A DNA stretch of 64,000 nucleotides from Croceivirga sp. GTDB lineage: Bacteria > Bacteroidota > Bacteroidia > Flavobacteriales > Flavobacteriaceae. Every line of letters starts with the position of its first letter. Within the stretch, counting starts at the first letter, position 1. Made by a program: the position numbers and the translations under genes. The notes under the pieces are model-generated. The model had not been told where the DNA came from. It saw nothing but the letters and a program-made list of their open reading frames with translations, and did not search any database. Of this stretch, positions 1 through 64,000 are shown piece after piece. The stretch covers positions 1-64,000 of the forward strand of contig JANQRG010000026.1 of the NCBI GenBank assembly GCA_028284665.1, read 5' to 3'.

Positions 1-183
1 ATACAAACGGCCATCGGGACCAAACTGCATCGTAGTTACCGATGGTGGAGCACCAAAACCAGTGAAGTCTACACTGCTCTCATCAAAGTCCTGCGAAAAA
101 CCTGAAAAAAACATGGAGAACATGACAACAAAAGGAAAAAACCTTGTCACCATGATTGACCGAATAGGTATAAATTTCATCAT
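1..183 (-). CDS. Partial exported protein, N-terminal 61 residues
   Basis: The frame opens at ATG 183 (a second ATG follows at 180) and runs without a stop off the left edge, so only the first 61 codons are seen. The first 30 residues are a basic start, a hydrophobic Phe/Met/Val-rich core and a small-residue cleavage region ending near FSQ, which looks like a Sec signal peptide. The visible end reads QFGPDGRLY, a phrase common in beta-propeller proteins such as glucose/sorbosone dehydrogenase-like or NHL proteins. That family assignment is only a hint. A different-frame ORF at 83-277 overlaps it and lacks such features. Confidence 0.6.
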   Translation of the reverse strand, partial: MMKFIPIRSIMVTRFFPFVVMFSMFFSGFSQDFDESSVDFTGFGAPPSVTTMQFGPDGRLY

Positions 184-443
184 TTTGAGTAGGGCTTAAT
201 AAAATTCTCAATAGCAATGCTAACAAAAGTATAAAAGCGAAAAACAAGGCAAAGAATCCACTATTAATATTCGCCAAACAATCATTTATTTCCGTTAAAA
301 GGATTCTAAAAAAATAAGGGGAAACCCAATTTAAAGGAATAACTCTAACAGGATAAGGATATGGAAAAGAAAGAAATCTAGTTAAACCTCACCAGTAGGG
401 CCTTTTTGAAGAAGAGGGTGATAAATCCAACAACGATAAAGTA

Positions 444-2804
444 TTATCCAAAATTCCACCATTTTTTCACCGCTTTACCGTAACCATAACCATGCATCCC
501 GCCATAACCCAAATCAGAGCCAGCAACATCGTTAACCAAAAAGCAAAGTCCATTCAATTTTCCTTCTTCTTTAAGCTTCAGGGGATATTCGACAGCCCTG
601 TTTTCAGTGACACCGGCTCTGGTAACATATACAAAATGATCTGCGAATTGTGATATTAAAAGTGTATCGGTTACCAACATCAAGGGGGCTGTATCAACAA
701 TTACATAATCGTATTTATCAGAAACTGTCCTGAACAATTTACCCATTTTTTCACTTAACAAAAGTTCAGCTGGATTTGGCGGTATGCGTCCAGAATAGAC
801 AACATCTATTGATTTCTCCTGAAACTCAATAGTGCTGATTAAATCTTCTGGCAGCACACTGCCACTAACCAAATACTCAGTTATTCCCAATGGTCTTTTA
901 TTATGGTTGTCTTTGAATTGCTTTCTAGAAGAACTTACGTCATGGTTCTCAAAAAAATCCGTTAACTTAGGATTTCTAATATCAGCACCGACTAGTACTA
1001 CTTTTTTATTTGTAGCGGCAAGTATCATTGCTAAATTTGAAGAAACAAATGTCTTGCCTTCTCCGGAAACACTTGAAGATACAAAAACAACGTTACTTTT
1101 AGAATCCTTATTTCTCTTTGTTTTTATAAGATAATCTAAATTAGTTCTTATAATTCGTAGTGATTCACCCAATACGGTTCTGTCATTGACAACAATATTC
1201 TTTAGTTCCTTTTTTGTTAGCTTCGGTATTTCTCCTATAATGGGCGTGTCCTTAACAGCTCCTTCAAGACCCTTCATATTCGAAATCTTATTGTCAAGAA
1301 TATCTCTTACATAAATGATAGAAAAAGGTATCAACATTCCAAAAATCCCAGCTGCCAATAAAATCATTACTTTTTTAGGAGCGACGGGCTTTCTTCCTGT
1401 GGCGGGAAAATCGACTATTTTGGATTTCGGGGCGGTTGATACGGCGGCAATTTGTGCTTCTTCTCTTTTCTGTAATAAATAAAGATAAAGCGCTTCAGTA
1501 GTTTGTTGTTTTCTGGTGATATCCCTTAGCGCTCTCTCATTCTTTGGAGCTGCATAAATCCTAGAATTTATAATAGATTGTTGACCACTAAGAGTATTGA
1601 CCGTCAGGTTTAAATTACTTACATTGCTGTTTAAACTTGCGGACATCGTTTTTTTCAATGAATTTAGTTGTTCATTCAAGTTAACAATGACTGGGTTCTT
1701 TTCATTTGAACTTTTGAGCAGCCTGTTTCTTTCCTGTACTAGTTGATTATATTTGGCTGTAGTGCTAGCTATTGTTGGGTCTGAAAGACCCAAGTTAGCA
1801 GGCAATACCTCAAAATCATTTTGTTGCTCAACCATCTCTAACATGCTTGAAGCTATATTAAGTTGGTTTTGGGCACTAGCTAGCTCTTGCCTGTTGGACG
1901 CGCCTGCCGTTAAATTAATATTTGCTTCTGAAGCGATATCTACTATCCCCTTACTCGTCCTCAAGGTTTCGGCTGATTCATCAACACTTGAAAGACTAAG
2001 CGATATGTCACTAATCCTACTATCGATAAAAGTGGAGGTCCGGTCTGCAATTAATTGTTTATCTAAAATTGCATTTTCATTATAAATACTTATTAATTCC
2101 GAGACAACATCCCGAGCTTTCATCGGCTTTTCATTTTCATAATAAATGTTTACAATGTTTGATAGTTCATCTTCATTAGTTATTTCGATGACTTCTTTTA
2201 GATAATCAGCTACTACGTTTACGGGAGTCACCAAAACATGTAATCGATTTCCTCTATACCGATTAAAAACACTTAAATTTGGTGTGATTACAACATCGCC
2301 CAAAATAGTTGACAAATTATTACCGTAGGTATATGTTCTTTCCCCCGTATTTTCGTCGCTATAGCTAAACGTTGTGTCCGAAAGTAGCGTCACATTAAAT
2401 TCAAATGCTGTTTTGTTAATGATAGAATCTTCAGCGACAAAATTGATATTAATGGGTGGATTGGTATATATTTCAGACTCCAAAACATTACCAACCTCCA
2501 TGATCTTAGTATTGATTCCTAGCCTTTTAACAACCTCTATCAAATGCGATCTTGATTTAATAATTTCAATTTCATCAAGGACATTATTTTTGCCCAGGGA
2601 AAAAAAGTCAAGTTCACTTAACAGATCTAACCCGCCATTGTTTTCTTCGACTATTTGAATTTTTGCAGTTGCCCTGTATGTCGATTTTGTATATCGTAGT
2701 TTTACTAATGCAACTGCAATTGTCAAAATAACCGAAAGCACAAACCATCTCCAATGTTTCCCATAGGTTCGGAGTAATTCCTTAATATCAACATTGTCTC
2801 CCAT
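444..2804 (-). CDS. wzc: Wzc-type polysaccharide co-polymerase with C-terminal BY-kinase domain
   Basis: A 786-residue inner-membrane tyrosine autokinase that controls chain length and export of capsule or exopolysaccharide. One membrane segment lies near residues 18-37, a long periplasmic Wzz-like and coiled-coil part follows, and a second segment lies near 485-505. The cytoplasmic kinase has Walker A GEGKT from about 581, a Walker A'-like VVLVGADIR near 602, and Walker B YVIVDTAP near 700. The C-terminal tail is short, with Tyr at about 767, 773 and 775, the usual autophosphorylation cluster. It lies 48 nt downstream of wza on the same strand. No Wzb phosphatase gene is seen in the window. 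Confidence 0.93.
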   Translation of the reverse strand: MGDNVDIKELLRTYGKHWRWFVLSVILTIAVALVKLRYTKSTYRATAKIQIVEENNGGLDLLSELDFFSLGKNNVLDEIEIIKSRSHLIEVVKRLGINTKIMEVGNVLESEIYTNPPININFVAEDSIINKTAFEFNVTLLSDTTFSYSDENTGERTYTYGNNLSTILGDVVITPNLSVFNRYRGNRLHVLVTPVNVVADYLKEVIEITNEDELSNIVNIYYENEKPMKARDVVSELISIYNENAILDKQLIADRTSTFIDSRISDISLSLSSVDESAETLRTSKGIVDIASEANINLTAGASNRQELASAQNQLNIASSMLEMVEQQNDFEVLPANLGLSDPTIASTTAKYNQLVQERNRLLKSSNEKNPVIVNLNEQLNSLKKTMSASLNSNVSNLNLTVNTLSGQQSIINSRIYAAPKNERALRDITRKQQTTEALYLYLLQKREEAQIAAVSTAPKSKIVDFPATGRKPVAPKKVMILLAAGIFGMLIPFSIIYVRDILDNKISNMKGLEGAVKDTPIIGEIPKLTKKELKNIVVNDRTVLGESLRIIRTNLDYLIKTKRNKDSKSNVVFVSSSVSGEGKTFVSSNLAMILAATNKKVVLVGADIRNPKLTDFFENHDVSSSRKQFKDNHNKRPLGITEYLVSGSVLPEDLISTIEFQEKSIDVVYSGRIPPNPAELLLSEKMGKLFRTVSDKYDYVIVDTAPLMLVTDTLLISQFADHFVYVTRAGVTENRAVEYPLKLKEEGKLNGLCFLVNDVAGSDLGYGGMHGYGYGKAVKKWWNFG

Positions 2805-2852
2805 CAGATCTTTTGAAGTATTTAAGAATAGTTTTGTTCGTTTATTAACTGT

Positions 2853-3650
2853 CTAATTCCTGGTTAAAATGAAAACAGTTGACGTTATAATAACCGAAGC
2901 AATTGAGACTGCGATTGTAGCCCTGTTATCTAATGCACTTGAAGTAATGGCCGACCTATTAGGCTCCACATAAACAACGTCGTTTTGTGTTAAATAATAA
3001 ACATCGGATTTCAAGGCATCCTTGTCCGTCAAATCTATTCTGTTGTAGACCTTTGTTCCATTAAAATCTCGAATTACCAGAATGTTTTGTCTTTGCCCTT
3101 TAATGGTCATATCTCCAGCCAAACCTAAAGCCTCCAGCACGGTAATTTGCTCACCATTAACCAGATATGTACCAGGGTTGTTTACCTGTCCAAGTACGGT
3201 AACTGTGAAATTTTTTAGTCTAATATTAATTATTGGATTTTTTAAATAATCACTAAGTTGATCCCTTAATAAGACCCGTAATTCTTCTGGGGACAAACCA
3301 GCTACGCTAATTTTACCTATAACAGGAAAATCAATTTGGCCATCCTTATCAACCAGATAATCCACTTGCTCAGCAACTATTCCCCCTTCCTGCCTACCTC
3401 GGAAAAGATTAAAAGGCGCACTTGCTTCTGCATCCAGAGTGGAAACAAAAATACTAATTAGATCATCTACCTTAAACTTAGGGACAAACTCATTCCCATC
3501 CACCATAGTCTCAAAGTCAAGCGCATTTTGAAAATATACTATTTCACTTTTTGAAGCACATGATGATAGTATAATACTACAAAAACCTAATAAAAAAATA
3601 GCAGTAGAACAGTATTTGAAAATCCTTTTGATTATTGCTTGAAAATACAT
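2853..3650 (-). CDS. wza: Wza-type polysaccharide export outer-membrane lipoprotein
   Basis: A 265-residue outer-membrane export channel subunit. A hydrophobic leader ends in a lipobox with Cys at residue 31 (SSCASK). A Poly_export domain follows (FKVDDLISIFV, then VGxxxFPVIGKI-like sequence around 95-115), then a SLBB-like stretch (VLGQVNNPGTY, near 150). A hydrophobic C-terminal helix at about 240-262 probably crosses the outer membrane. The protein is shorter than E. coli Wza, as is usual in Bacteroidota. It is the first gene of a wza-wzc unit. The start is ATG 3650. Upstream DNA is shared with the divergent UDP-glucose dehydrogenase gene. Confidence 0.92.
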   Translation of the reverse strand: MYFQAIIKRIFKYCSTAIFLLGFCSIILSSCASKSEIVYFQNALDFETMVDGNEFVPKFKVDDLISIFVSTLDAEASAPFNLFRGRQEGGIVAEQVDYLVDKDGQIDFPVIGKISVAGLSPEELRVLLRDQLSDYLKNPIINIRLKNFTVTVLGQVNNPGTYLVNGEQITVLEALGLAGDMTIKGQRQNILVIRDFNGTKVYNRIDLTDKDALKSDVYYLTQNDVVYVEPNRSAITSSALDNRATIAVSIASVIITSTVFILTRN

Positions 3651-4075
3651 ATATCTAAATTGTTTGCGAAGTTAACACAATCTTTCTTTGAGTGAAAGAG
3701 CAGGTCCATAATAAAAATGGTTCATGCATAGATGAGATTATTTCACTTTATGCTATCTTTCCAAGAACACTAAAGGAAACATATGCAATACATTTTAACT
3801 TAAGATGCTATCTTAATTATGGGTTGAATATGCAAAATGAAAGATCGCCAAAAAATCTAATTTCGTCGAATGCATCAAAAATTCGTTCAAAAACCCAATT
3901 TTTAAAATATATTCTTAGATTCTGAATTCCATATTGCCTTAATTTGCGGGAAGTTTTTTAGTCTAAATAGTGCTATTTGCACTATGTATAAGTTTAACCA
4001 CAAAAAATGTAAAGGCAACCATAAATTACCGTTTCTAACGTTACTTTTTATTGGCTTTTAATCATAAAACAAGAA
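3651..4075. other. Divergent intergenic region between wza and ugd
   Basis: This 425-nt AT-rich stretch must hold promoters for both the Wza/Wzc unit and the sugar-nucleotide genes. I see no clean TAnnTTTG element, only near matches such as TAAGTTTA near 3989. A short inverted repeat lies at 3968-3984. A plus-strand ORF at 3692-3925 has no recognisable features and is treated as noise. Confidence 0.5.
3968..3984. promoter_or_regulatory. Short inverted repeat upstream of ugd
   Basis: Six-base arms TAGTGC and GCACTA are separated by TATTT, about 92 nt before the ugd start. The symmetry could be a transcription-factor site or a small hairpin. It has no T tract, so it is not a terminator. Function is inferred from position only. 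Confidence 0.3.
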
Positions 4076-5476
4076 ATGAGAAAAATAAATAATATTTGCT
4101 GTATCGGAGCTGGATATGTAGGCGGCCCTACCATGTCTGTGATTGCTTACAAATGTCCGCAAATCAAAGTAACTGTAGTTGATATCAATGACAAGCGAAT
4201 TGCTCAATGGAACAGCAAAGATTTAAACCAATTACCCGTTTACGAACCAGGCCTTAAAGAAATTGTTGATAAAACCAGAGACAAAAATCTTTTTTTTAGT
4301 ACCGAGGTTGATAAAGCCATTGATAAGGCTGATATGATCTTTATATCGGTAAATACCCCAACCAAAACCTATGGAAAGGGGAAGGGTCAGGCCGCAGATT
4401 TAAAAAACATTGAACTCTGTGCGCGAAATATAGCCAGAGTCGCAAAAGATGATAAGATTGTTGTGGAAAAATCCACTTTGCCAGTCCGAACAGCAGAGGC
4501 ACTTAAGAATATTTTGGACAATACGGGTAGAGGCGTTAATTTCGAAATCTTATCCAATCCTGAATTTCTTGCGGAAGGCACAGCAATTGATGACTTGTTA
4601 CATGCTGACAGAATCTTGATTGGTGGTGATGACACTAACTCAGGTCAGGAAGCCAAGGACGCTTTAAGCTGGGTATACGAGCACTGGCTGCCTAAAGAAC
4701 GCATATTACAGACAAACGTTTGGTCTTCAGAACTTTCCAAATTGGTCGCGAATGCTTTTCTTGCCCAAAGAGTATCTTCTATTAATTCAATATCGGCCCT
4801 ATGTGAAAAAACAGATGCAAATATTGATGAGGTCTCCAGGGCTATAGGTTATGATTCTAGAATTGGTCCTAAATTTTTAAAGTCATCGGTCGGATTTGGT
4901 GGTTCCTGTTTTCAGAAAGACATATTGAACTTGGTTTACATTTCTCGGACTTTTGGTCTTACCGAAGTAGCAGATTATTGGGAACAGGTAATAATTATGA
5001 ATGATTACCAAAAAAGGCGTTTTGCGGACAACATAGTATCAACCCTTTATAATACAGTGTCCGGAAAGAAAATTGTCTTTTATGGTTGGGCCTTCAAAAA
5101 AGACACCAATGATATTCGTGAATCCGCTGCAATTTATGTGGCCGATGCGCTTTTGGACGAAAATGCCCAAATTTATGTGTATGACCCCAAAGTTAAGGAA
5201 GATACAATTCTTGAAAGCCTTGACTACCTTAACTCAAGGAGTCCTGAAGAAAACAGAAAATTGGTTACCGTGGTTGATGACCCGGTTGAAGCAACAAAAG
5301 ATGCACATGCAATTGCCATTCTAACGGAATGGGATGAGTTTAAAACATATGACTGGACAATCATATACGAAAACATGTTAAAGCCTTCATTCTTATTTGA
5401 TGGAAGAAGAATACTTGATTCAGACAAAATGAACGCCATTGGTTTCAAATTTTATAAGCTGGGAGAAACTATTTAA
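4076..5476 (+). CDS. ugd: UDP-glucose 6-dehydrogenase
   Basis: This 466-residue NAD-dependent enzyme oxidises UDP-glucose to UDP-glucuronate. The N-terminal Rossmann motif GAGYVGGPT lies at residues 11-19. The catalytic cysteine is C278 in [11 protein letters not shown]-terminal UDP-binding domain contains the [14 protein letters not shown] segment. The start ([17 protein letters not shown]) and the length resemble the animal/plant-like class of the enzyme rather than the shorter enterobacterial Ugd. It opens the plus-strand sugar-nucleotide run and supplies the substrate for the epimerase 69 nt further on. The start is ATG 4076. Confidence 0.95.
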
Positions 5477-5545
5477 GAATAGCCTTGGTTTTTGCCCCAA
5501 GCACATCCATATTTTACAACAATCGAAGTATTAACACCCATTGTT

Positions 5546-6577
5546 TTGAAAATACTTGTAACAGGAGCGGCAGGTTTTATAGGTTTTCATGTGTGTAAAA
5601 AACTCCTCGAAAGTGGACACACATTGGTTGGGTTAGATAATATCAATGGGTATTATGACATTAATTTAAAATTTGCACGCCTGAAGGAATTGGGTATTTT
5701 GCAAACGGAAGCAACCCCATTTAACATTTTTTGTTCTAGTAAAGTTTTCGGTGATGCCTTTAGGTTCATCAGAATGGACGTAGAGAACAGGGAAAAGTTA
5801 CCCAAAATTTTTAGACAAGAGAAATTTGATGTCGTTTGTCATTTAGCAGCACAAGCGGGAGTAAGATACAGTATTGAAAACCCAGAAGTTTACATAGATA
5901 GTAATATTGTTGGATTTGCAAATGTTCTTGAGTGTTGCAGGTACCACAACATAAGACACCTGGTATATGCCAGTAGCTCCAGTATCTATGGTTTAAACAA
6001 AACAGTACCTTTTAAAGAAAATGACAAAACAGAAAACCCAATAAGTCTATATGCTGCAACAAAAAAAAGCAACGAGCTTTTAGCGCATACCTATAGTCAT
6101 TTATTTGGATTACCTTCTACGGGATTGCGGTTTTTTACTGTTTATGGGCCTTGGGGAAGGCCTGATATGGCCCTTTTTCTGTTCACCGATGCTATATTGA
6201 AAAACCGACCTATTAAGATTTTCAACAAGGGAAATATGGCGCGTGACTTCACCTACATAGAAGACATAGCAAAAGGAGTGGTTAATGTCACTGAGGGTAG
6301 TTTGGATAAACGACTAAAAAAAGAAGAATACTACAAGATTTACAATATAGGGAACAACAAGTCCCAGAAGCTGACAGATTTCATTAGGGAAATTGAGAAC
6401 TACTTAGGAAAACACGCAGAAAAAAAAATGATGTCAATGCAGCAAGGGGACATGATAAACACCTGGGCGGAAACAGCGGATCTTGCAAAAGACTATCTCT
6501 ACACTCCGGAAACTGAAATCTCAGTAGGCATTCCAAAATTTATTGATTGGTATAAGGAGTATTATCAAATAGATTAA
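5546..6577 (+). CDS. NAD-dependent epimerase, probably UDP-glucuronate 4-epimerase
   Basis: An extended short-chain dehydrogenase predicted to interconvert UDP-glucuronate and UDP-galacturonate. From TTG 5546 it reads MKILVTGAAGFIGFHV, with the GxxGxxG nucleotide site at 7-13 and the catalytic Tyr-Lys pair at Y169 and K173 (SLYAATKKSNE). RFFTVYGPWGRPDMA is a strong signature of the UDP-glucuronate epimerase group. The frame stays open back to TTG 5492 (361 residues), but the extra 18 residues precede the usual family start, so I prefer 5546 (343 residues). It follows ugd, which makes its likely substrate. Substrate choice is inferred from motif and neighbour. Confidence 0.85.
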   Translation: MKILVTGAAGFIGFHVCKKLLESGHTLVGLDNINGYYDINLKFARLKELGILQTEATPFNIFCSSKVFGDAFRFIRMDVENREKLPKIFRQEKFDVVCHLAAQAGVRYSIENPEVYIDSNIVGFANVLECCRYHNIRHLVYASSSSIYGLNKTVPFKENDKTENPISLYAATKKSNELLAHTYSHLFGLPSTGLRFFTVYGPWGRPDMALFLFTDAILKNRPIKIFNKGNMARDFTYIEDIAKGVVNVTEGSLDKRLKKEEYYKIYNIGNNKSQKLTDFIREIENYLGKHAEKKMMSMQQGDMINTWAETADLAKDYLYTPETEISVGIPKFIDWYKEYYQID

Positions 6578-6603
6578 TTTCATTATCCGGTTCGAACCAA
6601 TTT

Positions 6604-7722
6604 ATGACCTATCCCCTTAAAAAAATATACTTTGTAGATCCTATGGGCTATGGCAATCTAAGTCAGTACGACGAGTCGCTTTTATCTAACATCTTAAAAT
6701 TGGATATCGTCTACTTTACCAATATAAAATTTGATGCTAAACCCGTGCCCTTCCCTACCTATCGGATATATCGTTATTCGGACAAAAAAGGTCTTGGAAA
6801 AATACTAAGTTACCTGAGAAGTCAGCTATTCCTTCTGGCAAAGGTGATCTCTGATAAGCCAGGAATAATCCATTTTCAATGGCTCAAAATACCTTGGTTG
6901 GATTTTTTGTTGATACGCTTTTTTCGGTTAAAAGGAATAAAAATTGTGTTTACAGCACATAACATTCTACCACATAACTCAGGGGATCGCTACCGAAAAG
7001 CTTTTGGTAAGTTATACGCTGCGATGGACAAAATCATTGTTCACACAGGCCCAACAAAAAAAGAGCTCTCCGAAAAGTTTTGTATTTCAAAAGAGAAAAT
7101 AACCATTATTCCCCATGGACTTCTTGAAATCCAAAATGTGGACAGAAAAAAGGTGAATGTTTTGAAAGATCAGTTTGCAGAAGACCTTGGACTTGACAAA
7201 AAATTGATTTTTTCGTTTTTAGGAAGTATAAGTAAGTACAAAGGAGTAGATGTAGTAATAGATGCCTGGAGTGAAATACAAGACGATGATATACACCTAC
7301 TAATAGGAGGTAAAGGCAAAGTCAAAAACTTAGAAAAGATATTAGCTAAACCCAATGTCACCTTATTCAACAGGTTTTTAAGCAATGAGGAATTTCAGGC
7401 GTTACTGGAGCTATCAGATTTTGTGTTGTTACCCTACAGAGAAATCTCTCAGAGCGGCGTTTTACTGTCGGCACTTAGCAAAAGAAAAAAAGTCATTGTT
7501 TCCAATAAAGGTGGTCTCGTAGAACCTTTTGAATTTGGACAAATAGGCTACATATTAAGTGAATTAAACGAAGAAGTGCTTATTGAAACGATACAAATTG
7601 CAAAAAGTCAAGAAGTCTTCAGTGTAAATGAAGAAGTTTGGGTTAAGATAGAAGCTTATTATGATTGGAAGGAGATTGGAAATAAAACAGCCTTGTTATA
7701 TCAAAGTCTTTTAAAGGAATAA
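6604..7722 (+). CDS. GT-B fold glycosyltransferase, family 4-like
   Basis: A 372-residue cytoplasmic glycosyltransferase for building the polysaccharide repeat unit. The N-terminal half includes IVFTAHNILPHNSG (about 117-130), and residues near 170 read IIPHGL, typical linker sequence of GT4 enzymes. The C-terminal donor domain begins near 198 (FSFLGSISKYKGVDVVI). It has the LPYREISQSGVLLSAL region near 277-292, where the E-x7-E-like donor motif of the family normally lies. It sits 26 nt after the epimerase gene. Donor and acceptor cannot be read from the sequence. Confidence 0.85.
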   Translation: MTYPLKKIYFVDPMGYGNLSQYDESLLSNILKLDIVYFTNIKFDAKPVPFPTYRIYRYSDKKGLGKILSYLRSQLFLLAKVISDKPGIIHFQWLKIPWLDFLLIRFFRLKGIKIVFTAHNILPHNSGDRYRKAFGKLYAAMDKIIVHTGPTKKELSEKFCISKEKITIIPHGLLEIQNVDRKKVNVLKDQFAEDLGLDKKLIFSFLGSISKYKGVDVVIDAWSEIQDDDIHLLIGGKGKVKNLEKILAKPNVTLFNRFLSNEEFQALLELSDFVLLPYREISQSGVLLSALSKRKKVIVSNKGGLVEPFEFGQIGYILSELNEEVLIETIQIAKSQEVFSVNEEVWVKIEAYYDWKEIGNKTALLYQSLLKE

Positions 7723-7900
7723 TATGGGAACACCCCTCTAATCTTATAAAACATTTAGCAAAGGAATCGTAAAAAAAGGGCTTTATAAATAATAAAGGTT
7801 GGTAAACCAATTAAAAACTATTCCGCTCACCTATGTCACTGAAAATTAAGAGGATAAGCATAACGATTCTTAATAACGAACGAATAACCTTGTTTTAAAT

Positions 7901-9013
7901 ATGAAAAGAGCATTAATCACAGGTATTACGGGACAAGATGGTGCCTATTTAGGTGAGTTTCTCCTTAAGAAAGGGTATGAAGTCCATGGATTAAAGAGAA
8001 GATCATCATTATTCAATACGGATAGAATAGACCATCTGTATCAAGATCCCCATGTAGAAGAAAGAAAGTTCATTCTACACTACGGGGATATGACCGATAG
8101 TACAAACCTAATTCGACTGATCCAAGAAATACAGCCCGATGAAATTTATAACCTTGCAGCTATGAGTCATGTTCAGGTTTCTTTTGAAGTACCGGAATAT
8201 ACTGCAAATGCAGACGGAATTGGGACCCTTAGAATTTTGGATGCAGTTAGGCTTTTAGGACTCGAGAAAAAAACCAGAATTTACCAGGCGTCTACTTCCG
8301 AACTCTATGGTAAAGTGCAAGAAGTACCACAATCCGAAACCACACCATTCTACCCACGAAGTCCTTACGCAGTTGCCAAAATGTATGCCTATTGGATTAC
8401 GGTAAATTATCGGGAGGCCTATGATATGTTTGCCTGTAATGGCATCCTCTTCAATCATGAATCACCCATTAGAGGCGAAACCTTCGTTACCCGAAAGATT
8501 ACAAGGGCAACCTCTAAAATTGCCTTGGGCCTTCAAGACCAGTTTTATTTGGGAAATCTTGATGCCAAAAGGGATTGGGGTCATGCCAAAGACTATGTGC
8601 GAATGATGTGGATGATTCTCCAGGCTGATGAGCCAGAAGATTGGGTAATTGCGACTGGTACAACAACCCCGGTGAGAGAGTTTGTTAAAATGAGTTTTAA
8701 TCATGTGGGTATCGAACTAGACTTTATAGGCGAAGGCATCAACGAAAAAGCGTTCGTTGCCTCTTGTAACAACCCAAGTTTCCAATTGCCTAAAGGAAAA
8801 GAAGTCCTTTCCGTTGATCCCAAATACTTTAGACCCACGGAGGTGGATCTGTTAATAGGAGATCCTACAAAAGCAAAAACCAAATTGGGTTGGACACCGG
8901 AGTACGACTTGAAAGGATTAGTCAATGACATGATGCAAAGCGATTTAAAACTTATGCAAAAAGATCAGTATTTAAAAAAAGGTGGATATCAAATTTTGAA
9001 TTACTTTGAATGA
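7901..9013 (+). CDS. gmd: GDP-mannose 4,6-dehydratase, copy 1
   Basis: This 370-residue NADP-dependent dehydratase converts GDP-mannose to GDP-4-keto-6-deoxymannose, the first step to GDP-L-fucose. The Rossmann motif GITGQDG spans residues 8-14. The active site has T132 and E134 in STSELYG, and Y156/K160 in [21 protein letters not shown] and the [16 protein letters not shown] segment are diagnostic of Gmd. Its usual partner, GDP-fucose synthase, follows 47 nt later. A near-identical copy lies at 20794-21906 (about 88% identity by my hand count). Upstream of the ATG, TAACCTTG is one base from the TAnnTTTG promoter element. Confidence 0.96.
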
Positions 9014-9060
9014 TCTTATAACCGATCTTTTTGATATAACTACCCAAAAGAAATAACGAA

Positions 9061-10146
9061 ATGAAAAGAAATTCGAAGATTTACATTGCTGGTCATAGAG
9101 GTTTGGTAGGCAGTGCAATTCTAAAATCTCTCCAATCAAAAGGATACAACAACATTGTGTTCAGGAGGCATTCCGAGCTTGATTTAGTTCGTGGAGATGA
9201 AGTAGCACACTTTTTTGAATCCGAAAAGCCAGAGTATGTTTTTCTCGCAGCTGCTAAAGTTGGAGGTATCGTTGCTAACAATAAATACAGAGGGGAATTC
9301 ATTTATGAAAACCTAATGATTCAAAACAATGTGATCCATAGTAGTTATAAGTATGGAGTCAAAAAATTACTTTTTTTGGGAAGCACTTGCATCTATCCCA
9401 GGAATTGCCCCCAACCCATGAAAGAAGAATACCTATTAACGGATGTACTGGAGTATACCAATGAACCTTATGCCATCGCTAAAATAGCGGGTATAAAGCT
9501 TTGCGAAAGCTATAATCTACAGTATGGTACTAATTTTATCTCCGTAATGCCTACAAATTTGTACGGCCCAAACGATAATTTCGATTTGGAAAAATCTCAC
9601 GTATTACCTGCACTGATCCGAAAAATATATCTAGGCAAAAGTTTAGAGGAAAACAATTGGGAGGTGATCCGGAAAGATCTTAATAATCTTCCCATCGAAG
9701 GGATTAATGGTAACGCACAGGAAAACGAAATCCTAGAAATACTTAATAAATACGGAATCGCTAAAAATAATGGTACATTGTCTGTAGAAATTTGGGGAAG
9801 TGGGCGGCCAAAACGTGAGTTTTTGTGGTCTGAAGAAATGGCAGACGCCTGTGTATTCATTATGGAAAATAGAGACTTTGGTGATACGTATTCTACTAAT
9901 CAAAAAGAAATACGCAATACACACATAAATATTGGTACAGGAGAAGACGTTTCGATAGCAAACCTGGCAAACCTGATCAGGGAAATAATTGGCTTTAAAG
10001 GGGAGTTTATATTCAACACAGAAAAACCCGACGGCACTCCCAGAAAGCTAACCGATGTTTCCAAACTTCATAGCTTAGGGTGGAAACACAACATTGAATT
10101 AAAAGACGGAATTGAACAATTGTATGCGTGGTATCTTTCTAAATAG
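9061..10146 (+). CDS. fcl: GDP-L-fucose synthase
   Basis: This enzyme epimerises and reduces GDP-4-keto-6-deoxymannose to GDP-L-fucose. The nucleotide site GHRGLVG lies at 11-17, the catalytic S108/C110 region is GSTCIYP, and the Tyr-Lys pair is Y137 and K141 (EPYAIAK). [12 protein letters not shown] is typical of the family. At 361 residues it is about 40 longer than E. coli Fcl, owing to an insert around residues 200-240 before the [14 protein letters not shown] motif. Such an insert is common in Bacteroidota homologues. It pairs with gmd immediately upstream, so the locus encodes the whole route from GDP-mannose to GDP-fucose. Confidence 0.94.
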
Positions 10147-10181
10147 TAATACTATGTTACTCACCTTTAAATAGCGACGAA

Positions 10182-11336
10182 ATGGTCGTACCCATAGTTG
10201 TTGTAGCTTTTAACCGGGTGCATTCTTTAGAGCGATTGCTATATTCTTTGAATATGGCGGATTATCCAAACAACAGCATTCCGTTAATCATTAGTATTGA
10301 TAACAACGGAAAAAATAGGGATGTCTTGGAAGTGGCCAACAAATTCAAATGGCGACATGGTACAAAAAAGGTAAAGTATCAGGAAACGAATTTGGGGCTT
10401 CGTAAACATGTTTTACAATGTGGAGCTATCGCTCGTGATTATGATGGGGTTATTATTTTGGAAGACGATCTCTACGTATCGGAGAATTTTTATCATTTTG
10501 CTCGGGCTGGCCTTTCTTTCTCAAAAGCCAAAGAGTACATAGGCGGAATTTCGCTATATAATCATCAACTCAATGTACACAATAGTTTTGCATTTTCTCC
10601 CCTAGAAGATGGGTATGACAATTGGTATTTTCAGTTTGCTTCTTCATGGGGCCAGGCTTGGACAAATGATCAATTTGACAATTTTGTTACTTGGTACAAT
10701 AATGCACCAAAAATCGACAAAGAGAAGAAAATACCTTCTTATGTAAGAAGTTGGTCCGAAAAATCATGGTTAAAGTATTTCATTGCGTATCTAGTAGAGA
10801 AGGACAAGTATTTTCTATATCCTAAAATATCATTAACTACTAATTTTGGAGATTCAGGAACACATATGAATGAAGTTGACTCGGCATTTCAAGTACCGCT
10901 TTATTTTGGGCGAAAGAAAACATTTGAGTTTAGCGATCTAAACTCATCCCTTGCGGTTTATGATGCTTTTTATGAAAGTAATATTCTTCATAGGGTTCTA
11001 AATCTAGAAAAGGACCAGCTTATTGTTGATCTTTACGGTGAGAAAGACTCTTTTCCGGAAAAAGGTTTCTTAATTTCAAAACAAATATTGAACTACAATA
11101 TTGAAAAAACTTTTGGAAGGTTTTTGCGACCAATGGAAGCCAATATCATTGAAAACATTCAGGGTAGGGATTTTTTCTATTATGATTTAAGCAAAAAAAG
11201 AGAAAATCCTTTTAAGCAACACAAACTTAAGGAAATGCTATTTCACCTTAGAAAGTTGAGCCACAGAAGGTCGTATGAGATTTTCCTGGCGATGTCAAAG
11301 AATAGAATCGAAAACAAGTTAAAAATAAAAAGGTGA
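10182..11336 (+). CDS. GT-A glycosyltransferase, GnT-I/GT2-like
   Basis: A 384-residue glycosyltransferase. The N-terminus reads VPIVVVAFNRVHSLERLL, then LIISIDNNGKN, a GT-A nucleotide-binding start resembling N-acetylglucosaminyltransferase-I-like proteins. The metal-binding acidic motif is VIILEDDLYVS near residues 92-102. A central Trp/Tyr-rich segment (SSWGQAWTNDQF) probably contributes to the acceptor pocket. The C-terminus is basic and may sit at the membrane. Its stop overlaps the GTG start of the acetyltransferase (GTGA), so the two are probably translated together. Sugar specificity is unknown. Confidence 0.78.
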   Translation: MVVPIVVVAFNRVHSLERLLYSLNMADYPNNSIPLIISIDNNGKNRDVLEVANKFKWRHGTKKVKYQETNLGLRKHVLQCGAIARDYDGVIILEDDLYVSENFYHFARAGLSFSKAKEYIGGISLYNHQLNVHNSFAFSPLEDGYDNWYFQFASSWGQAWTNDQFDNFVTWYNNAPKIDKEKKIPSYVRSWSEKSWLKYFIAYLVEKDKYFLYPKISLTTNFGDSGTHMNEVDSAFQVPLYFGRKKTFEFSDLNSSLAVYDAFYESNILHRVLNLEKDQLIVDLYGEKDSFPEKGFLISKQILNYNIEKTFGRFLRPMEANIIENIQGRDFFYYDLSKKRENPFKQHKLKEMLFHLRKLSHRRSYEIFLAMSKNRIENKLKIKR

Positions 11337-12043
11337 CCTATTTTTTGCTTAGAGTTTTCAATTTTTTCTATCGTCACTTGATATCGGCTAAATACAATGT
11401 GAAGCTAGGCCGCAACGTTTACATTAACAGAAATACCATTTTCGAAGGTGGTAATCATTTGGGAAACAATTGTATTATTGCCAACTCGTATTTAGGTTTT
11501 GCATCCTATATTTCTGATAACTCCCAAATCAGACGTTGTAGAATTGGAAGATATTCTTCCCTTGGGCCCGATATTAAGTGTGTTTTTGGTAAACACCCAG
11601 CTGATCTATTTGTAAGTACCCATCCCGTTTTTTTTTCTACGCTCAAGCAGGTTGGTTTTACGTATACACAGGAACAATTGTTTGAGGAGTACGAAAAACC
11701 AGCAGATCAGGAAGGTGGGTATCAAATAGTGATCGGAAATGATGTTTGGATTGGTGCCGGAGTCACAATTATGGATGGGGTAACCATTGGTGATGGTGCT
11801 ATAATCGCGGCCAACGCATTAGTCAACAAAGATGTAGCGCCCTATAGCATTGTGGGAGGCTTACCAGCAAAAAAGATTAAATCACGATTTGATGAAGAAA
11901 CAATAGCATTTCTTTTGGATTTTGAATGGTGGAACAAAGAAAAAGACTGGATCGAGAAAAATGCTTTTCGCTTTAAAAACATCAGTTCCTTTAAGCAATA
12001 TTTCGTTAAAACAGAACCAGGGGAAAATAGTAATGGTAATTGA
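11333..12043 (+). CDS. Left-handed beta-helix O-acyltransferase, CatB/LbH family
   Basis: A 236-residue hexapeptide-repeat acyltransferase, probably acetylating a sugar of the polymer or its precursor. Hexapeptide turns occur in two blocks, about 25-75 and 130-175 (IGNDVWIGAGVTIMDGVTIG). They are followed by the NALVNKDVAPYSIVGGLPAK motif typical of acetyl-CoA-dependent sugar and xenobiotic acetyltransferases. A His-containing loop, FGKHPADLF, sits where the catalytic His is expected. The GTG start at 11333 overlaps the stop of the preceding glycosyltransferase, which ties it to that sugar. The acyl group and target are inferred. Confidence 0.85.
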   Translation: MTYFLLRVFNFFYRHLISAKYNVKLGRNVYINRNTIFEGGNHLGNNCIIANSYLGFASYISDNSQIRRCRIGRYSSLGPDIKCVFGKHPADLFVSTHPVFFSTLKQVGFTYTQEQLFEEYEKPADQEGGYQIVIGNDVWIGAGVTIMDGVTIGDGAIIAANALVNKDVAPYSIVGGLPAKKIKSRFDEETIAFLLDFEWWNKEKDWIEKNAFRFKNISSFKQYFVKTEPGENSNGN

Positions 12044-12076
12044 AGCTATGAATATAAAACTCACGCTATGATTATG

Positions 12077-13186
12077 TTATTGCTTCTTGGCGTCCAGCAT
12101 TTCTAACAACCTCGTCACCACTATTTTCGGGGTGTAATTGTCTATAACCCATTCGCTACCTCTACTACCTATTTCCTGAACGTGTTGATCATCTTTGATG
12201 ATTTTAAAAAATGCCTCTTTATTATCAAAATCAGCTCCTAAATAGTGTTCACCATTTTTGGGCATTACCGGGAGCTTCATGCCATATTTTTGAAAATCCA
12301 AATGCAGTGTACAACAACCGGAGGCAATAGATTCCCAAAGTCGCCATGAGTCAAATTGATATATTCTATCCACTTTGGAAAAAGGAAAAGAACTATCCAA
12401 CTTGAGCATGATTCTGCTTAGATAAACATTTTTCTTTAATTCTAAATTGTGTTTTGCCTTCGCAGAAAAGGCATTTTGCATATACCCTCCTACTGCATTA
12501 GAAACTTTGCTGCTCCCTAACCTATCATAGTACGTTTTGTAATGCCTGCGTCCCGATTGTTCCCAATTCAACATGTCTTCCTTTGAAAAATTCTGTTTTT
12601 CAAAACTATCTACTCTAGGGTCTTTTTCATAATATCCATATACCCTTTTCATGATCTGCGTTTCAAAATGGGAACGTAATGAATGACCTATCCTAAAGTT
12701 GGACAATGCTTTATTCTCGCGCTCTTGCTGTGGTAGAGGGTTTAGGGCCTTTAAAATCCTAGTAGTAAGCCCAAATTGCCAGGGTACGAAGTTCGTGGGG
12801 TATTCCATTTTTTCAGAAAAATGTGCCTTCAATATTAGTTCCGCATGCACCAATTCTTTGCTAAAGCCCGGGGTTAGGTAACCATCTGAAGCGTCCACAA
12901 ATACAAACTTAAAAGGCCTCTTTTTCGAGAATACAATGTCCGGGATTAGATTTTGTTTATCATAGTAATAGAGTACGGCAGAAGAGATTACAAGATCGTA
13001 ATCTTCCAAATCCTCAATGGGTGCCTTGTTTATTAGATAGGTGCCATCAGAAAGCTTCCAATAATCTAAATTGCCTTTAAACATGATGGATAATTCTTTT
13101 AATCCTTCAGCAATAGCGACAATTTCATGTTGATAAGCTGCCTTGTCAGGTGGGCCTTGTGGGTGAACTATAAAATATACTTTCAT
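12077..13186 (-). CDS. Glycosyltransferase-like protein of unknown specificity
   Basis: A 369-residue cytoplasmic protein I do not assign to a named family. It starts MKVYFIVHPQGPPDK. Near residues 280-310 is RLWESIASGCCTLHLDF, resembling the donor-binding E-x-ASGC motif of GT-B and exostosin-like glycosyltransferases. The C-terminus (SRGSEWVIDNYTPKIV) is like the final helix of GT1/GT4 enzymes. The gene is on the strand opposite its neighbours and convergent with the acetyltransferase, with only 33 nt between the stops. It may therefore be separately expressed. It could instead be a regulator-like relative without catalytic activity. Confidence 0.6.
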   Translation of the reverse strand: MKVYFIVHPQGPPDKAAYQHEIVAIAEGLKELSIMFKGNLDYWKLSDGTYLINKAPIEDLEDYDLVISSAVLYYYDKQNLIPDIVFSKKRPFKFVFVDASDGYLTPGFSKELVHAELILKAHFSEKMEYPTNFVPWQFGLTTRILKALNPLPQQERENKALSNFRIGHSLRSHFETQIMKRVYGYYEKDPRVDSFEKQNFSKEDMLNWEQSGRRHYKTYYDRLGSSKVSNAVGGYMQNAFSAKAKHNLELKKNVYLSRIMLKLDSSFPFSKVDRIYQFDSWRLWESIASGCCTLHLDFQKYGMKLPVMPKNGEHYLGADFDNKEAFFKIIKDDQHVQEIGSRGSEWVIDNYTPKIVVTRLLEMLDAKKQ

Positions 13187-13484
13187 TGAACAATTTTGGC
13201 AAGGGGAATATGATTAATGATAATTGTTAAGAAATTAAAAAAAATAAAGGTTCAAAAACCATTTCTCATTTTCTTTCGTAACTACCGAATTAACGAAACA
13301 AGTTAAAGGTAAAACATCCCTTAAAAAAAAATCTATTTATGACAGTTTTTTCCAGAAAAAGAAAAAATAACCAAGGTTTAAACACTAAAAATGAAATTGA
13401 TAGTGTATTTCATCGAATATTTTGATCATTTCATCTATAAAAAATAATTTGTAACTATTTTCGAATCCCAAATCGTAATTGCCT
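13187..13484. other. Divergent intergenic region, no gene seen
   Basis: About 300 AT-rich nt lie between a minus-strand glycosyltransferase-like gene and the plus-strand beta-helix lipoprotein. Promoters for both must be here, but I see no exact TAnnTTTG motif and no strong inverted repeat. Confidence 0.4.
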
Positions 13485-15278
13485 ATGAACTCAAGAACCC
13501 CACGAGTTACATTGTTACTTTTTTTGTTATTTCTTTCATTTTTTACACTCTTCGCTTGCTCTAAAGATCAAGATATTTTTGAACAAGCCATAAATGAAGA
13601 CATACAGAATAATATCGAAAGCAATGAAGAGGAAGAGGAAGATGCTGAACCGATTGATTCCTTAATCACTGTAAATTTAACCCCTGTCCATGATGCCTAC
13701 CTTCAGGATAGTCAAGGATTTGACGAACCGATTGTTAGGGTAGAAAAAGATAAACGCGTTGGATACCTACTTTTCGATTTAAGTGGTATTACCGGGGAAA
13801 TAGAGGAAGTTAGCCTTGAGTTTACTATAGACAGTGATAGCGGTGATGGAACTTTAGAGATCTATCAGGGGCTTTCAACCAACTGGACAGAGCAAAGCAT
13901 ATCAAAACTAAGTGCGCCAAAGGATGATTATTTATTGAGTACAACTAATGGCACTTTTGAGATAGGCAACACAAATACTATAGCCTTAGATAAAAGTAAT
14001 ATTCCAACTGAGTCAATATCATTGATTCTGAAAAAGGTATCTGGAAACGATTTTGCTCTAGCTTCAAAAGAGAGTTCTAGAGAAGATCCTCCAAAGTTAA
14101 TGGTTACATTCAGAGGAACTTATGAGGGACAACCTGAAAATCCTGCAAATAACGAAGATCAAAGTCAGGAGGATGAAATGCCAATTGAAGATACATCCGG
14201 GTATAATCCTGACTGCGATTTAGGTGGTTCCTGTATGACAGCAGATTACTCTTGTTTGGACCCTTCATATCCCGTAATTGAAGAATTCATACAAGCCGGT
14301 GTAATTGGTGGGATTCCCAATGGTTTGCCTATAGCAAAGACCATTACACCTTCAGATGATATTCAACAGGCCATTGATGAAGTAAACTCTAATGGTGGTG
14401 GGGTTATACTTTTTGCAGAAGGAACCTATGTCATCAGAGATGAAATATTTATGAAAAGTAATGTAGTACTGCGTGGAGTAGATCGGGAAAATGTACGATT
14501 GGAATCATTATTACGAGGTGATGATGATACTAAAACACAAACCTTTCTCTTCGACAACACCTCTTATTCTGGAATAGAAAACATGACCTTGTTTTTTAGT
14601 GTACCCAATTATGAACCTATTGATCGGGAAGGTTTAGATGCCGGCGCATGGGACCGATCGTTATTTAGCAATGATCCACACGGTCTTGTAGATCTGTACG
14701 TGACTACCATAGTTATGGAATCGAATTCAAGTAATAATTGGATTGATAATTGTAATGTTTTGGAAAGTGGATGGCACACCATTCGTATACGTGGAAATAA
14801 TAACACTGTTAGAAATACTCTTGTCGATAGGGTATATAATAAAGGTGGTAATGGTAGAGGGTATTTTAATATAATTGGCGATTACAACTTAATCGTGAAT
14901 AGTACCATAAAAAGAATACGACATATAAGTATTGAGCTTGGGGCGGAATACAATGTTTTTTACAACAATGAAATATTCGTTGACGTAAATTTCCATGATG
15001 GTGATGATGGAAACAACTTAATCGAGAATAATAGGATTTTTACTCCTACTTATCATCCATTTCCGGTTTTTACAACTGGGAATTCGGATTTTGGCCACCG
15101 ACTTCCAGGTCCCAACAACCTATGGGTAAACAATGTTGCCAATGGACGACAAAGGGGTGAAATTTATTCCAAGCCAAATACAATCTATCGCCTTTCTCAT
15201 ACATCTTACGAAACTGTTATCGAAACAGATTGGGAAATGCCTGCTTGTAACACATTTTATCCCATGATTCGGCAATAA
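13485..15278 (+). CDS. Surface lipoprotein: CBM96/DNRLRE-like domain plus right-handed beta-helix
   Basis: A 597-residue exported protein. The signal peptide ends in a lipobox with Cys25 (LFACSKD), followed by an acidic, disordered linker. Residues about 55-190 have the layout of a DNRLRE/CBM96-like domain (DAYLQDS, then RVGYLLFDLSG). From about 255 a pectate-lyase-like right-handed beta-helix begins (IQQAIDEVNSNGGGVILFAEG) with many Asn-rich turns (NNTVRNTL, YNLIVNSTI). This fits a polysaccharide lyase or C5-epimerase acting on the locus product. The catalytic residues are not identifiable by eye. ATG 13485 is chosen over TTG 13479. A degraded relative lies at 30062-30730. Confidence 0.82.
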   Translation: MNSRTPRVTLLLFLLFLSFFTLFACSKDQDIFEQAINEDIQNNIESNEEEEEDAEPIDSLITVNLTPVHDAYLQDSQGFDEPIVRVEKDKRVGYLLFDLSGITGEIEEVSLEFTIDSDSGDGTLEIYQGLSTNWTEQSISKLSAPKDDYLLSTTNGTFEIGNTNTIALDKSNIPTESISLILKKVSGNDFALASKESSREDPPKLMVTFRGTYEGQPENPANNEDQSQEDEMPIEDTSGYNPDCDLGGSCMTADYSCLDPSYPVIEEFIQAGVIGGIPNGLPIAKTITPSDDIQQAIDEVNSNGGGVILFAEGTYVIRDEIFMKSNVVLRGVDRENVRLESLLRGDDDTKTQTFLFDNTSYSGIENMTLFFSVPNYEPIDREGLDAGAWDRSLFSNDPHGLVDLYVTTIVMESNSSNNWIDNCNVLESGWHTIRIRGNNNTVRNTLVDRVYNKGGNGRGYFNIIGDYNLIVNSTIKRIRHISIELGAEYNVFYNNEIFVDVNFHDGDDGNNLIENNRIFTPTYHPFPVFTTGNSDFGHRLPGPNNLWVNNVANGRQRGEIYSKPNTIYRLSHTSYETVIETDWEMPACNTFYPMIRQ

Positions 15279-15316
15279 AAACCTATTTTCCATGTTCTTA
15301 ACAATACAAATGCGAG

Positions 15317-15348
15317 AAGACTCCTTAGTTTTAGGAGTCTTTTCATTT
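15317..15348 (+). terminator. Rho-independent terminator after the beta-helix gene
   Basis: Perfect nine-base arms AAGACTCCT and AGGAGTCTT surround a seven-base loop and are followed by TTTCATTT. It lies 39 nt after the stop at 15278 and separates the lipoprotein from the next glycosyltransferase. Confidence 0.8.
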
Positions 15349-15408
15349 GACCACTGAAGCTTTCTAATTAATTGAATAATTTAGCGCTTATTTAAACGCA
15401 CAGTGTTC

Positions 15409-16254
15409 GTGAAAAAGGTAGCTGCTTTACTTACATGCCATAATAGAAAAGATAAGACCCTTAAGTGCTTAGAACATCTCACAAGGGCTTTTAAAAAGAC
15501 TAAATATCCCTTTGTTTTGGATATCTATCTTACGGACGATGGCTCTACTGACGGGACCTCAGAAAAAGTAAAAGAACTATTTCCAAAGGTCATCGTTTTA
15601 GAAGGAAATGGGAATTTGTTTTGGGTAAATGGGATGAATAACTCGTGGAACCATGCCCTAAAGGAGAACTACGATGGTTATCTTTTGATTAATGATGATA
15701 CGTACGTTTTTGATACACTATTTGAGCAAATTGACCTATCAGATAAATCCTGTGTACTTTCATATGGCAAAGAAGGCGTTTATGTGGGAACCACTTTAGA
15801 TGAAAAAAGTGGACGGGTTACTTATGGAGGTTCGGTAATTACCAACCGTATTCTTTATAAGTACTATAGATTGATTCCCAATGGGACTATTCAAAAATGT
15901 GATTTGGGAAATGCCAATATTATGTATGTCCCGAAATCTGTGGTAAAAAAAGTTGGTGTTTTATCCGATGGATATCTTCATGGTATAGCAGATTACGATT
16001 ACACGCTGAAATGTGTATCAAAAAAAGTTCCTGTTGTTATAATGCCTTCTACTAATGGGTATTGTGAATATGATCATGGAGATATGTACCATGAATATGA
16101 GAACAAGTCCCTAAAAGAAAGAATTCGATATTTGCATCACCCTCTAGGAGTAGATTTTAAGTCCAGGCACTTGTATATGAAAAGGTTTTTCCCGGTAAGA
16201 GCCCCCTTTTTTTATCTTGGTGGATGGCTAAAAACTATCTTCCCAAAAACGTAA
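15409..16254 (+). CDS. Family 2 glycosyltransferase
   Basis: A 281-residue GT-A enzyme. It starts KKVAALLTCHNRKDKT. The nucleotide-binding DDGSTDGT lies near 46-53 and the metal-binding LINDDTYVF near 92-100. A C-terminal PLGVDFKSRHLYMKRFF region resembles rhamnosyl/galactosyl GT2 enzymes of capsule loci. GTG 15403 and GTG 15409 are both possible starts; the second gives the usual family N-terminus. It is preceded by a terminator, so it probably has its own promoter. A broken relative with the same GNANI and GVDF(K/G)SR signatures lies at about 27399-27973. Confidence 0.85.
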   Translation: MKKVAALLTCHNRKDKTLKCLEHLTRAFKKTKYPFVLDIYLTDDGSTDGTSEKVKELFPKVIVLEGNGNLFWVNGMNNSWNHALKENYDGYLLINDDTYVFDTLFEQIDLSDKSCVLSYGKEGVYVGTTLDEKSGRVTYGGSVITNRILYKYYRLIPNGTIQKCDLGNANIMYVPKSVVKKVGVLSDGYLHGIADYDYTLKCVSKKVPVVIMPSTNGYCEYDHGDMYHEYENKSLKERIRYLHHPLGVDFKSRHLYMKRFFPVRAPFFYLGGWLKTIFPKT

Positions 16255-16529
16255 AAAATGTTTTTGTTTCTTCGCCATTGCATTTTTCTAAGTCATAGAC
16301 CAGTCATTTTATGATAATCACAGGCCTTTCTAAAACTTAGGCAAGAAATCCCGTTTGCTATATCCTCGGGAGAATCAGCTTATTTTTTGGAAATCATAAA
16401 ATTGTCTCGAAAAACGATATCGTATTATTTCAATCTGAATAATATTTGTATGCTAACACACCGTAGTTCTTCAGATTAAAAGAAATGGGCAAAGACTAAG
16501 CTCCTGTTTATAAGGCTTGCATTCGTGAT

Positions 16530-17783
16530 TTAAACAATCATCCCAGCGGCTACTGTTTCGTTAGTCGCATCATCAATAAGGATAACACTTCCCGTAATTC
16601 TGTTCTCTCGGTAAGGATCAATCATTAATGGTTTGGTGGTTCTTAGGCGCACTTTGCAGATATCGTTCATCCCTAATTTAAGATCCTCCGTATTCCTATG
16701 TAAAGTATTGATATCTATCTTATAGACCACCTCTTTGATCATGGCCTTTTGTTCATTGGATGTATGCCTTATAGTATACTTGGCCCTGGGCTTTGCAGGA
16801 TTGTTGTGCAACCAACACAGCATCACCTCCACATCCTGATTTGCCTCCGGTTGATTGTTGGCCCGCACGATCATATCACCACGGCTGATGTCGATATCAT
16901 CCTCAAGGGTCATGGAAATCGACATCGGGGCAAAAGCCTCCTCCAACTCGCCGTTAAAGGTATCCAGTGACTTGATCTTTGAGGTAAACCCGGAGGGCAA
17001 TACCACAACTTCATCCCCAGTTCTAAACATCCCACTGGATATTCTTCCAGCATAACCTCTATAGTCACGGTACGACTCACTTTGAGGGCGCAAAACCGTT
17101 TGGACAGGAAAACGTGCGTCTACCTTGTTGATATCACTGCTAATATGCAAGGTCTCCAGCGTGTGCAATAACGGAGCACCCAGGTACCAGGCCATATTCT
17201 CAGATCGGTTAACCACATTATCCCCCAATAACGCACTTATTGGGATGAATCGAATGTCCTGAACCAATAATTTGGATGAAAACTCCTCAAATTGGGTAAT
17301 TACTTTGTTGTAGGCTCCTTCATCAAAATCTACCAGGTCCATTTTGTTAATACAAACCAAAATGTGAGGGATCTGGAGTAATGATGCGATAAAGGCATGA
17401 CGCTTGGTCTGTTCAATAACTCCATGGCGTGCATCCACCAATATAATTGCAGCATTTGCCGTAGAAGCACCCGTTACCATATTACGTGTGTACTGGATAT
17501 GGCCTGGGGTATCTGCTATGATAAATTTACGTTTGGGAGTGGTGAAGTAACGGTAGGCCACATCTATTGTAATGCCTTGCTCCCGCTCATCCCTAAGACC
17601 ATCCGTGAAAAGCGCTAAATCTACTCCTTCATGACCCTTCTGTTTACTTGTGTTCTCTATAGCCGCCAATTGATCTTCGAAAATCGATTTGGAATCATAT
17701 AACAAGCGACCAATCAAGGTACTCTTGCCATCGTCTACACTGCCAGCTGTGGTAAAACGTAATAACTGATTGTTGTCCAACAT
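16530..17783 (-). CDS. cysN: Sulfate adenylyltransferase large subunit (GTPase)
   Basis: With CysD this 417-residue GTPase drives formation of adenosine 5'-phosphosulfate from ATP and sulfate. The elongation-factor-type G domain shows GSVDDGKST at about 15-23, DTPGHIQY, and NKMD. Two beta-barrel domains follow. It is shorter than E. coli CysN (475) and has no fused APS kinase, which is encoded separately by cysC. It is the last gene of the cysQ-DUF2061-cysC-cysD-cysN unit, 12 nt after cysD. A convergent 275-nt gap separates it from the GT2 gene. The setting points to sulfate activation for polymer sulfation. Confidence 0.95.
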   Translation of the reverse strand: MLDNNQLLRFTTAGSVDDGKSTLIGRLLYDSKSIFEDQLAAIENTSKQKGHEGVDLALFTDGLRDEREQGITIDVAYRYFTTPKRKFIIADTPGHIQYTRNMVTGASTANAAIILVDARHGVIEQTKRHAFIASLLQIPHILVCINKMDLVDFDEGAYNKVITQFEEFSSKLLVQDIRFIPISALLGDNVVNRSENMAWYLGAPLLHTLETLHISSDINKVDARFPVQTVLRPQSESYRDYRGYAGRISSGMFRTGDEVVVLPSGFTSKIKSLDTFNGELEEAFAPMSISMTLEDDIDISRGDMIVRANNQPEANQDVEVMLCWLHNNPAKPRAKYTIRHTSNEQKAMIKEVVYKIDINTLHRNTEDLKLGMNDICKVRLRTTKPLMIDPYRENRITGSVILIDDATNETVAAGMIV

Positions 17784-17795
17784 AGTTGCCTAAAC

Positions 17796-18701
17796 TTAAA
17801 AATATCCCTGTTTTTTTCTGTCTTCCATCGCGGTTTCCGAACGTTTGTCATCACTACGGTTTCCACGCTCCGTTTGCCGCATTGCAGATACTTCCTGCGC
17901 TATCTTCTCCACAGTATCTGCTTCAGATTCAATACCTCCGGTAATGGTGATATCACCCAAGGTCCTAAATCGAATTTTCTTGCGTTGTATTTTTTCTGAT
18001 TCTTCAAGCAGAAGAAATTCAGAATTAGGTATCCAGGAATTGTTTCGCCAAACCACTTCGCGTTCATGAGCAAAGTACAGGGAAGGAATCTCAATATTTT
18101 CCCTATCGATATAGTTCCAAACATCCATTTCTGTCCAATTACTGATCGGGAAAGCACGGAAATGCTCCCCTTCAAAGTGCTTACCATTAAACAGATTCCA
18201 TAACTCTGGACGTTGGTTTTTAGGATCCCATTGGCCAAAATCATCACGATGGGAGAAAAAACGCTCTTTTGCTCGGGCCTTTTCCTCATCTCTTCTACCC
18301 CCTCCGATAGCACAATCCACCTTATGTTCAGCTATCGCATCCAGCAAAGTGGTAATTTGAAGCGCATTTCGAGTTGCATTCTTTCCTTTCTCTTCAGCAA
18401 CCCTACCGAGATCTATAGATTCTTGCACAGATCCTACTATCAGGCGCACTCCTAGATCCCGAATCAGATCATCCCGAAACTTGATCGTTTCAGGAAAATT
18501 ATGGCCCGTATCAACATGCATTAAAGCAAAAGGAATTTTACTCGGAAAAAATGCCTTCTTCGCCAGGTGTGTTACCACGATGGAATCCTTTCCCCCTGAA
18601 AACAATATCACAGGATTATCAAACTGGGCCCATACCTCGCGCATCACGTACATTGCCTCGGATTCAAGCTCGTCCAAATAGTTTAAAAAATACTTACTCA
18701 T
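17796..18701 (-). CDS. cysD: Sulfate adenylyltransferase small subunit
   Basis: A 301-residue PP-loop ATP pyrophosphatase subunit that adenylates sulfate to APS. The PP-loop SGGKDS lies at 35-40. GGGRRDEEKARAKE and the C-terminal RKKIRFRTLGDITITGG segment are CysD hallmarks. Its ATG at 18701 overlaps the TGA of cysC (ATGA), which implies coupled translation. No cysH, cysI or cysJ homologue is present in the window, so its product is probably committed to PAPS for sulfotransferases, although export to a distant reductive pathway cannot be excluded. Confidence 0.96.
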   Translation of the reverse strand: MSKYFLNYLDELESEAMYVMREVWAQFDNPVILFSGGKDSIVVTHLAKKAFFPSKIPFALMHVDTGHNFPETIKFRDDLIRDLGVRLIVGSVQESIDLGRVAEEKGKNATRNALQITTLLDAIAEHKVDCAIGGGRRDEEKARAKERFFSHRDDFGQWDPKNQRPELWNLFNGKHFEGEHFRAFPISNWTEMDVWNYIDRENIEIPSLYFAHEREVVWRNNSWIPNSEFLLLEESEKIQRKKIRFRTLGDITITGGIESEADTVEKIAQEVSAMRQTERGNRSDDKRSETAMEDRKKQGYF

Positions 18702-19294
18702 GACCTGATAACTAGTTTTGCTTTAATCGTATTATAAATCTTAATTACCGATTCTTCAACTGAATTCAAATGCGTCACTTCTACATCCGCAGAGGTTGGC
18801 GCTTCGTACGGTGAGGAAATTCCAGTCATATCTTTGATCTCGCCAGACCTCGCCTTTTTGTACAAGCCTTTAACATCCCGCCGTTCACATTCTTCCAAAC
18901 TAACATTGACAAATACTTCAACGTAATTGTCCAAACCAACAGTATCTCGTATTAAGGCCCTATCTCTTTGAAATGGTGCTACAAAAGCAGCAAGTACTAC
19001 AAGACCTGCATCCACAAATAGCTTTGCAACTTCGCCAATGCGACGGTTATTCTCTGAGCGATCTTCTGCGCTAAAACTCAAATCCTTGTTGATCCCGCTT
19101 CGTATGTTATCCCCATCCAAAACGTATGTACTAATACCCTCTGAAAATAGTTTTTCTTCCAAGGCGTTGGCAATAGTCGATTTGCCTGAGCCTGACAAGC
19201 CAGTGAAAAAGATTAAAAATGAGTTATGCCCTTGGGCCTTGCGGCGTTCATTCCGGCCAATCTTATAGTGATGCTTTACGATGTTCTTCTCCAT
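18698..19294 (-). CDS. cysC: Adenylylsulfate (APS) kinase
   Basis: A 198-residue kinase that phosphorylates APS at the 3' position to give PAPS, the universal sulfate donor. The Walker A GLSGSGKST lies at 32-40. DGDNIRSGINKDLSFS and the FVAPFQRDRALIRD lid region are typical of CysC. The start at 19294 lies 19 nt inside the end of the DUF2061 gene, and the stop overlaps cysD. Linking APS kinase to two sulfotransferase genes, rather than to PAPS reductase, is the main argument for a biosynthetic sulfation role. Confidence 0.96.
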   Translation of the reverse strand: MEKNIVKHHYKIGRNERRKAQGHNSFLIFFTGLSGSGKSTIANALEEKLFSEGISTYVLDGDNIRSGINKDLSFSAEDRSENNRRIGEVAKLFVDAGLVVLAAFVAPFQRDRALIRDTVGLDNYVEVFVNVSLEECERRDVKGLYKKARSGEIKDMTGISSPYEAPTSADVEVTHLNSVEESVIKIYNTIKAKLVIRS

Positions 19295-19707
19295 TTTCTT
19301 GTTCTAGCACGTTTATCTAAACCAAAATTGATCTTATACCACGCACGCTCATGTAGATAATACAATACCATCTTCGTCACCACCTCAACAACACCAATCT
19401 TTAGACCGGTAAAAGGGTTACCGGATATTATCCAAGAAAGCAAAATAGTATCCAGAGTTCCTATCCCTCGCCATGTAACCGTCTTCAACAAATGGCGACG
19501 CTGGCTATTTACAACATCAACGTTTAACCATAAACGTTCATGCAAATAATACAATACCATCTTGGTCAATAACTCAGATGCACCTATTTGAAGTCCCATA
19601 AGAGGATCTCCTGTAATCACCCAAGAAAGTATTACCGTGTCAACAGTACCTACAAAACGCCATGTAATTGTTTTGGCTAAATGTCGCTTGTAAGAAACTC
19701 TTCTCAT
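19276..19707 (-). CDS. Tandem DUF2061 membrane protein
   Basis: A 143-residue small basic protein made of two copies of the DUF2061 domain, about residues 7-62 and 70-125. Each copy contains a T(I/V)TWR start, a hydrophobic segment (DTxxLSWxIxG) and a KMVLYYLHER end. Each copy has one or two membrane-spanning stretches. It lies inside the sulfate-activation operon: its ATG overlaps the cysQ stop (TAATG) and its 3' end overlaps cysC by 19 nt. The function of DUF2061 is not established. A role in sulfate or nucleotide handling at the membrane is a guess from operon position. Confidence 0.85.
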   Translation of the reverse strand: MRRVSYKRHLAKTITWRFVGTVDTVILSWVITGDPLMGLQIGASELLTKMVLYYLHERLWLNVDVVNSQRRHLLKTVTWRGIGTLDTILLSWIISGNPFTGLKIGVVEVVTKMVLYYLHERAWYKINFGLDKRARTRKWRRTS

Positions 19708-20504
19708 TACTTTTTGACTACAAAGTGACTATTCAACAAATCTTCTTTATTATATCTAAGCTCCTGGTCGGTTTGCCGGGAAATTACTTGAAGTCCAACT
19801 GCCTTGCAAATTGCATGACCAGCAGCAGTATCCCACTCCATGGTTGGGGCAAAACGAGGATAAAGGTCAGCACTACCTTCTGCAACCAGACAAAATTTTA
19901 AGGAGCTACCTTTAGAAACGATTTCTATTTCTTTGTATTGCTCTTTTAATTGGTCAATAAAGGCTTTCGTATCTTCATTCATATGCGATCTACTACCTAC
20001 AACGGTAATTTCGCCATTGGTGGAGTTTTTAAATCCAATTTCGTGTCGTTTCTGGATCATCGCTAAATCAAAATGATGTTTTTCGTCCAAAACTACTTTG
20101 TACGCTTTTTTTTCAGAAACCTGTCCTATATATAATTCTTTGGTCACAGGAACATATATCACTCCGAAAATGGGCTTCCCATCTTCTATTAAGGCGATAT
20201 TAACTGTAAACTCCCCATTACGCTTGATGAACTCCTTTGTTCCATCCAAAGGATCAACTAACCAACAGCGGGTCCATTGCTTACGGTGCCCATAGTCCAC
20301 TTCCTTATTTTCTTCGCTAATGATAGGAATATCTAAAACGTTCAAGTGCGACATTATCGCTTTGTTAGAAGCAATATCGGCCAAAGTTAGTGGAGAGTTG
20401 TCCTCCTTGATTTCGGTGCCAAAATCCCTGGAGTCATATACTTTTAAAATTGCCTTCCCACCATCTATGGCAGCATAAATTGCTTTTTCAAAATTGCTAT
20501 TCAT
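19707..20504 (-). CDS. cysQ: 3'(2'),5'-bisphosphate nucleotidase
   Basis: A 265-residue Mg-dependent phosphatase that splits PAP (the by-product of sulfotransferases) to AMP, and can also act on PAPS. The inositol-monophosphatase-family motifs are visible: SEEN near 63, DPLDGT at 84-89 and WDTAAGHAI near 223. It is the first gene of the PAPS operon and is translationally coupled (TAATG) to the DUF2061 gene. PAP removal is needed where PAPS is used for sulfation, which agrees with the sulfotransferase genes nearby. A TAATTTTG promoter-like element lies just upstream. Confidence 0.95.
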   Translation of the reverse strand: MNSNFEKAIYAAIDGGKAILKVYDSRDFGTEIKEDNSPLTLADIASNKAIMSHLNVLDIPIISEENKEVDYGHRKQWTRCWLVDPLDGTKEFIKRNGEFTVNIALIEDGKPIFGVIYVPVTKELYIGQVSEKKAYKVVLDEKHHFDLAMIQKRHEIGFKNSTNGEITVVGSRSHMNEDTKAFIDQLKEQYKEIEIVSKGSSLKFCLVAEGSADLYPRFAPTMEWDTAAGHAICKAVGLQVISRQTDQELRYNKEDLLNSHFVVKK

Positions 20505-20512
20505 CTTAATAT

Positions 20513-20520
20513 CAAAATTA
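20513..20520 (-). promoter_or_regulatory. TAnnTTTG -7 element candidate for the PAPS operon
   Basis: Read on the minus strand this is TAATTTTG, an exact Bacteroidota -7 match 8 nt before the cysQ ATG. The leader would be only a few nucleotides, and no good -33 TTG is seen, so the call is tentative. Confidence 0.3.
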
Positions 20521-20793
20521 AAACAGTGTGTTCTTTACACCTTAAATCAATGGATTTGCCGTCAGCACGAGATTTTCCAACTCCTTTTTAAAATGCGATG
20601 CAAAGTAAATGCTTTTCTTTTAGCATAGTTGATAAATTACCTTAGAACACATATAATTTCGATGTATTGTTCAATAAGACTAATTTTATGCCCATATAAC
20701 GAAATAACCATTGAGTCTGTACAATTAGTATTAATATCGCACTGCAATATTAAAAGTGCAGTTTCTACGTTTTTTACAACAAAATAGTTTTAA

Positions 20794-21906
20794 ATGAAAA
20801 AAGCTTTGATTACCGGGGCTACTGGCCAAGATGGGGCTTATTTAAGTGAATTCCTATTGAGGAAAGGATACCAAGTACATGGCCTAAAAAGACGATCATC
20901 TCTTTTTAACACAGATAGAATAGATCATCTGTATGAGGATCCTCACATAGAAGGCAGAAGGTTTATCCTCCACTATGGAGATATGACGGATAGTACCAAC
21001 CTTATTCGTTTAATTCAGGAAATTCAGCCGGATGAAATCTACAATCTGGCAGCGATGAGCCATGTTAAGGTATCTTTTGAAGTACCAGAATATACCGCCA
21101 ATGCCGATGGTATCGGGACCTTAAGAATTTTGGATGCCGTTAGATTTCTTGGTTTAGAGAAAAAAACAAGGATTTATCAAGCGTCTACTTCCGAATTATA
21201 CGGTAAAGTTCAGGAAGTCCCGCAATCGGAAACTACACCTTTCTATCCTCGTAGTCCCTATGCAGTGGCTAAAATGTATGCCTATTGGATAACGGTTAAT
21301 TACCGAGAGGCCTACAACATGTTTGCTTGTAATGGTATTCTCTTTAACCACGAGTCTCCTATAAGAGGTGAAACTTTTGTCACCAGAAAGATTACTCGTG
21401 CGACCTCGCGAATTGCTTTAGGACTCCAGGAAAAATTTTATCTCGGGAATTTGGATGCACAACGGGATTGGGGTCATGCAAAGGATTATGTCAGAATGAT
21501 GTGGATGATTTTACAAGCGGATCAACCAGAAGACTGGGTAATTGCAACGGGTAAAACGACAACCGTAAGAGACTTTGTACGAATGAGTTTTGCTTATGTT
21601 GGGATTGAGCTTGATTTTGTAGGCGAGGGTGTTCACGAAAAAGCGTATATAAAATCGTGTAACAATCCTGATTATCAGTTGGAAATTGGAAAAGAAGTCT
21701 TATCTGTTGACGAAAAGTACTTCAGACCCACGGAAGTTGATTTACTAATAGGAGATCCCACAAAGGCGAAGACAAAATTGGGTTGGACAGCTGAATATGA
21801 ATTGCAAGATTTAGTCGACGATATGATGCAGAGTGATTTAAAACTCATGCAAAAGGATCAATATGTCAAAGATGGCGGTTATCCCATACTAAACTACTAC
21901 GAATAG
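20794..21906 (+). CDS. gmd: GDP-mannose 4,6-dehydratase, copy 2
   Basis: A second 370-residue Gmd, the same length as the copy at 7901 and differing at roughly 45 positions by hand count. All active-site residues (T132, E134, Y156, K160) and the GATGQDG motif are kept. Most changes lie after residue 205, in the substrate-binding half. No second GDP-fucose synthase follows. It could be redundant, separately regulated, or feed another 6-deoxyhexose such as rhamnose or a 4-amino sugar; no dedicated reductase or aminotransferase is visible to decide. It stands alone between the PAPS operon and the second half of the locus. Confidence 0.95.
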
Positions 21907-22437
21907 TGGTCATTGGTCATTTGTTGCATCTTATTATTCTTTCAGATTTCAATTTCTTAATCAATAAAATTGTTCGATAAAATTTTCGAAGCACGTTTGG
22001 AATCCTTGTCGGGAGTACTATTCTGAAAAAACCCCAAAGAAAAGGATATTAAAACTCTACGGCCCTGAACAGGATGGCACTTGGTTTAAAAAATACTAAC
22101 GCTGTAGAGGATTCTTTGCCAAAGAAATACCTGGGCTAATAATATGTCTAACAACTTGTATCGAGCGGATTTTGTCTTTCAAAATCCACGACAATGATGT
22201 TCATCCGTTTACAGGAACAGGGTTAAAGGCTTTTCTTAGGCGGATATGTGGGACACCTCTACAAAGGAGAACAAGGATTTTAAGGATCCTTATCGAAAAG
22301 TCGAGAGGAAAGAAATGCTCAGATTAACTGCGCTAAGGGGAAAAATATGTCCCCATTGCAGACCTATCATTGCTCTTAAAAAGAAATGATCGTTACCATA
22401 CCTGGTATATAAAAAAGCACAAACAGTACGATTAATC
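21907..22437. other. Long gene-poor gap with possible unrecognised gene remnants
   Basis: This 531-nt gap has no ORF above 60 codons. Two short coding-looking plus-strand stretches stand out. One, about 21970-22100, contains ILKLYGPEQDGTWFKKY before a stop. The other, about 22240-22389, is open and Lys/Arg-rich and ends at TGA 22389. I do not recognise either. Since two neighbouring gaps in this locus contain clear pseudogenes, this may be a third, older remnant. Confidence 0.35.
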
Positions 22438-23091
22438 TCATTTTTCAAATTCGTATTCAAAATATTCAATATCTACAGCAAACTTCTTTCCTATTATCTC
22501 CTTCGTTTTCTCATTGTAATATTCCGTATAGTGTTTTCTAGAAGAAAACTTATTAGAATTTAAGTGTGACAGTTCTTGATTAATCCCTAATTCATTTGCT
22601 ATATGCCCCCAGTGTTCCTTCAAATTCTCAAACTTACCAATGAAATCTACGGACACATTTCCTTCCGAATCCTTAAACCAGTCAAGCTGATTGCGTTTTT
22701 GCGAGGGATAAATACAAGTATCACTGCTGTAATTTATCCAGTTTACAAATTCCTCAAATGACATTTTATCCTTCATCTGTATACCCTCTTTACGATTATA
22801 TAGTGATACAGTTCTTGACCATGGATTTCTGACAAATCCAAATTTGTAATAGGTATCAAATACTTTTGCTCCTATTTTTTCTTTGACAAAACCGGGTGTC
22901 ACCAAGGAATATATTTTGTTGATATATCGATAATTCTTTGAACCCTCAAATGGGAATGAAGAAATAACCTTTTCCTTTACTTCCATTAAATCCAGATGAG
23001 GTCTGTAGGGACGCCCGATTATTCCGCGTATACTAGATGATCCTGTCTTAGGAACCTCTAAAAAAATACACTTGTACTTTTTGCTAATCAC
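22438..23091 (-). CDS. Sulfotransferase, Sulfotransfer_2-like
   Basis: A 217-residue PAPS-dependent sulfotransferase predicted to sulfate a carbohydrate. The 5'-phosphosulfate-binding loop PKTGSSS lies at 14-20 and the 3'-phosphate site VRNPWSRTVSLYN near 88-100, both in the order seen in carbohydrate sulfotransferases such as chondroitin and heparan types. There is no signal peptide, so it acts in the cytoplasm on lipid-linked or nucleotide-linked precursors. The start is GTG 23091. It lies divergent from the polymerase gene and 1.9 kb from the PAPS operon that would supply its donor. Confidence 0.88.
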   Translation of the reverse strand: MISKKYKCIFLEVPKTGSSSIRGIIGRPYRPHLDLMEVKEKVISSFPFEGSKNYRYINKIYSLVTPGFVKEKIGAKVFDTYYKFGFVRNPWSRTVSLYNRKEGIQMKDKMSFEEFVNWINYSSDTCIYPSQKRNQLDWFKDSEGNVSVDFIGKFENLKEHWGHIANELGINQELSHLNSNKFSSRKHYTEYYNEKTKEIIGKKFAVDIEYFEYEFEK

Positions 23092-23298
23092 TGTTACTAT
23101 TATTTTTGAACAATATTATTGATATCATTTGTTTTCTAGACACAAAAGAGTCAAAAAGTCTGTTTTATCGACAATCTTGTCAAAATCATCTAATCAAAAA
23201 AGAATTTGAATAATTTAGCGGTATCTTGACCAAGTTTTTGGTTATACTATTGGCGACCAATATAATAATTCTACCCTGTCATTTTTGTTCATAACATT

Positions 23299-24519
23299 AT
23301 GATTTTTAATAAATCCCTTTCACATATGGGTTGGTTAATAGGAGTGCTACTTCTGCTACACCTGATCAATCCGTTTGATATGGCTCATATTTTTGCTTAC
23401 CTACTAATTCCTATCATCGCCTTAACAAAAAAGCAGTATCTTATAGAATTACTTGACTTTGATTTTTTGCTTCTTCTTCTATTTGGATTCACTTACTCCG
23501 CTTTTAATGTATTTGGAGAGCACAAGGGGGTTCAGTATCTCTTTATGCAAGCTTTGTTTCCTGCCTTTTTTTATCTTCTCGGAAAGTTTCTGTTAATAAA
23601 GCATCCTTCACAATCAGATCTAAGAAACATACTTTTTTTACTGGCATTAGCCTTTACAATCACTTCATTGGTTTCGGTATTGTTGGATCTAGTAAAAGGA
23701 GGTTTTGCGCAAACCGGTAGATTGATTGAAAATTTTTGGACAGGAAAAAAAATAAAATCGACAGGTATGGCAGGTTATTTGACCTACGTGTTAACTATAC
23801 CCGCTCTAATTATCGGATCAAATGAGAAGGCACAAAAATTAAAACAAGTAATACTTATAGGCCTTTATTTAATATCCCTTATTTGTGTATTTAGACTGGG
23901 GAGTAGAACCGGTATTGTAATAACTTTTTTGTCGTTTGGAATAGGAATTGTTATTCACATGTATCTTAAATCGGCAAAAAAAAACCTACAACTTTTTTTT
24001 AGATTAGTCCTTGCGCTATCTATTTTCATTTTGTTCGTACCAATAAACTTAGAATCCAAATATTTTTCAACGTTGGGGCATAGGTTACAAAGCAAGGGTA
24101 CTTCCAGCAACGAATCGGCGGGAGGGAGGACAGAATTATGGAAAAATGCCATAGAAAATTTTCAAAAACACCCTCTTGGCTGGCAGGCTAAAAAACACTC
24201 ACACAATTTATGGCTAGACGTCGCAAAAGTTGGTGGGATAATTCCCTTTATGCTGCTTTTGATATTTAACTTTCGAAATTTAAAAAATATAAAGAAGCTG
24301 CTAGCTCTGAAAAAAGATAATACGTACTTAGAGATAAAACTGATTTTTGCTTTGTTTACTCTAGCTCCTTTCATTCAATTTTCAGTCGAGCCAATTGTAG
24401 AAGGCAGCTTATATAAACTTACATTTTTTATTATGATCCAAGGAATGTTGAAAAAACATCTTGAAATGGAATGGAATAGGAATAAAGTTGATGTTGCTTC
24501 TCCAATACCTACTAAATAG
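23299..24519 (+). CDS. wzy: Wzy-like polysaccharide polymerase / O-antigen ligase family
   Basis: A 406-residue integral membrane protein with about ten to twelve hydrophobic segments. The Wzy_C-type periplasmic loop region near 250-310 contains HPLGWQAKKHSHNLWLDVAK, where the His-Asn-x-W pattern is characteristic of O-antigen ligase/polymerase proteins. It probably joins repeat units at the periplasmic face. The flippase gene follows 169 nt later on the same strand, so this pair makes a Wzx/Wzy set. A ligase role is possible, but the capsule context and Wza/Wzc favour polymerase. Confidence 0.85.
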   Translation: MIFNKSLSHMGWLIGVLLLLHLINPFDMAHIFAYLLIPIIALTKKQYLIELLDFDFLLLLLFGFTYSAFNVFGEHKGVQYLFMQALFPAFFYLLGKFLLIKHPSQSDLRNILFLLALAFTITSLVSVLLDLVKGGFAQTGRLIENFWTGKKIKSTGMAGYLTYVLTIPALIIGSNEKAQKLKQVILIGLYLISLICVFRLGSRTGIVITFLSFGIGIVIHMYLKSAKKNLQLFFRLVLALSIFILFVPINLESKYFSTLGHRLQSKGTSSNESAGGRTELWKNAIENFQKHPLGWQAKKHSHNLWLDVAKVGGIIPFMLLLIFNFRNLKNIKKLLALKKDNTYLEIKLIFALFTLAPFIQFSVEPIVEGSLYKLTFFIMIQGMLKKHLEMEWNRNKVDVASPIPTK

Positions 24520-24688
24520 TTTTTTCTATTCATAAACATTTTTTCGGTAGATATGGATATCTTTTGTCAAAATAGAACAAGTACTAACCTTATTTGGTTC
24601 AATTCATATCAGGCTCATTGCTTTGGCTTTTCTAAGGAGTTCTCCTTGCCCTATGAATTAATCTTATTAATCCTAAAAACCCAGAGTT

Positions 24689-26134
24689 GTGTCTCTAGGT
24701 AACAAAATGTTCAAAGGCGCCTTGTGGAATGCTTTTGAACGGTTTTCGACTCAATCAATTCAGTTTGTTGTAAATATTATCTTAGCAAGACTCCTTACTC
24801 CGGAGGACTACGGGGTAATCGGTTTAATCGTCATTTTCATAGTAATTTCTGAGGTCTTCGTTGATAGCGGGTTCACCAAAGCGCTTATACAGAAAAAGGA
24901 TAGGACTACAGAAGATATATCAACCGTATTTCTTTTCAATCTTTTAATTAGCATTTGTTGTTATATAGTACTGTGGTTTTCAAGTTCACTTATCGCAGAT
25001 TTTTTTGAAATATCCATTTTAAAAATCTTACTAAGAGTTATGGCATTGTCCCTGATAACCAATGCCTTATTTGCAGTTCCCCGTACTTTGTTTTCGATTA
25101 GGATGGATTTCAAAACTCCTGCGAAGATTTACTTCGTTGCAACGGTAATGTGTGGGTCCATAGCAATCTTGTTAGCATATCTTGGTTATGGAGTATGGGC
25201 ATTGGTATGGCAAACACTTATAAGGTCCTTAATAATATTTTTGGGTACTTGGTTGAGTTTGAAGTGGTATCCCAAACTAGTTTTTTCCAAGTCCTCATTT
25301 AGACATATGTTTTCGTATGGCTCAAGATTACTACTGGCTAGTTTACTCCAAAGGATTTTTAGTAAGTTTAATCAATTTCTTATCGGAAAGTATATTGGTG
25401 CCAGTGGCCTAGGGATATTCTCAAGAAGCGCACAATTCACAAATTTCATTTTTTTTACCTTTAGCTCGATAACCAATAATGTATTTTTGCCCTCTTTGGC
25501 ACCCTTGCAGGACAACAAAAAGATCCTTACTCAGCAGACAAAAAGAATTATCTCTATAAGTACATTAGTATCCCTACCAGTCTTTATCAGTTTATTCGTA
25601 TTGGCCGAGCCTTTGGTTTTAATTCTTTTAACAGAAAAATGGATAATGACTGTGCCTATTATTCAAATTTTTTGTGTCTCTAAATTTATAACGACACTTT
25701 CAAATATCAATGTTAATCTGCTATACGTGCTCGGTAAGACGAATCTTGTACTTCGGCAGGAGTATTTCAAGATTGCAGTCAGGATAGCGTTGGTCATACC
25801 GGCATTAAAATATGGTCTTATCTATATAGCACTAGCGGAATTAATTTCCTCCTTTATACACTTTTTCATTAATAGTTATTATCCTGGTAAATTCATGAAT
25901 TTCGGAGCTTTAAAACAGCTCAGATCGATTGGCTTAGTCTTAATATTTGGTGCGTTAATGCTGGTTGTTATGTTAGCGATATCCTCTAATATCGAGAACG
26001 ACTATTTAAAGATCGTTTTTTCTTCTTTAATCGGTGCAACAACTTATTTGCTTGCTATTTATAAAGCAAACATTCCAGAATACCATTTGATCTATTCAAA
26101 AATTAAGGATCAAGTAGGGAGAAAAAAGACTTAA
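24689..26134 (+). CDS. wzx: Wzx-type polysaccharide flippase
   Basis: A 481-residue membrane protein of the polysaccharide-transport/MATE-like family that moves lipid-linked repeat units across the inner membrane. The N-terminus (KMFKGALWNAFERFSTQSIQF, ILARLLTPEDYGVIGL) is the classic family start. About 12-14 transmembrane helices span the length. The start is GTG 24689, giving MSLGNKMFKG; ATG 24707 is an alternative. Its stop overlaps by a few bases the stop of the convergent fucosyltransferase-like gene. Confidence 0.93.
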   Translation: MSLGNKMFKGALWNAFERFSTQSIQFVVNIILARLLTPEDYGVIGLIVIFIVISEVFVDSGFTKALIQKKDRTTEDISTVFLFNLLISICCYIVLWFSSSLIADFFEISILKILLRVMALSLITNALFAVPRTLFSIRMDFKTPAKIYFVATVMCGSIAILLAYLGYGVWALVWQTLIRSLIIFLGTWLSLKWYPKLVFSKSSFRHMFSYGSRLLLASLLQRIFSKFNQFLIGKYIGASGLGIFSRSAQFTNFIFFTFSSITNNVFLPSLAPLQDNKKILTQQTKRIISISTLVSLPVFISLFVLAEPLVLILLTEKWIMTVPIIQIFCVSKFITTLSNINVNLLYVLGKTNLVLRQEYFKIAVRIALVIPALKYGLIYIALAELISSFIHFFINSYYPGKFMNFGALKQLRSIGLVLIFGALMLVVMLAISSNIENDYLKIVFSSLIGATTYLLAIYKANIPEYHLIYSKIKDQVGRKKT

Positions 26135-27129
26135 ACAACTTCTGATTTAACAGTTACTTCCGGAATCATTCCCAGATCAGCGGCGGTTTGACTAAAAGAG
26201 CTGTGATGGGACCCATAAACGGTAGTTGTTTTGGACAGGCAGAGTAAATCTACCAACGCATCCTTTACGGCTGCCGGATTGTTCCTATCATAAGTAGAGA
26301 CTTCATTGGTTAAGATTTTATCTCCGTATTTATCTATCAGATTTTTCTTTGTGTCACCATCATCAGTACATAAAAAAATATTCATCTTGTTATCCGCAGC
26401 AAGGTGTTTTTCAATTACCTGTATAAAAAGATCAAGTCCACTATGAGCAACTGAAGTAGAGTGATCGGTTCTTCTAATGTGTAATCCAATGGTTTTATTA
26501 AACTTACCAACAGTTGCACTAGCTTTTTCCTGAATAGGCTTAATCGGCTTAAAATTTACATAATTATCCCTTAGGGGCGTCAGTCTGTAACAAGTGGATA
26601 TATATTTTGGTGTGACAGTACTTTCAAGAAATAATTGTAATTCAGAACTGATCTTTTCAATAAAAAGTTTCTCCATTTCTTTGGTAGTCAAATTATTGAT
26701 ATGTGTTTTAGAAGCAAATTGATCCCTAAACACCAAGTTGTCTGTAAGGATTTGACTGGAGTTTATCGTGTTAAGTTGATTTAAAATATTCCTTAATTCT
26801 GGATCCAATGATGTTTTCCTTAAAAAACTCTTAAGCAGGAATTTAGCTCCATTAGGCTTGTTTTTTAGACTTCCCTCGGAGAGAGAATACAAATCTCCGT
26901 CAAATGCTTCCGGAAATTGGGGAGGCGTATTAATGATCCGAACATTCCTCTTTTTGAGAGGTTCAAACAATTCATAGAATGAACAATTCAGGGTATGATC
27001 CATAGCCCACAATACTGTCAAATTCAAGTTGTATTTTTCGGATATCGCCAACGCGCTATCTATAGATCGCATCCTATTACATAATCCTCCAAGTGTTTTA
27101 AAAAAAAGTGACTTATCTACATGTTTCAT
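26131..27129 (-). CDS. Fucosyltransferase-like glycosyltransferase
   Basis: A 332-residue protein (ATG 27129; TTG 27159 would add ten residues). It has TLGGLCNRMRSI near the start. Motif GLHIRRTDHS (HIRRTD at about 217-222) is the donor-binding motif I of alpha-1,2/alpha-1,6 fucosyltransferases and O-fucosyltransferase-like enzymes (GT11/GT23/GT37/GT65 group). A later IFLCTDDGDTKKN segment also fits. There is no signal peptide, so it would act in the cytoplasm with GDP-fucose from Gmd/Fcl. The exact GT family and linkage cannot be told by eye. It converges on and just overlaps the flippase gene. Confidence 0.72.
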   Translation of the reverse strand: MKHVDKSLFFKTLGGLCNRMRSIDSALAISEKYNLNLTVLWAMDHTLNCSFYELFEPLKKRNVRIINTPPQFPEAFDGDLYSLSEGSLKNKPNGAKFLLKSFLRKTSLDPELRNILNQLNTINSSQILTDNLVFRDQFASKTHINNLTTKEMEKLFIEKISSELQLFLESTVTPKYISTCYRLTPLRDNYVNFKPIKPIQEKASATVGKFNKTIGLHIRRTDHSTSVAHSGLDLFIQVIEKHLAADNKMNIFLCTDDGDTKKNLIDKYGDKILTNEVSTYDRNNPAAVKDALVDLLCLSKTTTVYGSHHSSFSQTAADLGMIPEVTVKSEVV

Positions 27130-27159
27130 AAATTGAAGTTTATAAGGCCAAAATTTCAA

Positions 27160-27398
27160 TTTTACAATGCCAAGGTATTATAAAATTCTTTATTTGCTAG
27201 TATTGCTATCTATTTCAAGATAGCTAGAATTGTAAGTATTACTATTTCTTAAATTTCCTCTCAAAACCGTACAACATTATGAACAAATACGTTTAGTCGG
27301 CAGGTATTTTTGTGCAAGTATTTCAAATTTTGAGGTTCCAATCAATAAGCTTGGAAAAAAAACGTTCTGATACTAATTTGATACAAAATATGTAGGTA
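27160..27398. other. Intergenic stretch upstream of the GT2 pseudogene
   Basis: No gene is visible. A small hairpin with seven-base arms GCTATCT and AGATAGC sits at 27205-27224 without a T tract. The stretch may hold the decayed N-terminal part of the GT2 pseudogene, but I could not align it by eye. Confidence 0.35.
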
Positions 27399-27973
27399 AA
27401 TGACGGATATCTATGACCCAGCCTTTTTGTTGTCTTGTTCCAGCAGAAAACAAAAAACTATTGTAAAGCAGGTATTTCTATCGGAGCTGCAGAAAACTAA
27501 AATACCAAAGAATTAACTTATATTGGCGCCATGGGTACTAACTGTTTTTTAGGTACAAAAAAAATTATCCTGCCTAATGGTAGGAGCTTTCAAAAATATG
27601 ATTTTGGAAATGCTAACATTCTGCTCATTCCCAAAGATGTTTTTAGTCAAATTAAATTTCTCTTAGAGTGGTATAATCATGGCAAAGGGAACTATGAGTG
27701 GACTATAGAAGAAAAAAACCAAAAATTCCTGCTTTGATCTATTCTGAGGTATGCGGACCTTGCAAATACGTTCATGATTATTCGTATGTCGGTTGGGAAA
27801 AAATGAACTTTTCCCAAAGAAATAACTCCCTATTTAAACCAAAAGGTGTAGATTTTGGATCCCGGCTTGGTTGTTATAGAAGATTTTTTTCTCTTCAATA
27901 CCCTATTGTTTGGCTGTTCCAAGACATTGTTACCGAAAATTTATTTAAAAACTTTGAAATCCTTAAGCCTTGA
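27399..27973 (+). pseudogene. Broken family 2 glycosyltransferase
   Basis: Remnant of a GT2 gene related to the intact one at 15409. The frame from 27399 gives DGYL, a stop near 27411, a further in-frame stop near 27498, then TYIGAM, LPNGRSFQKYDFGNANILLIPKDV and YNHGKGNYEWTIE. It ends in a stop at 27737. The rest continues in another frame after an A-rich tract near 27710: IPALIYSEVCG, then NSLFKPKGVDFGSRL and YRRFF, to TGA 27973. The intact protein has PNGTIQKCDLGNANIMYVPK and PLGVDFKSRHLYMKRFF at matching places. Two stops, one frameshift and loss of the N-terminal donor domain make it non-functional. Confidence 0.8.
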
Positions 27974-28015
27974 GGATAGCGCTTTTCCAGTGAAATTTTG
28001 TAAAATAGACTCTTT

Positions 28016-29212
28016 ATGAAAAATTTACATTTAATTGTTTTCGCCTACGCTGATAGAGGACATACTAAAGAATATGTTACAAACTTTTGTACACATCTTC
28101 AAGATAAATTTAACATTACCATATACATCGCATCAACCAAACCAGTAGAAGAACCAAAAAATGTCGAATGTGTTTACATTGACACCGATATTACAAAATT
28201 GAAGGCCGAAAAGTTCTTGAAATACGGTAAACTATCCAATTTGGCCAAGAATATAGCCAAACAGGGTTTGATCGTCAAATACTGCAGAAAAGTCCTTAGC
28301 CTAAAGAAAATCCATAAAAACGATGTGGTATATATTATGGATTATACTGCACCCTCGCTTTATGTTTTATTTAAAGGTCTTTCGAAAATAAAACCCAAAG
28401 TATTTCTTTGGATCCATAGCGCACGATTTAAGTCAACCGATATTATTTATTCAATTTATAAAAAAGCTGTACAAGCAGTTTTTAATGTTTATGGTTCAAA
28501 AACCCTTGCAGGAATAGTTGTAAACGGAGATTACATTAAAGAGAAATTACCGGAGCACCTCAGTTTTGACCCCAAAAAGATCCATATCATACAATACCCA
28601 AGCGAAATTGGATATTCAAAAATTGACAAAAAACTTGCAAGAGAGCGATTGGATTTAGCCCTAAGCGAAGATATTGTACTTTTTTTTGGAGGACTTCGTA
28701 CTGACAAAAATATAGAAGAAGTTGTTAAAAGTACATCTAATGCCAAAAACAAACCACTTTTAATAGTTGCAGGATCAGAAAGTACCGTATCCAAACAACA
28801 GCTTTTGGAATGGCTTAAAAAGCACAATCACCAGAATTATTTTTTGGATATATCCTATGTTTCTGAAGAAAAAATGGCTTTATATTACAGTGCCAGTGAT
28901 GTACTGTTGCTGACTTATGGTGCAGAATCGGCCTCACAAAGTGGCCCGTTATCTTTAGCAAGGGAGTTTCTATTACCTGCTATTGTAACCGATACCGGTG
29001 AGATAGGTTATTATATCAAAAGTAATGCTATTGGACTGGTATCATCTCCATCTCTAGAAAATGATTTCGCTAAAAAAATTGAATCTTTCTTTGATAAGAG
29101 TTTATCAGAGAAATTCAGACCTGCCTTAAATAAGGCTAAAGAAAAATTCTCTTGGGATAACGCCGCTAAGAAATATGAAACTATTTTTGGAAATAGTAAC
29201 TCTTTAAACTAA
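28016..29212 (+). CDS. GT-B fold glycosyltransferase, family 4-like
   Basis: A 398-residue glycosyltransferase. The N-terminal domain includes VFLWIHSARFK near residues 124-134. The donor domain begins near 216 (DIVLFFGGLRTDKNIEEVV) with PLLIVAGS. A loop SASDVLLLTYGAESASQSGPLSLAREF near 290-318 matches the region where GT4 enzymes bind the sugar nucleotide. It starts at ATG 28016, shortly after the GT2 pseudogene, and is followed after 17 nt by the sulfotransferase. The two are probably co-transcribed, which would make the sugar it adds a candidate sulfation target. Specificity is unknown. Confidence 0.85.
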   Translation: MKNLHLIVFAYADRGHTKEYVTNFCTHLQDKFNITIYIASTKPVEEPKNVECVYIDTDITKLKAEKFLKYGKLSNLAKNIAKQGLIVKYCRKVLSLKKIHKNDVVYIMDYTAPSLYVLFKGLSKIKPKVFLWIHSARFKSTDIIYSIYKKAVQAVFNVYGSKTLAGIVVNGDYIKEKLPEHLSFDPKKIHIIQYPSEIGYSKIDKKLARERLDLALSEDIVLFFGGLRTDKNIEEVVKSTSNAKNKPLLIVAGSESTVSKQQLLEWLKKHNHQNYFLDISYVSEEKMALYYSASDVLLLTYGAESASQSGPLSLAREFLLPAIVTDTGEIGYYIKSNAIGLVSSPSLENDFAKKIESFFDKSLSEKFRPALNKAKEKFSWDNAAKKYETIFGNSNSLN

Positions 29213-29229
29213 CTGTTTACCTCCCAAAA

Positions 29230-30009
29230 ATGAACCGAAAAAAAATAATAATTGCAGGTTATCCCAAAAGTGGTAACACTTGGTTAACCCGGCTCACTGC
29301 TGAGTTAGCCAACTGTCCGGTTGCAGGATTTCTTTACGAAAAAGACAATCCCGAAATAGCCATTGAAGGACTCAATAGAATTAGTCATTTTGAATGTTAC
29401 AAAAGTCATCATCAATACAAAGAACTCGAAAATGAAGAAAAAGAAACCGCTAAAATCATTTATATTATTCGAGATCCGAGGGATATTGTATTTAGTGGAC
29501 AGAAGTTTTTCTATAACGTTTGGATTTTTCACACAAAAACCACAAAAAACCTATTGGCCATTACTAAGATACTCATTAACAAATTTTATCGCTGGATCTA
29601 TGGTAATAAAGCCATGAAATCGAGGATGATTCAAGCGGTATTATTTGGAAACAAAAAGGTCCATTATTGGTGTAGAATTCCTTGGAAAGCACATTTGACA
29701 CCTTATTTAAATAATCCAGATGTTTTAAAAATCAAATACGAGTCTCTATTATCCAATCAAGTAAATGAGTGTCAAAGAATCTTAGACTTTCTTGGGATAA
29801 AACTAAGTCCATCTGAAATAGACAGAGCTATACAGCAACAGTCCTTTACCAATGTTAAGGCAAAATTCAAGAATAGTGGAGAAACCGATAAAGTGAAGTT
29901 TTTACGTAAAGGGCAAAGCAAACAATGGGAAAACCAGCTATCCAAAAAAGAAAAAATGCTTTTTGAGAAAGAACTCGGTAAGGAACTAAGAGATTTAGAT
30001 TACCTCTAA
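29230..30009 (+). CDS. Sulfotransferase, Sulfotransfer_1-like
   Basis: A 259-residue PAPS-dependent sulfotransferase, unlike the one at 22438 in sequence class. The 5'-phosphosulfate loop YPKSGNTW lies at 11-18, a catalytic-His candidate in CYKSHHQY at 57-64, the 3'-phosphate site IRDPRDIVFSG at 81-91, and a C-terminal FLRKGQSKQW near 225-234. The last matches the RKG-x-W motif that binds the 3'-phosphate in cytosolic sulfotransferases. The complete motif set indicates an active enzyme. It directly follows a glycosyltransferase in the same unit. The acceptor is inferred to be the locus polysaccharide. Confidence 0.9.
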   Translation: MNRKKIIIAGYPKSGNTWLTRLTAELANCPVAGFLYEKDNPEIAIEGLNRISHFECYKSHHQYKELENEEKETAKIIYIIRDPRDIVFSGQKFFYNVWIFHTKTTKNLLAITKILINKFYRWIYGNKAMKSRMIQAVLFGNKKVHYWCRIPWKAHLTPYLNNPDVLKIKYESLLSNQVNECQRILDFLGIKLSPSEIDRAIQQQSFTNVKAKFKNSGETDKVKFLRKGQSKQWENQLSKKEKMLFEKELGKELRDLDYL

Positions 30010-30047
30010 ATTGACTTAAACATACTTAGAACCTTCTTTAGCTGGAC

Positions 30048-30070
30048 CCAAATTAACCTAACTAATTTGG
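30048..30070. terminator. Possible bidirectional hairpin after the sulfotransferase gene
   Basis: Eight-base arms CCAAATTA and TAATTTGG flank a seven-base loop, 39 nt after the sulfotransferase stop and overlapping the stop of the minus-strand pseudogene. The T tract is weak on both sides. Confidence 0.35.
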
Positions 30071-30730
30071 TAAATTGTATGATGACGCTGGACAATAAAA
30101 AGGTATTGCTTTAGGGGCCTCTATGTGCCCTGATTCTTCTTTACAGTTAAATCCTTTCATAGCATATATGACTCCAGATTTTCTATAGGGTTGTCCTCCA
30201 GTTTGTCTATGATTCACTTGGTTGTTGTAAGTACTATTATTAGGGTCCGGAGGTCCATAATAATCCAGAGCTAAGGTGCCGTTAATATGAGGCAAACCAT
30301 GCTAACTAGGTGCAGTGATAACATTGCATTGCACGAGATTGAAATCCTTATTCTGATCATGAAAGTCTATATCGATCCATTATATGTTTTTGTAAACCAC
30401 ATTGTGTTTAGTTCCAGATTAAAGTATTAATTTAATAGTGCTGTTTACAACGCGATTGCTACCGCCGTTCGTATTGAAATAGTCCCGACCTCCAGGACCT
30501 TTATAATATACTCTGTTTATAAAATAGTTACAGATAGTATTAGGGTCAGCTATTGCCCACTTAACGTGACTACCGGATTCTAAGAGATTAAAACTTAATA
30601 AAACCCGGGTGTCCGAGGCACCAACACTTTAGAAGGTAAAAACAGCCTAGATTTCTAATTTATCGCTTACTTGTTCCATTTTTTTGGTGAAATACAACTT
30701 TTTGATTAGAAGAATCCTGGAAGGGTCAAA
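30062..30730 (-). pseudogene. Degraded, internally deleted beta-helix/CBM96-like gene
   Basis: Remnant of a protein like the lipoprotein at 13485. Read on the minus strand from about 30730, one frame gives QDSSN and NGTSK. After a frameshift near 30665 come DKLEI, stop, AVFTF, stop, then SVGASDTRVLLSFNL, typical DNRLRE/CBM96-like sequence. This runs straight into LESGSHVKWAIAD, NRVYYKGPGGRDYFN and NRVVNSTIK, matching LESGWHTIRI, DRVYNKGGNGRGYFN and YNLIVNSTIK of the intact beta-helix. Further stops lie near 30388 and 30303. A last open piece (30062-30295) resembles its C-terminus. The middle of the protein has been deleted. Confidence 0.78.
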
Positions 30731-30883
30731 ATGGAAACTCGGATATAGCTTATCCAAGATTTTAAATAAAACGTAGTTTCTTTTGTTTAGGTTGGTTCAA
30801 ATTGATTTTTTTGTGTCTGTTATTTTTTAAACAAAAACGTTATTAAATTTATTTTTGGACCTAAGCTTAAATAATCCCTTTTC

Positions 30884-31654
30884 ATGCAATTTGAAGATCC
30901 TCACTTGGTATCCATAATTATTCCAACATTTAATTCCGGGAAATATATTGCCAAAACATTAAAATCGGTTGGCGATCAGTCTTATCAAAACTGGGAAGTA
31001 TTGATAACTGATGATTGTTCCACGGATGATACAATTTCAGTTATTGAAAAGTTTCAAAAGCAAGAAAAAAGAATAAGGTTATTTAGGAATACTGTAAATA
31101 GTGGTGCAGCAATCAGCAGGAATAAAAGCTTGGAAAATGCTAAAGGTCGATTTGTTGCATTTCTTGATAGTGATGATTTGTGGAAGAATACGAAACTCGC
31201 TACACAAATAAAGTTCATGACTCAAAACAAAGTTCCGATTTCTTGTACTTCCTATGACCTAATTGATGAAAAAGGGATTCCACTGGGTAAAACAATTCGA
31301 TCGGTACCTAGATTAGATTATAAATCCCATCTAAAAAATACCGCTATTGGAATGTCAACTTCTATGATTGATAGAACGATAGTTAAGGACAAATTTGAGT
31401 TCATAAACATTAGAACCCGACAAGATTGCTATCTATGGATAACACTTTTGAAACGCGGCCATCAGGCGTATGGAATTGAAGAACCACTAGTCTTTTATCG
31501 GGTTAGGTCGAATTCTATTTCCGCGAATAAATTCAAAGCTGCAAAAAGACAATGGTATTTGTACTACACTCTGGAGAATCTAGGTTTATTTAAATCCGCT
31601 TACTATTTTTTCTTTTACGCTTACAATGCCGTTAAAAAAAGAATAATTACTTAA
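30884..31654 (+). CDS. Family 2 glycosyltransferase
   Basis: A 256-residue inverting GT-A enzyme. It starts VSIIIPTFNSGKYIAKTL, has the nucleotide-binding DDCSTDDT near 44-51, the acidic metal motif FLDSDDLW near 95-102, and a catalytic-base region RQDCYLWI near 185. This is the layout of short capsule GT2 enzymes. The C-terminal end is aromatic and basic and may touch the membrane. It is the last gene of the polysaccharide locus; the next gene is a minus-strand OmpA-family gene. Donor and acceptor are not predictable by eye. Confidence 0.88.
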   Translation: MQFEDPHLVSIIIPTFNSGKYIAKTLKSVGDQSYQNWEVLITDDCSTDDTISVIEKFQKQEKRIRLFRNTVNSGAAISRNKSLENAKGRFVAFLDSDDLWKNTKLATQIKFMTQNKVPISCTSYDLIDEKGIPLGKTIRSVPRLDYKSHLKNTAIGMSTSMIDRTIVKDKFEFINIRTRQDCYLWITLLKRGHQAYGIEEPLVFYRVRSNSISANKFKAAKRQWYLYYTLENLGLFKSAYYFFFYAYNAVKKRIIT

Positions 31655-31878
31655 TGATTTACAATGGTTTGAATAACGTAATAATAATCTCATTATTCTT
31701 GCATTTAATTCCAGTTGGATAATCGCTGTTTTTAATTGTCTTTGAACGAACTTCGGATTGCCTGTGCTTATTATTAATTTCCTTTGAATCTATATTTAGG
31801 GTTACCTTAAATCTAATGCCCTAACGTCCTATTTAATTTTACATGTTCCCCGTAAAATGAAAAAGTAATACCGCATCT

Positions 31879-31911
31879 AAAAAAAGGTCTGAATTCTGAA
31901 TCCAGGCCTTT
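31879..31911 (-). terminator. Rho-independent terminator of the OmpA-family gene
   Basis: On the minus strand, AAAGGCCTGGATTC pairs with GAATTCAGACCTTT (one mismatch and one G-U pair) and is followed by a run of T. It starts 19 nt after the stop at 31930. Confidence 0.75.
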
Positions 31912-31929
31912 ACTTTTTTATCGATTTTT

Positions 31930-33117
31930 CTAATTATTCGTCCAAATAACTTCAAATTCCGAACGCCTATTTGCCCGATGTTTCTCTTCTGAGCAATACA
32001 CTCTATCATCACATTCATTGGTCAATTTATTCTCACCAAAAGCAGCACTTCGAATTCTGGTTATTTCCATGCCTTTTGAAACCAAATAATCAACTGTACG
32101 TTTTACCCGACGCTCCGAAAGCCACTGATTGTATTTATCGCTGCCTCGCGAGTCAGTATGGGATGATACACGAAGAATCAAAGTTGGATACTCTTCTAGT
32201 ATCTTTAGTAGGCTATCCAATAGCTCTCTATCTGAATTACTTAAGTAAGAAGAATTTAAATCAAAGTAAACGTAACCTAATGCATTAATCATATCTTCCA
32301 CTTTTTGACGTCGTAAACGTTCTGCCTCTTGTTTGGCTTTTTCCTCAGCTGCTAACCGTTCTGCTTCTTTTTGTCTTTCTATTTGTTCGGCCAATAATCT
32401 TGCTTCTTCCTCAGCTTCATTTGCAGCAGCAATTGAATCTTGAATGCGCTGTTGCTCAAGTTTCATTTCTTCAAGTAGTGCTAATTTTTCTTCCCCCTTT
32501 TTTGAAAGTCCTTTTTCAGTAGCTATCCTGTAAACTACGCCAGCGGCATGTTGGATATGATTTGTTGAGTTATCAGAATTCATGGTCCATTTCCCTGTAG
32601 AATTAAAGTCTAACCCCCAATTGTCAGAAAACCATGTCCGAAAACCTACAGAAGCGTTGTAGGTACCTCTACCCTGATTATTAGCATCTGTGTAGCCCGC
32701 CCCTACTCCAACGTAGGGATCAAACCAAGCCGTTTCTCCCAAAATCTTGTTGAGGTCATAACTGACCCTAAAATCGATACCGTAGTAATTGATGTCCTCT
32801 ACATTTTCCTCTCCATCTATTATTTTACCTTCCTGGTATTGATTGTAAGTTCCAATTACCTCCAGTCCTAATCCATTTGCGAAATATCGCCCCGCACTAA
32901 TTCGAGAAGGGAAAGGCACAACGTTCCAGTTGTCTTCAACGTCAAAAAAGCCGCTAAACTCGGATCCCGCATCATCGACAGCATTCAATCCAATCCCGAA
33001 AATCCAAGAACTTGTAACGATAGTATCTTTTTTGGTAAGCTGCAGGTCCTGCGCGTAAACAAATTTTATGCTAAAAAAGGCAATACCCAGAAGTAAGCAC
33101 TTTGCGGTTTTCATCAT
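31930..33117 (-). CDS. OmpA-family outer-membrane protein
   Basis: A 395-residue cell-envelope protein. A signal peptide ends near residue 22 (FVYAQ). Residues about 25-200 look like a small beta-barrel with alternating aromatic strands. About 215-275 is a charged Ala/Glu/Arg coiled coil. The C-terminal 120 residues are an OmpA peptidoglycan-binding domain (YFDLNSSYL, then SHTDSRGSDKYNQWLSERR and IRSAAFGENKL). It anchors the outer membrane to peptidoglycan. An unusual Cys pair (ECDDRVYC) lies near the C-terminus. It is a single gene with a promoter-like element upstream and a strong terminator downstream. Confidence 0.92.
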   Translation of the reverse strand: MMKTAKCLLLGIAFFSIKFVYAQDLQLTKKDTIVTSSWIFGIGLNAVDDAGSEFSGFFDVEDNWNVVPFPSRISAGRYFANGLGLEVIGTYNQYQEGKIIDGEENVEDINYYGIDFRVSYDLNKILGETAWFDPYVGVGAGYTDANNQGRGTYNASVGFRTWFSDNWGLDFNSTGKWTMNSDNSTNHIQHAAGVVYRIATEKGLSKKGEEKLALLEEMKLEQQRIQDSIAAANEAEEEARLLAEQIERQKEAERLAAEEKAKQEAERLRRQKVEDMINALGYVYFDLNSSYLSNSDRELLDSLLKILEEYPTLILRVSSHTDSRGSDKYNQWLSERRVKRTVDYLVSKGMEITRIRSAAFGENKLTNECDDRVYCSEEKHRANRRSEFEVIWTNN

Positions 33118-33140
33118 TCACATCTTTGGGGTTACGCAGA

Positions 33141-33148
33141 CAAAAGTA
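33141..33148 (-). promoter_or_regulatory. TAnnTTTG -7 element for the OmpA-family gene
   Basis: The minus strand reads TACTTTTG, an exact match to the Bacteroidota -7 consensus, about 24 nt before the ATG at 33117. A TTG -33 box at standard spacing is not evident. Confidence 0.45.
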
Positions 33149-33227
33149 GTACTAATCTCAAAAAATGTAAGTAAAATAAAGTCCTATGTGCCGTTATTAC
33201 CGATCAAAGGATCGGCCAACCCAACTC

Positions 33228-33674
33228 TCAATCATATTTGAAATAAATAGATTTTTCCGTTTTTGGCATCTTATAAACACAAAACGGGTACATATTCAAA
33301 GAAGCAGCAGAAGGTTTTATATCGATTTCAATACCAATAACCAATTGCTTTTGATTTTCTTCCAGAATCTCCAGTTTTGGTTCAACATCCCCTTCCATTT
33401 CACCCATACAGGCCACTAGCACCATTTCATCCCCAAAATCTACCAATGGGACGGGAAGGCCAGGTTTTCTCGTCTTATTTACTGATCTAAAAAATGCATT
33501 TAACGTTTTGGCGTCCTTTATAACATGTGTTTGGAGACTATCGGTAGGGAAAAATGCATCTTGAACAAGTAAAACCAGGCGACCATCACTTGGTTGATGG
33601 GTATTTTCAATCACCTTTTTTTGACCCTTACAGGATAAAAAAAGCAACACCACTACAAGGCCTATTCCTTTCAT
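33228..33674 (-). CDS. Putative lipoprotein, PrcB-like
   Basis: A 148-residue exported protein. The short hydrophobic leader ends in LFLSCKGQ, a lipobox with Cys15. The middle reads DAKTLNAFFRSVNKTRKPGLPVPLVDF, and the C-terminal part alternates beta strands (MVLVACMGEMEG, QLVIGIEIDI). The layout recalls small PrcB-type or other beta-sandwich lipoproteins, but no motif settles this. It begins one base after the stop of bshA on the same strand and so is probably co-expressed with it. No enzymatic residues stand out. Confidence 0.7.
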   Translation of the reverse strand: MKGIGLVVVLLFLSCKGQKKVIENTHQPSDGRLVLLVQDAFFPTDSLQTHVIKDAKTLNAFFRSVNKTRKPGLPVPLVDFGDEMVLVACMGEMEGDVEPKLEILEENQKQLVIGIEIDIKPSAASLNMYPFCVYKMPKTEKSIYFKYD

Positions 33675-34817
33675 TTAATAGGAATTCTTATAGCGGGAAC
33701 GGTAGGCCTTCTCATACATTTCCTCGTAAAGCGGTAGGATATTCTGTATGCTAAACTCTTGAGATATTTTTTTTGCGTTCTTTTTGAATTGCTCAAGAAC
33801 TTTCTCGTCACTCAACAAATAAATGGCGTTTTTGGCCATCTCTGCCACATTTCCTACTTCACTGAGAAAACCACTTATTCCTTCTTTGTTAACCTCAGGT
33901 ATTCCACCTGTGTTACTGGAAATAACTGCAACATTGTTGGCCATAGCCTCTAGTGCCGCCAAACCAAAACTTTCGGTTTCTGAAGGGAGGAGAAACAGAT
34001 CAGAGAAGCACAGTATACGATCTATCTCATTACTGTTTCCCAGAAATAATACTTTGTTGGCTAGTCCTAAAGTTTCACACTGCAGTTCTGCCTTTTCTTT
34101 TTCTGGCCCCTCGCCTACCATTACTAATTTGGCCGGGACCTGCTTTTGGATCTCGTAAAAGATATTGATCACATCGGGAATCCGTTTTACTTTCCTGAAG
34201 TTGCTGATATGGGTGACAATCTTTTCGTCATCACGGGCCATAAGCGACCTTTGGCAGTCTGTAAAACTACTGCTATACTTATTAGGATCAATGAAATTTG
34301 GTATTACTTCAATTTCATTCTCTACTTCAAAAATCTCCTGGGTCCTTTGCTTCAACGCTTCGGAAACAGAAGTTACCACATCAGATTTGTTGATGCTAAA
34401 AGTGACCGCAGGTTTATAAAAAGGATGATTTCCTACAAGGGTGATATCTGTGCCGTGCAAGGTGGTGATCATAGGAATATAGATATCCTCTTCCTTTAAC
34501 ATTTTCTTGGCCATATATCCTGCATACGCATGGGGAATGGCGTAATGCACATGCAGCAATTCTATCCCATACTGCTTAATAGTATCCACCAATTTGCTGG
34601 AAAGCGCCAGTTCATAGGGTTGGTACCGAAAAAGCGGGTATTCCGGAACATGTACCTCGTGAAAGTGGACATTGTTATACAACAAACCCAGGCGTACAGG
34701 TTGTTGATACGTCACAAAATGAACTTCATGGCCTCTTTCTGCCAGGGCAATGCCTAATTCAGTAGCCACCACACCACTACCTCCAAAAGTTGGATAACAA
34801 ACTATAGCGATTTTCAT
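33675..34817 (-). CDS. bshA: N-acetyl-alpha-D-glucosaminyl L-malate synthase
   Basis: A 380-residue GT4 enzyme that joins UDP-GlcNAc and L-malate, the first step of bacillithiol synthesis. The start MKIAIVCYPTFGGSGVVATEL and the segment HFVTYQQPVRL are diagnostic of BshA. YKNMITTLHGTDITLVGN-type sequence and the donor-site SETESFGLAALEAMA (about 277-291) are also present. Bacillithiol is the low-molecular-weight thiol of many flavobacteria. The gene lies between the GH3/beta-lactamase fusion (28 nt upstream) and the small lipoprotein, forming a three-gene minus-strand unit. Confidence 0.95.
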   Translation of the reverse strand: MKIAIVCYPTFGGSGVVATELGIALAERGHEVHFVTYQQPVRLGLLYNNVHFHEVHVPEYPLFRYQPYELALSSKLVDTIKQYGIELLHVHYAIPHAYAGYMAKKMLKEEDIYIPMITTLHGTDITLVGNHPFYKPAVTFSINKSDVVTSVSEALKQRTQEIFEVENEIEVIPNFIDPNKYSSSFTDCQRSLMARDDEKIVTHISNFRKVKRIPDVINIFYEIQKQVPAKLVMVGEGPEKEKAELQCETLGLANKVLFLGNSNEIDRILCFSDLFLLPSETESFGLAALEAMANNVAVISSNTGGIPEVNKEGISGFLSEVGNVAEMAKNAIYLLSDEKVLEQFKKNAKKISQEFSIQNILPLYEEMYEKAYRSRYKNSY

Positions 34818-34845
34818 GTGTTAAAAGTAGGGTAATATTTTGAAG

Positions 34846-37758
34846 CTAATTGATAATGGAATCATAAATGGCGTGCTGAATCCTCGTACGAAGACCAGAT
34901 TTTACCAAGAGATTGTTTCGCATCGTGGGATAGGTCCTATTGGAAAGAAAGACATAAACCAATTCCTCATCGGGGTCTGCCCAGGTATAGGTTCCCGTGA
35001 AACCGCTATGTCCAAAACTATTTCTAGAAACGCATCCACAAGTAGGTCCCTTCTCTTCCAACTGCGGCTTATCAAATCCAACTCCCCGGCGCACATTTTT
35101 ATCGCAGAAGTAACAGGTATTGAATTTTTTAATAGTTCGAGCGTCCAAATAACGCTGCCCGCCATAATAACCACCTTGCAGATACATCTGCATGATCTTT
35201 GCCACTCCATTGGCGTTACTGAAGAGTCCGGCATGTCCACCAACACCGCCTTGCATGGCAGCACCCATATCATGAACATAACCCTGAACGGTCTGATGCC
35301 TGAAATAATCGTCTTCTTCCGTAGGGACAATTTCTTCTTTGTTAAAAACCTTAAGCGGATTATACAATGTCCGGGTGATTCCCATGGGTTTTAGCAAAAA
35401 ATCCCGGAGTAAGGCCTGTAAGTTCTCCTGATTGGTATCTTCTATATACTTTTTTAACACATAGTAGGCTATATCACTATAACGGTAACGGTTGGATTTT
35501 AGTTCCTGCCTTCCAATCCTGTTGTAGATGGAGTCCTGATAAAAATTGGCCAGATACATACCATCTACTACCTTATATGAATAGTCTTCTGTTGGATAAC
35601 TTTTATAAAACAGCCGGGATGGCTTTCTATCCTCGTCCAGTGTGCTTAAGTAAAAGGCGATCCAGGCCGGTAATCGTCCGTAGTGGGATAACGCCTTTAG
35701 CACCGTAACATCCTTTAGTTCAGACTCGCTGTATTCAGGGATCAGGTCTTTAAATGTATCGTTAAGTCTCAGGGAACCTTCTTCCTCCATTTTCATTACG
35801 ACCGGTAAAGTTCCTAAAATCTTGGTGAGGGAAGCCAGGTCGTAAATATGATTTTGTGTAATGCTGTCATTGGAAGTATAGGTGGGTTTGCCAAAGGTTT
35901 TGTTATAGATCACTTTCCCCTTTTTGGCAACCAATACCTGAGCTCCCGGAAACATCAGAGAGTCCATCCCATCTTTTACCAAACTATCTACTTTCGCCAA
36001 TCGTTGCGAATCCATTCCCACCCGTTCCGGAATGCTGTATCCCAATCGCGCAATGGCTTTGGTATCCAATCCGGTACATGCGGGAAATAGATCATGTGCG
36101 GATACCGGAAGCTTTCCAGTAGCTCCAATAGCTCCGAATAAGACCTCTGCGGTCTTCTCCTGGGCCAACTTGCTATTCTGATAGGAAATCACAATCCCAT
36201 CGATAGTATCAAAATTGATTACATCTCTCAGAGCATAAGGCTTTGTGAAGACCGCCAACACGGTATTATGTGTACGCATTCTGGATATCTCCTGTAACCA
36301 GAACAACTCATTTTGGCTAAATTGATGCGATTTCCAGGGATTCGCATTACTTTTATGTAATCCGATGATCACCAAATTAAAATCTTTCAATTGGCTACGG
36401 TAGCCCGCTATATCCTTAGCTTTAATCTCTGTGACCTCTCCATACCGTTGCAAGGATTTGATAAAATCATCCCCCTGGTCGTCCCCAAATTTGATATACC
36501 CAATTTTTTTATTTTCCAGTTTCTTGATCGGAATTAAGGAGAAGTTGTTTTTGATCACGGTAATGGCACTTTCCACTGCCATTTCATGAGCCAAGTGATC
36601 CTGTTCTGTTTCCAGATCGGCCACTAAATTATTTAAAGAAATTGGCTTATAGCTGTGCAAACCCGCTTTGTACTTGGCCTTTAGAACCTTTTTTACCGAA
36701 TATTCCAATCTACTTTCCGAAACCCTTCCTTCCTGATAGGCCTGAAGCAGTTTATTCTTTGCTTGTACCACATTTTTTGGCATAAGCAACATATCGTTCC
36801 CTGCCAAAAAAGCAGAGAGCTCTACTTCACCTTCCGGGGCAAATGCAGTGACCGCTTTCATATTAAGGGCATCAGTAAAAATCAGACCTTTAAACTTCAG
36901 TTGTTTTTGTAACACCTTGGTGATAGTGTTACCCGATAAAGAAGTAGGGCGTCCGGATGCTCCCTCCAAAGCCGGGACATCCAAATGGGCAACCATAATG
37001 CTGGAGACCCCTTCGTCTATAAGCCGTTTAAAGGGATAAAGCTCTACACTATCCAGGCGTTCTCGGGTAAAGTCCAAAAATGGCAAGCTTTTGTGCGAAT
37101 CCGTGGCGGTATCTCCATGGCCCGGAAAATGTTTTCCTGAAGATAGAATGCCTGCCCGTTCCATCCCTGTCATAAAAGCTACTCCTTTCTGAATCACATT
37201 TTCCGGATCTTCCCCAAAAGAACGGTTTCCGATTATGGGATTCTCAGGATTTATGTTGATATCGATATCCGGAGCAAAATTGATATGAACTCCCATTCGT
37301 GCCGCATGTTTTCCAATGCGAAACCCTACTTCCTCCACTACAGCATTATCTTGTATTGCTCCCAAGGTCATGTTCCAGGGAAAGGCGTAGGTAGAATCTA
37401 AACGCATTGCTAAGCCCCACTCCGCGTCCATCCCTACCATTAAAGGAATTTTAGCGACTTCTTGAAATGCGTTGGTTATTCTGGCTTGTCGGACCGGGCC
37501 TCCTTTTGAGAAAATCACACCCCCAATATAATGTTCCTCAATAAGTTCTTTTGTTCCCGCGATGGCATTATCGTTCTGAGACGAGGCCACGCTGATCATA
37601 AATAGCTGACCGACCTTTTCTTCAAGCGACATGGATGCATAGGTATCCTCTACCCATTGTATTTGGGCCAGACTATCCGGTGCAACCAACGGATCTCGTT
37701 GCGCATAGGAGAAAACAGTTGCCAGGAAGAAAAGGGTGCAAAGTAGTTTCTGCGTCAT
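34846..37758 (-). CDS. GH3 glycosidase fused to a serine beta-lactamase-family domain
   Basis: A 970-residue exported protein with a signal peptide cleaved near FSYAQ (20). Residues about 40-370 are a family 3 beta-N-acetylhexosaminidase with the NagZ-type motif KHFPGHGDT (209-217) and the nucleophile region FTDALNM (D296). A GH3 C-terminal domain follows (to about 560). The last 380 residues are a beta-lactamase/DD-peptidase-like domain with SLTK as the S-x-x-K site, YSD in the Tyr-x-Asn position and HSGFTG as the third motif. It probably trims peptidoglycan fragments in the periplasm. Such fusions are known in Bacteroidota. It leads the bshA unit. Confidence 0.93.
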   Translation of the reverse strand: MTQKLLCTLFFLATVFSYAQRDPLVAPDSLAQIQWVEDTYASMSLEEKVGQLFMISVASSQNDNAIAGTKELIEEHYIGGVIFSKGGPVRQARITNAFQEVAKIPLMVGMDAEWGLAMRLDSTYAFPWNMTLGAIQDNAVVEEVGFRIGKHAARMGVHINFAPDIDININPENPIIGNRSFGEDPENVIQKGVAFMTGMERAGILSSGKHFPGHGDTATDSHKSLPFLDFTRERLDSVELYPFKRLIDEGVSSIMVAHLDVPALEGASGRPTSLSGNTITKVLQKQLKFKGLIFTDALNMKAVTAFAPEGEVELSAFLAGNDMLLMPKNVVQAKNKLLQAYQEGRVSESRLEYSVKKVLKAKYKAGLHSYKPISLNNLVADLETEQDHLAHEMAVESAITVIKNNFSLIPIKKLENKKIGYIKFGDDQGDDFIKSLQRYGEVTEIKAKDIAGYRSQLKDFNLVIIGLHKSNANPWKSHQFSQNELFWLQEISRMRTHNTVLAVFTKPYALRDVINFDTIDGIVISYQNSKLAQEKTAEVLFGAIGATGKLPVSAHDLFPACTGLDTKAIARLGYSIPERVGMDSQRLAKVDSLVKDGMDSLMFPGAQVLVAKKGKVIYNKTFGKPTYTSNDSITQNHIYDLASLTKILGTLPVVMKMEEEGSLRLNDTFKDLIPEYSESELKDVTVLKALSHYGRLPAWIAFYLSTLDEDRKPSRLFYKSYPTEDYSYKVVDGMYLANFYQDSIYNRIGRQELKSNRYRYSDIAYYVLKKYIEDTNQENLQALLRDFLLKPMGITRTLYNPLKVFNKEEIVPTEEDDYFRHQTVQGYVHDMGAAMQGGVGGHAGLFSNANGVAKIMQMYLQGGYYGGQRYLDARTIKKFNTCYFCDKNVRRGVGFDKPQLEEKGPTCGCVSRNSFGHSGFTGTYTWADPDEELVYVFLSNRTYPTMRNNLLVKSGLRTRIQHAIYDSIIN

Positions 37759-37851
37759 AAATTGTATTACATCAATTTACAGACCAAAAATATGTATTTC
37801 ATCGAGAAATGCCCTAAAAATGTGGTGTACCGGCAATTTTTACGGATAAAA

Positions 37852-38334
37852 TTACATAAAACGCGCATGCCAGCTCTCTTCTGCAGGTACTTCCCAGCTT
37901 TCCAAATACTCGTGTTTTGTAGTGACCAGATTGTTAAAAACAATGGTATTCTTTGAGACGGATCGTGATTTCGCCATTTTTTTAAAATCGACTAATGGCT
38001 TATATGCAACATATTCTCCCTGCTTAAACGAAACATTCATTTTATCCAATAAATCTACCTTAAATCGTTGTTCCAGGTCCTGAATAAATCGAACGGATGC
38101 ATCAATAGAGCAACCGGAAGCACTATTTACGGATTGGTCTAATCCAATTACAATAAACCGATTATATGGAATTTCATAACCTGCTTTTAGATCTGCCCCA
38201 TGTGCAGTCCATTGGGTTAAAAAGTCGCTTAACAATGGATTTAACGTTTCCAACTCATCGTTCGAGAATGAGCGATTGCATTGATAGATCCATATTCTGG
38301 CAGTATCTGGTAACGATTGAAAATCTATGAGCAT
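37852..38334 (-). CDS. Conserved flavobacterial protein of unknown function
   Basis: A 160-residue soluble protein without signal peptide or membrane segment. It contains RIWIYQCNRSFSNDE, a TQWTAHGADLKAGYEI stretch, and SGCSIDASVRFIQDLEQRF. Homologues in Bacteroidota databases are sometimes labelled ABC transporter ATPase, but I see no Walker A, signature or Walker B motif, so that name is unsupported. The conserved Gly-Cys-Ser-Ile-Asp segment (near residue 93) might be functional. It sits alone between the GH3 fusion gene and an acetyltransferase gene, all on the minus strand. Confidence 0.75.
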   Translation of the reverse strand: MLIDFQSLPDTARIWIYQCNRSFSNDELETLNPLLSDFLTQWTAHGADLKAGYEIPYNRFIVIGLDQSVNSASGCSIDASVRFIQDLEQRFKVDLLDKMNVSFKQGEYVAYKPLVDFKKMAKSRSVSKNTIVFNNLVTTKHEYLESWEVPAEESWHARFM

Positions 38335-38399
38335 AGTTTTAGCAAATATGGTTTACAACTAGTAAATGTATTATGGCTAACGTTATCTATCGGACTCTT

Positions 38400-38834
38400 T
38401 TACGTTAATCTTTTCGAAAAATATATTCTTCTATGTCCCTTTGGAAAATCTTTTATTTCTCCAATAGGTTCATATCCATTTTTCAAATAGAATTTTTCTG
38501 CTTGAAAATCAAAAGTATCAAGCATTGAAATTTCTGCACCTTTTTCTTTTGCTAATTTTTCAGCGTACTTCAGAATTTCGGTACCAACACCCTTTTTCCT
38601 GTAGTTTTCTTTTACCCAAAGTACTTTTATTTCCAGACCGCCCCAATACCCAATCCCTCCTAGTATCCCGCCAATTTCAATATCATTTTCTTCCTTAGCA
38701 ATAAATTCCAAAGGGGTCCATATATCAGCAGTAGCGGTAACTCTAGTCAGATTGTAACTATTGATACCGTCAACAATTGTCTTTACGTTTTCCTTTTTAC
38801 AAGGTTCTATGGTAAACTTTATGGAGGGTTTCAT
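38400..38834 (-). CDS. GNAT-family N-acetyltransferase
   Basis: A 144-residue acetyl-CoA-dependent acetyltransferase. The core motif A region is LEIKVLWVKENYRKKGVGTEIL (about 68-89), with R/Q-x-x-G-x-G/A as RKKGVG binding the acetyl-CoA pyrophosphate. It is followed by AEKLAKEKGA and the closing FYLKNGYEPIGEI strand. This is a complete minimal GNAT fold. The substrate cannot be inferred. The gene is monocistronic by appearance, with gaps of 65 and 118 nt on either side. Confidence 0.88.
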   Translation of the reverse strand: MKPSIKFTIEPCKKENVKTIVDGINSYNLTRVTATADIWTPLEFIAKEENDIEIGGILGGIGYWGGLEIKVLWVKENYRKKGVGTEILKYAEKLAKEKGAEISMLDTFDFQAEKFYLKNGYEPIGEIKDFPKGHRRIYFSKRLT

Positions 38835-38952
38835 TGTGGGGATGCTTCAGCTTCTTTCCTGGTAATCTAAAAGCCCAAGGGGACTGCATTAATTCAACTA
38901 TATCCAACAGCTTAAAGGACTTCTTTTTCTTTTTTGCCCTATCAACAGGATG

Positions 38953-39738
38953 TTAAATCGAATTCGCTATTAGTTCAGCCACATCCAAAACGGTAACACT
39001 ATCTTCTTTTTCATGTGCTTTTATTCCATCTGTCATCATGGTATTACAGTATGGACAGCCCGTTGCAATTATATTAGGATTGGTTTCCAGAGCTTCTTTT
39101 GTACGCAACACATTGATATCCATATCACCCTTTTCTGGTTCCTTAAACATTTGTGCACCCCCGGCACCACAGCATAAAGACGTTTTTTTGTGACGTTTCA
39201 TTTCAATAATTCGAGCATTGGTGCTCTTAAGAATTTCCCTTGGGGCATCATACACCGAATTAGCTCTTCCCAAATAACAGGGGTCATGAAACGTGATCCG
39301 TTTTTCTTTGTAAAACTGACCTTCAAGGGATAAACGTCCACTATCCAACAGCTCTTTAATGTACTGCGTATGATGAACAACATCGTAATTTCCACCCAAT
39401 CCCGGATATTCATTTTTCATCGTATTAAAGGAATGCGGATCGCACGTGACAATGCGCTTTATTCCATAGGCATTTAATACTTCAATATTGGTCATCGCCT
39501 GCATCTGGAACAGGAACTCATTTCCGGCTCGCTTTGCGACATCACCTGTGCTGCTTTCCTCAGGTCCCAAAACCGCAAATTCAACATTGGCCTTATTCAG
39601 TATCTTGACAAAAGCCCTGGAAATTTTTTTGGCTCTATCGTCATAGCTACCTGCAGAACCAACCCAAAAAAGTATTTCGGGCTGTTTACCCTCAGCCATA
39701 AATTGTTCCATGGTTTTCACTGTTAGTCCTTCACTCAT
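38953..39738 (-). CDS. Cysteine-rich (CCG) domain Fe-S oxidoreductase subunit
   Basis: A 261-residue cytoplasmic subunit related to HdrB, LutA and GlpC C-terminal domains. It carries CCG-type cysteine motifs: CDPHSFNTM near 97, HDPCYLGR near 150, CCGAGGAQMF near 187 and CPYCNTMMTD near 228, which suggest a metal or cubane cluster site. It lies 9 nt downstream of the membrane ferredoxin-like gene and is surely its partner. The pair probably moves electrons between a quinone pool and an unknown substrate. The physiological donor is not known from the sequence. Confidence 0.85.
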   Translation of the reverse strand: MSEGLTVKTMEQFMAEGKQPEILFWVGSAGSYDDRAKKISRAFVKILNKANVEFAVLGPEESSTGDVAKRAGNEFLFQMQAMTNIEVLNAYGIKRIVTCDPHSFNTMKNEYPGLGGNYDVVHHTQYIKELLDSGRLSLEGQFYKEKRITFHDPCYLGRANSVYDAPREILKSTNARIIEMKRHKKTSLCCGAGGAQMFKEPEKGDMDINVLRTKEALETNPNIIATGCPYCNTMMTDGIKAHEKEDSVTVLDVAELIANSI

Positions 39739-39747
39739 ACTTCAACT

Positions 39748-41073
39748 TTATTCATTTACCCAATTTAACCGGTCCATTTGATTATAAGGCCAAGGTGCCC
39801 CATTATTCTCAATGTTAGTCATCATATTGTTGAGTTCTGTAGGTGCGGCAGATTGTTCCATCACCAAAAATCGACGCATCTCAATAATTATGGAAAGGGG
39901 GTCTATACTCACAGGACAAGCCTCAACACAGGCGTTGCAAGTGGTGCAGGCCCATAATTCCTCGCGGGAAATGTAATCGTCCAACAGTTGTTTGCCGTCC
40001 GGAACAAACTCCCCTTTGTTCTCATCGATATTCTTCCCGACTTCTTCCAGCCTATCCCGGGTATCCATCATTATTTTTCTCGGTGATAGTTTTTTACCCG
40101 TTTGATTCGCAGGGCATTCCGAAGTACACCTTCCGCATTCCGTACAGGTGTAAGCATTTAACAATTGAACCCAATTCAAATCCATTACATCAGAGGCGCC
40201 AAATTTTTCAGGTTCTTCGCTATCCTCCTGAGATGCTGCGAAAGGGTCCGCAGATGGATCTAGCATTAATTTGACTTCATTGGTTACTGCTGCCATATTT
40301 GTAAACTGACCCTGAGGTGATAGTTTACCATAGAATGTATTAGGGAAAGCTAAAATGATATGTAAGTGTTTTGAAAAGTATAAGTAGTTCAAAAAGAACA
40401 ATATCCCTAAAATATGCAACCACCAGGCTGTTCTTTCCACAGCAATTAGGGAGCCCTGGGACATACCGTCGAAAAATAGCGCAATCCACTGGCTTACCGG
40501 GAAAGCCCCTGCTTTCACATAATATTCCGTTCCAAGTTCTTGCAACTTATAGTCCGCCGCATTCATTGTCAGGAAAAGGAACATCAGTATTAATTCGATA
40601 TAGAGAATCCAGTTGCCGTCTTTTTTGGGCCATCCTTCCATCTCCGGCTTAATAAAGCGTTTGAGCTTGATGATATTTCTTCGCAACCAAAAAACGATCA
40701 CTGCTACAATTACCAAAAATGCTAATACTTCAAAAGAACCGATCAACACGTCATAAAAGCCCCCTAAAAAAGCGAAAATTCTATGCGTGCCGAAAAGTCC
40801 GTCTATGATTATCTCCAGCACTTCTATATTAATGATAATGAACCCTAAATAGACAATAACGTGCATCAATCCGGCGATGGGTCGCACCACCATTTTGGTT
40901 TGCCCCAAGGCAATCCGGGCCATGTTTTTCCAACGTTGTGGTTTATTGTCATTTACAGCAACCGACTTCCCCAGTTTTATGTTCCGGATAAGTTTTTTTA
41001 CATTTTTGGTGAAGTAACCAATACCCGCAAGAAGGGCTAGTGCAAATAATATATTAGGTACGTAAGCGGTCAT
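39748..41073 (-). CDS. Membrane Fe-S oxidoreductase with two 4Fe-4S clusters
   Basis: A 441-residue protein from ATG 41073; TTG 41091 would add six residues. About five transmembrane segments occupy residues 8-270, in the manner of a NarI/HdrE-like quinone-facing domain. Two ferredoxin motifs follow: CTECGRCTSECP near 306 and CTTCNACVEACP near 372. The next gene encodes the CCG subunit, and together they resemble heterodisulfide-reductase-like or GlpC-type complexes. A 28-bp perfect palindrome lies 26 nt upstream of the ATG. Substrate is unknown. Confidence 0.85.
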   Translation of the reverse strand: MTAYVPNILFALALLAGIGYFTKNVKKLIRNIKLGKSVAVNDNKPQRWKNMARIALGQTKMVVRPIAGLMHVIVYLGFIIINIEVLEIIIDGLFGTHRIFAFLGGFYDVLIGSFEVLAFLVIVAVIVFWLRRNIIKLKRFIKPEMEGWPKKDGNWILYIELILMFLFLTMNAADYKLQELGTEYYVKAGAFPVSQWIALFFDGMSQGSLIAVERTAWWLHILGILFFLNYLYFSKHLHIILAFPNTFYGKLSPQGQFTNMAAVTNEVKLMLDPSADPFAASQEDSEEPEKFGASDVMDLNWVQLLNAYTCTECGRCTSECPANQTGKKLSPRKIMMDTRDRLEEVGKNIDENKGEFVPDGKQLLDDYISREELWACTTCNACVEACPVSIDPLSIIIEMRRFLVMEQSAAPTELNNMMTNIENNGAPWPYNQMDRLNWVNE

Positions 41074-41098
41074 AGGAATAGTAAAATTCAAAATTACG

Positions 41099-41126
41099 AA
41101 ATTTATTATGCATGCATAATAAATTT
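41099..41126. promoter_or_regulatory. Perfect 28-bp palindrome
   Basis: The left arm AAATTTATTATGCA is followed directly by its exact reverse complement, TGCATAATAAATTT. It lies between the mlaD stop (41144) and the start of the Fe-S gene. It could be a dimeric-regulator operator, or a hairpin at the 3' end of mlaD mRNA; there is no loop and no long T run, so operator is the better guess. Confidence 0.5.
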
Positions 41127-41143
41127 ATTCACTGTTAAATCTG

Positions 41144-42103
41144 CTATTGTTTATTGGCCGGATCATCTTCGGGAAGTTCATATTCCTTTTGCTTTTTTCC
41201 AAACACCGAAACATTAACATACCGTTTTGGGTTTAGTCTGAAATCCTGGAGCAGCAAGTCCAGCTCCCGTGATGCTTCGGTAAGATTGTTGTATAATTCG
41301 TCATCAGCGGCCATTTTGCCTAAAGTGCCTTCTCCGCTTTCTATTTTTTCGAGGACTGCGTTTAGGTTGGACACCGTGGTTTGAAGGTCACCTAGCGTTT
41401 GTGCCAATCCTGCTTTTGCCAGAGAATCAGAGATTTTGGAAAAATTAGCGGTGATGGTATTCACATTTTTAAGGGTACTATCTAATTCTTCACTATTGTT
41501 TTCCAACAGCTGGTTTAATTTAGTGGCACTGCCCTGAAAAGAACGTATTAGGGAATTAAGACCCGCGATGCTCTGCTGTAATTCCAATTTAGTTTTGTCA
41601 TCCAGAAGGGAGTTGATATTCGTTAGCAACGAATCAGCATCGCTAAACGCCCCCTCTACTTTCATTTGGAGTGGTGTAAGTTTTTCCTGTACCAGTTCTG
41701 TAAGCCCGGGTCGTGTGCCGGATTGAAGGGTATCTCCGGATTGCGCAATGGGGGCACCGTCAAAAGCAGGCATTATTTGCAAGCCCTTACCTCCGATTAT
41801 CCCAGTATCATATAGCTCTACCCTGCTGTTTTTTGAAAATTCGAAGTCATTGTTAATGGAAAATGTCACCAACAACTTCCCGGAAGTATCTTTAAAGCGA
41901 ATACCCGTTACATTACCCACCACAAGGCCATTCAACGAAACCTGAGTACCTGTCTGGAGGCCCCCGACATGGTCATATACAGCATAAAATGTTCGGGTAT
42001 TATCAAAAATTGAGGAGGATTTTAAATAGCTAAAACCCATAATCACGGCAAGAATTCCAAGTAACACCAAAATTCCTGTCTTAACTTCCCTAGATAATTT
42101 CAA
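41144..42103 (-). CDS. MlaD/MCE-family lipid-transport protein
   Basis: A 319-residue periplasmic protein anchored by one N-terminal membrane helix (about 9-26). The MCE domain spans about 36-120 (FYAVYDHVGGLQTGTQVSLNG, then LYDTGIIGGKGLQI). The C-terminal half is a long helical region rich in Leu, Asn and Ser (SLLTNINSLLDD, LDSTLKNVNTI). MlaD-type rings carry phospholipids between the membranes. The permease and ATPase partners are not in the window. The start is TTG 42103. It lies 52 nt after amiC and is probably co-transcribed with it. Confidence 0.9.
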   Translation of the reverse strand: MKLSREVKTGILVLLGILAVIMGFSYLKSSSIFDNTRTFYAVYDHVGGLQTGTQVSLNGLVVGNVTGIRFKDTSGKLLVTFSINNDFEFSKNSRVELYDTGIIGGKGLQIMPAFDGAPIAQSGDTLQSGTRPGLTELVQEKLTPLQMKVEGAFSDADSLLTNINSLLDDKTKLELQQSIAGLNSLIRSFQGSATKLNQLLENNSEELDSTLKNVNTITANFSKISDSLAKAGLAQTLGDLQTTVSNLNAVLEKIESGEGTLGKMAADDELYNNLTEASRELDLLLQDFRLNPKRYVNVSVFGKKQKEYELPEDDPANKQ

Positions 42104-42155
42104 AAGGCGTTGTTTTCGGTTTCCAACAAAATTAGGAATATTTTTTTTGGAGACT

Positions 42156-43439
42156 CTACTGCTCGGCGTTGTATTTTAAGCCTTCTGTTAGCGGTATCCG
42201 CTGCCCGTTTCTGTAGGCTACTATATAGGAGGTGGTATACCCCTTAGTGTCTGCTTCTGACTTCAACTGTTTGGCCTGAGCATAGGTGGTTGCATTTCCA
42301 AACATGTAGCGATACATATTCTTGTAAGGCTCTGCGGATAAGTTCCGTAGTCCGTTAAATTTATCTGCCTGAAGCGGAATCTCTTTGGAGGTTGCCATCA
42401 ATTGCACTTTGAATACAACTTCTCCGGCTTCACTTGCGGTATCCTTCTTTGGTACTTCAACCTCCTTTTTTGGAGGTGCTTGCTGGTTATCTTGCTGGGC
42501 AACAGCCTTTTGTTCCGTTGGATTATCTGGAATGGTCTCTTTAACCGCAGTTTCCTCTTTATCCGTATTTTCTTTTTGAATTTTTTCAGCAGGTACAGCG
42601 ATTTCACTACCCGCCTTTTCTAGTTGATCATCTTCTATCGTTTCGACCACTTCAAAGTTGGTAACCACTCCATCTTTATAGCTCAAAATGGCTTGGGCAA
42701 TGGCATTTCCTATCTCATTTTGCCCTTTTACCGAGTTTAGGTAGGCGCCCTCCTTTTTATTGGTCAAAAACCCGGTTTCCACTAGAATACTGGGCATAAA
42801 TGTTTGGTGTAATACGATGAATCCAGCTTGTTTTACCTTCCTGTCCCTACGCTTTAGTTTTACGGTAAAGTTATCCTGAAGTAGTTTGGCCAATTGAATG
42901 CTTTGATCCAAAAACTCCTCCTGCATAACCGTAAGACCAATAACTGATTCAGGGGAGTTGATATCATATTCCGCATAACGTTCCTCATAATTGTCTTCCA
43001 GGTAAATTACCGAGTTCTCTTTTTTGGCTACCTCAAAGTTTTGTTTATTGGCATGTAGTCCAAGTACAAAGGTGCCCGCGCCATAAGCATCGGAATGATG
43101 GGCATCGCAATGGACAGATACAAACAGATCCGCATTGGCCTGGTTGGCTATTTCCCCGCGTTTGAACAAATCCACGAAGGTATCATCCTTTCGCGTATAC
43201 ACTACCTTGATGTCCGAATGTTTTTCCAAAATCGCACCCGCTTTTAACACAATGGAAAGCGCAATACTCTTTTCCAAATACCCATTTCCTAAGTTGCCGG
43301 GGTCATGTCCTCCATGCCCGGCATCTAAAACAACTACAAATTTATCCTTGAGGGAGGGTTCGGTATCATTTTTGTGGAATGAGGATAGAAAGAAAAAAAT
43401 CCCAACATAGATGACAAAAACAAACCGATTTCTAAGCAT
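42156..43439 (-). CDS. amiC: N-acetylmuramoyl-L-alanine amidase
   Basis: A 427-residue exported zinc amidase that cuts the peptide stem from peptidoglycan. After a hydrophobic leader, the Amidase_3 domain (about 35-265) shows VVLDAGHGGHDPG and VSVHCDAHHSDA (zinc His residues) and the late Glu in SILVETGFLTN. A low-complexity Lys/Glu/Gln linker leads to a C-terminal SPOR-like segment (KVQLMATSKEIPLQ, YRYMFGNATTYAQAK), which would target it to the septum. The longer frame starts at GTG 43448; ATG 43439 is preferred. It is divergent from lptD. Confidence 0.92.
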   Translation of the reverse strand: MLRNRFVFVIYVGIFFFLSSFHKNDTEPSLKDKFVVVLDAGHGGHDPGNLGNGYLEKSIALSIVLKAGAILEKHSDIKVVYTRKDDTFVDLFKRGEIANQANADLFVSVHCDAHHSDAYGAGTFVLGLHANKQNFEVAKKENSVIYLEDNYEERYAEYDINSPESVIGLTVMQEEFLDQSIQLAKLLQDNFTVKLKRRDRKVKQAGFIVLHQTFMPSILVETGFLTNKKEGAYLNSVKGQNEIGNAIAQAILSYKDGVVTNFEVVETIEDDQLEKAGSEIAVPAEKIQKENTDKEETAVKETIPDNPTEQKAVAQQDNQQAPPKKEVEVPKKDTASEAGEVVFKVQLMATSKEIPLQADKFNGLRNLSAEPYKNMYRYMFGNATTYAQAKQLKSEADTKGYTTSYIVAYRNGQRIPLTEGLKYNAEQ

Positions 43440-43515
43440 ATGAACCACTGATTTTTATTGTTCTCCCGGGGTTAAAATTATGGTAACACCTCGCAAACAG
43501 AACAAAAAATATATG

Positions 43516-43523
43516 TAAGTTTG
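43516..43523 (+). promoter_or_regulatory. TAnnTTTG -7 element for lptD
   Basis: TAAGTTTG matches the Bacteroidota -7 consensus exactly, 47 nt before the TTG start at 43571 in the divergent lptD/amiC gap. A -33 TTG is not obvious. Confidence 0.45.
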
Positions 43524-43570
43524 ACCACCAAAAACTAAGCCAAACTATTACAAAAATAGGATTTATCGCT

Positions 43571-46276
43571 TTGCAAACAAACAAACTTCGTTACCTTATC
43601 CTATTGTTTTTGGTATTGGGCGTTTCCTTTGTTTCCGCTCAGGAAGACCCGATAATCCCCTTACCTATAAAGGCTATAAAAGATACCATTAGTGCTCCGT
43701 TACTTCCTTTGTCCTTTAGTACCGATTCTACATTTGTCGATTCGGTAACTCAGGATTCTGCTCCCGTAAAAAAGTCGGTAATACTGGATAAAATCGAATA
43801 CAAAGCCAAGGATTATGTGAAACTAAGTCAAAAAGATCAAAAGATATATCTCTACAATGAAGCGGAGATCTATTACCAGGATACGGAGCTAAAAGCGGGT
43901 ATCATCGTAATGGACTACATCAAAAACGAAGTATATGCAGGTCGGATAAAGGATTCTACCGGCACGTATTCCCAATTACCCTACTTTAAACAAGGGGACC
44001 AGGTGGTCATACCGGATTCTATCCGTTTCAATTTTGATACACAAAAAGCGCTTATTTGGAACTCCAGGACAGAACAGCAAGCCGGTCTGGGTTCATTGGG
44101 AAGCGATGCAATGAAAGTGCTGGCCGAAATCACTAAAAAAGAGAACGATTCCGTATATTTTTTAAAGGACGGGAAATTAACCACCTCTAAGGACACTGTA
44201 GATCCCGACTATTATATTCGGGTTCGTAAGGCAAAATTTGTCCCTGGAAAAAAGATCATTGCCGGGTTCAGTAATTTTTATTTGGTAGATGTACCTACCC
44301 CTATTGCCCTGCCTTTTGCCTATTTTCCGCTTACTACCGGAAGAGCTGCTGGTCTTATCTTCCCTACTTTCACACAGGACCCAAACAGAGGTTTCGCCGT
44401 CCAGAACGGAGGATATTACCTACCCATAAGTGATTATGCCGACTTGAGTGTGATGGGCGACTTCTTCACCAATGGTAGTTACGGAGTGCGGATACAATCC
44501 ATTTACGCCAAGCGCTACAAATTTCGCGGGAATATCAATTTCCGTTTCGAGAATCAAATTTTTAGCCAAAAAGGGTTTGATGATTTTACAAGAACAACCA
44601 TATATAACTTACAAATCTCTCATTCTCAAGACACTAAGGCCAACCCGAATTCCCGATTCTCCGCCAGCGTCAACCTGGGGAGTAGCCAGTTCTTTACCAA
44701 TTCCTTTAACCAGGTTAATGTACAAAACACCCTGAATAATAACTTATCTTCCTCCATCACCTATTCCAAGACTTTTCCGGAGTACCCCTCCGTTAATCTC
44801 AACCTTACCGCTTCACATAACCAAAACACCCAGTCCCAGGAGGTGAACCTTACGTTGCCCACCGTACAAGGGAGCATGGAACGGATATTTCCTTTTGCAA
44901 AACGAGATGGGATCAAAAAAGGGATGGTAAAAAACTTCAATTTTCAATATAACTTCCGGGCTGAAAACAGGATTCGCACCACAGATTCCCTGTTTTTAAC
45001 GGCGAGAATGTTCGACGACGCCCGAATAGGTGCCCGGCACACCCTTCCTTTTAACACCAACTTTAAAGTAGCTAAATACTTTAGTGTATCTGTAGGTGGG
45101 AATTATGAGGATGTCTGGACGTTTGAAACCTTTCAAAGAGGATTGGACCCGGAGGACCCCGAAAGCAATCGTGAGGTAGTATTGGATACGATAAGTGGAT
45201 TTGATCGCTACAATAGGTACGGGTTTAGTGCAAGTATAGGAACTACCCTTTATGGAACCGTTACCTTTGGAGAAGATAAGAAGATACAGGCGATCCGGCA
45301 CGTAATGCGTCCGCAGATCGGATGGGCATTTACGCCCTCATTTGAGCAATTCTACGATACCTATCTCAACAACGATGGAGAAGAAGTATTATTCAGTAGG
45401 TTTGAAGGCACCTTGAATGGCGCTCCCAGCTTAAACCGCTCCAATTCTTTGACTTTTTCCCTTCAAAATACCTTTGAAGCCAAGGTAAGGGATAGGGATT
45501 CTACCGTCACTGAACCCAAAAAAATTCCACTTCTTAGCAATTTAAATTTCTCAACTGCGTACAATTTTGAAGCGGACTCCTTAAAATTAGCACCTATCGG
45601 TTTTAACGGGGGTACACAGCTATTCGACAACAAAATGTCCGTAAACTTCACGGGAACGCTTGATCCCTACACTATTGATAACAATGGAAGGCGAATTAAC
45701 ACTTTTAATATAGATAATGGGGGTAGTCTTTTACGGCTCACACGGGCAACATTTAATCTCAGGTATTCCCTGGATAGCAAAACCCTCTCGGGAGACAGGC
45801 CCGTAGATGAGGCTGAGGAAGCCAGTGACGAGTATCGCGCTGCAAGCGGTGGGCGTACGGATGATCTGTTTGGTGCTGGATTTGACAATCGTGTCCAATA
45901 TCAGGAAAGGGATGATGATATTGAAAACCCCGTTTATGGTACTAAGATCCCGTGGAATCTTAATATACAACTCGCCTTGGGCTATTTGAATTCGAACCGG
46001 CAGAATGAAATTAATAATGCTTCCCTTATGTTTGGTGGCGACGTACAGTTATCCCCACGCTGGGATGTAGGGATATCTTCTGGCTATGACTTTGTTAACC
46101 AGGGGTTTGCACAGACCCAACTGCGATTTCGAAGAAATTTAAAAAGCTTTGACCTTCGCTTTAACTGGGTTCCCTTTGGCAGGAATGAGCGTTGGGACTT
46201 TTTTATCGGGATCAGTAGTTCTATCTTAAGTGATCTGAAATGGGAGCAGAATAGTCAGCGATTTATCCGAAGATAG
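43571..46276 (+). CDS. lptD: LptD-like LPS assembly outer-membrane protein
   Basis: A 901-residue outer-membrane beta-barrel that inserts lipopolysaccharide into the outer leaflet. It has a signal peptide (cleaved near VSAQ, 24), an N-terminal OstA-like beta-jellyroll part (IYLYNEAEIYYQDTELKAG near 95-115), and a C-terminal barrel of about 600 residues rich in alternating aromatic strands. The protein ends with a short charged sequence rather than the proteobacterial Phe. The start TTG 43571 gives MQTNKLRYL and a complete signal peptide. Divergent amiC and downstream ridA match an arrangement common in flavobacteria. Confidence 0.9.
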   Translation: MQTNKLRYLILLFLVLGVSFVSAQEDPIIPLPIKAIKDTISAPLLPLSFSTDSTFVDSVTQDSAPVKKSVILDKIEYKAKDYVKLSQKDQKIYLYNEAEIYYQDTELKAGIIVMDYIKNEVYAGRIKDSTGTYSQLPYFKQGDQVVIPDSIRFNFDTQKALIWNSRTEQQAGLGSLGSDAMKVLAEITKKENDSVYFLKDGKLTTSKDTVDPDYYIRVRKAKFVPGKKIIAGFSNFYLVDVPTPIALPFAYFPLTTGRAAGLIFPTFTQDPNRGFAVQNGGYYLPISDYADLSVMGDFFTNGSYGVRIQSIYAKRYKFRGNINFRFENQIFSQKGFDDFTRTTIYNLQISHSQDTKANPNSRFSASVNLGSSQFFTNSFNQVNVQNTLNNNLSSSITYSKTFPEYPSVNLNLTASHNQNTQSQEVNLTLPTVQGSMERIFPFAKRDGIKKGMVKNFNFQYNFRAENRIRTTDSLFLTARMFDDARIGARHTLPFNTNFKVAKYFSVSVGGNYEDVWTFETFQRGLDPEDPESNREVVLDTISGFDRYNRYGFSASIGTTLYGTVTFGEDKKIQAIRHVMRPQIGWAFTPSFEQFYDTYLNNDGEEVLFSRFEGTLNGAPSLNRSNSLTFSLQNTFEAKVRDRDSTVTEPKKIPLLSNLNFSTAYNFEADSLKLAPIGFNGGTQLFDNKMSVNFTGTLDPYTIDNNGRRINTFNIDNGGSLLRLTRATFNLRYSLDSKTLSGDRPVDEAEEASDEYRAASGGRTDDLFGAGFDNRVQYQERDDDIENPVYGTKIPWNLNIQLALGYLNSNRQNEINNASLMFGGDVQLSPRWDVGISSGYDFVNQGFAQTQLRFRRNLKSFDLRFNWVPFGRNERWDFFIGISSSILSDLKWEQNSQRFIRR

Positions 46277-46361
46277 AGCGGCACTATTGGCTATCCTATA
46301 TTACAAGAAATTTTGAGAAAGTGTTAACTTCATAAAAACGTATAACGAACCAAAACAATCA

Positions 46362-46742
46362 ATGAAAAAGTTTATTACCACCCCTGACGCCCCCGCACCT
46401 ATAGGCCCTTATAATCAAGCTGTCCTCGTTAATGACGTCCTTTATATTTCGGGACAAACGCCTATTGATCCCAGTACAGGAGAATTAGTACAAGGCGATG
46501 TAAAAAGGGAAGCAACCCAATGCATGAAAAACTTGGGAGCTATCCTAAAAGCGGCAGGATTAACTTTTGAGAATGTGGTAAAAACCTCTATTTTCTTAAA
46601 GGACATGCACCAGTTCGCGGCAGTTAATGAGGTGTATGGTAGTTATTTTAATGCGGACACCGCCCCCGCCAGAGAAACCGTTGAAGTGGCGAACTTACCG
46701 ATGTTTGTTAACGTTGAAATATCAATGATCGCGGTTAAATAG
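46362..46742 (+). CDS. ridA: RidA-family enamine/imine deaminase
   Basis: A 126-residue RidA (YjgF) protein that hydrolyses reactive 2-aminoacrylate and related enamines. Family marks are APAPIGPYNQAV near the start, LYISGQTPIDPSTG, and the substrate-binding Arg in PARETVEV near residue 107. Length is exactly typical. It lies on the plus strand after lptD (85 nt) and its 3' end overlaps that of the convergent kinase-like gene by 8 nt. It has no visible dedicated terminator. Confidence 0.95.
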   Translation: MKKFITTPDAPAPIGPYNQAVLVNDVLYISGQTPIDPSTGELVQGDVKREATQCMKNLGAILKAAGLTFENVVKTSIFLKDMHQFAAVNEVYGSYFNADTAPARETVEVANLPMFVNVEISMIAVK

Positions 46743-47586
46743 TGCTTCTGTGGAATTCCACCAAGCCATCGATGGGCCTTCTTCGGATGACCCCTAGGAT
46801 AAGATCATTACGTTCTACCACAGTCGCTAGCTCCTCCCTAAGAAAATGGGCAATACTTCCCACAAAGTGTATGGGGACTTTAGTTGCAAGTTCAAACTGC
46901 ATGATGTAGTTGTTCACAAACTGCTGAAATGCTTTGTCAATAACGCCCCTGCAATACGGATGGTTTTTATTTTCAATAATAAATCGGGCAAAAGTAGCCA
47001 GATACGTATTCGGGTTGGGTTGTTTGTATAAATTATCCTTGATGACATCCGCATCTAATTCGTATTCCTTTGCAAAACGAATTCCCAAATCCTGTGGCAT
47101 TTTATGAAAGTAATAGTCCCGTAGCAGCTTCCTACCAAAAAAATTCCCGCTACCATCATCCATCAGAATATATCCTAATGAGGTAACTTTTTGAAAAAGT
47201 TGGTGACCGTCATAATAGCTACAATTGGAACCAGTTCCCAGGATACAAACAATACCCTGATGCCCGATTTTAGTAGTGGAATAAATAGCAGCGTAGGTAT
47301 CCTCACGCACTTCGGCTTTTGCATTGGGAAAAAAGTCGGCAAAAATCCCCTTCAAGAACGTCTTCATTCGATCAGTGCCACAACCGGCGCCATAAAAATA
47401 CAACTGCCTTACTTCCTGGCTATTTTTTGAAAGTTCGAAGTTATTGGCAAGACGGTCTTCTATTACTTCGCGGGTAAGCACTTCGGGGCTTAAGCCTAAG
47501 GTTTGGGTGACAAATAATTGTTCCCCGGATGCTGCGAGTGCTATCCAATCCGATTTGGTTGCACCGCTGTCTACTATTAATATCAT
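46735..47586 (-). CDS. N-acetylglucosamine kinase-like BadF/BcrA ATPase
   Basis: A 283-residue sugar kinase-like protein of the ASKHA fold. The first phosphate loop is MILIVDSGATKSDWIAL, the second IVCILGTGSNCSYYDG (about 112-127), and the adenosine segment is HFVGSIAHFL near 241. In Bacteroidota this group is often N-acetylglucosamine or N-acetylmuramate-related kinase, which would fit recycling of peptidoglycan sugars, but the substrate is not proven. It follows gapA, separated by a strong terminator whose T tract ends just before its ATG, so expression must come from readthrough or a promoter overlapping the hairpin. Confidence 0.82.
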   Translation of the reverse strand: MILIVDSGATKSDWIALAASGEQLFVTQTLGLSPEVLTREVIEDRLANNFELSKNSQEVRQLYFYGAGCGTDRMKTFLKGIFADFFPNAKAEVREDTYAAIYSTTKIGHQGIVCILGTGSNCSYYDGHQLFQKVTSLGYILMDDGSGNFFGRKLLRDYYFHKMPQDLGIRFAKEYELDADVIKDNLYKQPNPNTYLATFARFIIENKNHPYCRGVIDKAFQQFVNNYIMQFELATKVPIHFVGSIAHFLREELATVVERNDLILGVIRRRPIDGLVEFHRSTI

Positions 47587-47594
47587 TGGTTAGC

Positions 47595-47644
47595 TAAAAA
47601 AATATTCCTGAAAATAAGGATTTTAACCCTTACTTTCAGGAATA
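47595..47644 (-). terminator. Strong rho-independent terminator after gapA
   Basis: On the minus strand, TATTCCTGAAAGTAAGG and CCTTATTTTCAGGAATA form a nearly perfect 17-bp stem (one mismatch) with an eight-base loop, followed by seven T. It lies 15 nt after the gapA stop and directly before the kinase-like gene. Confidence 0.85.
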
Positions 47645-47658
47645 ACCTAAAATTGCCC

Positions 47659-48672
<1,014 letters not shown>

Positions 48673-48683
48673 TTAAGTTGCTA

Positions 48684-49670
48684 TTATGTCGTCATGATAT
48701 CCGAAACTCTGATGAGTTCTTCATCAATTGCAGTGTGTGCCTTTATGGCTTCACTAATTGGAGTGAGTATTAGCTTATTATCCCGTATACCCACCATATA
48801 ATTTGTTTTTCCTTCCAATAATGCCTCAACGGCTTTAACCCCCATTCTGCTGGCCAGCACCCTGTCAAAACAAGTTGGATTTCCTCCACGTTGCATATGC
48901 CCCAACACTGAAACGCGAACATCGTAGATGGGAAGGTGTTCCTCTACATATTCTTTAAGTTCAAAAACGTTTTTACCCGTTTTATCTCCTTCCGCAACAA
49001 TTACAATACTTGAGGATTTCCCGGATTGTTTACTTCGTTTTAAGGAATCAAGAAGGCGTTCAAGGCCTAAATTCTGTTCCGGGATCAAGATCTCTTCTGC
49101 TCCTGCACCAACACCCGCATTAAGGGCAATATGTCCTACATCTCTACCCATGACCTCTATAAAAAACAACCTGTTGTGGGAACTAGCCGTATCACGAATT
49201 TTATCAATAACTTCTACCACGGTATTAATAGCGGTGTCAAAACCGATGGTGTAAGAAGTTCCTAAAATATCGTTATCAATAGTTCCGGGAATACCCATAA
49301 CGGGAAAATTGAATTCTTCATTCAATTTAAGCGCCCCCGCGAAACTTCCATTGCCCCCTATTACTACCAGGGCATCTACATTATTTTTTTTTAGTTGCTC
49401 AAACCCTTTGGCCCTTCCCTCAGGAGTTCGGAACTCTTCACACCGTGCTGATTTTAAGATAGTACCTCCTTTGTTAATGATATTATTAACACTTCGGGCA
49501 TTCATTTCCTTAAAATCGCCATCAATCATTCCCTGATATCCCCTGTAAATTGCCAGGCATTTTAACTTCATGTAGGCACAAGATCGTACCACTGAACGGA
49601 TAGCAGCATTCATTCCAGGGGAATCGCCCCCTGATGTAAGCACAGCAATTTTCTTAATAGCGTCCCCCAT
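48684..49670 (-). CDS. pfkA: ATP-dependent 6-phosphofructokinase
   Basis: A 328-residue enzyme phosphorylating fructose 6-phosphate. It shows the ATP-binding TSGGDSPGMNAAIR (about 12-25), VIGGNGSFAGA near 102, the catalytic GIPGTIDNDI near 125, and the fructose-binding MGRDVGHIA near 173. GGNGS with Gly rather than Asp at the ATP/PPi-discriminating position favours ATP. It is the first gene of a pfkA-gapA unit. A TAGTTTTG promoter element lies 17 nt upstream of the ATG. Confidence 0.96.
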   Translation of the reverse strand: MGDAIKKIAVLTSGGDSPGMNAAIRSVVRSCAYMKLKCLAIYRGYQGMIDGDFKEMNARSVNNIINKGGTILKSARCEEFRTPEGRAKGFEQLKKNNVDALVVIGGNGSFAGALKLNEEFNFPVMGIPGTIDNDILGTSYTIGFDTAINTVVEVIDKIRDTASSHNRLFFIEVMGRDVGHIALNAGVGAGAEEILIPEQNLGLERLLDSLKRSKQSGKSSSIVIVAEGDKTGKNVFELKEYVEEHLPIYDVRVSVLGHMQRGGNPTCFDRVLASRMGVKAVEALLEGKTNYMVGIRDNKLILTPISEAIKAHTAIDEELIRVSDIMTT

Positions 49671-49686
49671 CGTAAAAATTGAACGT

Positions 49687-49694
49687 CAAAACTA
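49687..49694 (-). promoter_or_regulatory. TAnnTTTG -7 element for pfkA-gapA
   Basis: The minus strand reads TAGTTTTG, an exact -7 match, 17-24 nt before the pfkA ATG at 49670. The -33 region is AT-rich without a clear TTG. Confidence 0.45.
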
Positions 49695-49796
49695 GCAAAC
49701 TTCCAGTAATAAAAAAATGCGAGTTATCATGGTTTAAAAATTGATCTTATTTTCAAACGTTTTCGTAAATATTTCGTCCAATGGCTAACCCAATAA

Positions 49797-52700
49797 CTAT
49801 CTCTTTTGTTTCAAAACTGTGGTTTTGGAATGGAAACGTATTAAACTGTCTTTCCCCATGGTCGTACTTTCTTCCTGCTGGTTTTGTTGTGGTTCTTCCG
49901 GTTCCTTCTTCTTGAAGATCTGCCGCATCAATTCCTTAAAATTATTGAAGTCTACCTGATAGGCAAGTCCCACCCCCTGGGTATAGCCCTGTCGCTCTGC
50001 AAGAAACTGTTGAATTTCATTTTCCCTATTAAATATCTTAGCGCTTAAAGTACCCTCTTCATTTAGTAATACCTGAACCTCCACATCCCCGGCCACAACT
50101 GTCTCCGAAACTCCACCCCCGCCAATAGGAACTCCTACCCTACCGTTAACCAAAACCCTATCCGATATTTGTGTGGAAACCGTAACCCCAATCCTATCTT
50201 CGGGGTCAACTCCCGAGTTAGGATCCAAGTAGCCTTGCTCGTAAGACACGCCAAAGTTAAATTTGTCATTATCTCCGGATAGCACCTGGTTCAATAATCC
50301 TGAAGCGGTCTGAAGCAAATTCCCCGTAACCGCCTGCTGACTCAAACCGGCTTGTTCGTTAACGAAGGTACCTTGTGCCAATAGGAAAAAGGCATTGTTG
50401 CCTTCAATAGTGGGGTCCTGGAGACGATACTCCAATTCCGATTTCACCACAGAGCTGGTTCCCGGAAACTGTATGTCAAAGTCTATGGTGGGGCTCTCCA
50501 GTTCTCCCTGTAGTCGTACCACTACTTCAGTCGGTATGGGCCTGTAGTTGCCGGCAGGGTTATCCAGAAGTGGGGCAGGATTGGCGTTGAGGGCGTACAC
50601 GGCTTCCATATTCAACTGCGCCTCCAGAGGATCCCGTTCCCACAAAATAGTTCCTCCAGGCTGTACGGTAAAGGTCTTGTCAATCAATCCAGTACGTTTA
50701 AAATTAAACTCTCCGGTTACAACAACAAACTCCCCATACATATTGAATTTTCCATTGGTATTGATTTCCATTAGCAACAACCCTTCACCAGTGCCCTTAA
50801 GGGAGCTACCATTTTCCTGATCTACCACAATCTCAACCTCAGCGTCAGGGGTAACTGCCAAATCAAAGGTCATTTCCAGGCCCTCATAATCCTCCAGTAT
50901 CCTTTCTCCGACCACAGTTTTCGCATCAATTTTCTCAATAAAATTGATAAAGGAATAATCGCCAACGCTGGTGATGTCACTCAACGGGATCTTGAGCGAG
51001 GTTCCTTTGGCTGTAGATCCTTCGAACTCAATATTTAGTGCATTTGTTGCGCCAAAGATTCTTCCGGTTCCCGTTACAAAACCCGAGCCGTAATACAGGG
51101 CCTCTTCTTCAAACTCGGTATCCAAAATCAAAAAGCGGTTGCCATTAGTACCCACTGTCAAATCCATATTCCAATCCGAAAATGCTGTATGCGATATGGT
51201 ACCTTCTAAAGCACCATCGGTATTCCATTTACGATCTCTTAACTGTATAGCTTCAAAGTAGAAGGTTTGATCAAATAAACGCACAGTGGACAGTGGCCCA
51301 AAATCGTAATCTACGTTCAAGTAGGGTATACCTATGCCCGCATCATTAAGGGTAAGTGATCCATTAATATCGGGATTGTTGGCATCACCGGTAATACGCG
51401 CATTCCCATTGACATAGCCTCGTATATTTGAAATGATGTCCTCCCCTAAGGGTGCAAAAGGCTCCAAATTAAAATCGGTAAAAGCAGCCAACAGATCAAG
51501 GGTGGTTTCCTTATTGCGGTGGTTAATGCTCCCATTAAGGTTAAAGCTATCGGCTCCCCCTTTGCTGATCCAACTATTCACTCCAAACTGGGTCAGATCA
51601 TTATTGCCAAAAATGACCAGTTCCATATCCCCAAGGACCATATCATTCACCGAAAAGTCGTTGATCAACATGCTGGAAGAGGGCAGGTATTTATTGTCTT
51701 TTTGAAGGATATTTAAAAAACCATTGACCTCACCATCCAGTTTTAAGCTATCAATACTAGGGGTAATCTTGTCCAATGAAACAATTTTAAACTGCAATTC
51801 GAGGTCTTTGTAGGTAGAATCGGCTAATTCTCCCCGTAATCGGATCTGTTCTCTATTTTCATTATCCATTACGATCTCCTTGATCTGGATGCTATCCAAG
51901 GTTCGGTTAACGATTACCTTGTTCTCCTTATTCCCGGACTTATTTAACACCCAGGTGTTTCCCTTGAAGTTAATGTCCGATCTTTTCAGCCCTATTACGG
52001 ATTTATTCTCTTCATTGAACGTGTGATAGAAATTGAGGTTGTAGCTGTCATTGAACTGGCTTCCTCCTGTAAACTCTGTCCTGAAGAAAAGTGTATCCTT
52101 TAAGGTGGTATTGATCAGGCTGAAGTCTTTTACGTCGTAGTAGACCGTAGACATATCCTCTACGGTAAGAAACGTGTTGAACAACGGGTTTTTATTGTCT
52201 ATTTTGAGCTCCACTTCATTGAAGCTATTGTCAAATACAGTGATATCCGGAGACTTGAATGTCAGTTTAAAATCGCCCTCATCGGATTTGATGTTTCCTC
52301 GTATAAAGGTATCAGGGCCCAATTTCACATCGGGGTAAAAGACCTCAACGATCTTGTTGTAGATACGAAAATTGAAGTCCAGGTTTTGCCCCTCAGAAAT
52401 TTCATAGGGCCTGTAGTTGGTATAAATGCTACCTATAGAGTTTTGCACCAGCCGCCCCAATTCTCTGACCCTAAAATTACCTTTCATGTATCCTGTGATG
52501 ATATCCGGGGATATGATTTGTAGATTTCGTATACTATCTTTTTCAAAAGTTGAGGAAATCGCAAAATCATCAAAAACATAGGTGTCGTTTTTATTCTGGT
52601 AGCGGGTATCTGAAAACTTAAGCTCCCCAGCCATATTGTCCAAATCATTACCAGTAATATCCATGTTAACCGTACCGCTGAATACAGAAACACTGTCGTT

Positions 52701-54245
52701 TAAAAAATTTAGCTTTTTCAAATTAGCGTAGTCTACCGCGGCCACAAAATTGAAGTCATTTTCTTCCTGGCTAAAATCTGCTAATCCTTTGAAGTTTAGT
52801 TTAAGATTTTCATCATTGCTTAGCAGCGAGCCGTCAAACAGTTCTTCTTTAAAAATCCCGGATACTTTTAAATCTTTATACTCGTAACCATTGAATTCTA
52901 TCTTATAAATATCGCCAATGGCCTCGGTATTCAAGAACTCGGCAATGAACCCCCTCCCTTCTACATTAACATCTAAAGAGGTCTTTCCCAGTTGAGGGTC
53001 ATCAAGGAACCTACCCAAATCAAAATTGATAAGGGAAACAAAACCAAGATATGATGCATCATCGATGTTGTTAAGATTGGTCATTTGTAAATCTGTGTAA
53101 CTACTTCCTATCGCGGTGTTTAGGTTGATTTTTGCGACAACTGAGGTCTCTGTTATTTCCGATGAACCTCTTACAGTAAACCGGCCGAACTTTTGAAAGG
53201 AAGACGGGATATTCTTCCCCAGTAGGTTAGGCAATATCCCTCGCAATTGGTAATAGCTTGAGGTAACATCTTCCATTTCGGCCTCCATCTTAAAAGGTTC
53301 CTGCTCGTTAAAGATGTTCCTGAAGTTAAAATCTCCTCTAACACCGGTATTGTCCGTAACCAAAAAAAGATCCTCTACCTGAAAGTCGTTAAGCACTCCT
53401 GAGATATTTGCCGAAAATTCGGCAACTCTACCTTCTCCAAATTCGTTGTAGTACGCGTTAAGTTCATCGAATGCTACTGAAGACTCCCAAAATTCTGCGG
53501 TTAATTGCACCTTATCCAGGAATTCCGAAAAATCTTCGCGATTGTAGTCAAACACCAAATTTCCCTGTATTTGGGATTGCGGTGTTTTAATTTGCAGGGA
53601 ATCAAACCGCATTTGTTCTTTGGTGTATTGGAATCGGGTAATCAATTTTTCCAACTCAATCCCCTTTTTACTGTTTAACGAGAGCTCCCGGATATCCAAG
53701 GATACCTCAGGTCCAAGAATTTCAAAGTCTTTGGATTTAAGCTGCAAGTCCTTAAAATTTAGCACTTCGACCTGTTCCAGGTTTTCATCTACCAATTTAA
53801 ACCTACTGTTTGTTACATTGATTTCGGATGCGGCCATGAAAAAAGGAGGCGTGCCGGGTTCCCTTGGTTGACCGTCATCCAGTTTTTCCACGAAAACGTC
53901 AAGGTTGGTGACTGAGGCCCCTTTGTAGGTTTTCATATTCAAATAGACCCCATCCAAATCCATTTCACCAAATTCCATTTCTCCTTGTATCATTTTCCTA
54001 AGGTTTAGGATAGAAGTAGAAAGCTTTTGGATATGGGCCAAGGTATCTTGCCGATAATCTTCTACGTAGATATCTTTAATGGAAGTGCTGAGCGTGAAAG
54101 GAGAAAAGCGAAGGCGTTCAATATTTATGTTGGTTCCAAACGCTGTATTCAGTTCTTCCGTGGCGTATTTAGCAAGTCTTGTCTGTACAACGGGCAAGGA
54201 AAAGATCACAGTGGTGAGAACGCCTATCAGAATAACCACCAACAC
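49797..54245 (-). CDS. tamB: TamB-like translocation/assembly module protein
   Basis: A 1482-residue envelope protein of the AsmA/TamB (DUF490) family, thought to bridge the inner and outer membranes and take part in lipid or outer-membrane-protein traffic. An N-terminal membrane anchor (VVILIGVLTTVIFSLPVV) leads into AsmA-like sequence (LAKYATEELNTAFGTNINIERL). A very long beta-rich groove follows. The C-terminal DUF490 domain covers about the last 400 residues (PDVEVFDTAEI-type strands, GGTILWERDPLEAQLNMEA). The listed start is GTG 54245, but the frame continues upstream to 54278 (see findings). It is divergent from tsaD. Confidence 0.9.
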   Translation of the reverse strand: MLVVILIGVLTTVIFSLPVVQTRLAKYATEELNTAFGTNINIERLRFSPFTLSTSIKDIYVEDYRQDTLAHIQKLSTSILNLRKMIQGEMEFGEMDLDGVYLNMKTYKGASVTNLDVFVEKLDDGQPREPGTPPFFMAASEINVTNSRFKLVDENLEQVEVLNFKDLQLKSKDFEILGPEVSLDIRELSLNSKKGIELEKLITRFQYTKEQMRFDSLQIKTPQSQIQGNLVFDYNREDFSEFLDKVQLTAEFWESSVAFDELNAYYNEFGEGRVAEFSANISGVLNDFQVEDLFLVTDNTGVRGDFNFRNIFNEQEPFKMEAEMEDVTSSYYQLRGILPNLLGKNIPSSFQKFGRFTVRGSSEITETSVVAKINLNTAIGSSYTDLQMTNLNNIDDASYLGFVSLINFDLGRFLDDPQLGKTSLDVNVEGRGFIAEFLNTEAIGDIYKIEFNGYEYKDLKVSGIFKEELFDGSLLSNDENLKLNFKGLADFSQEENDFNFVAAVDYANLKKLNFLNDSVSVFSGTVNMDITGNDLDNMAGELKFSDTRYQNKNDTYVFDDFAISSTFEKDSIRNLQIISPDIITGYMKGNFRVRELGRLVQNSIGSIYTNYRPYEISEGQNLDFNFRIYNKIVEVFYPDVKLGPDTFIRGNIKSDEGDFKLTFKSPDITVFDNSFNEVELKIDNKNPLFNTFLTVEDMSTVYYDVKDFSLINTTLKDTLFFRTEFTGGSQFNDSYNLNFYHTFNEENKSVIGLKRSDINFKGNTWVLNKSGNKENKVIVNRTLDSIQIKEIVMDNENREQIRLRGELADSTYKDLELQFKIVSLDKITPSIDSLKLDGEVNGFLNILQKDNKYLPSSSMLINDFSVNDMVLGDMELVIFGNNDLTQFGVNSWISKGGADSFNLNGSINHRNKETTLDLLAAFTDFNLEPFAPLGEDIISNIRGYVNGNARITGDANNPDINGSLTLNDAGIGIPYLNVDYDFGPLSTVRLFDQTFYFEAIQLRDRKWNTDGALEGTISHTAFSDWNMDLTVGTNGNRFLILDTEFEEEALYYGSGFVTGTGRIFGATNALNIEFEGSTAKGTSLKIPLSDITSVGDYSFINFIEKIDAKTVVGERILEDYEGLEMTFDLAVTPDAEVEIVVDQENGSSLKGTGEGLLLMEINTNGKFNMYGEFVVVTGEFNFKRTGLIDKTFTVQPGGTILWERDPLEAQLNMEAVYALNANPAPLLDNPAGNYRPIPTEVVVRLQGELESPTIDFDIQFPGTSSVVKSELEYRLQDPTIEGNNAFFLLAQGTFVNEQAGLSQQAVTGNLLQTASGLLNQVLSGDNDKFNFGVSYEQGYLDPNSGVDPEDRIGVTVSTQISDRVLVNGRVGVPIGGGGVSETVVAGDVEVQVLLNEEGTLSAKIFNRENEIQQFLAERQGYTQGVGLAYQVDFNNFKELMRQIFKKKEPEEPQQNQQEESTTMGKDSLIRFHSKTTVLKQKR

Positions 54246-54273
54246 AAAGCGTATTACTATTTTTCGAAGTTTT

Positions 54274-54300
54274 TTGATAGGCCCTTACCTTTTATCTTTG
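54274..54300 (+). promoter_or_regulatory. Promoter candidate for tsaD (TTG-16-TATCTTTG)
   Basis: A -33 TTG at 54274-54276 and an exact -7 TATCTTTG at 54293-54300 are separated by 16 nt, one short of the usual range, and lie 26 nt before the tsaD start. It is the most complete Bacteroidota-type promoter I found in the window. Confidence 0.5.
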
Positions 54301-54325
54301 TAGTTCAATTTCTATTCCAAAACGA

Positions 54326-55357
54326 TTGAAATCACAAAAAAAATATATTCTTGCTATAGAGTCTTCCTGTGACGATACTTCAGCGGCTGTCCTTTGCAAT
54401 GACATTGTCCTGAGTAACGTGATCGCAGCTCAAGAAGTCCATAGCGCTTACGGCGGAGTAGTTCCTGAACTTGCTTCCAGGGCGCACCAGCAAAATATTG
54501 TCCCGGTGGTACATCAGGCTTTAGCTAAGGCAAATATCGACAAAAATCAGCTTTCGGCGATCGCCTTCACCCAGGGCCCCGGATTGATGGGATCACTTCT
54601 GGTAGGAACCTCATTTGCCAAATCCATGGCGATTGGGTTAAACATCCCATTGATTGCGGTGAATCATATGCAGGCCCATATACTTGCACATTTTATTCGA
54701 GATACGGAACAATCCATTCCGCCTTTTCCTTTTCTGGCCATGACCCTTAGCGGCGGGCATACACAAATTGTGTTGGTCCGGGATCATTTTACTATGGAAG
54801 TACTGGGAGAGACGCTGGACGATGCTGTGGGAGAAGCTTTTGACAAGAGCGCTAAACTTCTTGGATTGCCATATCCCGGTGGGCCATTGATCGATTTGCA
54901 CGCCAGAGCGGGAAATCCGAACGCCTTTGTATTCCCGAAGCCAAAGGTTCCTGACCTAAATTTTAGTTTTAGCGGTCTAAAAACCAGTATATTGTATTTC
55001 TTACAACGCAAAACCAAAGAGGATCCTGGCTTTATTGAAAAAAACCTGAATGATATTTGTGCTGCTATTCAGCATACCGTAGTTGAGATCCTAATGGACA
55101 AATTACAATTGGCCGTCACTCAGACAGGGATTACTCAAATTGCTATTGGAGGAGGCGTTGCCGCCAATTCCGCGATTCGAAAGCGTCTGCAGGAGGAAGA
55201 AAAGCGCAAAGGATGGCGAAGCTATATCCCAAAATTTGAATATTGTACGGATAATGCGGCAATGATAGGGATAGTTGGTTATTTCAAATTATTGAATGAG
55301 GACTTTGTAGCGCAAAATGTTACCGCAAAAGCCAGATTTGTATTAGATGGCCCATAA
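54326..55357 (+). CDS. tsaD: tRNA N6-adenosine threonylcarbamoyltransferase
   Basis: A 343-residue enzyme that transfers threonylcarbamoyl to A37 of ANN-decoding tRNAs. It has ILAIESSCDDTSAA at the start, the metal-binding His pair in VNHMQAHILAH (about 111-121), LSGGHTQIVLV near 138, and IGGGVAANSAIRKRL near 272. Length is standard. The start is TTG 54326; no ATG gives the conserved N-terminus. The TfoX-like gene overlaps its last codons by 11 nt. Confidence 0.96.
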   Translation: MKSQKKYILAIESSCDDTSAAVLCNDIVLSNVIAAQEVHSAYGGVVPELASRAHQQNIVPVVHQALAKANIDKNQLSAIAFTQGPGLMGSLLVGTSFAKSMAIGLNIPLIAVNHMQAHILAHFIRDTEQSIPPFPFLAMTLSGGHTQIVLVRDHFTMEVLGETLDDAVGEAFDKSAKLLGLPYPGGPLIDLHARAGNPNAFVFPKPKVPDLNFSFSGLKTSILYFLQRKTKEDPGFIEKNLNDICAAIQHTVVEILMDKLQLAVTQTGITQIAIGGGVAANSAIRKRLQEEEKRKGWRSYIPKFEYCTDNAAMIGIVGYFKLLNEDFVAQNVTAKARFVLDGP

Positions 55358-55682
55358 TCAGGAATTAACACACAGGTTGGAGCTTCTCATTGCTAACCTT
55401 CCCGAACAATTTACCTGGAAGAAGATGTTTGGGGGCGTTTCCTTTCTCTTTGAGGGAAAGATGACCGTTGGAATTGTTAAAGAAGATCTGGTGGTCAGGG
55501 TGATTGCCGACAAAATGGATGAGGTACTGCAAAAGAAATATGTACGCCCAATGGATTTCACAGGCAAACCCATGAAAGAATTTGTTTTTGTTGCCCCGGA
55601 AGGCTATAGAACCGAAGAACAACTCCAATACTGGGTTGAGTTGGGATGGGAGCATGCCAAAACCAAACTTCAGAAAAAGTGA
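55347..55682 (+). CDS. TfoX/Sxy N-terminal domain protein
   Basis: A 111-residue protein consisting of a TfoX_N-like domain: WKKMFGGVSFLFEGKMTVGIVKEDLVVRV (about 24-52) followed by MDEVLQKKYVRPMDFTGKPMKEFVFV. In gamma-proteobacteria the domain occurs in competence regulators, but stand-alone versions in Bacteroidota have no established function. Its ATG overlaps the end of tsaD by 11 nt, implying coupled translation. A regulatory role is only possible, not shown. Confidence 0.85.
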   Translation: MAHNQELTHRLELLIANLPEQFTWKKMFGGVSFLFEGKMTVGIVKEDLVVRVIADKMDEVLQKKYVRPMDFTGKPMKEFVFVAPEGYRTEEQLQYWVELGWEHAKTKLQKK

Positions 55683-55702
55683 AACAAAACTATTACTCTT
55701 TT

Positions 55703-56224
55703 ATGCGCTATTCACTCTTATTGTCCTTTCTCTTTCTATGTATTGCTTGTGGTAATGACGACTCCGATACAAATGCTAATGCACAAAACATTCAGTGGGT
55801 TACAGGCGTTCAATTGGTCCAAAGCGGTGGTTCTCCCCCTGTTGTTGCGGGAAATCCCAATGTTGTATCTCAAAACATTTTAATCTTCCCTAATCCGGCA
55901 ATTCGTAACTTTTTCGTTGAAACATCACTATCCGAGACCATTTCCAATGTCTGGATCAGGCCTGGTATAGCCACAAAATCCTTTGACAGTGTAGATTTCT
56001 CTGAAGTCTTACGTCCAACGCTTTACGAAAAAAGTGAAATTGAAGCGAATGCAGTACTTTCCTTCCCCAATACCAACACCTCGAATCTCTTGGTTGATGT
56101 TAGTAATTTGGATTCCGGATATTACAGAGTTTTTGTGGAAATAAATGGTGAATTCTATTGGGATAATATCTTTGTTGCTAACAACAACGAATCTCCACAG
56201 GAAATCATAGATTTTTGGGATTAA
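55703..56224 (+). CDS. Small lipoprotein of unknown function
   Basis: A 173-residue exported lipoprotein from ATG 55703. The leader RYSLLLSFLFLCIACGND has a lipobox with Cys at residue 16. A longer frame begins at 55646, but that start lies inside the previous gene and spoils the signal peptide. The mature part is Asn/Ser-rich. It contains NILIFPNPAIRNFFVETS, reminiscent of the start of a type IX secretion type A sorting domain (the FPNP motif), but located mid-protein and followed by only about 110 residues of beta-like sequence. Function is not recognisable. Confidence 0.75.
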   Translation: MRYSLLLSFLFLCIACGNDDSDTNANAQNIQWVTGVQLVQSGGSPPVVAGNPNVVSQNILIFPNPAIRNFFVETSLSETISNVWIRPGIATKSFDSVDFSEVLRPTLYEKSEIEANAVLSFPNTNTSNLLVDVSNLDSGYYRVFVEINGEFYWDNIFVANNNESPQEIIDFWD

Positions 56225-56239
56225 CTAAATTGACCTTTC

Positions 56240-56944
56240 TTGCAGCTTTTTTACAACCCGGAATTGGATCACAGTGTAACACAGTTTTTCTTCTCACTCG
56301 AAGAAAGCAAACATATCTCCAGAGTACTTCGAAAAAAAGAAGGAGATGTTCTTCAAATTACCAATGGAAAGGGTGATATTTTTTCTGCAAAAATCCTTGA
56401 AGCACATACCAAAAAATGTAAGGCTAGCATTATTGAACGACAGCAACGTACTCCTTCAAATTATGTTCTTCACATAGGAATTGCCCCTACCAAGAACAAT
56501 GATCGTTTTGAATGGTTCCTGGAAAAGGCCACTGAAATTGGGATAGCCAAAATTACCCCTTTGCTGTGCGAACATTCTGAACGAAAAATTATTAAACCCG
56601 AGCGTTTGGAAAAGGTGCTCCAGTCGGCCATGAAACAATCGTTACAGGCCTATTTGCCGGAATTGCGTCCTTTAACCCCTTTAAAGGAGTTTGTGACCAC
56701 CACTAGTGCTGACCTAAAATTAATAGCGCACTGTAGTAAAGGGGAAAAAGCGGAACTGAAACGAAAGCTTCAACCCGACAAGGAAGTTTTGATCCTGATA
56801 GGGCCCGAGGGTGATTTTTCCGAAAATGAAATAGATTTGGCGCTCACTCATGGATTTCTGCCGGTTTCCTTAGGCCAAAACCGCTTACGTACAGAAACAG
56901 CGGCTGTAGTAGCCTGTGCAACTGCCGCAATGATCAATAGTTAG
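56240..56944 (+). CDS. rsmE: 16S rRNA (uracil1498-N3)-methyltransferase
   Basis: A 234-residue SPOUT-class methyltransferase. The N-terminal PUA-like part includes HISRVLRKKEGDVLQITNG. The SAM-binding knot is formed by LILIGPEGDFSENEIDLA (about 183-200) and VSLGQNRLRTETAAVVA near 211-227, both RsmE hallmarks. The start is TTG 56240, giving MQLFYNP as in relatives. It follows the small lipoprotein by 15 nt. Confidence 0.95.
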   Translation: MQLFYNPELDHSVTQFFFSLEESKHISRVLRKKEGDVLQITNGKGDIFSAKILEAHTKKCKASIIERQQRTPSNYVLHIGIAPTKNNDRFEWFLEKATEIGIAKITPLLCEHSERKIIKPERLEKVLQSAMKQSLQAYLPELRPLTPLKEFVTTTSADLKLIAHCSKGEKAELKRKLQPDKEVLILIGPEGDFSENEIDLALTHGFLPVSLGQNRLRTETAAVVACATAAMINS

Positions 56945-56959
56945 GGTAGGAACCACGGA

Positions 56960-57730
56960 CTACAATGTGAACTTGGCCGCAGCGGTAATCTCCAAATCCT
57001 CATTTTCGGCCAGTACTATTAAATGCATTTTTTCATTCACGCTAATTTTATTAGGAAGCTGAATACTTCCCTTTCCTGAACTGGCCGAAAGCATAACGTA
57101 ATTCTCAGCAACAACAATATTTGAGTTTTTTAGCGTTCTGTTCCTGTTTTCCCCGCGCTTGACCACCGTAGTACGTTCATCAAGTACAATCACTGCTCGT
57201 AATTCCTTGCCTTCTCGAGGTCCCTGAAAGGTATAGTCAAAAGAAATAGTATTCCCTGTACTGGTAATGTTATTTACCGTTAACTTGTTTTCGGAATTCA
57301 GGTTGCTGTATTGCTCAATTTTAGCGCTTAATTTGGTAGCATTCGAGCCTACAAAGTGCTCTTTCCCGTTGATCACCATTTCCGGCGTATAGTTGCTTGG
57401 ATAACGAAACTTTCTGTTGTATTCCCTTTGCTTTTTTGAAAAATTAGGGTTGCTAAAAGGATCTTCCCAACCTATATAATTCCAATAGTCTACATGATAG
57501 GATAACGCAAACACCTGATCCGGGTACTGATTTTTTACCTTTTCTAATAAAACATCTGCCGGAGGGCAACTGGAACATCCCTGGGAAGTGAACAATTCCA
57601 AAACTACAATTGGAGGGTGCTCATATGAATTGGAGATCAATGTTTTGTCTTCTACTTTTTTTACTTTATAAAATGCCATAGTTGTGAAGCCAATAAAGAC
57701 CAGCGCCGGAATTAGGGTTTTCTTTAACAT
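56960..57730 (-). CDS. DUF1223 thioredoxin-like exported protein
   Basis: A 256-residue protein with an N-terminal hydrophobic segment (about 8-20), likely a signal anchor. The DUF1223 core starts VVLELFTSQGCSSCPPADVLL (about 44-64), with a C-S-S-C motif like that of thioredoxin-fold proteins. HVDYWNYIGWEDPFSNP follows near 100. The C-terminal part is a beta domain. The CxxC suggests thiol-disulfide chemistry in the periplasm, but the family function is not established. It lies divergent from the DUF4159 gene with only 40 nt between them. Confidence 0.88.
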   Translation of the reverse strand: MLKKTLIPALVFIGFTTMAFYKVKKVEDKTLISNSYEHPPIVVLELFTSQGCSSCPPADVLLEKVKNQYPDQVFALSYHVDYWNYIGWEDPFSNPNFSKKQREYNRKFRYPSNYTPEMVINGKEHFVGSNATKLSAKIEQYSNLNSENKLTVNNITSTGNTISFDYTFQGPREGKELRAVIVLDERTTVVKRGENRNRTLKNSNIVVAENYVMLSASSGKGSIQLPNKISVNEKMHLIVLAENEDLEITAAAKFTL

Positions 57731-57738
57731 GAATACTG

Positions 57739-57746
57739 TACTTTTG
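57739..57746 (+). promoter_or_regulatory. TAnnTTTG -7 element for the DUF4159 gene
   Basis: TACTTTTG is an exact -7 match, 24 nt before the ATG at 57771, in the 40-nt divergent gap. Confidence 0.4.
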
Positions 57747-57770
57747 ACACATTAGATTATTCGCAATACC

Positions 57771-58421
57771 ATGAGGCAACTTACCAAAGGGCTTTTCATT
57801 TTAACTTTTTTTGTGAATTCGGCCATTCAATCACAGGAAATTGCCATTCTAAAGTACGGGGGCGGTGGAGACTGGTACTCCAATCCTACGGGAATACCCA
57901 ATCTCATTGCGTTTTGCAATCAAAATATTGACACTCGGATTGCGCCCAAACCGGTTACTGTGGAAACCGGTAGCGAAGCCCTCTACCAATATCCTTTTTT
58001 ACATATGACGGGACATGGAAATGTCTTCTTTTCCGATCAGGAAGCGGAAAATCTAAGAACCTATCTTTTAGCCGGAGGTTTTTTGCATGTAGATGATAAC
58101 TATGGCATGGAGCCGTATTTACGGCGTGAATTAAAAAAAGTGTTCCCCAACAAGGAACTGGAGGAATTAGGTAGTGATCATCCGATTTTTAGTCAAACCT
58201 TCAAATTCCCTAACGGACTTCCTAAAATTCACGAGCACGACGGAAAACGTCCCCAGGCCTTCGGTATTTTTGAAGAAGGAAGGTTGTTGTTATTATTTAC
58301 TTACGAAAGTGATCTGGGTGATGGTTGGGAAGACCCTTCCGTCCATAATGATCCTGAAGAAATCCGGGTAAAGGCACTCCAAATGGGAGCTAATATCATC
58401 CAATACGCTTTTTCCTCATGA
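57771..58421 (+). CDS. DUF4159 domain protein
   Basis: A 216-residue exported protein with a signal peptide (cleaved near IQSQ, 22). The DUF4159 body shows AILKYGGGGDWYSNPTGIPNL, PFLHMTGHGNVFFSD (about 75-90), YLLAGGFLHVDDNYG and a C-terminal YESDLGDGWEDPSVHND. The flavodoxin-like layout with conserved His and Asp is typical, but the biochemical role is unknown. Its stop overlaps the ATG of the transporter-like gene (ATGA). Confidence 0.88.
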   Translation: MRQLTKGLFILTFFVNSAIQSQEIAILKYGGGGDWYSNPTGIPNLIAFCNQNIDTRIAPKPVTVETGSEALYQYPFLHMTGHGNVFFSDQEAENLRTYLLAGGFLHVDDNYGMEPYLRRELKKVFPNKELEELGSDHPIFSQTFKFPNGLPKIHEHDGKRPQAFGIFEEGRLLLLFTYESDLGDGWEDPSVHNDPEEIRVKALQMGANIIQYAFSS

Positions 58422-59524
58422 ACACTTCTGCGAAGACCATAGCAAAAGGAATTCTACGGGCAGTAGGCGTTGTCGTTGGGATTGTGTTGTTGTTGTATTT
58501 TCTCTATGAAATACGATCTGTTATCGCCTATCTGGCCATAGCTGCTGTGGTCGCACTTTTGGGAAGGCCTATTGTTCTTTTCCTCAGGCGGAAGCTAAAG
58601 TTTCCCAATACCCTGGCTGTTATTGTTACAATGGTCCTGTTTGTGGTTATTCTATTAGGGATCATTGCCCTTTTTGTACCGCTTATTAATGAACAGGGAA
58701 GAAGCCTCTCCCTTTTGGATATTGATGCACTAAAAGGCGATGTCAACACACTGTACCTGGAAATCATGGAGTATTTTGGTGCCACTACCGGCGATGTGAA
58801 TCAACTGATCAAGAATTCAGACCTGGAAAAGAATCTGTTTCAGGGATTGAACCTTAATTTTATCCCTAATATCCTGAATTCTTTTCTTAACGTGTTGAGT
58901 AGTTTCAGCATAGGACTATTTTCCGTATTGTTTATTTCCTTTTTCTTTTTGAAGGATAGCAACCTAATGCAAAAGGGGCTGCTCACTTTCATCCCACAGC
59001 AAAAAGAACAGAATCTGGTAACGTCTATAGATAAGATCAATGGATTACTTTCCCGTTACTTTATAGGCATTTTGATACAACTTACCATACTGTTCATTAT
59101 CTATACCATTACCCTATTGATCGTGGGAGTAGACAATGCTATTGTAATCGCTTTTCTTTGCGCCCTTTTTAACATTATTCCTTATATCGGTCCCATAATT
59201 GGCGGGGTAATCATGATAACGCTTACAATGACCAGTCACCTTGGAATGGACTTTAGTTCCGTAATTATACCAAAAGCAGCTTACGTCTTTCTAGGGATTG
59301 TTATCGGGCAACTGGTAGACAACTTTTTTTCGCAGCCTTTTATTTTTTCCACGAGCGTGCGTTCCCATCCTTTGGAAATATTTTTGGTAATCATTATTGC
59401 AGGACTGCTCTTTGGCGTTGTTGGTATGGTGGTAGCAGTTCCCGGCTATACCGCCATTAAGGTGATACTCAAAGAGTTTTTACGAGAAAACAGATTTGTA
59501 GAAAAATTCACTAAAAATGTATAA
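58418..59524 (+). CDS. AI-2E family transporter-like membrane protein
   Basis: A 368-residue polytopic protein with about eight transmembrane segments. The family marks are ALFNIIPYIGPIIGGVIMI near 245-263 and GQLVDNFFSQPFIFSTSV near 288-306. Members include the E. coli TqsA exporter and sodium/proton antiporter-like proteins, so the substrate cannot be assumed to be autoinducer-2. It is translationally coupled to the DUF4159 gene and precedes the methyltransferase gene by 8 nt. Confidence 0.9.
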   Translation: MNTSAKTIAKGILRAVGVVVGIVLLLYFLYEIRSVIAYLAIAAVVALLGRPIVLFLRRKLKFPNTLAVIVTMVLFVVILLGIIALFVPLINEQGRSLSLLDIDALKGDVNTLYLEIMEYFGATTGDVNQLIKNSDLEKNLFQGLNLNFIPNILNSFLNVLSSFSIGLFSVLFISFFFLKDSNLMQKGLLTFIPQQKEQNLVTSIDKINGLLSRYFIGILIQLTILFIIYTITLLIVGVDNAIVIAFLCALFNIIPYIGPIIGGVIMITLTMTSHLGMDFSSVIIPKAAYVFLGIVIGQLVDNFFSQPFIFSTSVRSHPLEIFLVIIIAGLLFGVVGMVVAVPGYTAIKVILKEFLRENRFVEKFTKNV

Positions 59525-59532
59525 GTTTTAGT

Positions 59533-60714
59533 TTGAATAAAAACATATTAAAATCTGGTCCACAGGAATTTATAGAAAAAAAATGGAATGCTGACAGCTT
59601 GTCAGTCCTATTGAAAAAACCTATTTTTCCGGATGTTTCACAGAAAGAGTTGGCCGAACAGCTCGAAGCCAAAAAAAAGTGCAGGACAAAGCTACCCACA
59701 TGGTTTAAAACCCCTGCCATCTATTACCCCAAAAAACTACATATTGAACAATCCAGTTCAGAACAAACAGCGGCTTACAAAACCGAGCTGGTCAGTGGCA
59801 AAACTTTGTTGGACCTAACCGGCGGTTTGGGAGTTGATTCTTTTTATTTTTCAAAAAAAATCTCCCGGGTGTTCCACTGTGAAGTCAACACCGATCTTTC
59901 GAAAATTGCTTGCTATAATTTTAAGGTCCTGGGTGCAAGGAATATTAGTTGCCATTCCGAGGACGGGATGACCTTCCTGCAAAATTCAAAAGACAGATTC
60001 GATTGGGTCTATTTAGATCCCTCCCGCCGAAACGAGATCAAAGGAAAAGTGTTTCGATTGTCTGACTGTATGCCAGACATTCCAAAATATCTGGATTCAA
60101 TTTTTGACAAAAGCGATACTATTCTACTTAAAACCGCTCCCCTTCTGGATATCAAACAAGGAATGTTAGAACTGGAATACGTTAAAGAAGTGCATGTAGT
60201 CGGAATCAAAAACGAGGTAAAAGAACTGCTGTGGGTATTGGAAAAGGACTATTCCGACCCTGTAGTCATTAAAACAATTAACTTTACAAACGGTAGGGTT
60301 GAAGCATTTAACTTTCTCCACAGCGAAGAGTATTTCACCCAGTCCACCTTTGGGAGTACGGAAACCTATTTGTATGAACCCAACGCGGCAATTCTAAAGT
60401 CCGGGGGATTCAAAGTGGTGGGCGAGCGCTATGGTTTAAAAAAACTTCATTTGAATTCCCATCTTTACACCTCAAGCAACCTTCGGGACTTTCCGGGGCG
60501 CCGTTTCTTGATAACATCGTGCTTGGGTTTTTCCAAAAAAAACCTCCGCGACCTCCCTCGGAAGGCGAACATTACCATCCGCAATTTTCCCGAAACGGTT
60601 TCCAGCCTGCGAAAGAAAGCACAAATTCAAGATGGTGGGGATATTTACCTTTTTTTTACCACAACTATGGGTGAAAAAAAAATAATTCTGGTTTGTACTA
60701 AAGCAGGGGAATAA
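59533..60714 (+). CDS. SAM-dependent methyltransferase with THUMP-like domain
   Basis: A 393-residue protein of a Bacteroidota class I methyltransferase family. The SAM-binding motif I is LLDLTGGLGVDSFYFSK (about 94-110), followed by a motif II/post I acidic residue in HCEVNTDLSKIA. The catalytic-region motif WVYLDPSRRNEIKG lies near 157. The C-terminal part is THUMP-like. The resemblance is to RNA methyltransferases, but the modified base is not known. The start is TTG 59533. It is the last plus-strand gene before the convergent PorP/SprF gene. Confidence 0.85.
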   Translation: MNKNILKSGPQEFIEKKWNADSLSVLLKKPIFPDVSQKELAEQLEAKKKCRTKLPTWFKTPAIYYPKKLHIEQSSSEQTAAYKTELVSGKTLLDLTGGLGVDSFYFSKKISRVFHCEVNTDLSKIACYNFKVLGARNISCHSEDGMTFLQNSKDRFDWVYLDPSRRNEIKGKVFRLSDCMPDIPKYLDSIFDKSDTILLKTAPLLDIKQGMLELEYVKEVHVVGIKNEVKELLWVLEKDYSDPVVIKTINFTNGRVEAFNFLHSEEYFTQSTFGSTETYLYEPNAAILKSGGFKVVGERYGLKKLHLNSHLYTSSNLRDFPGRRFLITSCLGFSKKNLRDLPRKANITIRNFPETVSSLRKKAQIQDGGDIYLFFTTTMGEKKIILVCTKAGE

Positions 60715-60753
60715 GGCTAATGGAAATCCTTGAGTTCCTTGGAAACCGGAAAC

Positions 60754-61653
60754 CTATAACATCAGTCGCATAAAGAGTTCATGAGTACCATTATCAATAC
60801 CATCTACCTGACGTTCCCAAGCAGTTTCATACGCATAGCCCAAATCAAATCCATTGCTGATCTTAAAAAGGAATAGACCGCTGATACTCTCATCAAAACG
60901 ATAACTGGCCCCTAGGCTGAAACGCCGGTTGAAATCAAGAACCGAGGTCAGTTCATAAGATAATGGCGCGGCATCAACATAACGCAACATTCCCATAGCT
61001 TGCAGTTCCAGGGTTTTGGAAAGGAGAAAATCGTATCCTCCTGAAAGATAGCCATGCATTCTATCTACACCTAGAAAGGCATTACCATCTTGTTCCCGCA
61101 ACCTGTCTGGTGTCAACAATTTAGGTACGGACAGGGATACAAAGTACCGCGCATTCTTTAAATATACCCCAGCTCCTACATTTGGGGTAAACCTACTTTC
61201 AAAGTCCATTAGACTGCCGTCCTGTCCTACCCCATACGTCAACAATCCCTGGGTATTGGCATCATAGGAATTGGCACTTCCTTTTAAACCAAAATAAAGC
61301 AGGTTGCTTTCGTCCAATTGAATATGGTAGGAAACATCCACCGCAATCCAAGTTTGGTTTTCAATAAAGGTTTGATCATTAAGGATGGATAGCCCTATAC
61401 CCACCTTTTTCCCAAGGGGTGTCCCGAAGATGGCACTTTGACTCTCAGGGGCACCTTCAACACCTGCCCATTGGCTGCGTAGCCCCATTACAAGCTCCGC
61501 TCCCTCGGTACTTCCGGCGAATGCCGGATTGAAGATGTTCATATTGTATCGGTAAAAGGTATAGTGGGGATCTTGCTGGGCATTGGTTACCCCTTGGGCC
61601 AAAAGCCCAAGGGTCAACAACATTTTGAGGATTCTATTTATATTGGTTTTCAT
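60754..61653 (-). CDS. PorP/SprF family type IX secretion membrane protein
   Basis: A 299-residue outer-membrane protein with a signal peptide (cleaved near TNAQQ, 25). The family start QDPHYTFYRYNMNIFNPAFAG is followed by LVMGLRSQWAGVEGAPESQ. A beta-barrel continues to the C-terminus. In flavobacteria PorP/SprF-like proteins are usually encoded next to secreted proteins with a type B sorting domain and are thought to help attach them to the surface. That is the arrangement here, with the repeat protein just upstream (30 nt). Confidence 0.93.
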   Translation of the reverse strand: MKTNINRILKMLLTLGLLAQGVTNAQQDPHYTFYRYNMNIFNPAFAGSTEGAELVMGLRSQWAGVEGAPESQSAIFGTPLGKKVGIGLSILNDQTFIENQTWIAVDVSYHIQLDESNLLYFGLKGSANSYDANTQGLLTYGVGQDGSLMDFESRFTPNVGAGVYLKNARYFVSLSVPKLLTPDRLREQDGNAFLGVDRMHGYLSGGYDFLLSKTLELQAMGMLRYVDAAPLSYELTSVLDFNRRFSLGASYRFDESISGLFLFKISNGFDLGYAYETAWERQVDGIDNGTHELFMRLML

Positions 61654-61683
61654 TACGCTTTGTTTTTTTGTTGTGTTTTGATT

Positions 61684-64000
61684 TTAATAATTGATGAATA
61701 TCCATCCCTGGATGGGCTGTGAACCATTCCCCAGGTCAATGACATACAAGTAAGAACCTGAGGGAAGTTTTTCCCTATTGTCCTTATAAAACCCTTCCCA
61801 GTCATTCCGGTAACTCTTGGTGGCATAGACCACATGGCCCCAGCGGTTATATATTTGAACCGTGTTATTGGGATAGTTCTCAATGCCAGGCACTATCCAA
61901 GCTTCGTTCATACCATCGCCATTAGGGGTAAAGGCCTGTGCGGGTTCTATGAGCGGTTGATCACTAAAGGGGAACGTATCTTCCCAATCCATAAGCCCAT
62001 CATTGTCATCGTCTTCATCCATATCATCTGGGATACCATCACCGTCATTATCGGCTGGAAAGCTAGTGGGGTCTTTTGAGTTTGTTCCGAATTCCCCCTC
62101 CATAGCATCCGGATAACCATCGTTATCATCGTCGGTATCGGTATTGTCACCGGTGCCGTCACCGTCAGTATCAGTATCCTCCGTTGGGTCTGTGGGGAAG
62201 GCATCTTCAGTATCTGGTACCCCATCATTGTCATCATCAGTATCCACATCGTCCCCCAGGCCGTCGCCATCGGAGTCAATGTCCTCAATCCCATCATTGT
62301 TGTCATCGGTATCAGCATTGTCTCCAATACCGTCTCCATCCACATCTGAACTTTCCATGGGATCGTTCGGAAAAGCATCTTCCGAATCTGGTACCCCATC
62401 ATTATCAGCATCATCATCGGCATTGTCGCCTACTCCATCCCGGTCCGTATCAGTATCCTCATTGGCATCCGTGGGGAAAGCATCTTCCGAATCCGGAGTG
62501 CCGTCGTTGTCATCATCGGTATCCGCATTGTCGCCCGTTCCATCACTATCCGTATCCGTGTCCTCGTTGGGATCCGTGGAGAAAGCATCTTCCGAATCCG
62601 GAGTGCCATCGTTGTCATCATCAGTATCGGCATTGTCGCCCGTGCCATCACCATCCGTATCCGTGTCCTCATTGGGATCCGTGGGGAAAGCATCTTCTGA
62701 ATCAGGGGTGCCGTCATTGTCGTCATCGGTATCGGCATTGTCGCCCGTGCCATCACCATCCGTATCCGTGTCCTCATTGGGATCCGTGGGGAAAGCGTCC
62801 TCACCATCCGGGGTACCGTCGTTATCATCATCGGTATCCGCATTGTCACCTGTTCCATCACTATCCGTATCGGTGTCCTCATTGGGATCCGTAGGGAAAG
62901 CATCTTCAGCATCCGGAGTACCGTCATTGTCATCGTCGGTATCCGCATTGTCGCCGGTTCCATCACTATCCGTATCCGTGTCCTCATTAGGATCCGTGGG
63001 GAAAGCATCTTCCGAATCCGGGGTGCCGTCGTTGTCATCATCGGTATCCGCATTGTCGCCGGTACCATCACTGTCCGTATCCGTGTCCTCGTTGGGATCG
63101 GTGGGGAAAGCGTCTTCAGCATCCGGGGTGCCATCGTTGTCATCATCGGTATCCGCATTGTCACCTGTTCCATCACTGTCCGTATCCGTGTCCTCATTGG
63201 GATCCATGGGGAAAGCATCCTCAGCATCCGGGGTGCCATCGTTGTCGTCATCGGTATCCGCATTGTCACCAGTTCCATCACTATCCGTATCCGTGTCCTC
63301 GTTGGGATCGGTGGGGAAAGCGTCCTCAGCATCCGGGGTGCCGTCATTGTCATCATCGGTATCCGCATTGTCACCTGTTCCATCACTGTCCGTATCCGTG
63401 TCTTCGTTAGGATCCGTGGGGAAAGCGTCCTCAGCATCCGGAGTGCCATCGTTGTCATCATCGGTATCCGCATTGTCACCTGTTCCGTCACTGTCCGTAT
63501 CCGTGTCTTCGTTAGGATCCGTGGGGAAAGCATCTTCCGAATCCGGGGTACCGTCGTTATCATCATCGGTATCCGCATTGTCACCTGTTCCATCACTATC
63601 CGTATCCGTGTTCTCATTGGGATCCGTAGGGAAAGCATCTTCAGCATCCGGAGTACCGTCATTGTCATCGTCGGTATCTGCATTGTCGCCGGTTCCATCA
63701 CTATCCGTATCGGTGTCCTCATTAGGATCCGTGGGGAAAGCATCTTCCGAATCCGGGGTACCGTCGTTGTCGTCATCGGTATCGGCATTGTCGCCTGTTC
63801 CATCACTGTCTGTATCCGTGTCTTCATTGGGATCCGTGGGGAAAGCGTCTTCCGCATCCGGGGTGCCATCGTTGTCATCATCAGTATCTGCATTGTCACC
63901 CGTTCCATCACTATCCGTATCAGTATCCTCATTGGGATCCGTGGGGAAAGCGTCTTCAGTATCAGGGGTGCCATCGTTGTCATCATCAGTATCTGCATTG
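61684..64000 (-). CDS. Large secreted protein: thrombospondin-type-3-like repeats and T9SS type B C-terminal domain (5' end beyond window)
   Basis: The reading frame is open from the right edge to the stop at 61684, about 770 codons, so the gene starts outside the window. The first methionine in view, at 63207, is an internal repeat variant, not a start. Most of the protein is a calcium-binding-type array of 35-residue units (DAFPTDPNEDTDTDSDGTGDNADTD... pattern) rich in Asp. The last 85 or so residues are a gliding-motility-associated type B sorting domain (AFTPNGDGMNEAW, QIYNRWGHVVY, LPSGSYLYVIDLG). It is exported by the type IX system and probably shown on the surface as an adhesin-like fibre, with the downstream PorP/SprF protein as partner. 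Confidence 0.92.
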   Translation of the reverse strand, partial: NADTDDDNDGTPDTEDAFPTDPNEDTDTDSDGTGDNADTDDDNDGTPDAEDAFPTDPNEDTDTDSDGTGDNADTDDDNDGTPDSEDAFPTDPNEDTDTDSDGTGDNADTDDDNDGTPDAEDAFPTDPNENTDTDSDGTGDNADTDDDNDGTPDSEDAFPTDPNEDTDTDSDGTGDNADTDDDNDGTPDAEDAFPTDPNEDTDTDSDGTGDNADTDDDNDGTPDAEDAFPTDPNEDTDTDSDGTGDNADTDDDNDGTPDAEDAFPMDPNEDTDTDSDGTGDNADTDDDNDGTPDAEDAFPTDPNEDTDTDSDGTGDNADTDDDNDGTPDSEDAFPTDPNEDTDTDSDGTGDNADTDDDNDGTPDAEDAFPTDPNEDTDTDSDGTGDNADTDDDNDGTPDGEDAFPTDPNEDTDTDGDGTGDNADTDDDNDGTPDSEDAFPTDPNEDTDTDGDGTGDNADTDDDNDGTPDSEDAFSTDPNEDTDTDSDGTGDNADTDDDNDGTPDSEDAFPTDANEDTDTDRDGVGDNADDDADNDGVPDSEDAFPNDPMESSDVDGDGIGDNADTDDNNDGIEDIDSDGDGLGDDVDTDDDNDGVPDTEDAFPTDPTEDTDTDGDGTGDNTDTDDDNDGYPDAMEGEFGTNSKDPTSFPADNDGDGIPDDMDEDDDNDGLMDWEDTFPFSDQPLIEPAQAFTPNGDGMNEAWIVPGIENYPNNTVQIYNRWGHVVYATKSYRNDWEGFYKDNREKLPSGSYLYVIDLGNGSQPIQGWIFINY
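62361..64000 (-). repeat. Tandem array of 105-nt in-frame repeats
   Basis: The phrase at the start of each unit (GGATCCGTGGGG or a close variant on the plus strand) recurs every 105 nt at 62361, 62466, 62571 and so on to 63936. That is 16 anchors, with no indel. Units are nearly identical in DNA, each encoding 35 residues, and become irregular before 62361. The array runs off the right edge. Such repeats can change copy number by recombination and can collapse in short-read assemblies. Confidence 0.95.

Follow-up and report, generated by a model that had tools for sequence, protein, structure and literature searches.

The operon and the surrounding polysaccharide locus

The window, by which we mean the whole 64,000-nucleotide stretch that was analysed, carries a five-gene operon on the minus strand. 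NCBIfam profiles (CysN, CysD, APS kinase and CysQ) and a Pfam profile (DUF2061) were used to evaluate its proteins, and the operon, whose genes and coordinates had already been given in the first-pass annotation, was confirmed as follows.

19707..20504, minus strand: cysQ, 3'(2'),5'-bisphosphate (PAP) nucleotidase, 265 aa; TIGR01331 266.5 bits (cut-off 228.8), DPLDGT motif
19276..19707, minus strand: tandem DUF2061 membrane protein with two repeats, 143 aa; PF09834 149.6 bits (cut-off 23.1) in two stretches
18698..19294, minus strand: cysC, APS kinase, 198 aa; TIGR00455 241.8 bits (over cut-off), GLSGSGKS motif
17796..18701, minus strand: cysD, ATP sulfurylase small subunit, 301 aa; TIGR02039 408.6 bits (over cut-off), SGGKDS motif
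16530..17783, minus strand: cysN, ATP sulfurylase large subunit, 417 aa; TIGR02034 556.2 bits (over cut-off), GSVDDGKST motif

By profile, CysD, CysN and APS kinase were all present with intact motifs, as a PAPS-making cysDNC set would require. The cysC gene was the only PF01583 match in a whole-genome search. The genes had been described as overlapping, which holds for three of the four junctions (1, 19 and 4 bases), but cysD and cysN are separated by 12 bases. The region 5' of cysQ was compared with what we take to be the -7/-33 promoter consensus; it gave a single -7-like match, separated by 8 bases from the cysQ start, and no -33 element, which was not convincing as a promoter.

The operon lies inside a polysaccharide locus, which also contains two sulfotransferase genes.

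444..31654, strand not assigned: surrounding polysaccharide locus, based on Pfam matches, with its extent drawn by us
22438..23091, minus strand: sulfotransferase (Sulfotransfer_2); PF03567 67.4 bits, PKTGSSS loop; the only PF03567 match in the genome
29230..30009, plus strand: sulfotransferase (Sulfotransfer_1); PF00685 95.1 bits, YPKSGNTW loop; the only PF00685 match in the genome

Pfam matches in the locus comprised chain-length and export proteins, UDP-sugar and GDP-mannose enzymes, and glycosyltransferases. The two sulfotransferase genes, previously said to flank the operon, do share its locus but lie 1.9 and 8.7 kb past cysQ, both on that side. The Sulfotransfer_1 protein had PDB relatives among the SULT enzymes (best E 7.9e-13), and the Sulfotransfer_2 protein had no PDB match at E <= 0.01; the roles of the PKTGSSS and YPKSGNTW loops in the two enzymes are presumed.

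The predicted model of the DUF2061 protein consisted of four long helices (mean pLDDT 87.8), and a fold search against the PDB returned no match at E <= 0.001. The literature searched contained passing mentions only of DUF2061 and no mention of COG3205, which we take to be its COG number. The idea that this protein is the sole sulfate importer was unsupported, because the genome has 7 PF00916 matches (two frames each matched in two pieces) and 3 PF00939 matches; the transporter searches covered 38 genomes.

Sulfate reduction genes elsewhere in the genome

No PAPS reductase or sulfite reductase gene was found within the window, as the first-pass annotation had noted, but both CysH and sulfite reductase are encoded elsewhere in the genome. 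That annotation had named a cysH/cysI set lacking its own ATP sulfurylase as evidence against a module dedicated to sulfation, and the search of the genome for cysH, cysI and further cysDNC copies recovered an intact cysH/sulfite-reductase/siroheme locus without ATP sulfurylase on contig C7. A whole-genome PF01507 search detected the cysD of the operon and no second CysD, and no Sat-type ATP sulfurylase was found; a second cysDN may lie outside the assembly, which comprises 51 contigs at 97.3% completeness.

The CysH on contig C7 has no Fe-S cysteine pairs and scored below the curated cut-offs for PAPS reductase (TIGR02057, 117.2 versus 254.2 bits; PRK02090, 128.4 versus 154). It is the substrate used by this CysH that would decide if cysC takes part in cysteine synthesis as well.

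Exchange between two arrangements in the genus

In 8 of the 11 genomes of the same genus, cysH adjoins cysD and no cysC was found. The old arrangement is a DUF2061-cysH-cysD-cysN block with an Rrf2 gene on one side and the sulfite reductase gene on the other. In the genome studied here and two others, this block is replaced by a single divergent cysH; in the new arrangement, cysQ, the tandem DUF2061 gene, cysC, cysD and cysN stand in the polysaccharide locus, and CysDN is of a separate lineage. Comparison of the DNA (G004 with G002 and G007; G000 with G001) placed the edges of the exchange within about 31 bases of the genes. The sulfite reductase tree followed the genus, whereas the CysH and CysD trees followed the arrangement (G038, which has cysD without cysC and was labelled type A by default, was placed inside the type B lineage). 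The type of CysD matched that of CysH in 11/11 genus members. Independent pairs numbered only 4, giving a p of 0.125 at best. Close relatives seem to have switched between the two arrangements several times. As a separate observation, G002, the partner of G004, is a single-contig genome.

No APS kinase match was found in 17 genomes with the old block, and their CysH is Fe-S-less. The CysH proteins of G006 and G023 were tested for the CC pair. G035 is an exception, having the cysC operon and an Fe-S CysH plus an Fe-S-less CysH on the old side. At 10 diagnostic positions of CysH, the E. coli PAPS reductase has 3 residues of the old type, 3 of the new type and 4 of neither, and the NCBIfam profiles did not separate the two CysH groups.

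cysC and sulfotransferases across 60 genomes

Among 60 genomes, 20 had both cysC and a sulfotransferase, 2 had cysC only, 4 had a sulfotransferase only and 34 had neither (p 4.8e-10 by a Fisher test, which takes genomes as independent when they are not). The sulfotransferase families searched were PF00685 and PF03567, with 12/14 PF03567 genomes over the cut-off; cysC was called in relatives at E <= 1e-20, and an unusual APS kinase would therefore be missed. The coordinates showed that cysC is not beside cysD in 4 genomes, in 3 of which it is <6 kb from a sulfotransferase. Among these 60 genomes, G016, G027 and G028 keep the old block and have cysC alone, near a sulfotransferase; in G017, G019, G037, G042, G049 and G050 the operon is accompanied by a CysH of the Fe-S (APS) type; and G004 carries cysC together with the new CysH yet gave neither a PF00685 nor a PF03567 match. 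No CysH was seen in 5 of the 18 genomes that have cysC and cysD in one operon (one of the five only 84% complete), which closes the CysH route from the operon to cysteine in those genomes.

In ten relatives the type B operon is likewise set among genes for sugar nucleotides and export, with sulfotransferases making up five of the neighbours (115 of 184 listed proteins used), and type A blocks are surrounded by Met/Cys genes; these tallies took ORFs of 130 to 899 aa and the 25 most frequent families out of 88 and 103. In a scan of genome contigs, loci were chosen by tandem DUF2061 and the best 80 of at least 569 were kept; cysD lay within the fetched flank (<=10 kb) in 63 and cysC in 62. The linkage of the operon genes with tandem DUF2061 is far beyond chance.

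Discussion

The operon layout itself is common in Flavobacteriaceae. The gene order is the same in genomes such as those of Flagellimonas, Robiginitalea, Formosa and Salinimicrobium, and the operon described here does not differ from them in this respect. In our view, the interesting parts are the coupled exchange of cysH and the activation operon, of which no account was found in the literature searched, and the occurrence of an Fe-S-less CysH where no APS kinase was detected.

We believe, with a probability of roughly three in four, that the operon is a shared sulfate-activation hub and is not reserved for sulfation. The sulfate-activating supply of this marine Flavobacteriaceae genome probably goes to polymer sulfation and to cysteine synthesis alike, because the only sulfate-activating enzymes detected sit in a sugar-polymer cluster beside sulfate-attaching enzymes. 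Judging from the enzyme families, CysDN would make APS, CysC would then make PAPS, and CysQ would remove PAP. The two sulfotransferases of the locus would use PAPS to sulfate a polysaccharide, the polymer being their presumed target. With no other ATP sulfurylase detected, the reductase locus on contig C7 would have to draw on this CysDN as well, unless the cell relies on reduced sulfur, and the sulfation operon would have taken over primary sulfate activation.

The first-pass annotation had read the operon as a module for sulfation rather than cysteine synthesis. The sulfation role is well supported by the sulfotransferases of the locus, the co-occurrence of sulfotransferases with cysC, the closeness of cysC to a sulfotransferase in genomes where it is not beside cysD, and the five operon genomes that show no CysH; the dedication is not supported for cysDN here, given the sole CysD, the lack of a detected Sat and the cysH on contig C7. 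A fully dedicated operon, feeding sulfotransferases only while cysteine comes from reduced sulfur or a missed ATP sulfurylase, would fit the position within the polysaccharide locus, the association of cysC with sulfotransferases and the five operon genomes without CysH, but we regard it as unlikely in view of the intact reductase locus here, which has no cysDN of its own, and of the failure to find another CysD or a Sat. Still less credible is an ordinary assimilatory operon placed in the polysaccharide locus by accident, with unrelated sulfotransferases. The operon does hold the only ATP sulfurylase found, and old-type relatives need cysDN for assimilation; yet the type B operons of ten relatives have the same kind of neighbourhood, distinct from that of type A, and cysC tracks sulfotransferases.

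There is also an appreciable, though minority, chance of a split use, in which CysDN is shared and CysC and CysQ serve sulfation alone, since the CysH of this genome, like that of its cysC-less relatives, would reduce APS. The Fe-S-less CysH of the 17 genomes without an APS kinase match indicates that this fold can apparently work without CysC, and a moss study shows an Fe-S-less enzyme, APR-B of Physcomitrella, to have APS as its substrate (PMC2275785). The tracking of sulfotransferases by cysC, the three genomes with the old block and a lone cysC, and the six that combine the operon with an Fe-S CysH point the same way. However, split use leaves unexplained the joint change of cysH allele and activation operon seen in all 11 genus members, and G004 has cysC without a match to either sulfotransferase family.

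Within the shared-hub reading, APS would be the substrate of the old Fe-S-less CysH, which could then do without CysC, and PAPS that of the new one. We put it slightly short of even odds that this substrate, APS (old) or PAPS (new), is why both loci change together, and it is the likely reason that we can name. More tentatively still, we speculated that in this genus the PAPS operon for polysaccharide sulfation goes with a rewired primary sulfur metabolism, in which one cysH allele at a second locus takes the place of the housekeeping block DUF2061-cysH-cysD-cysN and the substrate of CysH shifts between APS and PAPS; the old-type CysH may then correspond, in bacteria, to the Fe-S-less APS reductase of the moss. 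The two are alike as CysH relatives that lack the cysteine pairs, the bacterial one in genomes where no APS kinase matched, and the substrate was shown for the moss enzyme only (PMC2275785).

Dedicated modules offer a further comparison. The nodPQ genes of rhizobia, relatives of CysDN and CysC, serve the sulfation of an exported saccharide and are extra copies besides the housekeeping genes; in contrast, no second copy was found here. In Xanthomonas oryzae, raxP and raxQ encode ATP sulfurylase and APS kinase and supply PAPS to the sulfotransferase raxST, which is in an operon with export genes (PMC4216712), whereas here the PAPS genes themselves are in a polysaccharide locus and include the only cysDN found. 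A nearby sulfotransferase is shared with modules of the raxPQ/nodPQ kind, but a separate ATP sulfurylase for assimilation was not found here (one CysD, no Sat in the 97.3% complete genome). The searches made found no literature on sulfotransferases with cysC or PAPS in Flavobacteria or Bacteroidetes. A Kordia study describes cysND-cysH-sir without cysC in Kordia algicida and K. zhangzhouensis, a pathway termed incomplete by its authors, and cysC with an extra cysND elsewhere in K. antarctica (PMC7477175); K. antarctica retains both of its cysND sets, against a single one in this genome.

Location in a polymer locus does not by itself show that a PAPS operon is dedicated, and here the operon looks like the only entry of sulfate into the cell. 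The G004/G002 and G000/G001 pairs amount to a natural exchange experiment, and the substrate choice of the reductases is directly testable. If the proposed shift in substrate is true, genomes that are currently taken as incomplete because they lack cysC would count as complete. Flavobacteriaceae that lack cysC, such as those of the Kordia study, may have been misjudged as incapable of sulfate assimilation.

Sulfur Genes in the Genome

The first-pass annotation claimed that the PAPS-forming operon is dedicated to polymer sulfation rather than cysteine synthesis. For cysDN the exclusion of cysteine synthesis is not supported, because the genome contains cysH and sulfite reductase without an ATP sulfurylase of their own, a finding named beforehand as contradicting it. 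In the whole genome (4.59 Mb, 51 contigs, 97.3% complete), PF01507 had two matches, the window CysD and the CysH on another contig (C7), and the only APS kinase was the window cysC. No Sat-type ATP sulfurylase was found in the whole-genome search of this 97.3% complete assembly, and sulfite reductase was matched solely next to the C7 cysH. The NCBIfam matches near this cysH were a sulfite/nitrite reductase-like protein, uroporphyrinogen-III methyltransferase, a siroheme synthase N-terminal domain, a thioredoxin-reductase-like protein, an Rrf2 regulator and an O-succinylhomoserine sulfhydrylase-like enzyme. By eye, two further genes there resemble metH. Neither cysD nor cysN was present in the 19.9 kb stretch around it. 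The 696 aa sulfite-reductase-like protein at L003:6914-9004 has a C-terminal extension past the reductase models, whose matches stop near residue 532; by eye, this extension is HEPN-like.

The Operon and Its Surroundings

The five annotated genes were confirmed, with intact motifs and profile scores above the cut-offs.

15403-16254, plus strand: bordering gene
16530-20504, minus strand: cysQ, tandem DUF2061 (19276-19707), cysC, cysD and cysN
20794-21906, plus strand: bordering gene

Because both bordering genes are on the plus strand, the five genes seem to form a separate unit. They are surrounded by genes for export, sugar nucleotides and glycosyltransferases. The two sulfotransferase genes said to flank the operon do exist, but both are on the cysQ side; the sole PF00685 match and the sole PF03567 match of the genome are inside the window. 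The polysaccharide locus also has two GDP-mannose-dehydratase-like genes, at 7901-9013 (profile match) and 20794-21906 (by eye), and the former adjoins a gene resembling, by eye, GDP-fucose synthase. The dehydratase-like pair and the synthase-like gene suggest that the polymer may contain fucose. A CBM96 protein is encoded within the synthesis locus at 13479-15278; it also resembles pectate lyase weakly, at a score under the cut-off.

Two Arrangements of cysDN

Among the relatives, cysDN occurred in two arrangements. The order DUF2061-cysH-cysD-cysN (type A, old-type CysH) was found in 20/20 fetched loci, with sulfite reductase downstream in 17/20 and methionine and cysteine genes as neighbours. 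The order cysQ-2xDUF2061-cysC-cysD-cysN (type B, in the genus with a new-type CysH encoded elsewhere) was found in 11/11 loci of the same family (ten relatives and the window). Its neighbours were mostly sugar-nucleotide and polymer genes (PF13469 and PF00685, each 5/115 proteins). The type A and type B CysD, and likewise CysN, formed separate lineages in the trees. None of the 60 genomes (our own and 59 relatives) had two full CysD matches; K. antarctica, however, is reported to have two cysND sets (PMC7477175). In Salinimicrobium sediminis (L177, among the best 80 of at least 569 loci), the type B genes are present in two copies within about 11 kb. Extra membrane-protein genes lie between cysC and cysD (L162:11132-12106, L164:11157-12134) and between cysD and cysN (L164:13335-16235); by eye, the inserted proteins are like polymer-modifying membrane enzymes.

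DUF2061 is a family without known function. Within the bacterial family it adjoins cysDN in both arrangements, as a single domain with cysHDN (L124-L143) and in tandem in type B (window and L104-L113). It was absent in 5/7 type B loci from other families of the order and next to the lone cysC of G016, G027 and G028. It was lost from the assimilation locus together with cysDN in five genomes (G000, which is the genome holding the window, and G004, G008, G024 and G034) and retained in G035. Among the best 80 of at least 569 loci, tandem DUF2061 with cysQ and without cysDN was found in uncultured Bacteroidetes (L202, L207, L208, L212, and L206 with cysC 4 kb away), and in three Poseidoniales/Marine Group II loci (L217-L219) the stretch retrieved contained tandem DUF2061 but none of the cys genes. 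A membrane role in sulfate or nucleotide traffic is our guess.

cysC and Sulfotransferases

PF01583 was matched in 22/60 genomes, PF00685 in 23/60 and PF03567 in 14/60. Counting either of the last two as a sulfotransferase, 20 genomes had both cysC and sulfotransferase, 2 had cysC alone (G004, G037), 4 had sulfotransferase alone (G015, G039, G041, G043) and 34 had neither (p 4.8e-10, genomes treated as independent). The same table was 19/2/2/30 for genomes at least 90% complete and 13/1/1/22 within the family. Of the 20 genomes having both, 12 have a sulfotransferase no more than 11 kb from cysC. Where cysC is beside cysD (18 genomes), CysH was not found in 5 (G018, G025, G046, G056, G058), so the operon there does not serve the CysH route to cysteine.

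Substrate of CysH

As a usual rule, CysH without Fe-S cysteine pairs requires PAPS. The CC pair was absent from all 20 type A CysH and CxxC from all 18 examined, and 17/20 type A genomes had no PF01583 match at E <= 1e-20, so the PAPS required by this rule could not be made there. Those 17 (among L124-L143) would have a bacterial APS reductase lacking Fe-S, or else another PAPS source. A moss enzyme shows that APS reduction is possible without the cluster (PMC2275785). From these findings we infer that old-type CysH would reduce APS. For the new type PAPS may be the substrate, because two substrate-loop positions are S and G in 6/6, as in the E. coli PAPS reductase; they are N and R in 20/20 of the old type. 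Over 10 diagnostic positions, the E. coli enzyme favours neither type, whereas Fe-S enzymes share 4 with the new type and 1 with the old. Profiles did not separate old from new CysH.

Exchange at the Assimilation Locus

In the genus, eight genomes are type A and three type B (G000, G004, G008), and CysH type matches CysD type in 11/11; the type A locus was read in 7/8, and G010 was assigned by coordinates. In the type B trio, the assimilation locus is Rrf2-cysH-sulfite reductase, without DUF2061, cysD and cysN. The DNA of G004 is 94% identical to that of G002 or G007 up to a point 27 bases short of cysH, and identity resumes, at 91 to 93%, some 31 bases ahead of the sulfite reductase match. 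The intervening stretch is a single cysH in G004 and about 3.2 kb in G002. G000 and G001 share the same edges, 3 bases inside the start of cysH and 1 base past that of sulfite reductase. Within the exchanged stretch, alignment is confined to short cysH pieces (68 to 70%).

In the sulfite reductase tree, the genus was grouped (100/99); G000 paired with G001, and G004 stood next to G002 and G007. A constraint uniting five type B rows was rejected (p-AU 4.6e-51). The Rrf2 tree gave the same pairings, with the genus not clearly grouped. In the CysH tree, G000, G004 and G008 came together (99/98), joined by G024 and G034 (96/96) and weakly by G022 (88/48). A single clade united all 20 type A CysH (98/95), and G035 had its Fe-S-less CysH on their side (89/65).

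The coupling of CysH type with the activation operon is clean, though it rests on few events: of 4 independent pairs on the sulfite reductase tree, CysH type went in the same direction in 3 or 4 and in the opposite direction in 0 (p 0.125 at best). The operon layout is common and its chemistry is known; no description of the activation operon and the reductase being exchanged together was found in the literature searched. Whichever CysH substrate holds, CysDN is probably common to sulfation and assimilation.
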